This document shows, piece after piece, positions 1 to 35,407 of a stretch of DNA of 35,407 nucleotides. The stretch comes from Anaerolineae bacterium. GTDB lineage: Bacteria > Chloroflexota > Anaerolineae > UBA4142 > SHND01. Position 1 is the stretch's first letter. Every line of letters begins with the position of its first letter. The stretch spans positions 1 to 35,407 of the forward strand of contig JADZCJ010000012.1 of assembly GCA_020851635.1 (NCBI GenBank). Reading direction: 5' to 3'. The notes under the pieces were generated by a model, which saw only the letters and a program-made list of their open reading frames with translations, had not been told where the DNA came from and made no database searches. Both the position numbers and the translations under genes were made by a program.

Positions 1-290
1 AACGCGCGAGTCGCCTCGATTGACTGGCGGATATAGTCTTTCCCGTTGGCGCGAATGGACTCGTCCTCGTGAATCAAATCGCGGTCGGGTCCCATTGCCG
101 CGCAGGTCGAGACCGCCAACCCGTTCGCGCGCAGAATTTCAGCCGCTGCCGGATAATCCACATCGCCGATAACTTCGAGCGGAATTTCAAACTGGTCATA
201 CCCCATCGCTTTGACGTGCGGCGCAAGTCTGGCAACCTCGTCCGTATTCACCGGCGAAGTCCAGACCCAGCCATTGATGCCGAATTTCAT
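1..290 (-). CDS. Sugar phosphate isomerase/epimerase, N-terminal part (cut by window edge)
   Basis: The minus strand reads from ATG at 290 to the window edge without a stop, giving about 96 residues that begin MKFGINGWVWTSPVNTDE. This resembles the first strands of the TIM-barrel AP-endonuclease-2-like sugar isomerase/epimerase family (D-tagatose/D-psicose 3-epimerase and inosose-type relatives). Family-like features are the opening beta strand KFGIN.W, the phrase GYDQFEIPLE with the early conserved Glu, and LAVSTCAAMGPDRDL for the next strand and loop. The metal-binding residues lie beyond the window, so function and substrate cannot be settled. It follows the second ATPase gene by 66 bases on the same strand, so it is probably the last or a late gene of the sugar-uptake operon and would act on the imported sugar. 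No good Shine-Dalgarno sequence precedes the ATG. Confidence 0.75.
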   Translation of the reverse strand, partial: MKFGINGWVWTSPVNTDEVARLAPHVKAMGYDQFEIPLEVIGDVDYPAAAEILRANGLAVSTCAAMGPDRDLIHEDESIRANGKDYIRQSIEATRA

Positions 291-307
291 GGTTGTGAGG
301 AAAGGCA

Positions 308-351
308 CAGGTTACAACACCTCGCGCAACCGCGCGGCGAACTGTAACCTG
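308..351. repeat. Intercistronic inverted repeat between ATPase and epimerase genes
   Basis: Nine-base arms CAGGTTACA (308-316) and TGTAACCTG (343-351) are perfectly complementary across a 26-base GC-rich loop. The loop has its own smaller CGCG-caac-CGCG hairpin. There is no U-rich tail, so it is not a standard terminator. In the operon transcript it would form a stem-loop between two cistrons and could stabilise the upstream mRNA or modulate epimerase expression; that role is inference. Confidence 0.5.
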
Positions 352-356
352 CGCCG

Positions 357-1415
357 TCAGGTTGTTTGGATACGCTTTCGATTCGTATCAAAAAAGTGTA
401 ATTTGTCGTTCGCAATGCTGAATTTTACGACGTCGCCGATTTTGGCATCGGACATGCCGGGAACCAACGCGATCAAAGTCTGATTGCCGGATTTAAGGTG
501 GAGCACTGTCTCTACACCCAACGGTTCCGCGAGCACGACCTCTGCTGGAAATTGGCCGTCGGCTGCCAGACGCACATCCTCGGGGCGAACGCCCAACAAG
601 AATGCTTCGGGCAGCGCGTGCGTCGTAACCACGCGCACGTCGCTGCCGGTAATGACCAGAGAGCCATTTTCGCGGTGCGCCTGAAACAGATTGATGCGCG
701 GCGAACCGACCAGCTGCGCCACGAACGTGGTTGCGGGACGGTCATAAATGTCATCCGCGGTGCCCTCTTGGACAATTTGTCCCTTGTTCAAGACGGCAAT
801 GCGGTCTGCCATTGTGAGCGCTTCAATCTGGTCGTGCGTGACATACAGAATTGTCTTGCCGAGCGTCTTTTGAAGATGTTTCAGTTCCACGCGCAGCGAT
901 TCGCGCAGTTTGGCGTCGAGATTCGAGAGCGGCTCGTCCATCAAAAAGACGCGCGGATCGCGCACGATGGCGCGACCGATGGAAACGCGCTGCATCTCGC
1001 CGCCCGAAAGCCGCGCCGTTTTACGGTCCAGCAAATGCGAGATACGCAAAATCTCGGTGACCTGTTCAATCTTGCGCTTGATGTCTGTTTCGGGGATGCG
1101 ATGCACGGGCGAGCGCAGGGGAAAGGCAAGATTGTCATAGACCGACATGGTGGGATAGAGCGAATACTGCTGAAACACAAACGCCACATCACGGTCTGCC
1201 GGGGTGAGCGCATTGACCGGTTCGTCGTCGAATGCCACATTGCCTGCATCTTGCTTTTCAAGTCCCGCAATCACGCGCAGGGTCGTAGTCTTGCCTGCGC
1301 CCGTTTGCCCCAAAAGCACAAAAAATTCTCCGTCTTTGATGTGAAACGACACATCGTCCAGCGCGGTGACCGTGCGGACTTTCTTGGTGATGTTTGATAG
1401 CGTGACATTACTCAT
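357..1415 (-). CDS. Sugar ABC transporter ATP-binding protein (MalK/UgpC type), second ATPase of the operon
   Basis: This 352-residue ATPase powers sugar import from the cytoplasmic side of the permease pair. Visible motifs are Walker A GQTGAGKT (about 36-43), Q-loop Q82, signature LSGGE (136-140), Walker B FLMDEP (157-162) and the H-loop in VTHDQ (His about 194). A C-terminal TOBE-like region follows from about 240, with the typical LLGVRPEDVRL phrase. The start at 1415 (MSNVTLSNITKK) is preferred over the longer reading from 1469, whose extra 18 residues come from repeat-like sequence and lack homology-like character. The gene overlaps the stop of the upstream ATPase gene by 8 bases, implying translational coupling. 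All catalytic motifs are intact, so it should be active. Together with the neighbouring ATPase it may form a heterodimer. The substrate is not evident from this subunit. Confidence 0.92.
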   Translation of the reverse strand: MSNVTLSNITKKVRTVTALDDVSFHIKDGEFFVLLGQTGAGKTTTLRVIAGLEKQDAGNVAFDDEPVNALTPADRDVAFVFQQYSLYPTMSVYDNLAFPLRSPVHRIPETDIKRKIEQVTEILRISHLLDRKTARLSGGEMQRVSIGRAIVRDPRVFLMDEPLSNLDAKLRESLRVELKHLQKTLGKTILYVTHDQIEALTMADRIAVLNKGQIVQEGTADDIYDRPATTFVAQLVGSPRINLFQAHRENGSLVITGSDVRVVTTHALPEAFLLGVRPEDVRLAADGQFPAEVVLAEPLGVETVLHLKSGNQTLIALVPGMSDAKIGDVVKFSIANDKLHFFDTNRKRIQTT

Positions 1416-2562
1416 AAGACTGGGAATGAGACACGGAAGATTGAGAATTGGAGACAGCGAGTCCGTCATTCGTCATTCGGCTTTGTTCCTGATGTTGGCG
1501 CAGCGCGGTCTCGTTTTGCGGATTGAAAAACCGCGCCATCTGCGCGTCCACGTCAAAACGAATATTGGCGCCGATGGGATAACGTTGACTACGGTCAGCC
1601 CGCACGTGCACCACGTTATCGCCCTCCATATTGAGATGCAGCATGGTGTACGAGCCGTGCATATGAGTTGCATACACCTGACCTTGCAGCATACCCTCCG
1701 GACTCACGTGCGCCGATTCGGGACGAAAACCCAAGATTACGTTTTCACCTCGCGTTATGGAATTTTGCCATCCGGGGGGCAGGGGGTATTGATTATCGCC
1801 GGGCAGCCGTACAATCCCCTCTGCATAATTCCCCTGCACCAAATTCATTCCGGGACTGCCGATAAATTTTGCGACAAACAGATTGGCGGGGTTGTAATAG
1901 ACCTGGGTGGGGGTGTCTGCCTGCTGGACCACCGCCGCCGACATGACCACGATGCGGTCACCCATCGCCATCGCTTCGATCTGATCGTGCGTCACATAGA
2001 CCGTCGTCGCCTTGAGCCGCAATTGCAGTTCGCGGATTTCCGCGCGCATTGATTCGCGCAAATCGGCGTCGAGCGCGCCCAACGGTTCGTCCATCAAAAA
2101 GGCAGCCGGCCGCCGCACGAGCGCGCGAGCAAGCGCCACGCGTTGTTTGTCACCGCCCGACAAGCCGCCCGGACGCTTGTTGAGCAAATGTCCGATGCGC
2201 AACAAGTCCACCACGAGCTTGAGCCGTTCATCTATCAATTCCTTTGTTTCGCCCTGCGCCTTGAGCGGAAAGGCAATATTGTCGCGCACGCTCATGTGCG
2301 GGTAGAGAGCATAGAACTGAAATACAAACGCAATATCACGCGCGCTCGGGTGGAGCCACGTCACATTCTTGTCGTCGAGCAGAATCTGCCCCGCCGTCAC
2401 CGTTTCCAGCCCTGAAATCATTCGCAGGGTGGTCGTTTTGCCGCAGCCCGAAGGACCGAGCAAAACAATAAATTCGCCGTCGGAAATGGTCAGGTCGAGC
2501 GGCTTGACCGCATACGCCTCGCCGAATCTCTTTTCAACTTGCTTGAGCTGAATCGTTGCCAT
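1408..2562 (-). CDS. Sugar ABC transporter ATP-binding protein (MalK/UgpC type), first ATPase of the operon
   Basis: This 384-residue ATPase starts MATIQLKQVEKRF. It has Walker A GPSGCGKT (36-43), Q-loop Q82, signature LSGGD (134-138), Walker B FLMDEP (155-160), H-loop His192 and a TOBE-like C-terminal region with ILGFRPE. ATG at 2562 is chosen because the 12 residues encoded upstream are not family-like. It lies between the MalG-type permease gene and the second ATPase gene. The last 23 or so residues, from RMTNDG onward, are rich in Ser, Gln and Asn. They are encoded by a stretch with GTCATTC repeats and look like intergenic sequence that became coding, not part of the fold. Two non-identical ATPases in one carbohydrate transporter operon are known from systems such as rhizobial GlpSTPQV and suggest a heterodimer. 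Confidence 0.92.
   Translation of the reverse strand: MATIQLKQVEKRFGEAYAVKPLDLTISDGEFIVLLGPSGCGKTTTLRMISGLETVTAGQILLDDKNVTWLHPSARDIAFVFQFYALYPHMSVRDNIAFPLKAQGETKELIDERLKLVVDLLRIGHLLNKRPGGLSGGDKQRVALARALVRRPAAFLMDEPLGALDADLRESMRAEIRELQLRLKATTVYVTHDQIEAMAMGDRIVVMSAAVVQQADTPTQVYYNPANLFVAKFIGSPGMNLVQGNYAEGIVRLPGDNQYPLPPGWQNSITRGENVILGFRPESAHVSPEGMLQGQVYATHMHGSYTMLHLNMEGDNVVHVRADRSQRYPIGANIRFDVDAQMARFFNPQNETALRQHQEQSRMTNDGLAVSNSQSSVSHSQSYE
1465..1478. repeat. Tandem heptamer (GTCATTC)x2, repeat-derived sequence
   Basis: Two perfect copies of GTCATTC lie side by side at 1465-1471 and 1472-1478, inside the 3' end of the first ATPase gene. The same word occurs in the arm TTCGTCATTC at 2656-2665 and, inverted, in GAATGACGAA at 2634-2643. 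The surrounding bases (1425-1465) are a run of A/G-rich short words with little coding character. It resembles short repetitive spacer DNA. Confidence 0.4.
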
Positions 2563-2633
2563 GGAAAAATGAGAGGACGGTGGCTTGCAGATTTTCACCG
2601 CCTTGGGCGGCAGGAAAAACCTGCAATCCTGAC

Positions 2634-2665
2634 GAATGACGAACGCCGGCGCGAATTCGTCATTC
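2634..2665. repeat. Inverted repeat between MalG-type permease and first ATPase gene
   Basis: Arms GAATGACGAA (2634-2643) and TTCGTCATTC (2656-2665) are a perfect 10-base inverted repeat with a 12-base GC-rich loop that includes CGCCGGCG. It lies in the 120-base gap between the stop of the permease gene (2683) and the ATPase start (2562). No T-run follows in the direction of transcription, so a stabilising or attenuating stem-loop is more likely than a terminator. A second weaker hairpin, CCGCC-ttg-GGCGG, is at about 2598-2610. Confidence 0.5.
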
Positions 2666-2682
2666 TTTATCCGTTACTCGTG

Positions 2683-3687
2683 TTATTGTCGAATTGCTCC
2701 GAATGTGACGCCGCGCAGCAAATACTTGCGCAGCGCAAAGGTGATAATGACGACGGGGATCAAAAACAAGAGCGACCCTGCCGCAATCGCAGACCATTCG
2801 ATGCCGCCGCGTCCCAGCATCGAGGGAATCGAGGGCGGCGCCGTCCGTGCCCGTTCGCTCGTCATCATCAACGCAAACGCATATTCATTCCACGCAAAAA
2901 TGAGGCAAAACACGGTCGTCGCCGCAATCCCCGAAACCGATTGCGGAAGGACGATTTTGAGAAATGTCTGGATGCGGCTGTAGCCGTCAACAAGCGCCGC
3001 CTCTTCATATTCGCGCGGGATTTCGTCAAAGAAACCCTTCATCAGCCACACGGCGAACGAGAGATTAAACACCGTATACAAGAGAATCAGTCCCAAATGC
3101 GTGTCATACAGCCCCATCTGGCGATACATCAAAAAGAGTGGAATTGTCACGACAACGGCGGGCAGCATGCGCGTGCTCAGAATAAAAAAGAGGAGATCAT
3201 CCTTGCCGGGCATATTAAAGCGGCTGAACGCATACCCTGCCAGCGTGCCCAACAGGACGGAGAGGGCAGTTGACACACCCGCGACGATCAATGAATTGGT
3301 CAGCCGCCCCACATATGCGCTGGGTCCGGTGATTTCCTGTCCTGTATCGAACGCCAGCCGCTCAAGAAAACCCATTGCGCCTGCATCCGCTTTGGCTTGA
3401 AATTCAGCCATCCGCCCGGGCGCAATGATGGCGCGGTCGGTAAAAAGATATAGAAATCCTTCCAGCGTCGGTTGAAAGAATACTTTGGGCGGGCTGGCGC
3501 TCACATCGGGGCGTGATTTGAACGCGGTCGCCAACATGACAAAGATGGGGATGAGCATGATGAGCGCCACAATCACCACCACCATGGCGCGCACCGCGCC
3601 GGTCGTCCGGGCGCCGGGGCTTACTTTGTCAACACGGATTGACTCGACGACGGGACGGCGGGGACCCGTTTCTGCGAAACTCGCCAT
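2683..3687 (-). CDS. Carbohydrate ABC transporter permease, MalG type
   Basis: This 334-residue inner-membrane protein has a basic N-terminus, a first membrane helix at about 28-53, and a block of further helices from about 130 to the end. The cytoplasmic EAA loop for contact with the ATPase is visible as EYEEAALVDGYSRIQTF followed by LKIVLPQ. The segment between helices 1 and 2 is longer than in MalG: about 35 extra residues around FTDRAIIAPGRMAEFQ form an enlarged periplasmic loop. The start at 3687 has a purine-rich GGGGAGGG ribosome-binding site inside the end of the upstream permease gene, with only 3 bases between the two genes. The two permeases must form the heterodimeric channel. The C-terminus (LLRGVTFGAIRQ) has the GA-x-K/R ending usual for the family. 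Confidence 0.92.
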   Translation of the reverse strand: MASFAETGPRRPVVESIRVDKVSPGARTTGAVRAMVVVIVALIMLIPIFVMLATAFKSRPDVSASPPKVFFQPTLEGFLYLFTDRAIIAPGRMAEFQAKADAGAMGFLERLAFDTGQEITGPSAYVGRLTNSLIVAGVSTALSVLLGTLAGYAFSRFNMPGKDDLLFFILSTRMLPAVVVTIPLFLMYRQMGLYDTHLGLILLYTVFNLSFAVWLMKGFFDEIPREYEEAALVDGYSRIQTFLKIVLPQSVSGIAATTVFCLIFAWNEYAFALMMTSERARTAPPSIPSMLGRGGIEWSAIAAGSLLFLIPVVIITFALRKYLLRGVTFGAIRQ

Positions 3688-3690
3688 GGG

Positions 3691-4653
3691 CTAGCCCTCC
3701 CCTTTGATTTTGTTCAAGTTGCGAATATACAAGTTGCTGATGGCGATGACGATAATCAAAATGATGTATGCCAGCGCGCTCGAATACCCGGAGCGAAACT
3801 GTCCAAGAAACGCGACGCGATACAAATACACGGCAATCAATTCCGTCTGATTCCCGGGACCACCGCCTGTCAGCCCCATCACCAGGTCAAAGGATTTGAG
3901 CGCCTCGATCGTCCGAAAGAGCACCGCGATCAGCAGCAGCGGCATGACCTGCGGCAGGGTAATGTGCCAGAATTGAAACCATGAGCTCGCCCGATCAATC
4001 GCCGCGGCTTCGTACAAATAGTCGGGAATGGCATTCAGCCCCGACAGCACCAGCAGCATGACGAACGGACTCCACATCCAGACATCAACCAGAATGACCG
4101 ACGCCAACGCGATCCCCTGGATTGCCTGATTGCCAAAGCGGCTCGCCAGCATGTCCAATTGTCCGCTCTCGCCCATGCCGACCAGATAATTAAAATAGCC
4201 GAAATTCGGATTGTACATCATCTTCCAAAACAGACCGACGACGACGGGCGACAACATCATCGGCACCAGAATCAACGTAGTCACCAGACCACTGCCGCGG
4301 AATTTTCCGCGGATGAGCATCGCCAACCCAAACCCCACAACCGTTTGCAGCGCGACCGAAAACAGCACATAGCGCCCCGTTGTGGTGAACGCTTCCCACA
4401 GCGAAGGGTCCGTCAGAATGGTGGCGTAATTCTCGATCCCGATCCAGACCGGCGCAGTATTTCCCGTGGCGCGATAGTTGGTGAATGAGAGAAAGAGGGA
4501 ATAAAAGAGCGGAAAGAAATTAAAGGCAATGAGCAACACGAGGGTGGGCCAAATGAACAAGTTCATGATGGCGCGATCGCTCAATTGCCGCGCCACTGCG
4601 CGACCCGAGGAAATCGGATTGTTGACGGAAGAATCAGCTGTTATAGATGCCAT
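3691..4653 (-). CDS. Carbohydrate ABC transporter permease, MalF type
   Basis: This 320-residue protein has a helix at about 30-54 (FIWPTLVLLIAFNFFPLFYS) and five more hydrophobic segments. The EAA loop is YEAAAIDRASSWFQFWHI followed by TLPQV, at about 220-245. The GGGPGNQTE phrase after it is a hallmark of CUT1-family MalF-like permeases. ATG at 4653 is the first good start, although it has no clear Shine-Dalgarno. The gene lies 129 bases after the solute-binding protein gene, separated by a strong stem-loop, and 3 bases before the MalG-type gene. Substrate choice cannot be read from the sequence. Confidence 0.92.
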   Translation of the reverse strand: MASITADSSVNNPISSGRAVARQLSDRAIMNLFIWPTLVLLIAFNFFPLFYSLFLSFTNYRATGNTAPVWIGIENYATILTDPSLWEAFTTTGRYVLFSVALQTVVGFGLAMLIRGKFRGSGLVTTLILVPMMLSPVVVGLFWKMMYNPNFGYFNYLVGMGESGQLDMLASRFGNQAIQGIALASVILVDVWMWSPFVMLLVLSGLNAIPDYLYEAAAIDRASSWFQFWHITLPQVMPLLLIAVLFRTIEALKSFDLVMGLTGGGPGNQTELIAVYLYRVAFLGQFRSGYSSALAYIILIIVIAISNLYIRNLNKIKGEG

Positions 4654-4742
4654 AAGGGTCTTGGCAAACCGACAAAAAGCAGCGCCTCAAAGGTGGGGCG
4701 ATTGTTTGGAAAACGCCGTCGTTTCTGCCACTTTGCCCGGGT

Positions 4743-4766
4743 GGGAGGCGGCGAACGCCGCCTCCC
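4743..4766. repeat. Strong stem-loop just after the solute-binding protein gene
   Basis: GGGAGGCGGCG (4743-4753) and CGCCGCCTCCC (4756-4766) form a perfect 11-base GC-rich inverted repeat whose loop is effectively four bases. It starts 17 bases past the stop of the solute-binding protein gene in the operon direction. No U-run follows, so it should not be an efficient terminator. Such hairpins between binding-protein and permease genes typically protect the upstream message and allow excess binding protein, as in malE-malF of enteric bacteria. That role here is inference. Confidence 0.7.
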
Positions 4767-4782
4767 GGTTTCGCAGCTTGGT

Positions 4783-6210
4783 TTATTGGCTCTTGATATA
4801 GCCCGCGTCTTTGAGAATCTTGTCGTGCTGCGTGGCAATGGAATCCATAGTTTCCTGGGCGGTCCCCTGCCCTTCAAGAATGAATTTGCTGAGCTCTGTC
4901 TGTGACACTTGCAGCAGCTGACCAAATTCCGGAATATTCCAGAAATCCTTGACGAACGTCATGGTTTCTGCAAAGGCGGGGTTGTATGGCTGCGCCTTTA
5001 AGAATGTTTCGGTTTCGAGAACTTTCGAGTTGCAGGTGTAACCGCCGAGCTCGGCCCATTTTGCCTGATTTTCTTCCGTGGCGAACCAGGAAATAAAATC
5101 GCGCATCGCTTGCTTGCGCTCGTCGCTGATAAAACTGATGATGCTCATGCCCTGACCCCCCAGCGCCGCGCCCCGATCGCCATTGGGACCTTCCGGGTTT
5201 GGAAAGAAACCGGTTGTGGCGGCATAAGGGTTAGTCTGCGGATTGGTCAACGCCGGGAAAAAGGCAAAGTAATTCATGATCATTGCCGCTTTGCCACCGG
5301 TAAAGGCGTCGTTGGTCTCTTGAAAGAACGCGTTCGACAGACCGGGCGCCTGGCAGCAGTCATAGAGCTCTTTGTAGAGCTGCACGGCTTCGACGTTTTG
5401 CGGCGAATTCACCACGCCCACCACATTATTGTCGGCATCTTTCCAGTCGCCGCCGTAGGGGAACATGGTGTTTTCGATGCCCATCGTCAAGGCATCATAA
5501 TCTTTTTGGGTATAAATACCGACGCCATACAGCCCCTGGTCCGGGCGCGTAAAGAATTCGGCAATGTCCTTGAACTGCTTGTAATCCTTGGGCACGGCAA
5601 GATCATAACCGTACTTGGCTTTGAATGCCTCCATTTCCTTGGGGTCTTCAAAGAGGTCCTTGCGATACGCCCAACCGTCCGCGTCGCCTTCCGTCGGGTA
5701 CGCCCAGTATTTGCCCGAGCCGGTCGGATATTCACCATAATAAGTGAGTGTCGCAGGGGTAACGGTCTTGGCGATGCCCGTGCTGTTCATAAAGTCGGTC
5801 AGGTCCACATAGTAACCGGACGTGGCGCCCGTGCCGATCCATTGCGAATCGCCGATGACTCCATCCCATTCGGCGGACCCTGCAGCCATCGCCGTGAAAA
5901 AGCGATCGCCAAACGTGCCCCAGGGTTCCTGAACGATCGTAACTTTGACGCCCGTTTCCTGTTCATACAGGTTCCCCATCTGCTGTAGATAGTTGGCGGG
6001 GTCCCACTGCGCCCAGAGGATTTTCAATTCGCTGACGCCACCGGCAGCGGGCGCAGCGGTCGGCTGTGCTGCAGGGGCTTCGGTGGCTTGCGCGGCGGGC
6101 GCGGAGGTCGGGGGTGCGGAGGTCGGCTGCACCGCTGCCGGCGCGGCGCACGCGGCAGCGATTGCCAACATTACAAGCAAGGCGATACCGAGCATTACTT
6201 TATTTAACAT
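4783..6210 (-). CDS. Sugar ABC transporter solute-binding lipoprotein (family 1)
   Basis: This 475-residue extracellular binding protein captures the sugar and delivers it to the permeases. Residues 1-21 are a lipoprotein signal peptide (MLNKVMLGIALLVMLAIAAAC), with Cys21 as the probable lipidation site. Its -3 position is Ala, so the lipobox is slightly atypical. Residues 22-58 are a flexible linker of repeated PTSAP/AAQ/TEAP units, a style common in Chloroflexota lipoproteins. The mature domain shows family-1 features: ILWAQWDPANYLQQMGNLYE, TVKVTIVQEPW-like second strand, and the GGKAAMIMNYF hinge strand. The start has a strong GGAGGAG ribosome-binding site a few bases upstream. It is the first transporter gene after the regulator, with a stem-loop downstream. 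Phrases such as VIGDSQWIGTGATSGYYVDL might help family placement, but the ligand is unknown. Confidence 0.93.
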   Translation of the reverse strand: MLNKVMLGIALLVMLAIAAACAAPAAVQPTSAPPTSAPAAQATEAPAAQPTAAPAAGGVSELKILWAQWDPANYLQQMGNLYEQETGVKVTIVQEPWGTFGDRFFTAMAAGSAEWDGVIGDSQWIGTGATSGYYVDLTDFMNSTGIAKTVTPATLTYYGEYPTGSGKYWAYPTEGDADGWAYRKDLFEDPKEMEAFKAKYGYDLAVPKDYKQFKDIAEFFTRPDQGLYGVGIYTQKDYDALTMGIENTMFPYGGDWKDADNNVVGVVNSPQNVEAVQLYKELYDCCQAPGLSNAFFQETNDAFTGGKAAMIMNYFAFFPALTNPQTNPYAATTGFFPNPEGPNGDRGAALGGQGMSIISFISDERKQAMRDFISWFATEENQAKWAELGGYTCNSKVLETETFLKAQPYNPAFAETMTFVKDFWNIPEFGQLLQVSQTELSKFILEGQGTAQETMDSIATQHDKILKDAGYIKSQ

Positions 6211-6215
6211 CTTCT

Positions 6216-6296
6216 CTCCTCCATTGGAATCTAAAGTGAACCGGTCTTGGTGAATGGGGGTTACGGTTCTCGATTGAACGCACCACCTCCTTTTTT
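6216..6296 (-). promoter_or_regulatory. Leader of the binding-protein gene with two Shine-Dalgarno-like sites
   Basis: On the minus strand, AAAAAAGGAGGTG occupies 6296-6284, while the working ribosome-binding site GGAGGAG is at 6222-6216, next to the ATG at 6210. The upstream site is a near-perfect anti-16S match but has no start codon at ideal spacing. A GTG directly after it could open a 29-codon frame that overlaps the binding-protein start. It may be a ribosome standby site or leader-peptide start. No convincing -35/-10 pair was found between 6297 and 6372. Confidence 0.3.
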
Positions 6297-6369
6297 GCAG
6301 ATTGCAGAGCGAGAATTTCCGGGCGCATACCCTTTCAGGGTGAATTGGCGACGCGGGATAGGCAAGACG

Positions 6370-6393
6370 CGTTCACGCCGCAAGACGTGAACG
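6370..6393. repeat. Inverted repeat at the 3' end of the ROK regulator gene
   Basis: CGTTCACG (6370-6377) and CGTGAACG (6386-6393) are perfect 8-base arms with an 8-base spacer. The repeat overlaps the last codons and stop of the regulator gene. Overlapping direct repeats of GCAAGACG occur at 6362-6369 and 6380-6387. No T-run follows in either direction. It could be an RNA hairpin that limits readthrough from the regulator into the transporter genes, or a protein-binding palindrome. Confidence 0.4.
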
Positions 6394-7608
6394 ACTGAGC
6401 GGCTGGCGCAGCATCTGGTCATAAACCATCGCGACCGCGCCCATGACGCAGGCATCCGAACCATATGCGGCAACAACTATGTGCGTCGAATGGGCTGCCC
6501 AGCGCAGCGCGCGTTCGTTGATCGTTTGTTGAATGACCGGCAGCAGAAACTCTTTGGCAAGACTCATGATCCCACCCAGAACAACCCATTCGGGATTCAA
6601 CACATTCACCAAATTCGCCAAGCCGATGCCGAGATACTTGGCGGTGTCATACAGCGCCTGTCGCGCAATCGGGTCGCCCTCTTGGGCGGCGCGCACAATG
6701 ACAGGGATGGTGAGTGATGCGCTTCGGTCGTCATAGCAACGCGCCAGCGTGGACTTGTTGCCCGCGGCAATACATTCCTGTACGCGTCGAAACAACGCCG
6801 ATTGGGACGCCACCGTTTCCCAGCATCCGCGATTGCCGCAGGCGCATGGCAAACCATTCGGGTCCAGACTCATGTGTCCCACTTCACCCGCAAAACCGGA
6901 CCCGCCGGTATAAATGCGACCGTCGAGGACCAGTCCGCCCCCAATCCCCATACCTGCGCTCACATACAAGACATTGCTCGAACCGCGTGCCACACCAAAA
7001 AAAGTTTCCCCAAACGCGGCAATCGAAGCTTCATTGTCCACATAGACCGGAAAGGAAAATCGTTCGCGGAGCATTGCGAGAAGCGGAACATTTTCCCAGC
7101 GCAAATTCGGAGCATACAGCAGAGTGCCCGATTCGAGATCAATCAGACCCGGCACGCCAAATGCCAGACCGAGAATTTCGAGCGAGCGCAGGTGCGCCTG
7201 CTCGACTGCCGCATCTATATTGACAAAGGCGCGGCGCAAAATCGCCGTCCGTTCTTGATCATGATCGGTGCGTTCCTGATGACGCCAGACAACGCGCGCC
7301 GCAAAATCCGTGAGCACGACGGAAATGAAATCAACGCCAATTTCAACACCGACGATGCCGCCCGCGTGGGGATTTAACTGGAGGAGGATGCCGGGGCGAC
7401 CGGTACTTTTTTTGCCGACCCCGGTCTCGGTCACAAACCCCGCTTCAATGAGCTGTTGGACCAGACTCGAAACGGTGGTCTTGTTGAGACCGGTCGCAAC
7501 GGCAAGCGCTGCGCGTGAAAGAGGAGAGTGGTCGCGCAGTGCATTGAGGATGATCGAGAGGTTAATCTCGCGAATGAGGGCTTGGTCGCCGGTCCGGGTA
7601 CGCCGCAT
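6373..7608 (-). CDS. ROK-family transcriptional regulator (XylR/NagC type)
   Basis: This 411-residue regulator has an N-terminal winged helix-turn-helix (about 18-70: LNALRDHSPLSRAALA, then TGLNKTTVSSLVQQLIEAG) ending in the GRPG wing. A ROK sugar-kinase-like domain follows from about 83. Visible ROK hallmarks are GMGIGGGLV, EVGH and the zinc motif CACGNRGC (about 255-262). The catalytic Asp of ROK kinases (DNDAN motif) is replaced by Glu in VDNEASIAAFGE, as expected for a sensor rather than an enzyme. ATG at 7608 or GTG at 7614 could be the start. It is transcribed toward the sugar transporter genes. An XylR-like palindrome 81 bases upstream suggests it represses itself, and probably the operon, until a sugar ligand binds. 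Confidence 0.92.
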   Translation of the reverse strand: MRRTRTGDQALIREINLSIILNALRDHSPLSRAALAVATGLNKTTVSSLVQQLIEAGFVTETGVGKKSTGRPGILLQLNPHAGGIVGVEIGVDFISVVLTDFAARVVWRHQERTDHDQERTAILRRAFVNIDAAVEQAHLRSLEILGLAFGVPGLIDLESGTLLYAPNLRWENVPLLAMLRERFSFPVYVDNEASIAAFGETFFGVARGSSNVLYVSAGMGIGGGLVLDGRIYTGGSGFAGEVGHMSLDPNGLPCACGNRGCWETVASQSALFRRVQECIAAGNKSTLARCYDDRSASLTIPVIVRAAQEGDPIARQALYDTAKYLGIGLANLVNVLNPEWVVLGGIMSLAKEFLLPVIQQTINERALRWAAHSTHIVVAAYGSDACVMGAVAMVYDQMLRQPLSRSRLAA

Positions 7609-7688
7609 AGTCACTGTCTATGTGATGACCACGTCATTGTGATATTGGCTTGCCAGTCCGTTCTTGCGCACTGGATTCGGAGCGAAGG

Positions 7689-7713
7689 TTAGTTTGTTCT
7701 GTCAACAAACAAA
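7689..7713. promoter_or_regulatory. XylR-type operator palindrome
   Basis: TTAGTTTGTT (7689-7698) is followed by a 5-base spacer and AACAAACAAA (7704-7713). Nine of the ten arm positions pair. This matches in layout and almost in sequence the Bacillus XylR operator, whose arms are TTAGTTTGTT and AACAAACTAA around a 5-base centre. On the minus strand it contains a perfect TTGACA (7705-7700) facing the ROK regulator gene, although no good -10 box stands at the right distance. The divergent kinase gene begins 160 bases away. Confidence 0.75.
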
Positions 7714-7812
7714 GCCGATTGTAGCAGAATCCATCTGCCGCGTCAATGAATTTCCGGAATTCTTTATGTCACAAGCCCATTCTCCACCCGTTCGGGCGGG
7801 CTAAAATTGCTA

Positions 7813-7842
7813 TTGCGCGCAGACGGGCGTCACGTTTATAAT
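7813..7842 (+). promoter_or_regulatory. Candidate promoter of the histidine kinase gene
   Basis: A perfect TATAAT (7837-7842) stands 31 bases before the ATG at 7874. A weak -35-like TTGCGC (7813-7818) precedes it with an 18-base spacer. The predicted leader is about 25 bases and has no clear Shine-Dalgarno sequence. Confidence 0.5.
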
Positions 7843-7873
7843 TAGCGCCACTCTCAATCGTATTCCGGGTTCT

Positions 7874-10800
7874 ATGGAACTCTTTCTTGTCAATCCGCGC
7901 TCTACCGACCTTCGACCCGCCCTCAGCGCCCTGCCCGATGTGAGGGTGCATTCTCTCGCGCCGCGCACAACCGCCGAGCTCATTCAGCAGCTCACCCAAA
8001 ACAGATTTGATGCTGCGCTGATCGCGGCTGACGCACATGGACTGCGCCCGCGCACGATCCTGCGTCTGTTTCACCAACATGCCCCGAACTGCCCGGTTAT
8101 TTTGCTCGACCCCGCCTTCCGGGGAACGCATGACAAATCAGAGCAAAACGGGTTTGACGCGGTCGCCTCGCCCAAGACCTACAAACGCCGATGGCGCGCC
8201 CTTTTGGAACACGCCACTCGCCACGCCAAAACGCGCGCCCAATCCACGACACTGACCTCCGAAAAACCCGCGCCCAAAAGCTCGCGCCGCCCCAACGCCT
8301 CAGCACGGTATCGCGCGTTGGTGGATACCGCGAGTGATGCAATTTTTGTGCTTGATGCGCGCGGGAACCTCCTTTACGCCAACCAAACGGCGGAGCGTCT
8401 CTTTGGCTATCCCAAGATGGCGCAGGCGGGCATGTCTGTCTTTGATTTGCTGGACCTGTCCAATTCACCCTATCAGGAGGCATTTCGCGCGTATCTGGAA
8501 ACCGGGCACACCTCCATTCACTGGCATCTGGTGCAAATGTGGGGTTGCACCGCAGACAAGCAGCGCATCCCCATCGAGCTGACTTTTAGTCATTTTACCG
8601 AGAACGGCGAACGTCGTTTTACTCTGTTTATACGCAACGTCTCGGAGCGCAGTCGCATCGAAGATGCTCTCCGCGCGTCTCAAAAGTACGCCGAAAATAT
8701 TGTCGAAAGTTCGCTCGACATGATTATCGCGGCGGACGTGAATCGCCGCATCATCGAGTTTAACCGCGCCGCAGAGCTCGCGTTCGGGTATGACCGGCAC
8801 GAGGTCTTTGGTCAGGACGTCCGCATGTTGTATGCCGCCAAAGTCGAAGGACAAGACGTGTTTGACGATATGGTGCGCTATGGCAAGACGGTGCGCCACA
8901 TTATCAACGTCCGCAAAAACGGCGAAACCTTTCACACCCTGCTTTCGGCATCCACCCTGCTTAACGTTGAGGGGCAGGTCATTGGCTATATGGGCGTCTC
9001 GCGCGACATTACGGTCGAACAGGAATTGGAAAAAAATCTGCGCGAGCGCATCGAACTGCTGGAAGCGTTGAGCGAACTGGATCAAGCGCTGGCAACGCCA
9101 CTCCCCTTGCGCGAGCTCTTGCCGATTGTGACGGAACACGCCTCGCTTCGCCTGAATGGTTCCGCCAACGCCTTGTGGCTGTACGAACCGGATGCGCTGC
9201 AGCTGCGCCTCGTCGTGATGAACAACACGTGGCAGCACAACGGGCAGGTCATGCCGCTCGGCAAGGGTCTTGCCGGACGCATCGCCGCAGCGCGCCACCT
9301 TGAATGGAACGCCGAGTCGCGCGCCGAGCCGCTTTTGCTTATTGATCCCATCCGGGAGCCATTCGATGCAATGATCGGCGCGCCGCTGCTCTATCACCGC
9401 GAATTGTTGGGCGTGCTGCTCGTCGCGCGACGCGGGCAAGCGGTTTCTCTGACCGATGGCACTGCTTTTTCGAGCGCAGAGGTCCAGGCGCTGAATCTGG
9501 TCGCGAGTCGCGCGGCAAGCGCCATCCACACCACCCATTTGTGGGAAGAAACGACCCATCGCGCCGAACAACTGGCGCTGCTCTATGATGCGGGGCTGAC
9601 GCTCAACAATGTGCTCGAACCGCGCACACAGCTGGAATTTCTCTCTAAAATTGCCATGCGTGTGCTGAACGCCGAACGCGCCGCCTTTTTCCGGCATGAT
9701 GCCGATTCAGGCACGCTCGATTTCGAGTTTGGTTTGGGCGGGGGCGCAGAATTTTCCGCGCAGATGCAGCGCACGAGTTGTCGGGCGGGTGACGAAAGCC
9801 ATTTTGCGGGGTGGGTGAGCGAACGGCGTGTGCCATTGAATCTTAGAGACCTGCGCGAGGATGCGCGGTGGCAGGACATGGACCCGCAAATTCGTTCGGG
9901 GCTGTGGGTGCCGGTCGAGCACGGCGGCGCGCTCCTCGGTGTGCTCGCCGTCTTTGCCGCGCCGCCATACAGTTTCAATCACTCGCACGAGCGCTTGCTG
10001 ACCCTGTTTGCAAATCAAGCGGCGGTGGCGCTCGAAAACGGTCGCATTTTTGGCGCGCTCAAACTGCGAATTGACGAATTGGAAGCGCTCAATCAAATGT
10101 CCAAAGCATTGAGCGCGGTCACGACACAGGAGGAAATGCTGCCGCAGTTTCTGGATGCGGCGCTGAACGCGTTGAGCGCACACGCCGGCGCGATCTTGTT
10201 GTATGACTCGACGATTGGGCGTCTCAAGTTGGCAGAGGCGCGCGGCGGCGTGGATGCGCTGCACGAAACGCTCGATCCCGCACAGGGCATGGCAAACCGC
10301 GTCCTTGAATCCGGACATGCCTATGTTTCTCCCGGCGCGCAAGGCGCGGGAAACCCCTTTCCGTCGGGCTGGAATGGCATTTTTGCGCCTCTGCGCAGCG
10401 GCGATGAAAAAATCGGCGTGCTGGTGCTCGGGGTAAAGTCACCGCGTCCCCTGGCGCGCGACCATGTGCAGCTCGTTTCGATTCTGTCCGAAATGGCGGG
10501 AAATACCCTGCACCGTCTCGGACTGCTGCGTTCGCTGGCGGACGCGTATTTCCAGGTCGAACGCGCCAAGCGCGAGTGGGAACAATCGGTTGACACGATT
10601 GATGAAGCCATCTCCATGGTGGACGCCGACGGCAAGATTCTGCGGGTGAATCACACGCTCGCCGTCTGGACGAACAGCACGCCCCAGGAATTGCTCGGAC
10701 AAGACTGCTGTAAGGTCATTGATGCGTGTGTCCAGCCCCCGGAGCATTGCCCCCACGCGCAACTGATGCGAACACGCGACCGGATCTATCGCGCCGAGTT

Positions 10801-11617
10801 CCAATCCGAACATCTCGGCAAGAGTCTCAGTTTTACGAGCTATCCGCTGTATGATGCCCAGCATCAATTTGCCGGGGCGGTCAACGTGCTCAAGGATATT
10901 TCTGTCGAAAAGGATTTGCAGGCGCAGTTGATTCAATCCGAAAAAATGGCGGCGACCGGTCGCCTGGCTGCCTTGATCGCGCACGAAATTAACAATCCCT
11001 TGCAAGGCATTCAGGGCAGTCTGGAACTGGCGCACAATTCAAGGCGGGACCTGCAAAAACAAGAACGCTATCTCACTCTGGCTAAAGGCGAATTGGATGG
11101 GCTGGTTGCCACTGTGCAGCGGATGTTGGATTTCTATCGTCCGGCAAAAGGCGTGCGCGCGCCGGTCGAGCTGCGAGGGTTGGTGGATGACGTGCTCGCG
11201 CTGACCGCCAAGCGCATTTCAAGCAGCAGCATCCGCGTCAATGTGGACCTCGAGCCGAATCTGCCGTTGGTCAACGTGGTCGGCAACCAAATCAAACAGG
11301 TGCTGCTCAATTTGCTCTTGAATGCCATCGAAGCGATGCCGGACGGCGGCACGTTGAAAATTCAAGCGCGCCGCCAGGACGACGGCATCAAAATCATGTT
11401 CAAAGATACGGGCAAGGGCATTCCGCCCGCGCAATTGGATAAAATTTTCGAACCGTTTTTTACGACCAAACCCAATGGCACGGGCTTGGGCTTGGGCGTC
11501 TGTCACAACATCGTCACACATCACGGAGGACGCCTGACGGTTACCAGCGCGTTGGGTCGCGGCAGCACCTTTACAGTATGGCTGCCCGACAGCACGCAGG
11601 CAGGAGGGAATGTGTGA
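7874..11617 (+). CDS. Soluble hybrid-like PAS/GAF sensor histidine kinase
   Basis: This 1247-residue kinase lacks membrane helices and should act in the cytoplasm. It begins with a degenerate receiver-like region (about 1-115, FDAALIAAD then CPVILLDP). Two PAS domains follow (about 142-260 and 265-390), then three GAF-like domains (about 400-555, 565-730 and 735-880). A third PAS (about 895-1015) carries clustered cysteines C945, C946, C952 and C959 (last in CPH). The transmitter has the H-box LIAHEINNPLQG with His1037. Its ATPase domain shows NLLLNAIEAMPDG, DTGKGIP and GTGLGLGV, all intact. The gene overlaps the response-regulator gene by 4 bases (GTGA), so the pair is cotranslated. The signal is unknown; the cysteines could bind metal or sense redox state, but PAS domains with CxxCP-like motifs are common and often uncharacterised. 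Confidence 0.93.
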   Translation: MELFLVNPRSTDLRPALSALPDVRVHSLAPRTTAELIQQLTQNRFDAALIAADAHGLRPRTILRLFHQHAPNCPVILLDPAFRGTHDKSEQNGFDAVASPKTYKRRWRALLEHATRHAKTRAQSTTLTSEKPAPKSSRRPNASARYRALVDTASDAIFVLDARGNLLYANQTAERLFGYPKMAQAGMSVFDLLDLSNSPYQEAFRAYLETGHTSIHWHLVQMWGCTADKQRIPIELTFSHFTENGERRFTLFIRNVSERSRIEDALRASQKYAENIVESSLDMIIAADVNRRIIEFNRAAELAFGYDRHEVFGQDVRMLYAAKVEGQDVFDDMVRYGKTVRHIINVRKNGETFHTLLSASTLLNVEGQVIGYMGVSRDITVEQELEKNLRERIELLEALSELDQALATPLPLRELLPIVTEHASLRLNGSANALWLYEPDALQLRLVVMNNTWQHNGQVMPLGKGLAGRIAAARHLEWNAESRAEPLLLIDPIREPFDAMIGAPLLYHRELLGVLLVARRGQAVSLTDGTAFSSAEVQALNLVASRAASAIHTTHLWEETTHRAEQLALLYDAGLTLNNVLEPRTQLEFLSKIAMRVLNAERAAFFRHDADSGTLDFEFGLGGGAEFSAQMQRTSCRAGDESHFAGWVSERRVPLNLRDLREDARWQDMDPQIRSGLWVPVEHGGALLGVLAVFAAPPYSFNHSHERLLTLFANQAAVALENGRIFGALKLRIDELEALNQMSKALSAVTTQEEMLPQFLDAALNALSAHAGAILLYDSTIGRLKLAEARGGVDALHETLDPAQGMANRVLESGHAYVSPGAQGAGNPFPSGWNGIFAPLRSGDEKIGVLVLGVKSPRPLARDHVQLVSILSEMAGNTLHRLGLLRSLADAYFQVERAKREWEQSVDTIDEAISMVDADGKILRVNHTLAVWTNSTPQELLGQDCCKVIDACVQPPEHCPHAQLMRTRDRIYRAEFQSEHLGKSLSFTSYPLYDAQHQFAGAVNVLKDISVEKDLQAQLIQSEKMAATGRLAALIAHEINNPLQGIQGSLELAHNSRRDLQKQERYLTLAKGELDGLVATVQRMLDFYRPAKGVRAPVELRGLVDDVLALTAKRISSSSIRVNVDLEPNLPLVNVVGNQIKQVLLNLLLNAIEAMPDGGTLKIQARRQDDGIKIMFKDTGKGIPPAQLDKIFEPFFTTKPNGTGLGLGVCHNIVTHHGGRLTVTSALGRGSTFTVWLPDSTQAGGNV

Positions 11618-12399
11618 CGCTTGCTTCTTCTATTTTGGTTGTGGATGACCATCCCAGCATACAGATTACGATCGGGGATGCGCTCAAGGAACACGGCTAT
11701 CAGGTCATGGCGGTCAGCAATGGCGCGGCGGCGCTCAGCGCATGCAAGACGCGCCATTTCGACCTCGCTTTGATTGACCTGCGAATGCCCGGTTCGATGG
11801 ACGGCATCAGTCTGCTCAAGCAGCTGCGCCAAAATTACGGGCACATGGCGCTCATCGTGCTCACCGGCTATGCAACACTCGACTCTGCTATCACGGCGCT
11901 GCGCGAACATGCAAGCGATTTCCTGATCAAGCCCGCCAGTCTCGACCAGGTGCTCGCCAGTGTCGAACGCGCCCTCTCGCATACGCGCGCCGAGAATCAG
12001 CGCCATCAGATCGTGTCCCAGCTCGAACAAATGCTGCATGAATACGGCAGAGAGAACGGCGCCACCCCCATGCCGTCGCTCTTGACCAACGATCCGAGTT
12101 TGCCGCGCCTGCGGCTGGATTCGAAAAAGCGCGTGGCATATCGCAACGCGCGCACGCTGGAACTGACGCCAACCGAATTTGACCTGTTGGAATTTCTGAT
12201 GCAGCAGCGCGACCGTGTCGTGACCGCGCACGAGTTGGTGCGGGCGGTGCACGGCTATGATTTGATCGAAAGCGAAGCGCGCCCGCTCATTCGCGTGCAT
12301 ATCCAGCGGCTGCGCAAAAAGATCGAAGACAATCCCGACAAACCGCAATACATTCAAAATGTCCGCAGCAAGGGCTATCGCTTTATCGGCGAGGACTGA
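11614..12399 (+). CDS. OmpR-family response regulator
   Basis: This 261-residue regulator has a receiver domain (about 7-120) with the acidic pair in VVDDHPS, the phosphoacceptor Asp55 in LIDLRMPG, and the Thr/Lys positions in VLTGYA and LIKPAS. A linker (about 125-165) precedes a C-terminal winged helix (about 170-260) with ELTPTEFDLLEFL, RVHIQRLRKKIE and the final VRSKGYRFIG of the OmpR/PhoB type. GTG at 11614 is the likely start: AGGAGGG stands 6-8 bases before it and it overlaps the kinase stop as GTGA. An alternative ATG at 11578 would add 12 residues read out of frame from the kinase end. It is the cognate partner of the kinase upstream. Its targets are not visible here. Confidence 0.94.
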   Translation: MTLASSILVVDDHPSIQITIGDALKEHGYQVMAVSNGAAALSACKTRHFDLALIDLRMPGSMDGISLLKQLRQNYGHMALIVLTGYATLDSAITALREHASDFLIKPASLDQVLASVERALSHTRAENQRHQIVSQLEQMLHEYGRENGATPMPSLLTNDPSLPRLRLDSKKRVAYRNARTLELTPTEFDLLEFLMQQRDRVVTAHELVRAVHGYDLIESEARPLIRVHIQRLRKKIEDNPDKPQYIQNVRSKGYRFIGED

Positions 12400-12480
12400 C
12401 CGTCCCGTTATACAAACGAAACGCAATCGCGACGCAACGTAATGCACTAATTTCCAATATCAGATACACTACGCCTCAAC

Positions 12481-12540
12481 AGCCACTCTTGAAGCCACAC
12501 TGTGCCCCGCTATGGTTCCCGGCTTCAAGAGTGGCTTTTT
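12481..12540 (+). terminator. Rho-independent terminator after the two-component operon
   Basis: AGCCACTCTTGAAGCC (12481-12496) pairs perfectly over 16 bases with GGCTTCAAGAGTGGCT (12521-12536), followed by a short T-run to 12540. The 24-base loop is longer than usual, but the stem and T-run are convincing. It lies 81 bases past the response-regulator stop. Confidence 0.75.
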
Positions 12541-12590
12541 CGCGCCCCCGCAGTCCCACAACGAACACACACCTCAGCGTTCCGATGCCG

Positions 12591-12649
12591 CGTGACCCTC
12601 GCACGTGACCGGGTCTGTTTGTGATACTTGGCGCGCTTGCCCGTATAAT
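12591..12649 (+). promoter_or_regulatory. Candidate promoter and direct repeat before the ECF sigma gene
   Basis: TATAAT is at 12644-12649, 43 bases before the sigma-factor ATG. The best -35 is TTGTGA (12619-12624) with a long 19-base spacer, so promoter strength is doubtful. Just upstream are two direct copies of CGTGACC (12591-12597 and 12604-12610) with a 13-base period. These could be an activator site or part of an ECF-type promoter. Nothing else was recognised between 12541 and 12590. Confidence 0.4.
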
Positions 12650-12691
12650 AGAGTGGACGGCAAGCGCGTCAACAGCAGGGTAACCCCATAA

Positions 12692-13237
12692 ATGACGGCT
12701 CATGATCAGTCGCTGCGCGGCACGGTGGACCTGGCGAAATTTGATGTGGATTGGAACGCGGTATTCCGGCAAGAGCTCCCGCGTATCTATAATTATTTAC
12801 GTTACCGGCTCGGCGACAACGCGCTGGCAGAAGATTTGACGTCGGCGACGTTTGAAAAGGCATGGCGCGCCCGAACCGGATACAAGAGTGATCTTGCGGC
12901 ATTCTCGACATGGTTGTTGACGATTGCGCGCAACACAGCAACCGACTATCTACGCGCTCACCGCCCGACCCTTGAGCTGGATGCCCTCCTGGATTACCCC
13001 GCGCCCGACTCGCCGCACGAGGCATATACTCGAAAAACACAATTGGAACAGCTCGCCGCCCTGCTGGGACAGCTGGCGGAACACGAACGCGATTTGGTTG
13101 CGCTAAAATATGGCGCCGAACTAAACAACCGCGAAATTGCCGACCATCTGGGCATGAGCGAATCGAATGTAGGCACATCGCTCTATCGCATCGTTGGCAA
13201 ACTGCGACAGGCGTGGAAGGAATCCAACGGAGATTAA
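12692..13237 (+). CDS. ECF-type RNA polymerase sigma factor
   Basis: This 181-residue protein has the two helical regions of extracytoplasmic-function sigma factors. Region 2 (about 15-90) includes LPRIYNYLRYRLGDNALAED, TFEKAWRAR and FSTWLLTIARNTATDYLR, and should bind the -10 element and core polymerase. Region 4 (about 120-175) includes the helix-turn-helix NNREIADHLGMSESNVGTSL for -35 recognition. The length is normal and no C-terminal extension is present. It is the first gene of a tight operon with a membrane protein starting 1 base after its stop, then an ABC ATPase and permease. By position the next gene is its likely anti-sigma factor. The stimulus and regulon are unknown, though the operon itself is a natural target. 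Confidence 0.93.
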   Translation: MTAHDQSLRGTVDLAKFDVDWNAVFRQELPRIYNYLRYRLGDNALAEDLTSATFEKAWRARTGYKSDLAAFSTWLLTIARNTATDYLRAHRPTLELDALLDYPAPDSPHEAYTRKTQLEQLAALLGQLAEHERDLVALKYGAELNNREIADHLGMSESNVGTSLYRIVGKLRQAWKESNGD

Positions 13238-13238
13238 A

Positions 13239-14228
13239 ATGGATGACCAATTTCTCAAACAATACCGTGAGGCGCCGCGCCCTGAATTTGCGCGGCAATT
13301 GCACAACAAACTCGAAGGAGATTCAATGAAACCTCAGCCCAAAACGCTGCGCCGGCGATTGGCGCGTTACACTCCCGCCCTCATCGCGGCGGCTCTCATC
13401 GTCGCCGCTGTGCTGGTCATGTCGCTGCCTCCGACCCGCGCGCTCGCGCAGGACTTTTTGAACCTGTTCCGCGTCAAGCGCTTTGCCACCATCAGCATTG
13501 ATCCCCAACGCATCCAGGAACTTGAGGGTCTACAACTGGACGCCGAGAAATTATTGTCGCGCAACAACGCCAGGGTGGTCGAACCCAAGAAACCCGTCGA
13601 GGTCGCATCCGTGCAGGAAGCGAGCGAACGCGCGGGCTTTAGCGTCGCGGTCCCCGCCACCGTGCCGAACGGCGCCGCCCTCCAAGTGCTGGTCGAGGAC
13701 GCGGGCTTGGCTGAATTTACCGCCAACACTCGGGAGCTTGACGAATTGCTGAAACTGGTGGGCGTGACGGACGTTCAACTGCCCCCCCAACTGGACGGCG
13801 CGCAAATCAAGGTGAGCAAGCCCGCCGCCGTCATGCTCCAATACACGTCGCACGAGGGCAAGTTCTCGGTCATCCAGTCGCCCAGCCCCCAAGTTGAACT
13901 GCCCGCGGGCGTGGAACTGAGACAGCTGGGTGAAATCGCTCTGCGCGTGTTGGGACTTTCGCCCGATCAAGCGCGCGACTTTGCGGCAAAGATGGACTGG
14001 AACACGACTTTATTGATTCCAATCCCCGCTGACGCAGCCCAAGTGCGCCAGGTCCATGTAAATGGCGCAGACGCGCTGATGCTGATTTCAAACGGCTCGG
14101 GGCAAAATCCTCGCGGCGGACGCAGCGGCGACACGTTGATCTTGTGGGCTAAAGACGGAATGGTCTATGGTTTGAGCGGGAATTCAAACTCGGCGGACTT
14201 GTTGGAGATTGCCAATTCGGTGCAATGA
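13239..14228 (+). CDS. Membrane-anchored DUF4367-like protein, putative anti-sigma factor
   Basis: This 329-residue protein begins MDDQFLKQYREAPRPEFARQ, a short cytoplasmic helix of the kind found in Chloroflexota proteins that follow ECF sigma genes. One membrane helix is at about 46-67 (YTPALIAAALIVAAVLVMSL), leaving the rest outside. The C-terminal 100 or so residues resemble DUF4367 (LMLISNG ... LILWAKDGMVYGLSG ... LLEIANSV). GGAG 6 bases before ATG 13239 fixes the start; the longer frame from 13194 is inside the sigma gene. Its stop overlaps the ABC ATPase start as ATGA. Sigma binding by the N-terminus is inferred only from gene order and topology. A role in sensing lipoprotein or envelope state is possible. 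Confidence 0.8.
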   Translation: MDDQFLKQYREAPRPEFARQLHNKLEGDSMKPQPKTLRRRLARYTPALIAAALIVAAVLVMSLPPTRALAQDFLNLFRVKRFATISIDPQRIQELEGLQLDAEKLLSRNNARVVEPKKPVEVASVQEASERAGFSVAVPATVPNGAALQVLVEDAGLAEFTANTRELDELLKLVGVTDVQLPPQLDGAQIKVSKPAAVMLQYTSHEGKFSVIQSPSPQVELPAGVELRQLGEIALRVLGLSPDQARDFAAKMDWNTTLLIPIPADAAQVRQVHVNGADALMLISNGSGQNPRGGRSGDTLILWAKDGMVYGLSGNSNSADLLEIANSVQ

Positions 14229-15172
14229 GGACTCCGACCGTCTTTGATCCACCGTCCTCCGGCGATGCGGTTGAGACGCGCTCGCTGCGCAAGGAATTTG
14301 GCGACAAAGTGGCTGTAGCTGACCTCACCCTGACTGTGCGTCGGGGTGAGGTTTTCGGCTTTTTGGGACCGAACGGTGCGGGCAAGACGACGAGCGTGAA
14401 AATGCTCCTGGGACTGGTCGCGCCGACCGACGGCGCGGGGCGCGTGCTCGGCAAGCCGCTTGGGAATGTGGCGGCGCGCGCCCAAGTTGGCTTTTTGCCG
14501 GAACACTTTCGCTTTCAAGATTGGTTGAGCGGGAGCGAATTCTTGGATTTGCACGGTCGCCTGTTCCGCATGGAGCGCGGCAAGCTGGACGCGCGCCGAC
14601 AGGAATTGTTGGCGCGCCTGGATTTGCAGGACGCTGCGGAACGCAAACTGCGCGAGTACAGCAAAGGCATGTTACAGCGCGTCGGTCTGGCAGCCGCACT
14701 CTTGAATCAACCCGAGCTGGTTTTCCTGGATGAGCCCACCTCGGGGTTGGACCCGTTGGGGCGACTGATCGTGCGCGATGTGATCAATGATTTGCGCTCG
14801 CAAGGCACTGCCGTGTTTCTCAACTCACACCTGTTGAGCGAGGTGGAAGTGACCTGTGATCGCGTTGCGTTTGTGAAAAACGGCAGCATCGTACGCGAAA
14901 TGTCGCTCCACGAAGCGAGCGCCAACGTCGAAATAGAACTGGTCGTCCGGCAGCCCTCACCGCAGCTTTTGAGCGATCTGGCGCAATTCGGCACAAACGT
15001 GCAGCAGCGCAATGGCACGATCCATCTGACCGCGACGAGCCAGGACCAAATCCCCGAACTGAACCGCTGGCTGGTGGCGCAGGGCGTGGATGTCTACCGA
15101 ATCGGCGCGGCGAAACTCTCGCTGGAAAGAATGTTTCTTCAAGTGATGGGGCACGATGCGCGCGCGGGGTGA
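14225..15172 (+). CDS. ABC transporter ATP-binding protein (ABC-2 exporter type)
   Basis: This 315-residue ATPase carries Walker A GPNGAGKTTS (about 48-57), signature YSKGMLQRV (the SKGM variant usual in CcmA/NatA-like exporters), Walker B LVFLDEPTSGLD and the switch NSHLLSEVE. A roughly 90-residue C-terminal domain follows, typical of DrrA/NatA-type proteins. The ATG overlaps the stop of the upstream gene by 4 bases. With the adjacent membrane protein it should form an exporter, or a transporter involved in envelope processes. Because the operon starts with an ECF sigma factor, it is probably induced by a stress or compound. The substrate is unknown. Confidence 0.93.
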   Translation: MRTPTVFDPPSSGDAVETRSLRKEFGDKVAVADLTLTVRRGEVFGFLGPNGAGKTTSVKMLLGLVAPTDGAGRVLGKPLGNVAARAQVGFLPEHFRFQDWLSGSEFLDLHGRLFRMERGKLDARRQELLARLDLQDAAERKLREYSKGMLQRVGLAAALLNQPELVFLDEPTSGLDPLGRLIVRDVINDLRSQGTAVFLNSHLLSEVEVTCDRVAFVKNGSIVREMSLHEASANVEIELVVRQPSPQLLSDLAQFGTNVQQRNGTIHLTATSQDQIPELNRWLVAQGVDVYRIGAAKLSLERMFLQVMGHDARAG

Positions 15173-15178
15173 CGCGGG

Positions 15179-16021
15179 ATGAATGGGATTCTGACAATTT
15201 CGCAGTTGACGATTCATGAGGCATTACGCAAGCGTGTGCTGCTGGCGGCGCTGCTGCTGGGGCTTGCGTTTCTTGTCGTGTTTGGGGTCGGGTTCTATTT
15301 CATGAACCGTGAAGTGCTCACGACGCCCCGCGGTCCCCAAACCCAGGTCCAGCGCGGTCTGATTTACATTTTTCTCACGATGGCGGGATTGTATGCCGTA
15401 AATTTTCTCATGGTCATGATGGCGGCGCTGCTGCCCGTGGACACGCTGTCGGGTGAGATCCGGTCGGGCGCGATTCAATCGCTGGTGACCAAACCCCTGC
15501 GCCGCAGTGAGGTCGTGCTCGGCAAATGGCTGGGCTTTTGGGTAATTTTGGCAGGATATCTGCTCTTGATGGCGGGCGGGGTGTTGGCGATTGCCTACTT
15601 GATCAGCAGCGTGATTCCGCCCGACGTTTGGGTGGGGCTTGGGCTTATGCTCTTGGAGGCGACGCTTTTGCTCACCCTTTCAATCGCGGGCGGCACCCGG
15701 TTGTCCACTCTGGCAAACGGCGTCATGGTATTTGGGTTGTTTGGGTTGGCGTTTATTGGCGGCTGGATCGAACAAATCGGGATGCTCTTTCAAAACGAGA
15801 CCGCGCGCACGGTCGGGATTATCACTTCGCTCCTCGTTCCCAGCGAAGCGCTCTGGCAATTGGCTGCCTACAACATGCAGCCGACGCTGATGCGCGACAT
15901 GGCGCTCACACCATTTTCGCCTGCCTCTGTGCCGAGCAATTGGATGATTGTGTGGGCGGTCGGTTACACACTGTTGATTTTACTGTTGGGTTTGTGGTCC
16001 TTTCGAACGCGAGATTTGTGA
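15179..16021 (+). CDS. ABC-2 type transporter permease
   Basis: This 280-residue integral membrane protein has about six hydrophobic segments (roughly 18-40, 63-88, 120-145, 150-170, 180-200 and 255-273). The N-terminus ILTISQLTIHEALRKRVLL and the cytoplasmic phrase GEIRSGAIQSLVTKPLRRSEVVLGKWLGF are characteristic of ABC-2/NosY-like permeases. The gene begins 6 bases after the ATPase stop, so the two are cotranslated. It is the last gene of the ECF operon. The 51 bases after the stop hold a T-rich stretch (16062-16069) after GC-rich DNA but no clean hairpin. Confidence 0.88.
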   Translation: MNGILTISQLTIHEALRKRVLLAALLLGLAFLVVFGVGFYFMNREVLTTPRGPQTQVQRGLIYIFLTMAGLYAVNFLMVMMAALLPVDTLSGEIRSGAIQSLVTKPLRRSEVVLGKWLGFWVILAGYLLLMAGGVLAIAYLISSVIPPDVWVGLGLMLLEATLLLTLSIAGGTRLSTLANGVMVFGLFGLAFIGGWIEQIGMLFQNETARTVGIITSLLVPSEALWQLAAYNMQPTLMRDMALTPFSPASVPSNWMIVWAVGYTLLILLLGLWSFRTRDL

Positions 16022-16072
16022 TCGAAAAAATCAAGCGTGTGTTGCCGGTTGCGCGCCGCGTCTTTTTTTCAC

Positions 16073-16153
16073 TCATGAATTTCTACCGGCTCGCCACAAA
16101 TAGACCCCCGCGCTGCCTACGATCAAGACGCTAAAAATAAAGGCGAGATATGC
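16073..16153 (-). pseudogene. 3' segment of the membrane-protein gene cut off by an in-frame TAG
   Basis: After the TAG at 16156-16154 the same minus-strand frame stays open for 26 codons to TGA at 16075-16073. It encodes AYLAFIFSVLIVGSAGVYLW followed by a short basic tail (RAGRNS). This is a typical final transmembrane helix with a positively charged end. A TGG-to-TAG change at that codon would explain it, since Trp fits the context. Confidence 0.65.
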
Positions 16154-16945
16154 CTACGCGCTCGCGCGGCTCCAATCCATCTCTCCCGCATACCGCGCGA
16201 CGACGACGAGCTGCAGGATGCCCAATAGCGCCAGGGCAACGATGCTGCCATTGATGCGCCGCCAATCATTTTCCCACACAGCTTGCAAACTTGTAATCCC
16301 AATGCCAATCGTCCATGCGCCCATGGCGCCCGCCGTGAGCGGCGTGAGCGCCCAGGGCCATGCCGGAATCAGCGCGGTTGGCAAGAAATAGAGCGCCAAG
16401 CCGACCAGCAGCATAATGACGCCTTGCGCCCCCAATGCGGCGCGAAACCAGGTCGGCAGGGTGCGCGTGCGGGGCGGGTCCCCGCCCGGAAGACGCCGTT
16501 GAAATACCCACGAAATCAATAATCCGACCGGCACGAGCACATAGATTGCGAGCCACACCCACGTTGCAAGTTGGGCGGTCAGAAACTCGCTTTGCCAGTT
16601 GAAACGATTCCAATGTTGAATGGTGAGAACAAGTGTTAGCGTTGTAAAGACCCACACTCCCACCACCGCAATCCGCGCGTTCGCCCACACCTGTTGGCGA
16701 AAAGAGTTGAGGAGCATCGGGACCGCACTCCAATAAGACGCGCCCAGAAACGCCGCCGTCAACGCCGATTGGATCGTCCACGCAAAAAAGAGACGCGTCA
16801 TTTCGCTCAAGATCAAGAGCTGTGTCCCGGCGATAAAGACTAGGACCATGTCAATCAAGAGCCACCAATGCATGACGGGCGAGACGGGTTGGATAACCGG
16901 CTCTGTCTGTTGATTCGCTTTTACGCGCGCGGGTGTGTTTTGCAT
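16154..16945 (-). CDS. Uncharacterised multi-pass membrane protein, probably truncated by an amber codon
   Basis: I do not recognise a named family. The 263-residue product has about seven hydrophobic segments (near 27-47, 55-80, 92-110, 125-148, 172-192, 198-220 and 232-250). It has Trp-rich loops and a Pro-rich hydrophilic N-terminus. An AGGAGG ribosome-binding site stands 8 bases before ATG 16945, with TATAAT just upstream, so it is a real expressed gene. The frame ends at TAG (16156-16154), but translation of the same frame beyond it gives one more helix and a basic tail. The ancestral protein was therefore probably about 290 residues. It is convergent with the ABC permease gene and divergent from the giant kinase gene. 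Function is unknown. Confidence 0.75.
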   Translation of the reverse strand: MQNTPARVKANQQTEPVIQPVSPVMHWWLLIDMVLVFIAGTQLLILSEMTRLFFAWTIQSALTAAFLGASYWSAVPMLLNSFRQQVWANARIAVVGVWVFTTLTLVLTIQHWNRFNWQSEFLTAQLATWVWLAIYVLVPVGLLISWVFQRRLPGGDPPRTRTLPTWFRAALGAQGVIMLLVGLALYFLPTALIPAWPWALTPLTAGAMGAWTIGIGITSLQAVWENDWRRINGSIVALALLGILQLVVVARYAGEMDWSRASA

Positions 16946-16953
16946 CCGTTAGT

Positions 16954-16976
16954 CCTCCTATAGTTTTTGTATTATA
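16954..16976 (-). promoter_or_regulatory. -10 box and ribosome-binding site of the membrane-protein gene
   Basis: On the minus strand TATAAT lies at 16976-16971 and AGGAGG at 16959-16954, 8 bases before the ATG. No good -35 was found 16-18 bases before the -10. The leader would be about 20 bases. Confidence 0.55.
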
Positions 16977-17100
16977 GGGCTAAACCATTCCCTCCCATTG
17001 TCGGCAAGAAACATGCCGTGTTTTTTTCAGCGACCCACATCTCGTAAAATAGGTCTGGAAAACGGATTAGCGCAGGCAATGACCCCATTGACGAAATTCG

Positions 17101-20100
17101 ATGATAGGGTTAAGCTCTTTTGCGCTCGTCCTGCAACGAACCTATCGTAGGGGACAAGCACAACACGATTCTCATTTCCTGCCCGCCATGACGGAATTTG
17201 GACGTTTGCATCTTGAAAGTTGGTTCCGCACCCGTGCGGTCCTGTTCGCCGTTGGGTTTTTGCTCACACTCGCTGTGACGCAAATGGCGTCCATACAGCT
17301 TTTCGTCCCCTTGCTTGTCGTCTTTGCCCTTGACGTCGTTCTTTCGGCGTTTGGCATCGCCCTCGCAAAACGCTTTACCGCGCCCCACGTCGTGCGCGTG
17401 CTGCTGCTCCTCGATCTGCTGTTGACCTTTTTGATCGTTTTTTACGCCGGCGGTTTGGATGGAGGGTTCACGGCGATTTACCTCATCGTCGTGCTTGGCG
17501 CGCTGCTCATGCTGGGTCAGCGCGCGGCGTTCCATTTTGCCGTGCTGGCTTCTCTCTGCTTTGCTACCCAGCTGCTGCTCGAGGTTGCCGGCATCCATTC
17601 CTTTCAGGGACCCTCTTCGACGCTGATCGAAATCATTGGACAGGGCGTAGTGCTGGCAGTTTTGATTACGCTGGCTCTGTTTTTGGCAAACGCCTCTGCC
17701 AATTTGAACTTGAAGCTGGCAGTAGACAAGGATGCGGCGCAGGCGGAACGCGCTCGGGCAGAACGCCTCCAGCGACAATGGGCGCTGATTCACAACGTTG
17801 CGCTGCGAGTGCAGGAATCTACGTCGCCCAGCCAAGTCTATGTCTCGATTGGCGATGAACTCGAGCGGATCGGGCTGCATTGCGCCATTCTGGAATGGGC
17901 ACAGCCCAATGTCTCTTTTCGCATCTCGCATATCTCGTCGGACAAGCAAGTGCTGGAAAGCGCGCAAGGCATGGGCATTGACCCATACTCGCTCCGGCTC
18001 GAACTCAAGAACGCGCCTCAGTTGGCGCGCGCCGTCGAAACGCGCATGCCGGAACTGGTGGTCAATGTGGAAAAAGAGGCGGCATCCCTTTTGCCCCACA
18101 CAGGGTCCGATGGAGTTATGCAAATGCTCGCGCTGTTTGAGGCAGATACCTTGATCAATGCGCCACTCGTAACCCAGGACTCGGTGCGCGCCATTTTGAT
18201 CGTCTGGGGCAAGGACCTGGGCGAACATGACAAAGCGCCCCTCGCCGCGCTGGCTCAACAAGCCGCTTCGGCGCTGGAAAAGGCGGAGCTTTTGACCGAG
18301 CAACAGAAACGCGCCGCGCAGCTCGAGTTGGTGAGCAATATTGCCGCGCGTGTCAGCGCGGCAGAGAATGCAGAGCAAATCATTCAGCCGCTGGTCCAAC
18401 AAATTGGTAACCGCTTTCATTACCAGGCGGTCAGTGTCTTGTTGATGAACGACGCCGGCGACCAACTTGCCGTCGCCGCCAGTTATTCCGTTTTGAGTGC
18501 AACACAATTGACAGACCCGCACTACCCTCTGGAAAGGGGCATCCTGGGTTGGGTCGCCAGGCATGGCGAAACATATCTGGCGCGCGATACCCGGACCGAC
18601 CCGATCTACCATTCACCTCATCCCGATAATGACCCCATCCACTCGGAACTGGTCATTCCTCTGCGCGCGCAAAACAAACTGCTCGGTGTGCTAGACCTGG
18701 AAAGCACCGAGCCGGATGCTTTTGATGTCAGCGATGTAAATGCGCTGACCCTGTTGGCAGACCAGGTTTCCGCCGCGCTCACAAAAACACGGGCGCTGGA
18801 GTTGGAGAGCAAGCGCGCCGCGCAGTTGGCGCTGGTCAGCGAAATCGCCGCGCGCGCGGGAGCATTTTCCGACCCGGACGCCATCATCAGCGCGATGGTG
18901 CAGCTTGTACAAGAGCGCTTTGGGTATCATCATGTCTGTCTCTCGCTCTACGACGCGGCACGGGATGAATTGGAACAGAGTTTTGCCGCCGGCGCGAATG
19001 CCGCGCAGTGCTCGCCCGGCGTCAGGTGGAATACCGGAGAGACGTTGATTGGACTGGCAGCGCGCACCCGTCAAACGACATACAGCGGTGATCTCAAAAA
19101 CGATGCACGCAATGGACCTGCAGACGGCGCGGGAAATTCCGCGCTGTGCGTGCCGCTTGTTAGCGACAGGACTGTCCTCGGGGTGCTGAAGGTGGAAAGC
19201 GACAGACTGTATGCGTTTGACTCGAATGATATCGGCGCGATGGAAACGCTGGCGAATCAGATGGCAGCTGCGCTGGAAAAAGCGCGCTTGCTCCAGGCGG
19301 AACGACGCCGCACCGCCCAGTTGGGATTAGTCAACCGCATTGCCTCGCGCACGGCGCGCTTGATACCCGCAACGCAGCTGATGCGCGATGCGGTTGCGTT
19401 GATTCGCACCCAATTCGGATACTATAACGTGGCGGTCTTTGTGACGATGGAGGATCAGCCCGGCGCCCGGCTGGCAGCCAATGCGGGCCCGCTGAGTATG
19501 TTTCTCCAAGAGCCGTTTGTTATGACGGCGGGCATCATTGCGTATGTGTGCGCAACCGGCAACACCTATCTGTGTTCCAATCCGCACCACGATCCACACT
19601 ATGTTTCACCTTTCGCCCGGCGCGCCGATGACCCGGTGCGGTCGGAATTGGCTATTCCCCTGCGGCGGGGTGAGAGCATCATCGGCGTGCTCGATATTCA
19701 AAGTGAACAAGCCAAGGTGTTTAGCGCGGGGGACATTAGCGCCCTGGAAGCGCTCGCCGACCAACTTGCGGCTGCGCTGGAAAACGCGCGCCTGTACGAG
19801 TCAGGGGCACAGCACGTCGCCCAACTGGAGGCAGTGCGGGTGCTCTCGCTGGAATTGACCGCCGAACGCGATGTGGATGTGCTGCTAGCTTCCATTGTCA
19901 CGAGCGCCGAGCAGTTGGTCCAGGCGGAAGGGGCTTTGCTCGAGATCGTGGATGAAACGCGCGGTGACCTGGTGGTGCGGATTTCTCATAATTTGCAGCA
20001 CAATTATGTGGGATATCGGCTCAAAATGGGTGAGGACGTTTCGGGGCGCGTTGTTGCAACGGGCGAGCCGGTCCTGATCGCGGATTATGCCAATTGGGAG

Positions 20101-23100
20101 GGACGCTCATCCAAATTCGAGCGGGAACATTTCGTGCGGCTGATGGGTGTGCCGCTCAAATGGCAAAATCGCGTGCTCGGCGTCATCAATTTACATCGAG
20201 GCGCCGATAAGCCCCTTTTCAATACCGACGAACTGCGCTTTGCCAACTTGTTTGCGGCTCAGGCGGCGATTGCGATGGAAAATGCGCGACTGCTGGACGC
20301 GCTGCAAACACAGCTTGACGCACAACAAGTCCTCAGCGAGAGTTCTGCAACTTTGCTGGGGACAGCCGAGCCGCAGGCGATTTTGGAGCAGGCCGCAGCG
20401 ACGACCTTGCGCGCGCTCCATTGTGATCGAGCTGGTGTCTTGCTGCCGGACGCTGGCGGCAAATTGATCGAGCACGCCCATGCGGGTAGTCTGTGCGAGC
20501 CGTCAGATGATTCGTCGTCGCCTGCAGCGACAGTTCTCGAAAGAGCGTATTCGACAAAACAACCTGTCACATGGAATGATTCCACCACAAATGAATCGCC
20601 CCCGGGTCCATCTGTGATAAAACGCCCCGGGTTTCGCGCGGCGCTCGCCGCGCCGATGCTGAGCGCAGATGGGGTGGTGGGCGTGATTGCGATTCATTCA
20701 CAGCGCGAGCGGCACTTTGATGCGGCGGATGTGCAAACATTATCGCTGGTGGCAAATCAAACCGCCAGCGCGCTCGAGCGCGCCCGGTATTTTCTTCAAG
20801 TACAGGGACAGGTGCGCGAACTCAATTTGTTGTTCGAGGGGTCCCGTGCCGCCAGTTCCACGCTGGACCCTGCCCAGGTTGTTGCGCATATGCTGGAGCA
20901 GTTGGTGCGCGCTTTTGATTTGACGAGCGCGTATTTTGTGCGGGTGGATCACCCGCATCATCAATTGACCCAAACTCATGCGTATTATTCCGATCAGGCA
21001 AACGCACGCGAACGTGATTCATCGGTGCGTGTGTGGAGCATGGAAGCGACGCCTGAAATTAAACAGGTGCTGGGGCACCGGGTGCGAATTTCGAATGCAG
21101 CCGACGCGCACCTCTCGGCAGAGATGCGCGCGTACATGGAGCAACACGCGGTGCATACGATCTTGCGCGTGCCGTTGGCAGCCGCAGATGAGGTGCTGGG
21201 CTATATCAGTTTGTGGGATACGCGCGCGCCGCGGACCTGGGGCAACGAACAAATCCGCTTTGTGCAAACGTTGGCATCGCAGTCCGCCGCCGCGCTGATC
21301 AACGCACAGGTGTATCAAGCCGCACAGGCGCGCACGCGCGAATTACAGGCGCTGCATCAAGCCAGTCAATTGCTCAACAGCACGCTGGATGTGCGCGCAA
21401 TTTGCGAGTACAGCATGGATTCGCTGCGCGATAGTCTGGGTTATCACCACGTCAGTCTGTACTTTGTCGAGAACGACCGCTTACGCCTCCAGGTGCAGCG
21501 CGGCTATAGTCAGCCGCTTGACGAAATCCCATTGACACGCGGGGTGATGGCACGCGCGGCAAACACGCGCGAGACTGTTTTCTTGCCGGATGTGAGTTTG
21601 GAACCCGAGTTCCTGGCAGCTCTGCCCGCCGTCCAGTCCGAAATCGCGGCGCCTCTGCTGGCGGGAGACCGCGTTCTGGGCGTGCTAAATGTCGAGACAA
21701 TTCGCGCCAAAGCAGACGCCCCGGGTAAAGAGCTACTCACCCCCGCCGACATGCAGTTACTCACCACGTTTGCGAATCAGCTGGTGGTGGCGATCGAGAA
21801 CGCGCGGTTGTTTCAAGAGACGCAACAGAGTCTGGCGCAGGTCCGCACCCTGCATATCGCCAATCAAGCTGTTAGCGCAAATCTGGAACTGGAAAGCGTG
21901 CTCGAACGGGTGGCGCAACAGTTTGTGCAGGCGCTGGATGTGGATTTTTGCACGCTGCTGGAATTAGACACAGAGCATCGCGAGCTGGTGGTGCTGTTTG
22001 ATTTGGACCCCGATACGCGGGCGCAGGTAAAGATCGGTGACCGTTTTGCGTTGGGGGACAACCAGCATTTCGAATGGGTGCTCGAGACGACCCTGCCACG
22101 CGTGTTTCACATTGACGATCCGGCGCTGGACCCCAATACTCGCGCCGAACTGCTTCAATATCTGTGCCGGACCGAGTTGACCCTGCCGCTCATCAGCAAG
22201 GGGCGCGTGATCGGTCTGATCGAGCTGGGCGACCGCAAACAAGTGCGCGAGTTTCGCCCGGATGAGATTCAGTTGGCAACCAGTCTGGCAAGCCAGGCCG
22301 CCGTGGCGCTGGCGAACGCGCGGTTGTATCACGCCGCGCGCCAACGTTTGCAGGAAACCGAAACGCTGTACCGGTTCGCGCGCGAGCTCGGGGGCGTGTT
22401 GGAGATTGAACAGCTGGGCAAGCGCGCGTTGGATGCGGCAGCCCGGTTGACGGATTTTGATGTGGGTGAGGTGAGTTTGGTGCGCGAGAGCGACGGCGCG
22501 CTGGTGCCGCTGGTCATGACGGGCGGGCCCGACCTTGATCCGGTCGAATACGTCCTCCCGCACGGGGCAGGCATTATCGGTTGGGTGGTCGCGCACGGAC
22601 GCGCCGTCCGGGTTGGCGATGTGACACGCGACCCACGCTATAGAGCTGCATCACCGCATATTATGTCGGAAATGTGTTTGCCGCTGCGCGCAGGCGAGCG
22701 CGTCATCGGAGTCCTGAATCTTGAAGCCAAAGCGCCAAACGCGTTCGATGCGCATGCCGAAGAGCTGTTGGTAGTCTTTGCTAATCAGTTGGCGATTGCG
22801 ATTGAAAACGCGCGGTTGTATGAGCAGACCAAGCGCGACGCCGAGGTCAAAGCGGCGCTGCTAAGGGAACTTTCGCATCGCGTCAAAAATAATCTTGCAG
22901 CTATCACTTCCTTGCTGTATTTGGCGTTGGACGAACCAGCCGACACGCGTGAAAAGATTTTGGGCGAGACGCTGGGACGCGTGCAAAGCATGACGCTGGC
23001 GCATGCGCTCCTGGCGCGTTCGGGGGAGGCGCGTGTCAATGTGCTGGATTTGGGGCAACAGGTGCTGAATGACGCGGCGCGCAATTTGACCCTGCCCGGT

Positions 23101-23526
23101 GCGCCGGTGCGGGTACAAGTGGCAGGCGATGTGGTTTTTATCGGCGCGCGTCAGACGACCACGCTGGCGCTCGTCTTGAACGAACTGGCGACGAATTCGC
23201 TGCGGCACGGCTTTGACAAAAGGGCACAGCACACAGCGCCGACGTTGGAGTTTAGTGTGAGTTTGCAGCGCGATCAAGTCATCTGCGCGGTATCGGACAA
23301 TGGGAATGGGCTGCCCAATGCGTTTGCGCTGGACGCGGCATCGGGCTTGGGACTCAGCTTGGTGCGCACGCTGGTAGAAAAAGACTTGCATGGGCATTTC
23401 ACATTACAGCAAATGGCGCAAGGAACACGCGCGGAAATTCGGTTTCGCCCGGAGGAGACGCTGCCGCCCGGGCACGACGGTGCCGCCGTGCTGCCGAACC
23501 TTGCGACAAGCGAGCGACCGGCATGA
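17101..23526 (+). CDS. Giant membrane sensor histidine kinase with ten GAF-like modules and HisKA_2 transmitter
   Basis: This 2141-residue kinase starts with about six membrane helices (roughly residues 45-195) and a short coiled linker. Ten consecutive GAF-like modules of about 165-170 residues follow. Each ends in a variant of LADQLAAALENARL, with these ends near residues 390, 559, 724, 892, 1058, 1224, 1398, 1564, 1737 and 1900. The transmitter has the HisKA_2-type H-box ELSHRVKNNLAAI with His1926, then an ATPase domain with LVLNELATNSLRHGF, SDNGNGLP and GLGLSLV. The modules are clearly diverged, so this is not a recent DNA duplication. ATG 17101 or ATG 17188 (MTEFGRLHLESWF) may be the start; neither has a Shine-Dalgarno, and TTGACG at 17088-17093 could be a -35 for the later start. 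No response regulator is adjacent, so its partner is elsewhere. Signals are unknown. Confidence 0.92.
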   Translation: MIGLSSFALVLQRTYRRGQAQHDSHFLPAMTEFGRLHLESWFRTRAVLFAVGFLLTLAVTQMASIQLFVPLLVVFALDVVLSAFGIALAKRFTAPHVVRVLLLLDLLLTFLIVFYAGGLDGGFTAIYLIVVLGALLMLGQRAAFHFAVLASLCFATQLLLEVAGIHSFQGPSSTLIEIIGQGVVLAVLITLALFLANASANLNLKLAVDKDAAQAERARAERLQRQWALIHNVALRVQESTSPSQVYVSIGDELERIGLHCAILEWAQPNVSFRISHISSDKQVLESAQGMGIDPYSLRLELKNAPQLARAVETRMPELVVNVEKEAASLLPHTGSDGVMQMLALFEADTLINAPLVTQDSVRAILIVWGKDLGEHDKAPLAALAQQAASALEKAELLTEQQKRAAQLELVSNIAARVSAAENAEQIIQPLVQQIGNRFHYQAVSVLLMNDAGDQLAVAASYSVLSATQLTDPHYPLERGILGWVARHGETYLARDTRTDPIYHSPHPDNDPIHSELVIPLRAQNKLLGVLDLESTEPDAFDVSDVNALTLLADQVSAALTKTRALELESKRAAQLALVSEIAARAGAFSDPDAIISAMVQLVQERFGYHHVCLSLYDAARDELEQSFAAGANAAQCSPGVRWNTGETLIGLAARTRQTTYSGDLKNDARNGPADGAGNSALCVPLVSDRTVLGVLKVESDRLYAFDSNDIGAMETLANQMAAALEKARLLQAERRRTAQLGLVNRIASRTARLIPATQLMRDAVALIRTQFGYYNVAVFVTMEDQPGARLAANAGPLSMFLQEPFVMTAGIIAYVCATGNTYLCSNPHHDPHYVSPFARRADDPVRSELAIPLRRGESIIGVLDIQSEQAKVFSAGDISALEALADQLAAALENARLYESGAQHVAQLEAVRVLSLELTAERDVDVLLASIVTSAEQLVQAEGALLEIVDETRGDLVVRISHNLQHNYVGYRLKMGEDVSGRVVATGEPVLIADYANWEGRSSKFEREHFVRLMGVPLKWQNRVLGVINLHRGADKPLFNTDELRFANLFAAQAAIAMENARLLDALQTQLDAQQVLSESSATLLGTAEPQAILEQAAATTLRALHCDRAGVLLPDAGGKLIEHAHAGSLCEPSDDSSSPAATVLERAYSTKQPVTWNDSTTNESPPGPSVIKRPGFRAALAAPMLSADGVVGVIAIHSQRERHFDAADVQTLSLVANQTASALERARYFLQVQGQVRELNLLFEGSRAASSTLDPAQVVAHMLEQLVRAFDLTSAYFVRVDHPHHQLTQTHAYYSDQANARERDSSVRVWSMEATPEIKQVLGHRVRISNAADAHLSAEMRAYMEQHAVHTILRVPLAAADEVLGYISLWDTRAPRTWGNEQIRFVQTLASQSAAALINAQVYQAAQARTRELQALHQASQLLNSTLDVRAICEYSMDSLRDSLGYHHVSLYFVENDRLRLQVQRGYSQPLDEIPLTRGVMARAANTRETVFLPDVSLEPEFLAALPAVQSEIAAPLLAGDRVLGVLNVETIRAKADAPGKELLTPADMQLLTTFANQLVVAIENARLFQETQQSLAQVRTLHIANQAVSANLELESVLERVAQQFVQALDVDFCTLLELDTEHRELVVLFDLDPDTRAQVKIGDRFALGDNQHFEWVLETTLPRVFHIDDPALDPNTRAELLQYLCRTELTLPLISKGRVIGLIELGDRKQVREFRPDEIQLATSLASQAAVALANARLYHAARQRLQETETLYRFARELGGVLEIEQLGKRALDAAARLTDFDVGEVSLVRESDGALVPLVMTGGPDLDPVEYVLPHGAGIIGWVVAHGRAVRVGDVTRDPRYRAASPHIMSEMCLPLRAGERVIGVLNLEAKAPNAFDAHAEELLVVFANQLAIAIENARLYEQTKRDAEVKAALLRELSHRVKNNLAAITSLLYLALDEPADTREKILGETLGRVQSMTLAHALLARSGEARVNVLDLGQQVLNDAARNLTLPGAPVRVQVAGDVVFIGARQTTTLALVLNELATNSLRHGFDKRAQHTAPTLEFSVSLQRDQVICAVSDNGNGLPNAFALDAASGLGLSLVRTLVEKDLHGHFTLQQMAQGTRAEIRFRPEETLPPGHDGAAVLPNLATSERPA

Positions 23527-23546
23527 GTCAGGCGCGGCTGCCTGAC
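23527..23546 (+). repeat. Small hairpin between the giant kinase and molybdoenzyme genes
   Basis: GTCAGGC (23527-23533) pairs with GCCTGAC (23540-23546) around a 6-base loop and is followed by AATTT. It begins directly at the kinase stop. The weak downstream T content makes it at best a leaky terminator or attenuator. Confidence 0.4.
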
Positions 23547-23572
23547 AATTTGAAATGGTAGGAGGAAAGACT

Positions 23573-24205
23573 GTGGCTACCTGGGACCCATTTGGCAAGG
23601 TGCAGCGCCTGCGCAAGGCGAATCCAAAGCGCCCGTTCGATTCCAAAGAGGGGCGGCTGCCGCCGGGACAATATCTGACGGAAAAATTCCCGGTCCTGCA
23701 TTACGGCAGTGTGCCGCAATTTGATGCAGAAACATGGGATTTCAAAATCTGGGGACTGGTTGAAAATCCGGTGCGCTTGACGTGGGACGAGTTTGCGCAG
23801 CTGCCGACGAGGCAGGTGGTGACAGATATTCACTGCGTAACACGCTGGAGCAAGTTTGACACGAAATGGGAGGGCGTGCCGTGGGACTGGGTGATGGAGA
23901 TTGCCAAGCCCAAGCCGGAAGCGCGCTACATCATGCTTCACAGCGAGCATGGTTTTACGGCGAACGTGCCGCTTAAAGATGCGCTCGCGGACGAAAAAAC
24001 AATGTTGGCGTACAAATTCAACGGCTTGCCCTTGGAACCGGACCACGGCTACCCGCTGCGTTTTTTGCTGCCGCATCTTTATTTTTGGAAAAGCGCAAAA
24101 TGGCTGCGCGGCATCGAATTCATGATCAACGACCGCCCCGGGTTTTGGGAAGGGTATGGGTACCATATGCATGGGGATCCTCTTTTGGAACAGAGATTTT
24201 CGTAG
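23573..24205 (+). CDS. Sulfite oxidase-like molybdopterin oxidoreductase (small, YuiH-like)
   Basis: This 210-residue protein is a stand-alone oxidoreductase molybdopterin-binding domain (PF00174 type). The probable Mo-ligating cysteine is Cys88 in DIHCVTRWSK. Other family features are WGLVENPVRLTWDEF, the phrase LMLHSEHGFT-like segment YIMLHSEHGFTANVPL, and GYPLRFLLPHLYFWKSAKW near the C-terminus. No signal peptide or membrane helix is present, so it is cytoplasmic, unlike MsrP/YedY, which is exported by Tat. GTG at 23573 is preferred because AGGAGG lies 7 bases upstream; ATG 23555 would place the ribosome-binding site inside the gene. It follows the giant kinase by 46 bases with a weak hairpin between, and precedes a good terminator. 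Its substrate and electron partner are unknown. Confidence 0.88.
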   Translation: MATWDPFGKVQRLRKANPKRPFDSKEGRLPPGQYLTEKFPVLHYGSVPQFDAETWDFKIWGLVENPVRLTWDEFAQLPTRQVVTDIHCVTRWSKFDTKWEGVPWDWVMEIAKPKPEARYIMLHSEHGFTANVPLKDALADEKTMLAYKFNGLPLEPDHGYPLRFLLPHLYFWKSAKWLRGIEFMINDRPGFWEGYGYHMHGDPLLEQRFS

Positions 24206-24266
24206 AAAATAAACTATATTTCGCGCGGTTTTAGGCAAACCGGGCATGTAAGATCGGTTCTGTCAC

Positions 24267-24299
24267 AAACACAGCACTCAATTGGGCGCTGTGTTTTTT
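24267..24299 (+). terminator. Rho-independent terminator after the small molybdoenzyme gene
   Basis: AAACACAGC (24267-24275) pairs with GCTGTGTTT (24288-24296) around a 12-base loop, and the T-run continues to 24299. It is 61 bases after the stop. Confidence 0.8.
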
Positions 24300-24522
24300 C
24301 TCTCGTCCCACCATGCAAAAGTGGTGGCATTGACAACTTCGCCCAGGCACAGCTAAATCTTGTAGGATGACAATCGGCAAAGCTCAAGAGCGAACGGCTC
24401 CTCGAGCGCGGCGTTCAAAGGACTCGAAGTCTGATGCCCAGTATTGCCAAGTGCTTTGATATGTCCGGTGACTCAACCCTAACCCTTGCTCCTGAATCCA
24501 GACATCCAAGATAGCAACCAAG
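24300..24522. other. Intergenic stretch before the SEC-C gene
   Basis: No convincing gene was found. Visible items are a short inverted repeat CCACCA/TGGTGG (about 24309-24327), a perfect TTGACA at 24330-24335 with only a weak TAAATC 18 bases on, and a 30-codon basic open frame from ATG 24367 to 24459. The minus strand has an open frame across this stretch with transposase-like words (LYHLVAILDVW), too short and uncertain to name. Confidence 0.35.
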
Positions 24523-24531
24523 TGATATAAT
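24523..24531 (+). promoter_or_regulatory. Extended -10 promoter of the SEC-C gene, near-leaderless
   Basis: TGATATAAT (24523-24531) is a perfect extended -10 element (TGnTATAAT). It ends only 10 bases before the ATG at 24542, so transcription should start within a few bases of the start codon. There is no room for a Shine-Dalgarno, which points to leaderless translation. The -35 region shows no match, as is common with extended -10 promoters. Confidence 0.65.
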
Positions 24532-24541
24532 TCACCTTGCG

Positions 24542-27172
24542 ATGAATACAAAAGAAATGCAGCCGGCGGCTCGCCCAAATCTTGGGCGCAATGACCCCTG
24601 TTGGTGCGGCAGCGGCAAAAAGTACAAAAACTGCCATCGTGACGCGGACCAGGAAGGCGAGAGTCGCCGGCGGCAAAAGGACGCATTGTTCGATGCGCTC
24701 GGCAGATTTGCCCTGCAGCGCAAATATGAAATTGCATTCAGACAGGCGGGCAAGCTTTTTTTCGGCGTTGACCGCGCACCTGCGCCTTCTGATGACCCCG
24801 AGCAATTGAAGGATTTTCAGCGCGCCCTCGACTATTTTATCTTTGATTCTCGCCTTGCGGAGGGCACACGAATCATCGAATTGTTCGCCGACCTGGAGGG
24901 AAAATACCTTTCGCCGCTGCAGCGCAAATGGCTGGACCAATGGCAGCACGCCGTGCTCATCCCGCTCGAAGTCCTTGAGGTGCATCGGGGGCAAGGGGTG
25001 CGCGTGCGCGATCTTTTGACGGGGGAAGAATACGAGGTGCGCGAACAAAGGGGTTCGGAAACAATCCTGCGCTGGGAGATTGTTTTCATGCGTTTAATGC
25101 CGATGGATGAACACTATGAATTTGGCGGATCAGGACTGCACCTGCCGGTCAGCTATTTCGGACTCGTCCATCGCTATCTGAACGACCTGTGGCTCGAGTA
25201 CCAGCTGGACCAGCCCGAGGGCACGTACAAAGAGTTCTGCCATTCCACCAGTCACCTGATCAATCAGTTCATTCTCAACGACATTGGCGCTGGAATGACG
25301 CGACCGCCGCTCCTTTCCACGCCGGAAGGAGATCTGATGGCGCGTTGCCGCGCGGCTTACGGTGTCTTGGATTCGTCAGCCGCGCTCCAGCGCTTGCGCG
25401 CACACGCGGGATTGGATGAGGAAAAAGATGCTGAAGGTGAGGGGCATCTGTTTATTTGGTACCAAGACGATGCGGCGCGCGCCCTGCTTCAGAAACACGG
25501 ACCACCCTTTGTGTCTCACCCCCCGCTGGCGGGAGATGCGAGCGGGAGGCGTATCCTCGGGGATCTCACACTGCGCGCCGACACTCTGGAAATCAATACG
25601 GTTTCCCGGCGGCGCCTGGATGCGTTCAAGGAATTGCTCGTTCAGGCGCTCGGTGCGATGATTCGTCACCGCGAGGACCAGGTTGCCAGTCTTGCCGAGA
25701 TCTTGGCGGACACGCAAGAGGACGAGGCTGGGGCAGAGGACGATGAACTGGAACTCTCGGAACCAACTGCCCCTGCATCCCGCGCACACGATCTCGACCC
25801 GGCGAAGGGGTTTATCCCAGTCTCGGATGCGCCCGCCGAACTACAGGCGCTCGCCGAACAATACCGCGCGGATTACAACCGCCGCTGGATAGATCTGGAA
25901 ATTCCTGCGCTCCACGGCGCGACGCCGCGTGACGCGGTCAAGACCCTCGCGGGGCGTGTGCGGGTGATCCGTCTTTTGAAAACGTTTGAACAGCAGCAAG
26001 CTCGCCGTGTGGTGGATGCCGGCCCGCGGTTTGACTGGAATGTGATTTCAGAAGAGCTGGGTCTGAGCCAGCAAGAGTTTCGTGACGAGGCGCGCCTGGA
26101 AGACCTGGTCCACGCCAAGCTGGACAAGATCTTTGAGCACTGTATCAACGACGAACTGGACAAAGCGTGGAATGGCTGGCGTCAATTTCGCTCAGAATAT
26201 CCGCTTACCTCGGTCGAGGATATTGACTTTGGTCAGGCATGGTCACTGCCGGATATTCTAGACGATGCGGTTATGATCCTTGAATATCGGCTTGCGATGT
26301 TCAAGCGTTTTGATGATGCGCAGACACTGCTAGACGAGTACATTGCGCTTGCTCCTGACAATATAGCATGGGCACGCGTGGAACGGGAAGTGGTTCGCGC
26401 GGAACGCGGCGAAATTGATGACGCGCTCGCCGCGCTGCACGAACTGGCAAATGACAACGACTGTGAACTCGAAGCGCTGCTCGAACGCGCCGAAATCCAA
26501 TTCAATCTGCTAAATCAATCTGACGCGGCGTTGGAGACTTTGCGGTACGCGGCGGAGGTTGTTGAGGACGACGAGGAGTTTGAACGGGTCTATGATGCGA
26601 CGCTCGAGTTGTACAAAAATGCTGAACGGTACGACGAGGGTGAATCGTATTGGCACGCGCAAAACGACGATTCGCAAGATGACCGCGACTATCCCGGTCT
26701 AGTACGGATGCTTTTGGCACGCGGTGATTTGTCGCGCGCTGCCGAGATGGTTGAACGTATCCCGGGTGACGAGATGAGCGATTATTTTAGCGGGATGATC
26801 GCGGCGCGCCGGGGTGACTATGCGAGCGCGCGGGCGTTTTGGCAAAACGAGTTGGAGGAGGCATCGCCGGATGACTCGCTGGGGTGGCATACCTGGGGTG
26901 ATTTGCATCTGTGGCTATATGAACCCGAACGCGTCCTCCAAATTGACCCTGCAGAGCAGCTGCACCATTGGAAAGCATACTGGGTGCGGGCTCTGGCATA
27001 CGCCCAATTGGGAGACCTCGACCGCGCGCACGATGAAGCCGAGCGTGCGCGGTTGGCAATGGAAACGCGCGGTCGGCGAATTCACGCACAACACACGCTG
27101 CAAGAATATCGCCATTTCGCGCGAGCGCTCGGACTCGCTGACGAGGCGCTTGGGGCGCTGACTTTGGAATAG
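24542..27172 (+). CDS. SEC-C zinc-motif protein with MbcA/ParS-like segment and helical-repeat C-terminus
   Basis: This 876-residue protein opens with a SEC-C motif, GRNDPCWCGSGKKYKNCH, with zinc ligands Cys20, Cys22, Cys31 and His32. The motif is known from the SecA C-terminus and many accessory proteins, where it binds zinc and mediates protein contacts. The middle (about 60-390) is uncharacterised, followed by an acidic stretch near 395-415 (EDEAGAEDDELELSE). Around 455-490, WIDLEIPALHGATPRDAV resembles the Xre/MbcA/ParS toxin-binding segment often seen in SEC-C proteins. Residues from about 620 onward form TPR-like helical pairs. It is cytoplasmic. The SWIM gene starts 12 bases after its stop, so the two probably act together. 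The molecular role is unknown. Confidence 0.85.
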   Translation: MNTKEMQPAARPNLGRNDPCWCGSGKKYKNCHRDADQEGESRRRQKDALFDALGRFALQRKYEIAFRQAGKLFFGVDRAPAPSDDPEQLKDFQRALDYFIFDSRLAEGTRIIELFADLEGKYLSPLQRKWLDQWQHAVLIPLEVLEVHRGQGVRVRDLLTGEEYEVREQRGSETILRWEIVFMRLMPMDEHYEFGGSGLHLPVSYFGLVHRYLNDLWLEYQLDQPEGTYKEFCHSTSHLINQFILNDIGAGMTRPPLLSTPEGDLMARCRAAYGVLDSSAALQRLRAHAGLDEEKDAEGEGHLFIWYQDDAARALLQKHGPPFVSHPPLAGDASGRRILGDLTLRADTLEINTVSRRRLDAFKELLVQALGAMIRHREDQVASLAEILADTQEDEAGAEDDELELSEPTAPASRAHDLDPAKGFIPVSDAPAELQALAEQYRADYNRRWIDLEIPALHGATPRDAVKTLAGRVRVIRLLKTFEQQQARRVVDAGPRFDWNVISEELGLSQQEFRDEARLEDLVHAKLDKIFEHCINDELDKAWNGWRQFRSEYPLTSVEDIDFGQAWSLPDILDDAVMILEYRLAMFKRFDDAQTLLDEYIALAPDNIAWARVEREVVRAERGEIDDALAALHELANDNDCELEALLERAEIQFNLLNQSDAALETLRYAAEVVEDDEEFERVYDATLELYKNAERYDEGESYWHAQNDDSQDDRDYPGLVRMLLARGDLSRAAEMVERIPGDEMSDYFSGMIAARRGDYASARAFWQNELEEASPDDSLGWHTWGDLHLWLYEPERVLQIDPAEQLHHWKAYWVRALAYAQLGDLDRAHDEAERARLAMETRGRRIHAQHTLQEYRHFARALGLADEALGALTLE

Positions 27173-27184
27173 AGGAGGGAACTT

Positions 27185-28939
27185 TTGTCGAGATCTCAAT
27201 CTCTCACCCGCGCCCGGATTCGCCAACGTGTTGGCGCGCAGAGTTTCGAGCGCGGCGAAGCGTATGCGGACGCGGGGAATATTTTCAATGCGCGCCAAAC
27301 AGGAACGGTCTTGAAATCCGACTGTTACGGTTCGGGTGCGAATGTCTATCGGCTCTGGGCAAAAGTGGAAAAGGGAAAAATCGTCCAAGCCGACTGCTCT
27401 TGTCCAATAGGAGATGGTGGATACTGCAAGCATACCGCGGCGCTTTTGCTCACGTGGCTCGCCCAGCCCAAGACCTTCCGCCACGTGGAAGAGACGAATA
27501 CGGCGCTGGAGCGGCGCAGCAAAGAGGAATTGATCGTACTCGTCAAACAGATGCTCAAGCGCGACCCGGATTTGGAATCGCTTCTGGAGCTGCCTCTGCC
27601 CGGTGGCACCAGACCGGTCGGCAAGATTGATTCGAAACTGTATCGCGGTCAGGTTGCTGCTGCTTTTCGGGGCGACGAATACGAATGGGGTTCCGAGCAT
27701 GAGATTGCGCGCGAGGTGGACGCGACGCTGGATTTGGGATTCGAGTTTCTCGAACAGGACGACCGCGAAAACGCATTGGCGTTGTTTGAAGCAGTTGCCA
27801 AAGAGGTGCTGAAACACTACGAGGAATTCAGCGACGAGACCGGTGCGCTGGACGAACTTGTGGGGCGCGCCGTGGAGGGCTTGGGCGCGATTCTGCAAGC
27901 CAGCCCAACAGAGCCGGCGTTCCGCCAACGTCTGCTGCGCGCCCTGTTCGATGTGTACAACTTTGACATAGATTACGGCGGAGTTGGTTTGAGCGATGCG
28001 GTGCCGGCTTTGATTCTGAAATACGGGAATGATGCGGAAAAGCAAGAGGTCGCAGAATGGGTGCGCGGCGCCATGAAAAAGCGTGCGGGAGATACTTGGA
28101 GTGACAACTGGCATCGGCAGGTGTATGGCGGTTTCTTGCTAAAGCTGCAAAAGGGAAAACTGGACGACGAAGCATATTTGCGTCTCTGCCGCGACACGCG
28201 GCGGCTTGACGATTTGGTGGAGCGTCTCTTGAAACTCGGACGCGTGGACGAAGCGCAAAAGGAGGCGGCACGCGCGGACGATTATGAACTTTTGGAATTG
28301 GCGAACCTCTTTGTGCGCCGTCAGCATCCCGAAATTGCGCAAGCGTTGATCATCGAGCGCGTGCCCAAGAGCAAAGACCCGCGGCTGCTAGAGTGGCTGA
28401 TGAGGAGGGGCAGAGCCAAAGGCGATTCCGCCGACGCGCTCGAATGGGCGCAAAAAATCTTTGACCTGGAGCCCTCGCGAGAGCAATACAAAAAGATTCG
28501 GCAAATGGCAATGCCGGGCGATAATTGGGACAAGCTACGCGTAGAACTGCTTGACAAACTGAGCGCCAAAAAAGACTATGACTTGCTCACCGAAATCTAT
28601 TTGGACGAGCATGACATCCCACACGCGCTCGAGACACTTGCGAAGATAAAGCCCGATCCCCTTTTTGGGCACTATGATCTGCAGCTCGACGTGGCAAAAG
28701 CCGCCGAAGCCACCCACCCGCGCGACGCCGCGCGCTTGTATAGAAAAGCTGCGGATCAAATCATCCGTCAGAGGTCCCGCGCAGAGTATCGAGACGCGTG
28801 TCAGTATCTCGTTCGCGTTCGCAAGATTTATCAACAGCTGGGTGAAAGCGACGCATGGACCAAGTACATCGAACAAGTTCGGGCAGAGACCAAGTCACTC
28901 CGCGCATTTCGGGACGAGATAAAAAGAGCGCGCTTGTGA
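27185..28939 (+). CDS. SWIM zinc-finger protein with helical-repeat C-terminus
   Basis: This 584-residue protein has a SWIM-type zinc finger near its N-terminus: Cys71, Cys73, Cys81 and His83 in ADCSCPIGDGGYCKHTAAL, a CxCx7CxH pattern. SWIM domains bind DNA or proteins and often accompany SNF2 helicases, but no helicase motifs are present here. The remainder is mostly charged alpha-helical sequence resembling TPR/SEL1-like repeats (for example ALEWAQKIFDLEPSREQYKK). The start is TTG at 27185, supported by AGGAGG 6 bases upstream. With 12 bases separating it from the SEC-C gene, it is the second gene of that operon. I do not recognise a characterised member with this architecture. Confidence 0.88.
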   Translation: MSRSQSLTRARIRQRVGAQSFERGEAYADAGNIFNARQTGTVLKSDCYGSGANVYRLWAKVEKGKIVQADCSCPIGDGGYCKHTAALLLTWLAQPKTFRHVEETNTALERRSKEELIVLVKQMLKRDPDLESLLELPLPGGTRPVGKIDSKLYRGQVAAAFRGDEYEWGSEHEIAREVDATLDLGFEFLEQDDRENALALFEAVAKEVLKHYEEFSDETGALDELVGRAVEGLGAILQASPTEPAFRQRLLRALFDVYNFDIDYGGVGLSDAVPALILKYGNDAEKQEVAEWVRGAMKKRAGDTWSDNWHRQVYGGFLLKLQKGKLDDEAYLRLCRDTRRLDDLVERLLKLGRVDEAQKEAARADDYELLELANLFVRRQHPEIAQALIIERVPKSKDPRLLEWLMRRGRAKGDSADALEWAQKIFDLEPSREQYKKIRQMAMPGDNWDKLRVELLDKLSAKKDYDLLTEIYLDEHDIPHALETLAKIKPDPLFGHYDLQLDVAKAAEATHPRDAARLYRKAADQIIRQRSRAEYRDACQYLVRVRKIYQQLGESDAWTKYIEQVRAETKSLRAFRDEIKRARL

Positions 28940-29012
28940 TTCTTCGATGACTATGTTCGCGCATTCAGAACATGTGATGCGAGCACACACCTGCCCCTGT
29001 CTAGTGATCCCC

Positions 29013-30092
29013 ATGTCCAAGTCGCCCCAATTCATCGTCCATACTTCGAATCCACTGAACGGCGAACCACCGCTGGCAACGCTGCGCGGAAATTTTATTA
29101 CGCCGCGCGAGCTGTTTTACGTCCGCAATCACAGTCCCGTCCCAGACATTGACCCGCAAACTTTTCGCCTGATCGTAAACGGCATGGTCGAGCGCGAGCT
29201 GGAACTCTCTCTCGATACCCTGCTCAACGACTTGCCAAAACGCACGGTCATGTCCACGCTCCAATGCGCGGGCAACCGCCGCAACCAGTTGATCGCGTAT
29301 GCGCCGATTCCCGGTGAAGTTGCCTGGGGGGCGGGTGCGATTGGCAATGCCTTTTGGAGCGGGGTGCCGCTCAAGGAAATTCTGAATGTGGCGGGAGTCA
29401 AGGTCGGCGCGCAATATGTCGCATTCATGGGCGCAGACGAGGTAATTCGCCACGACGAAAACGTGGGTTTTGGCGGCTCGATTCCGCTCGACAAGGCGTC
29501 GAGTCCCGAAGTTTTGTTGGCGTACGAGATGGATGGCAAACCACTCGAACCCGTGCACGGATTTCCTCTGCGCGTGATTGCGCCGGGATATATCGGCGCG
29601 CGCAGCGTAAAATGGCTGGCGCAAATCACGGTGCAGGCGTTTCCTTCCAAAAATTATTTTCAGGCACATGCCTACCAACTCTTTTCGCCGCAGACTACCG
29701 CCGAAACCGCCGATTGGAACGCGGGCTTGCAGTTGGGTGAACTGGTGGTGAATTGCGTCATCACGTCACCGCGCGCGGGCACGCAGGTCTCAAGAGATGT
29801 GCAGGTCGAGGGCTATGCAATCAGTGGTGGCGGGCGAAAAATCGCGCGGGTGGATGTTTCGAGCGACGGCGGCGAGACATGGACGACCGCCAACATCACT
29901 CAGGGGGACCAACAGTGGGCGTGGACGTTCTGGCAGATCCGTTTACAGTTAAAAGCGGGAGAGACCGAAATTGTCACTCGAGCGTTCGACTCTGCGTCCA
30001 ACACCCAGCCCGAGGACGTGCGCCACATCTGGAATTTCAAAGGATACATGAACAATGCGTGGCATCGCGTCAATGTGAACGTCAAACAATGA
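29013..30092 (+). CDS. Sulfite oxidase-family molybdenum enzyme (with Mo-co dimerisation domain)
   Basis: This 359-residue enzyme has an N-terminal molybdopterin-binding domain and a C-terminal Mo-co oxidoreductase dimerisation domain, the sulfite oxidase/nitrate reductase layout. The Mo ligand is Cys85 in STLQCAGNRR. Other hallmarks are YVRNHSPVPDIDP, AYEMDGKPLEPVHGFPLR, GARSVKWLAQI and, in the second domain, DVSSDGGETW. There is no haem domain and no signal peptide, so it is probably cytoplasmic and uses another electron acceptor. ATG 29013 (MSKSPQFIVHTSNPLN) is chosen; the frame extends up to 28947 but the extra 22 residues are Cys/His-rich and not family-like. It lies 73 bases after the SWIM gene and converges directly with the toxin gene, 2 bases apart, without a visible terminator. 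Confidence 0.9.
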   Translation: MSKSPQFIVHTSNPLNGEPPLATLRGNFITPRELFYVRNHSPVPDIDPQTFRLIVNGMVERELELSLDTLLNDLPKRTVMSTLQCAGNRRNQLIAYAPIPGEVAWGAGAIGNAFWSGVPLKEILNVAGVKVGAQYVAFMGADEVIRHDENVGFGGSIPLDKASSPEVLLAYEMDGKPLEPVHGFPLRVIAPGYIGARSVKWLAQITVQAFPSKNYFQAHAYQLFSPQTTAETADWNAGLQLGELVVNCVITSPRAGTQVSRDVQVEGYAISGGGRKIARVDVSSDGGETWTTANITQGDQQWAWTFWQIRLQLKAGETEIVTRAFDSASNTQPEDVRHIWNFKGYMNNAWHRVNVNVKQ

Positions 30093-30094
30093 AA

Positions 30095-30496
30095 CTAATG
30101 GGATTCCATTTGTTGAATCCTGCGATTAGATTCATAGTATTCGATGAGCGTGGGTGACCAGCGAATGATTTTGCCCATGCGCGCTGCCTTTGATTTCAAG
30201 AGATCATTTTGCAGCACGGCGCGGGCGAGCTGAGGAATTTCGAGGGAACGCTCTTTTGGCAAGTCAAACACAAGAATGCAAAAACGCTGTGAGGGCTGGA
30301 CACGAAGCCAAAAGTCGTCCGCGTTAATGGTGATGAAGGTGGCTTGATCGGCTCGCTGCAGCAACGAGGGTATTGCGTCGTCTTTGATTACCGTACCCGG
30401 CCGCAATTCGCGGATCGAGACGACCTGTCCTTGATACCATTGTGCGATCGCGTCGCGGATGCGACGGTCTTGCAGATTCTCGTCGAGAACAATCAT
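30095..30496 (-). CDS. DUF5615 PIN-like protein, putative toxin
   Basis: This 133-residue protein has the layout of DUF5615 PIN-like proteins: an N-terminal MIVLDENLQD with acidic residues Asp5 and Glu6, a central VIKDDAIPSLLQRAD, and ITINADDFW with paired aspartates. These acidic residues would coordinate a metal in a PIN-like nuclease fold. The C-terminal part (from about 100) is a helical extension. The gene starts 3 bases after the DUF433 gene, the usual antitoxin-first order of VapB45/VapC45-like pairs. RNase activity is inferred from the family and not visible directly. Confidence 0.82.
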   Translation of the reverse strand: MIVLDENLQDRRIRDAIAQWYQGQVVSIRELRPGTVIKDDAIPSLLQRADQATFITINADDFWLRVQPSQRFCILVFDLPKERSLEIPQLARAVLQNDLLKSKAARMGKIIRWSPTLIEYYESNRRIQQMESH

Positions 30497-30499
30497 CTG

Positions 30500-30811
30500 T
30501 TATGCGGCGAGGGAAAGCGGGCGGGTCGTTTCCACAAACGCCTGATTCGCCAGTTCAATGGCTTCGGCAATCGCATCTGTCGAAAGATGGCTGGATTCGT
30601 AGTTTTTGACCAGTATCTCGGGACTGTCGCCTTGTGCCAGTCTTGCCAGCACCATGCTCACTTCCAGTCGTGTATACTTGAAGGTGGGTCGCCCGCCGCA
30701 CACGCCGGGCGCGACGACCACGTACTCGCCCAGTGGATAGTACTCGTAGGGCTCGCCCCCAACAACTTCCTTGACCAGTCGCGGTTTATTGGATTCCATC
30801 GGATGATTCAT
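30500..30811 (-). CDS. DUF433 family protein, putative antitoxin
   Basis: This 103-residue protein carries the DUF433 signature: VVVAPGVCGGRPTFKYTRLEV followed by a helical part with LAQGDSPEILVKNYESSHLS and DAIAEAIELANQAF. Such proteins are small helix-turn-helix partners of PIN-like toxins, expected to bind DNA and the toxin. ATG 30811 has GAGGTGG a few bases upstream. GTG at 30823 would add four residues and would be nearly leaderless. The gene has its own extended -10 promoter and precedes the PIN-like gene by 3 bases. Confidence 0.82.
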   Translation of the reverse strand: MNHPMESNKPRLVKEVVGGEPYEYYPLGEYVVVAPGVCGGRPTFKYTRLEVSMVLARLAQGDSPEILVKNYESSHLSTDAIAEAIELANQAFVETTRPLSLAA

Positions 30812-30830
30812 CGCCCACCTCACTGCCTAA

Positions 30831-30839
30831 ATTATAGCA
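30831..30839 (-). promoter_or_regulatory. Extended -10 promoter of the DUF433/DUF5615 operon
   Basis: The minus strand reads TGCTATAAT from 30839 to 30831, a perfect extended -10. It ends about 20 bases before the DUF433 ATG. The start of the divergent Tat-signal frame (30847) is only 8 bases away, so the two divergent promoters must overlap or share regulation. Confidence 0.65.
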
Positions 30840-30846
30840 TACCGTT

Positions 30847-31023
30847 ATGACAGGTTTGTCGCGCCGCCAAATCCTTAAAATTGGGAGTCAAACTGCGCTT
30901 TTGACTCTTGTCGCAGGTTGCGGCGTCACGACGCCGACGCCGACGCCAACTACCGCAGCATCCAACCCAACCCGAATCGCGACCCGGCGAATACAACAGA
31001 AACAACAGCGCCAACACCCATGA
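30847..31023 (+). CDS. Tat/lipoprotein signal-peptide frame, shifted from the GH3 enzyme frame
   Basis: This 58-codon frame encodes MTGLSRRQILKIGSQTALL, then TLVAGC. SRRQILK is a twin-arginine motif (SRRxxLK) and LVAGC a textbook lipobox with Cys25, followed by a Thr/Pro linker (TTPTPTPTTAAS). After about residue 42 it becomes Arg/Gln-rich and stops at TGA 31021-31023, overlapping the enzyme ATG as ATGA. It looks like the export signal of the GH3 enzyme, separated from it by a one-base shift near 30960-30985. It could also be a genuine short lipopeptide translated just before the enzyme. Confidence 0.6.
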   Translation: MTGLSRRQILKIGSQTALLTLVAGCGVTTPTPTPTTAASNPTRIATRRIQQKQQRQHP

Positions 31024-32087
31024 CCGAATTTACATCAATCCCTGCTCCCGTCGTTGACCTCGACACCAAAATCGGACAAATGCTCATGCTCGGTTTTCGC
31101 GGCATGACCCTCACGCCCGACAACTCCCTCGCAGCCGATTTGCGCGACCGTAAAATCGGGTCGGTCGTCTTGTTCCAGTACGACTCGGAACTAAAAACCT
31201 TTGTCCGTAATATCGAATCGGCGGAACAACTGCGCGCGTTGAATCAATCGCTCCAGGCGATATCGCCCATACCACTCCTCATCAGCATTGACCAGGAAGG
31301 CGGACTGATTTCGCGGCTAAACGAACGCAAAGGTTTTCCGACAACGCAATCGCAAAAATATTATGGGGACATGAATGACGCGGCTCTGACTCGCCGCGCG
31401 GCAGAGACCGAGGGAGAATTATTGCGCGACCTGGGCATCAACTGGAACCTCGCGCCCGTCGTGGATGTGGCGGTCAACCCCGACAACCCCATCATTGCAA
31501 AATTCGAGCGCAGTTTCTCGGCCGACCCGGCAATCGTCACGGCGCAAGCGGCGGCAGAAATCGAGGGGTATCATGCCGCAGGTATTCTCACCACGCTCAA
31601 ACATTTTCCCGGACACGGCAGTTCGACGGGCGACTCGCACCTGGGGCTGGTGGATGTGACGACGACATGGCAAGCGCGCGAACTCGAGCCGTATCGGGAC
31701 CTCATCAAGGCGGGGCTTGCCGATGCGGTCATGACCGCCCACATTTTCAATTCCAACCTCGACCCCGATTATCCCGCGACCCTTTCGCACAAGATTATTA
31801 CAGGCATCTTGCGCGAACAGCTCGGCTTTGACGGGGTGGTGATCTCGGACGACATGCAAATGGGCGCGATCCGCAACGACTTTGGTTATGCGCGCGCCAT
31901 CGAACTCGCCATCAATGCGGGCGTGGATATCCTGGCGATTGCCAACAACCTGGTGCATGACCCGGAACTCGGCGCGCGCACGGTCGGCATCATTCAGGGA
32001 CTCGTCCGTGACGGCAAGGTTACGCCCGAACGCATTGACCAATCGTATCAACGTATCATGCGCCTCAAAGCCCGCATACCGTCCTGA
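31020..32087 (+). CDS. Glycoside hydrolase family 3 beta-N-acetylhexosaminidase (NagZ-like)
   Basis: The 355-residue enzyme from ATG 31020 is a single GH3 N-terminal TIM barrel. It shows ISIDQEGG, the NagZ-type KHFPGHGSSTGDSHLG loop with the Asp-Ser-His acid/base dyad, and FDGVVISDDMQMGAI holding the nucleophile (probably Asp277, the first Asp of SDD). This family removes beta-linked N-acetylglucosamine, for example from peptidoglycan fragments. The enzyme frame is open upstream to a TTG at 30918, encoding a Thr/Pro/Asn-rich linker (ANTTETTAPTP), while a Tat/lipoprotein signal sits in the -1-shifted neighbouring frame. The original protein was therefore probably an exported lipoprotein of about 413 residues. 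Xylulokinase follows after 29 bases. Confidence 0.88.
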   Translation: MTEFTSIPAPVVDLDTKIGQMLMLGFRGMTLTPDNSLAADLRDRKIGSVVLFQYDSELKTFVRNIESAEQLRALNQSLQAISPIPLLISIDQEGGLISRLNERKGFPTTQSQKYYGDMNDAALTRRAAETEGELLRDLGINWNLAPVVDVAVNPDNPIIAKFERSFSADPAIVTAQAAAEIEGYHAAGILTTLKHFPGHGSSTGDSHLGLVDVTTTWQARELEPYRDLIKAGLADAVMTAHIFNSNLDPDYPATLSHKIITGILREQLGFDGVVISDDMQMGAIRNDFGYARAIELAINAGVDILAIANNLVHDPELGARTVGIIQGLVRDGKVTPERIDQSYQRIMRLKARIPS

Positions 32088-32116
32088 CACCCCGGGACAA
32101 ATTCAAAACTACCCCC

Positions 32117-33652
32117 ATGGCATATCTCCTCGGCATTGACGTGAGCACCACCGCCACCAAGGCGCTGGTGATTGACGAGCGCGGCGCGGTTGCCGCCACC
32201 GCGAGCGACGAATACGAGTTTTTCACGCCGCGTCCCTTGTGGGCGGAACAAAACCCCCACGATTGGTGGCGAGCGTGTATCAACGTGGTCCGGCGTGTGC
32301 TGGAACAAGTGCCTGCGTCAGAGATTGCGGGCATCGGGCTGACGGGACAGATGCACGGCTTGGTGTTGTTGGATGCGGACGGTGACGTGCTGCGCCCGTG
32401 CATCATGTGGAACGACCAGCGCACCGCCAAACAATGTGCGGAAATCACCGAGCGCGCGGGCGGCGCATCAAGTCTGCTCCAACTCATCGGCAACCCCGTC
32501 CTGCCCGGTTTTACCGCGCCCAAAATCTTGTGGGTGCGCGAGAACGAACCCGAGGTGTATGCGCGCGCCGCGCACGTCCTTTTGCCCAAGGATTATTTGC
32601 GCTACAAATTGACGAGCGCGTATGCGACCGAGATGTCCGATGCGTCGGGCACTGCGCTGTTGGATGTGGCGCAGCGCGCATGGTCGGACGATTTGCTCAA
32701 GGCGATCAACCTTCCCCGCGCGTGGCTGCCCGCGGTACACGAATCACCCGTCGTCAGCGCGAAAATTTCCGCACAAGCCGCGCTTGAGACGGGTTTGTTG
32801 CAAGGAACGCCCGTAGTGGGCGGCGGCGGCGACCAGGCGGCGCAAGCGGTGGGCACAGGGATTATCCGGCAGGGCATCGTCAGCGCCACGCTCGGCACAT
32901 CGGGGGTGGTGTTTGCCTCGTCCGACTCGTACCGGCTGGAACCGAACGGTCTGCTCCACGCATTTTGTCACGCCGTGCCGGGCAAATGGCACCTGATGGG
33001 CGTAATGCTGTCCGCTGCCGGTTCATTCCGTTGGTTTCGTGATGCGTTCGGCGCGGTAGAGCGCGAGCGCGCGCGGCTGGAAAACCGCGATGTGTATGAT
33101 ATTTTGACGGCGCAAGCGGCGCGCGTTGCGGCGGGCAGCGAGGGCTTGATCTTTTTGCCGTATCTTTCGGGTGAACGGACCCCGTATCCGGACCCGCACG
33201 CGCGGGGCACATTTTTTGGCATCACCCTGCGGCATGGCAAAGAGCATTTTGTGCGCGCGGTGTTGGAGGGAGTCGCGTATGGCTTGTGCGATTCGCTGGA
33301 ACTGATGCGCGCGTTGGGGTTGGACATTTCACAGGTGCGCGCGTCGGGCGGCGGCGCGCGCAGTCCGTTGTGGCGTCAAATTCTCGCCGATGTGTTTGAT
33401 TCCGCAATCGCTTTGGTGAATATCACCGAGGGCGCGGCGTTCGGCGCGGCGCTGCTGGCGGGAGTGGGCGCGGGCGTGTATGCGAACGTCGAGGCGGCGT
33501 GTGCGGCGACCATCGTCGTCACCGACGCGGTCAAACCCGGACCCGCCGTGTCGGTGTATGGCGACTATTATCAGGTCTACCGCAAACTCTATCCCGCGCT
33601 CAAGGACTCGTTCCGACAGGTGGGTGAGGTCGCGGCGCGGCATGGATTCTAA
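32117..33652 (+). CDS. xylB: Xylulokinase (FGGY family)
   Basis: This 511-residue kinase phosphorylates D-xylulose to xylulose 5-phosphate for the pentose phosphate pathway. The first FGGY domain has the phosphate-binding GIDVSTTATKALVID and the xylulokinase-like GLTGQMHGLVLLD and IMWNDQRT. The probable catalytic base is Asp239 in GGGGDQAAQAVGTG. The second domain has LPYLSGERTPYPDPHARG and VRASGGGARSPLW, standard for XylB. Length is normal and no defect is seen. It follows the GH3 gene by 29 bases and ends in a strong terminator. Other FGGY kinases are possible, but the MHG and WNDQRT context favours xylulokinase. It fits with the XylR-like regulator and sugar transporter at the other end of the window, although they are about 24 kb apart. 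Confidence 0.9.
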   Translation: MAYLLGIDVSTTATKALVIDERGAVAATASDEYEFFTPRPLWAEQNPHDWWRACINVVRRVLEQVPASEIAGIGLTGQMHGLVLLDADGDVLRPCIMWNDQRTAKQCAEITERAGGASSLLQLIGNPVLPGFTAPKILWVRENEPEVYARAAHVLLPKDYLRYKLTSAYATEMSDASGTALLDVAQRAWSDDLLKAINLPRAWLPAVHESPVVSAKISAQAALETGLLQGTPVVGGGGDQAAQAVGTGIIRQGIVSATLGTSGVVFASSDSYRLEPNGLLHAFCHAVPGKWHLMGVMLSAAGSFRWFRDAFGAVERERARLENRDVYDILTAQAARVAAGSEGLIFLPYLSGERTPYPDPHARGTFFGITLRHGKEHFVRAVLEGVAYGLCDSLELMRALGLDISQVRASGGGARSPLWRQILADVFDSAIALVNITEGAAFGAALLAGVGAGVYANVEAACAATIVVTDAVKPGPAVSVYGDYYQVYRKLYPALKDSFRQVGEVAARHGF

Positions 33653-33688
33653 AAACGGCGGTGCGAGTTTTCGCACCGCCGTTTTTTT
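33651..33688. terminator. Bidirectional terminator between xylB and the choice-of-anchor B gene
   Basis: AAAAACGGCGGTGCGA (33651-33666) pairs perfectly with TCGCACCGCCGTTTTT (33671-33686) around a GTTT loop, with the T-run reaching 33688. The A-run on one side and T-run on the other let it work for both convergent transcripts. It overlaps both stop codons: xylB TAA at 33650-33652 and the opposite gene's TAA at 33689-33687. Confidence 0.92.
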
Positions 33689-35330
33689 ACTGCACCATGA
33701 ATTTTTGAATGGGACCCTTGTGGCAGCCCCACGCGTTGCATGCCCGCACTCGCCAGACATACATCTTGCCATGCTCCAATTCGGGCGTGAGATACCTGGT
33801 CTTGGTCACATTCACGCGCTCCAGCAGGATTTTGCTCTGTCCCGTGAATTCATACAACAAGACCGTATAACTCGACGCACACGGCTCCGCCTGCCATTTC
33901 AGCCGCACACGCGTTTTGTTCAACATCGTATTATTTGGTGGCGTCGCGTCCGTCGTCATGCCGGGCTTGTGGGAACAAGGCGGCGGGTTCGGTTCGGGCT
34001 GTGGTTGTACGATAAACAGCCCTTGCTCGATGCCCGCAATCGTCACCACGCCGCTGGCATAAAACGGATAGACATTCCACGCCGCGTTGAATTCCGGTCT
34101 GTCGTCGGCAGGATAAATATCAAAAAAACCGACCTCGCGCAGTTTTCCGGCAGTTACATTCGAGGCGTCCAACACGCGCAGCCCCGCGCGATAATTTGCC
34201 TGATACAGGCGGTCGCCGACAATATACTGGTTGTGGTCAATTGCCCGTGATTTCGCGTGATGCGTGCCGATGAGCTGCGGGTTATCGAGATCGCGCACAT
34301 CCCAAATATAGGTATAGGATGTGTGGGCAAAAAGCACTTCGTCATACTCGTCGTCTACAACAAAATACTGCTGGTCCTCGGTCAACCAGCCCTGGTGGGT
34401 ATAGCCCGCATCCAGGTAGGGCTTGCGCGCGATTTGCTTCGGATTCTGCTTGTCGGTCACATCCACCAGTGTCAAGGTATCTTCATTGGCGTTGAAACAA
34501 ACCTCGCTCCCTTGAAAAGTCGCGTCGGGTCCGTGATAGAGGACACATTGCGAGTCGTGAGTGTAACCGTCACTCCCAAAGCAGCGGACGAATTTGGGGT
34601 TGAGCGGGTCGCGCACGTCCACAATATGCAAGCCGCCGTTGCAGGTGTTGCTGCCGTTCACATAGGCATATCCCGTCTCCGGGTTCACCGTGATCGTATG
34701 CCCGTTGTCAAAGCCCGCATAGTGCGCGGTTTCCGAAAATTTCGCGGGTGGATTGGGCACATTCCGCAGTTGGCGCAGGTCAAAAATTTGCAGTCCGTGC
34801 GCGCCATTCCGGTCCGAAACGATCAGCGCATAAAAGCCATAGGTCTTGAGTTCGCGCCACCAGGAGGCCTTGGTGTGCGTTGGCAAATTGCCGAGATAAA
34901 TCGGATTCTCGGGGTCGCTGATATCCACAAAGGACGTGCCATTGGTGCGCCCCAACAGCGCATATTCCTTGTGCGTGTCCGGGTCGGTCCAACCCCAACT
35001 GCTGCTGGCAAGCCCGCCGCCGAGATCGGCAAGCGGCATAAAGGCGAGCAAATCCACATTCAAACAAGGATACAGATCATTTGCCTTGCCGCCGATACAG
35101 GGTTTGTTCGACAATCGTTCGGTCTGCTCGATGGGCAAGAGGTTGACGCCTTTATGCGAGTCGCGATGCTGCATGGACTCGATGGGAATTTTCGGGGGAA
35201 AAAATGTAGGTTGCGGCGTGGGCTGCGCCGCCAACACGCGAGGCATGGCGGGTGTTGGCGCCATCAAAACACCCGTTACAACTCCAACCATGATCAGACC
35301 AAAAAGAATAAATTGAACGGTTCGCTTCAT
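33687..35330 (-). CDS. Secreted LVIVD-repeat, choice-of-anchor B family protein with fibronectin-III-like domain
   Basis: This 547-residue protein starts MKRTVQFILFGLIMVG, a Sec signal peptide with likely cleavage near VLAAQ (about 36), followed by a Pro/Thr linker. The body (about 95-415) contains repeated blades with the LVIVD-like pattern: TSFVDISDPENPIYLG, LHIVDVRDPLNPKFV, LTLVDVTDKQNPKQI and YIWDVRDLDNPQLIG. This is the beta-propeller-like 'choice-of-anchor B' family. A Pro-rich spacer leads to a C-terminal fibronectin-III-like domain (about 465-547: VRLKWQAEPCASSYTVLLYE, VWRVRACNAWGC). ATG 35330 is preferred; GTG 35348 would add six residues. No sorting signal for anchoring is visible at the C-terminus. 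The function of the family is unknown. Confidence 0.88.
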   Translation of the reverse strand: MKRTVQFILFGLIMVGVVTGVLMAPTPAMPRVLAAQPTPQPTFFPPKIPIESMQHRDSHKGVNLLPIEQTERLSNKPCIGGKANDLYPCLNVDLLAFMPLADLGGGLASSSWGWTDPDTHKEYALLGRTNGTSFVDISDPENPIYLGNLPTHTKASWWRELKTYGFYALIVSDRNGAHGLQIFDLRQLRNVPNPPAKFSETAHYAGFDNGHTITVNPETGYAYVNGSNTCNGGLHIVDVRDPLNPKFVRCFGSDGYTHDSQCVLYHGPDATFQGSEVCFNANEDTLTLVDVTDKQNPKQIARKPYLDAGYTHQGWLTEDQQYFVVDDEYDEVLFAHTSYTYIWDVRDLDNPQLIGTHHAKSRAIDHNQYIVGDRLYQANYRAGLRVLDASNVTAGKLREVGFFDIYPADDRPEFNAAWNVYPFYASGVVTIAGIEQGLFIVQPQPEPNPPPCSHKPGMTTDATPPNNTMLNKTRVRLKWQAEPCASSYTVLLYEFTGQSKILLERVNVTKTRYLTPELEHGKMYVWRVRACNAWGCHKGPIQKFMVQ

Positions 35331-35362
35331 CGCGCTCCAGACCCGCACTCGATCTCGCCAAA

Positions 35363-35368
35363 ATTATA
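35363..35368 (-). promoter_or_regulatory. -10 box of the choice-of-anchor B gene
   Basis: A perfect TATAAT reads on the minus strand from 35368 to 35363, 33 bases before the ATG at 35330. No convincing -35 was found 16-18 bases upstream, and the remaining bases to 35407 show nothing else. Confidence 0.5.
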
Positions 35369-35407
35369 CCCATTTCACCTACGCAGCGACACAGGGGTGT
35401 GCGTCAC

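Follow-up and report, generated by a model that had tools for sequence, protein, structure and literature searches.

A putative ROK-family repressor with a XylR-type operator at the head of a sugar transporter operon in an Anaerolineae bacterium

Introduction

In an Anaerolineae bacterium of the phylum Chloroflexota, a gene for a ROK-family regulator is preceded by a palindrome that closely resembles the operator of XylR, the xylose repressor of Bacillus. Is this palindrome an operator of the neighboring regulator, and if so, which genes and which sugar would it connect? The original prediction, made from the letters alone, was that the regulator represses its own gene through a near-perfect XylR operator, responds to xylose or a related pentose, and uses a DNA code conserved across phyla. 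The window considered here is the whole stretch of 35,407 nucleotides (GenBank assembly GCA_020851635.1, contig JADZCJ010000012.1, positions 1 to 35,407), and its relevant features are collected in Table 1.

Table 1. Features of the window bearing on the palindrome and its predicted targets
Feature	Position	Strand	Basis or remark
XylR-type operator, 10-5-10 palindrome	7689..7713	none	sequence match and conservation
-35 hexamer TTGACG, putative regulator promoter	7741..7746	-	conserved in L009, L010, L011
-10 hexamer TACAAT	7718..7723	-	17-base spacer, TG before; 4 bases from operator
Predicted transcription start	7711	-	7 bases past -10, within operator; inferred from promoter
ROK-family repressor (predicted), winged HTH, recognition helix GLNKTTVSSLV (residues 42-52)	6373..7614	-	
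Extracellular sugar-binding protein (SBP_bac_1)	4783..6210	-	second gene of apparent operon
ABC transporter permease 1	3691..4653	-	
ABC transporter permease 2	2683..3687	-	
MalK/UgpC-like ATPase 1	1408..2598	-	
MalK/UgpC-like ATPase 2	357..1469	-	
Xylulokinase XylB	32117..33652	+	TIGR01312, 580 bits (cut-off 380); not preceded by an operator

A XylR-type operator before a ROK gene

The palindrome reads TTAGTTTGTT-CTGTC-AACAAACAAA in the exact letters of the window, and a single arm base departs from symmetry. Taken simply as an inverted repeat, it does not stand out: six 10-5-10 repeats with one mismatch occur in the window, and resampled windows (n = 10) hold 0 to 5 each. Against the XylR consensus TTAGTTTGTT-N5-AACAAACTAA, it differs at only 1 of 20 arm positions. 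The yardstick for this comparison is the experimental xylA operator of Anaerocellum bescii (A. bescii), ATTAGTTTGTTTAATAAACAAACTAAG, described as bound in vitro by that organism's own ROK XylR (PMC12285236). At the composition of the window, about 5e-5 such one-mismatch sites are expected per 5.8 Mb, and the palindrome is the only site with at most one mismatch in its own 5.8-Mb genome; a scan of that genome at up to three mismatches to the consensus found none besides it. The second-best match to the consensus in the window has seven mismatches, and shuffles of the window gave no match within three mismatches of the operator. One further place in the genome, at C15:74552, has three mismatches when a laxer pattern is used; it falls within a reading frame of 516 aa and was taken as chance. 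The palindrome is real, and its match to the XylR operator is far beyond chance. The assignment of the regulator was supported as well: the protein carries a ROK domain (PF00480, 233 bits, residues 88-398) and an N-terminal winged helix-turn-helix (MarR_2/HTH_24 at 22-63), the features that define the ROK family. Its fold is beyond doubt.

A TTGACG/TACAAT pair is the sole promoter-like match in 6180-7900, where no plus-strand promoter was called. Because shuffles yield 0.9 expected matches, the promoter call rests on conservation and not on the hit itself: the four ortholog-bearing members of the genus align with TTGAC[A/G]C, a 17-base spacer, TA[A/C]AAT and, 4 bases on, the operator. This conserved promoter adjoins the palindrome, and the operator therefore covers the predicted start site. 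Of 43 non-redundant site-bearing ROK genes from Chloroflexota and the class genomes (rows more than 85% identical dropped), 39 likewise have a promoter that matches at least 10 of 12 consensus bases. In 35 of the 43, the end of the promoter and the operator are -1 to 5 bases apart, where shuffles would give 0.23; among the 39 strong promoters, the gap is 4 in 21 genes and -1 in 12. The original prediction had also pointed to a TTGACA inside the palindrome, which is indeed present on the minus strand (7705-7700). As a -35 or other promoter element, however, it was rejected: genus mates show TTGCAC or TATTAT there and keep the TTGAC[A/G]-17-TA[A/C]AAT promoter upstream. The hexamer falls at the inner GTTG/CAAC of the Chloroflexota consensus, TTAGTTTGTTGNNNCAACAAACTAA (base counts excluding L027).

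Conservation of the site in two phyla

Within the genus, site and regulator go together. In G000, G001, G003 and G005, which have an ortholog with 63% identity or more, the site lies 55-135 bases before the extrapolated ROK start; the genus scan found none in G002 and G004, whose best ROK protein is 35% identical. The site is thus present in 4/4 genomes with the ortholog and in 0/2 without. The genus scan returned 5 sites in all versus 1 for the control; a three-mismatch site before a LacI-type gene in G005 may be due to chance. The expectation that the motif would recur near orthologous regulators was thereby borne out.

The same holds over larger distances. In 110 homology-fetched loci from Chloroflexota and Bacillota (1.197 Mb, some regions being reached twice), there are 49 sites with at most three mismatches and none for the reversed control. 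Forty-five are at most 450 bases 5ʹ of a ROK gene; of the remainder, one precedes a xylA-like gene and three lie a few kb away in Bacillus loci, probably at xynP. Many of the Bacillota sites are flanked by xylR on one side and by a xylose-isomerase cluster (c2) gene on the other, beside xylB. A scan of 396 genomes of the class found 33 sites with at most two mismatches, distributed over 31 genomes, versus 4 for the reversed control. Twenty-eight of them precede a ROK gene and one precedes xylA, two are at ribose-type ABC genes (G063, G066), and two are by genes without a match in the panel (G132, G254). In the wider search of the phylum (161 genomes, 21 of them inside the class), the site appeared in 1 of the 140 genomes beyond the class, again at a ROK gene, with 45% identity.

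One genome of the class, G063, has a second site (L153, position 6953) with two mismatches, located 289 bases before a row of ribose-type SBP, ATPase and permease genes. The same regulator may have a second target here.

Recognition helix and operator

The presence of the site follows the recognition helix. The comparison used homology-fetched regulators with 150 or more bases of upstream sequence: a site with at most three mismatches accompanies 42 of 64 with an LN[KR]xT[VI]SS helix versus 3 of 41 with other helices, counts that are inflated by kinship among the regulators. For Chloroflexota alone, the figures are 23 of 30 versus 2 of 20. Controls on the 64 upstream regions gave 0/64 in all 50 rounds of resampling and 0/64 with the reversed pattern. 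A site within four mismatches was absent in 12 of these 64 helix-bearing ROKs. Of 124 proteins, the helix table includes the 123 whose upstream sequence reaches 150 bases or more; loci found by pattern search are omitted from the 64/41 split. Rows dropped were 18 duplicate regulators reached twice and the partial genes of L062 and L107.

In a quick-method tree, its rows reduced from 124 to 109, a Chloroflexota clade (50 rows, SH-aLRT 100) and a Bacillota clade (41 rows, 95) are neighbors, joined by a fork with support of only 56. Because the two clades do not mix, nothing points to a recent transfer from one phylum to the other. As far as sequence comparison reaches, the DNA code is common to Chloroflexota and Bacillota and is paired with a near-identical recognition helix, in agreement with the predicted conservation across phyla.

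A single case is suggestive of helix and operator changing in step. The regulator of genus mate G001 has the helix GLTKVTVSALV instead of GLNKTTVSSLV, and its operator (L011/L184 15618-15642), TTAGTTAGTATTATTAACTAACTAA, shows an identical T-to-A change in each of its half-sites, TTAGTTAGT...ACTAACTAA. More broadly, it can be proposed tentatively, at less than even odds, that Anaerolineae kept one ROK operator code as the regulators came to serve several sugar systems (three or more transporter types), with two fixed promoter-operator phasings 5 bases apart and an operator that changes with the helix. If so, the helix-operator pairs of Chloroflexota would form a natural set for reading the ROK protein-DNA code.

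In Paenibacillus (L063, L067, L069, L072), XylR has the helix GLNKATVSNLV, and a shifted operator, TTTGTCTATTGGTTAAACAAAGTAA, possibly of other spacing, lies upstream of xylR. Additionally, a second Chloroflexota ROK group (L023, L027, L029, L031), with helices of the LSLATVSG / LSPATVTA kind, carries near its gene starts a related 25-base palindrome, roughly TTA(C/G)TT...TCANTGA...AAGTAA.

Genes under predicted control

From the ROK gene to ATPase 2, the intergenic gaps are 162, 129, 3 and 84 bases, followed by one overlap, and the stretch between the ROK and SBP genes has no called promoter or terminator on the minus strand. The gene order ROK-SBP-P1-P2-A1 is the same in L038, L040, L043, L044, L053 and L155. 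One operator can serve a regulator together with its ABC transporter. Self-repression, as originally proposed, is the likely arrangement, with the operator lying over the predicted start of the regulator's own promoter; as a regulon, however, the regulator's own gene was too narrow a choice, leaving out the binding-protein gene downstream in the same apparent operon. Because of that position, no second copy of the operator is expected at the SBP gene, and the observation that the window holds none stands: the best matches have 9 mismatches before the SBP gene, 10 before the GH3 gene and 11 before xylB. Elsewhere in the window are two very long genes, which we take to encode PAS/GAF-type sensor kinases (7874-11617, 1247 aa; 17101-23526, 2141 aa), and, on the minus strand at 30095-30823, two small adjacent genes that presumably resemble a toxin-antitoxin pair of the DUF433/DUF5615 type.

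Control of xylose catabolic genes in its own genome, a trait of XylR, was not found for this regulator. The palindrome stands at the head of the ROK-transporter operon, and no site stands at xylB, the GH3 gene or the xylA-like gene. Operator control of the last was rejected, its best upstream match having 10-11 mismatches. Among the six genus genomes, none yielded a xylA that exceeds the TIGR02631 cut-off. Moreover, class xylA genes in general were rejected as targets. In 249 genomes, 63 places exceed the cut-off, and of the 30 xylA loci retrieved from among these, 0 have a site with at most four mismatches directly upstream; two variants of palindromic appearance at xylA loci (L213, L207) have 5 and 6 mismatches.

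Some relatives suggest a link between this regulator family and xylose genes. In G324, a perfect site precedes xylA (536 bits, curated cut-off 447), which is followed by a xylA-like gene and xylB, and a further site with one mismatch precedes a ROK-SBP-ABC operon whose transporter genes are 65-70% identical to those of the window. In G157, a perfect site is followed by ROK-xylA-xylB. In G019, of the same order, a 56% identical ROK heads a xylA-like gene, xylB and ribose-type ABC genes; its helix is changed to GLNKATVSRLI, and no site with at most five mismatches was found there. Sites also precede xylA-like genes in L059 (three mismatches) and L052 (four mismatches). Downstream of the ATPase genes, G003 and G005 have an epimerase-like gene whose homologue in L040 is similar to D-psicose 3-epimerase (202 bits, below the cut-off of 300); the gene may point to another ketose or pentose.

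The xylA-like genes belong to a TIM-barrel family (L166 7381-8526, from contig C141 of the window's own genome; L185; L052) that scores about 92-99 bits to TIGR02631, for which the cut-off is 447, and adjoins xylB in relatives. This family may be an undescribed pentose isomerase.

Proposed mechanism and alternatives

The preferred reading, with a probability of about 0.78, is that the palindrome is the operator of the ROK repressor and mediates negative autoregulation of a sugar-uptake operon. From what the sequence offers, namely the site, promoter, gene order, conservation and helix association, we infer dimer binding, repression, co-transcription and an inducer. A repressor dimer would read both TTAGTTTGTT half-sites with its GLNKTTVSSLV helix. 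Since the operator starts 4 bases past the -10 hexamer and spans the predicted start, bound repressor would prevent either transcription start or promoter escape at the ROK-SBP-permease-permease-ATPase-ATPase operon. A sugar that enters the cell would then bind the ROK domain, the repressor would release, and transporter and regulator would be made. The relatives with xylA and xylB make xylose or a close pentose relative the probable inducer, and the xylB of the window likely shares a pathway with the ROK operon.

A rather unlikely alternative, but the one with the most in its favor, keeps the repressor and operator and changes the inducer: a XylR-coded regulator would serve a different pathway and respond to an epimerase-handled ketose, a hexose or a xylo-oligosaccharide. 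One operator code precedes several transporter types (the SBP family of the window, the c7 SBP family and ribose-type ABC genes), an epimerase-like gene lies near the operon end in G003, G005 and G324, the genome's own xylB and xylA-like gene are without a site, and the closest solved relatives of the SBP, at low score, bind maltose, trehalose or sorbitol. Against this weighs the company kept by close relatives outside the genus, which sit with xylA, xylA-like genes and xylB (G019, G324, G157).

The position of the site between the ROK gene and the divergent sensor-kinase gene at 7874 raises the further question of whether it controls the kinase, instead of or besides the ROK operon. This is improbable: G003 and G005 keep the site and the ROK gene but have another divergent neighbor, the conserved promoter at the operator points toward the ROK gene, and no promoter was called on the strand that the kinase would need, the plus strand, in 6180-7900. 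Finally, the occurrence of one-mismatch 10-5-10 repeats in resampled windows would fit a chance palindrome in an AT-rich stretch, yet a match to a known consensus that is kept at orthologs, with a reversed control near zero, leaves this account practically no room; cross-genome conservation refutes it.

Significance

By its sequence relationships, the ROK regulator probably works like XylR. Because control of xylA or xylB in its own genome was not found, it is filed as a ROK repressor with a XylR-type operator and is a candidate xylose repressor. The system looks genuine but ordinary in kind, a sugar repressor in a less studied phylum. A literature search on XylR or ROK with Chloroflexi, Chloroflexus or Anaerolineae gave no apparent description among the papers it covered; RegPrecise 3.0 is described as containing reconstructed regulons for 5 Chloroflexi genomes (PMC3840689). 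The result carries a repressor-operator pair that is well known and has been much engineered into a phylum in which few regulators have been studied. With it, regulons and transporter substrates can be predicted for uncultured members of the phylum, and the pairs of helix and operator provide a natural test of how ROK proteins recognize DNA.

Comparison with known systems

The XylR proteins of Bacillus and Anaerocellum are likewise ROK proteins, and their operator TTAGTTTGTT-N5-AACAAACTAA has the same arms and centre length as the site described here. The recognition helices are near-identical as well (GLNKTTVSSLV here, GLNKSTVSSQV in B. tequilensis L103), although the window protein is 32-42% identical to the fetched Bacillota proteins. 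Bacillus XylR sites are described as located between the -10 hexamer and the ribosome-binding site (PMC9104551), and the window site has this placement, just downstream of -10. In contrast, Bacillus/Anaerocellum XylR faces xylA, whereas the window ROK heads an ABC operon and leaves its own xylB and xylA-like gene without a site; furthermore, unlike the Bacillus/Anaerocellum operator, the Chloroflexota sites extend inward to GTTG-N3-CAAC. The DNA code is not fixed in ROK XylR proteins, because clostridial group-1 XylR, which likewise combines a ROK protein with a 25-base inverted repeat, is described with an operator of another code, ACTTattAAAnnnnnTTTaaAAAgt (PMC2873477).

In its gene setting, the window ROK, as the predicted local repressor of a sugar ABC operon, is like the ROK regulators of Thermotoga maritima. 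These are reportedly the subject of Kazanov 2013. In T. maritima, XylR, GluR, TreR and BglR are described as ROK local repressors of sugar ABC operons (PMC3750489).

Follow-up and report, generated by a model that had tools for sequence, protein, structure and literature searches.

A general question, still open, is how sensor modules arranged in series relay or combine signals across large distances. It is posed by a gene in the 35,407-nucleotide stretch of DNA analysed here (hereafter the window; positions 1 to 35,407 of contig JADZCJ010000012.1, assembly GCA_020851635.1, from an Anaerolineae bacterium of the Chloroflexota), which encodes a histidine kinase with ten consecutive GAF modules. 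A preliminary description of the locus offered two readings of so long an array, a multi-ligand integrator or a long signalling rod. We compared the window's genome (G000) with four congeners (G001, G002, G004 and G005) and with two genomes of a sister family (G010 and G011).

Domain architecture and conservation of the kinase

The open frame is unbroken over 2141 codons, as first described, and only its start requires correction. Orthologues in the congeners begin at the position that matches Met30 of the window frame, so the true start is probably 17188 and the protein about 2112 residues long (Table 1). From N- to C-terminus it consists of a membrane region, ten GAF modules (together 17752-22821), a HisKA_2 domain and a HATPase kinase domain. 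This is the order given in the preliminary description, and it is borne out by Pfam, by scans of the individual modules and by AlphaFold2 models; the roughly six membrane helices ahead of the modules are found both in the sequence and in the predicted structure. The kinase is an exceptionally long form of a known sensor type and not a new type of system.

Modules were delimited at a recurring LADQLAAALENARL-like motif, and each was scanned alone against Pfam. They are 164-181 residues long and, as had been remarked, well diverged, with mutual identities of 14-36%. A Pfam search with the whole protein returns ten GAF_2 stretches, HisKA_2 and HATPase_c. Scanned singly, M2-M10 exceed the Pfam GAF cut-offs (GAF_2 E values from 5e-22 to 5e-11); M1 alone falls below (GAF_2 E = 6e-4), and its predicted fold is GAF-like. 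AlphaFold2 was run on two halves of the protein with six-row alignments (mean pLDDT 75.5 and 71.2), and the alpha/beta strand-helix pattern of GAF domains appears in 10 of 10 modules, M1 included. Only local folds are read from these models, because they are monomers with low pTM (0.32-0.35). Thus, the module-by-module check that had been proposed yields nine GAFs by Pfam and ten by predicted fold, against a floor of about seven set in the preliminary description.

The C-terminal end likewise carries the HisKA_2-type H-box and ATPase domain reported there. HisKA_2 is matched by PF07568 (E = 1.8e-11, residues 1923-1991) and HATPase_c by PF02518 (E = 2.3e-9; boxes NELATNSLRHG, DNGNGLP and GLGLSLVRTLV). 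The H-box ELSHRVKNN, of the HxxKNN type, is identical in five orthologues, and the H, N, G1 and G2 boxes are intact in all five. The marks of HWE kinases, an N-box His and a G1-region WxE, are absent from this kinase (N-box LNELATNS, G1 DNGNGLP), on which the HWE_HK profile scores lower than HisKA_2.

Domain content and order and the catalytic residues are conserved in full-length ten-GAF orthologues from four of the five other genomes of the genus (59, 58, 54 and 47% identity); the fifth genome is 79% complete. Between two species, the modules have dN/dS values of 0.08-0.27 and the kinase one of 0.15; these values are rough, dS being near saturation (1.2-2.6), and indicate purifying selection throughout. 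Conservation is lowest in the membrane region (26-34% identity to congeners), which evolves fast (dN/dS about 0.5) and is on these grounds more likely an anchor than a specific receptor.

Table 1. Features of the ten-GAF kinase locus, in window positions
Feature	Position	Strand	Remarks
Ten-GAF HisKA_2 histidine kinase gene	17101..23526	+	likeliest start 17188 (Met30)
Membrane region, about six helices	17230..17712	+	residues ~44-204; weak PilS-like match
GAF module M1	17752..18294	+	degenerate; orthologous to first GAF of three-GAF relatives
GAF module M2	18295..18798	+	Pfam, AlphaFold2, module tree
GAF module M3	18799..19293	+	in one paralogue clade with M2, M4 and GAFs of three-GAF relatives
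GAF module M4	19294..19797	+	Pfam, AlphaFold2, module tree
GAF module M5	19798..20295	+	closest to GAFs in another multi-GAF kinase cluster of this genome, contig C63
GAF module M6	20296..20793	+	least conserved core
GAF module M7	20794..21315	+	sister of M9
GAF module M8	21316..21813	+	Pfam, AlphaFold2, module tree
GAF module M9	21814..22329	+	Pfam, AlphaFold2, module tree
GAF module M10	22330..22821	+	adjoins kinase; best conserved core
HisKA_2 phosphoacceptor domain	22867..23073	+	His1926 of ELSHRVKNN at 22876-22878
HATPase_c domain	23158..23451	+	N, G1, G2 boxes intact
REC-HisKA-HATPase gene site in congeners	23527..23572	+	gene missing in window
Molybdopterin-dependent sulfite-oxidase-family protein	23573..24205	+	conserved downstream neighbour, ~86% identity

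The downstream REC-kinase gene of the congeners

In four congeners, a gene of roughly 410-440 codons for a REC-HisKA-HATPase protein (417-441 residues) lies directly 3′ of the kinase gene and overlaps it in two (in G004 it was read from DNA and genome search). Only 46 bases separate the kinase stop (23526) from the next start (23573) in the window. A search of the whole G000 genome returned no orthologue of the gene; relocation is ruled out, the best match being an ANTAR regulator at 38%, and nothing significant was found when the C-terminal tail of the kinase (after residue 2119) was searched for a relic. Judging from these searches, the window's genome has lost the gene. Hence the earlier statement that no response regulator is adjacent holds for the window, where none adjoins the kinase, but not for its relatives.

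The best PDB match of the partner's receiver is Rv1626/PdtaR (1s8n, E = 1e-22), and its nearest receivers within the order belong to ANTAR regulators that adjoin HisKA_2 kinases. Since HisKA_2 kinases with PdtaR-type receivers are locally the rule, the REC-HisKA-HATPase protein is the likely cognate target of the ten-GAF kinase. The window's kinase must use an unlinked regulator, because the adjacent gene is gone. Congeners with and without the linked gene allow one to ask what such a kinase does after its linked partner is lost.

PdtaS is a HisKA_2-type kinase. In mycobacteria, PdtaS/PdtaR pairs a GAF-PAS kinase with an ANTAR regulator (PMC8131098). The kinase type and cytoplasmic GAF input are shared with the ten-GAF kinase, and the congeners' partner has a PdtaR-like receiver. 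In contrast to PdtaS, the ten-GAF kinase is membrane-bound, carries ten GAFs and lacks GAF_PdtaS, and the partner lacks an ANTAR output, no ANTAR domain being matched in the congeners' protein. Membership in the PdtaS family was ruled out by the missing PF12282 match, the membrane region and the lack of an adjacent ANTAR regulator. A canonical PdtaS-like kinase (GAF_PdtaS, HisKA_2), which does match PF12282, is encoded with an ANTAR regulator on contig C99 of the same genome (L111:2606-4884), and this pair is a possible cross-talk partner of the orphaned kinase.

For the REC-then-kinase order of the congeners' gene there is an established, structurally solved precedent in LvrB, whose phosphorylated REC switches on its own kinase (PMC13269768), although the window's genome lacks such a gene beside its ten-GAF kinase. 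By analogy, the congeners' protein would act as a second-tier kinase.

The sulfite-oxidase-family gene lies downstream of the kinase locus in G001, G004 and G005 as well (the stretch read for G002 did not show it), and a second molybdopterin gene of this family lies nearby in the window (28947-30092). Between the REC-kinase and sulfite-oxidase genes of G001 (L066:14640-14970) lie many copies of the short tandem repeat TTGGAAR and of its complement. Elsewhere in the window (7874-12399), 4.7 kb upstream of the ten-GAF gene, a PAS/GAF kinase with three GAFs and HisKA overlaps the gene of an OmpR-type response regulator by 40 bases; this is a complete two-component pair of its own.

Interdomain helices, module cores and the proposed relay

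The first 37 columns of the module alignment, comprising the linker and alpha-1, are gap-free across all ten modules, and the interdomain helix does not vary in length among them. In the AlphaFold2 models, single continuous helices of about 41-46 residues join the modules, the last running from M10 into the phosphoacceptor helix. Among the orthologues, indels fall at 2 sites in 620 helix positions and at 14 in 1069 core positions. Six modules (M1, M3, M4, M6, M8 and M9) have helices that are significantly better conserved than their cores (uncorrected Fisher tests), and M10 is the only module whose core is as conserved as its helices.

A comparison of the orthologues ranks the module cores, with M10 best kept and M6 and M1 worst. 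The fraction of core positions invariant in five orthologues is 0.49 in M10, 0.33 in M4, 0.31 in M5, 0.30 in M8, 0.29 in M7, 0.23 in M3 and M9, 0.19 in M2, 0.17 in M1 and 0.11 in M6. This is a ranking and no proof of empty pockets, because an eight-GAF paralogue shows the same tendency, and GAF arrays in general may conserve their helices more strongly than their cores. A moderately conserved core is as compatible with ligand binding of shifting specificity as with relaxed constraint.

We favour, with a probability of about one half, a relay tethered to the membrane, with M10 as its main gate and a few further live modules, that would feed a receiver-controlled second kinase, over an integrator of ten ligands. 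In this relay, the variable membrane region would anchor a HisKA_2 kinase whose ten cytoplasmic GAFs sit on unbroken interdomain helices leading to the phosphoacceptor helices. The kinase would work as a dimer and its helices would form a coiled-coil spine, a geometry that goes beyond the monomeric, low-pTM models. M10, directly on the kinase, would be the main ligand-responsive gate; M4, M5, M7, M8 and perhaps M3, with moderately kept cores, may add inputs, and M1 and M6 would be mainly structural. Ancestrally, the kinase probably signalled to the PdtaR-like receiver of the neighbouring REC-HisKA-HATPase protein, which would make a two-kinase relay. Conservation and gene order are the basis of all three parts, spine, M10 gate and REC-kinase relay.

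The strongest competitor is the integrator, in which most modules would recognise small molecules of different kinds and jointly set kinase activity as their states add up along the helices. The modules are indeed distinct, their identities are kept across the genus under purifying selection, and M4, M5, M7, M8 and M10 keep 29-49% of their core positions invariant. There is also a precedent in PtxD, a seven-GAF cyanobacteriochrome in which at least six GAFs bind bilin (PMC5812497, PMC6696110). PtxD shares the long serial array with the ten-GAF kinase, but its GAFs hold bilins via cysteines, and no module of the five orthologues carries a bilin signature (Cys-His as CH or CY, or DXCF). The nearest solved folds include the tandem GAFs of PDE5, PDE2, PDE6, CyaB2 and phytochromes, yet the cNMP-binding motif of the PDE/CyaB type, NKX(5-14)FX3DE (NKFDE), has no match in the five orthologues. 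Membership among cyanobacteriochromes was ruled out by the lack of a conserved chromophore Cys in the GAFs, and membership among cNMP-type GAFs by the lack of the NKFDE motif. No metal-binding pattern stood out across the orthologues, in which invariant Cys and His are few, and the cores of M1, M2, M6 and M9 are poorly conserved. We consider the integrator doubtful, and of the two original readings the rod is the better supported, by continuous helices of constant length and by the excess of helix over core conservation in six modules.

History of the array and long arrays in the lineage

Two proteins of the sister family, of 922 and 925 residues (P0002 and P0003, in G010 contig C138 and G011 contig C85), share the membrane region of the ten-GAF protein, begin their arrays with an M1-type GAF and have kinases 51-52% identical to its own. 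They differ in having three GAFs rather than ten, in lacking a REC-kinase gene directly downstream and in the G1-box aspartate, which is missing in both, whereas the window kinase has DNGNGLP. The sister-family kinases are possibly weak or inactive, to judge from these residues. Their G1 boxes read FSRGARLP and FNHGDTLP (L062:7265-10042, L063:605-3373), and the phosphoacceptor His is kept. The G010 kinase has gyrB (named from its own sequence, without a domain search) directly upstream, and in four congeners the orthologue likewise adjoins gyrB; gyrB is not the upstream neighbour in the window, so the locus has been rearranged there.

A tree built from 105 GAF modules places M1-M8 and M10 each in a strongly supported clade of five orthologues, and M9 likewise groups by orthology, but with one long-branch stray row. 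Given this module-by-module orthology, the array was fixed before the genus split and has not been homogenised. M1 clusters with the first GAFs of G010 and G011 (support 100/99), M10 with the third GAF of G010 (100/99) and M2 with its second (95/73). M2, M3 and M4 form one clade with the second and third GAFs of G011 (99/83), M7 and M9 are sisters (98/97), and the closest neighbours of M5 are GAFs of the C63 kinase cluster (100/92). The number of modules thus differs between the families but is constant within the genus. The array may have grown from three modules or shrunk from a longer form, because the G010 array is M1-M2-M10-like and that of G011 has M1 and two M2/M3/M4-type modules; for M2-M4, growth is the simpler, though unproven, reading.

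The length of the array could be largely a by-product of duplication and recruitment, with the extra modules as tolerated spacers that keep fold and helix register. The three-GAF proteins, the paralogy of M2-M4 and of M7 and M9, the resemblance of M5 to GAFs of another kinase cluster and the nearly unconserved core of M6 would all suit this account. However, free spacers are expected to vary in number within a genus, and all ten modules are kept in order in five of five orthologues at 47-59% identity, with dN/dS far below 1; tolerated spacers therefore seem unlikely.

The two families provide matched natural pairs, with the same anchor, first GAF and kinase and with three or ten GAFs, so that one can ask directly what the extra modules add. 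The most ambitious answer, a rather improbable one, is an analogue computer with ten inputs, in which several chemically distinct ligands would act via separate GAFs and be summed along the spine onto the PdtaR-like receiver and then the second kinase, with arrays that differ between three and ten units in close lineages. An assembly artefact or false frame has a negligible probability: the modules are too diverged and no near-identical DNA repeats were found within the gene, five independent assemblies carry the array with module-wise orthology, the sequence is under purifying selection, and the collapse or duplication considered in the preliminary description is excluded because ten-GAF orthologues exist in four other assemblies.

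In a text search of open papers, the maximum named was seven GAFs (PtxD, cyanobacteriochromes), with none of eight or more, so the number of GAFs is unusual, as had been claimed. Measured against its own genome, which has 69 GAF_2 matches, several five- and six-GAF proteins and an eight-GAF kinase, it is less exceptional. The eight-GAF kinase (contig C63, 33057-38576; L105:3057-8576; 1839 residues) has counterparts at 65-76% identity in each of the other five genomes of the genus (for G004, judged from the C-terminal half). It resembles the ten-GAF kinase in its long array and module length, and differs in having another array and another kinase and in evolving more slowly. Its presence in the same genome suggests that long arrays are a style of the lineage; in a sample of the class, no more than six GAFs were found in any of the longest frames examined from outside the genus. 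Between 82 and 97 kb of the same contig (L106) lie four consecutive genes for large multi-GAF proteins, with 3, 6, 4 and 1 GAFs by profile.
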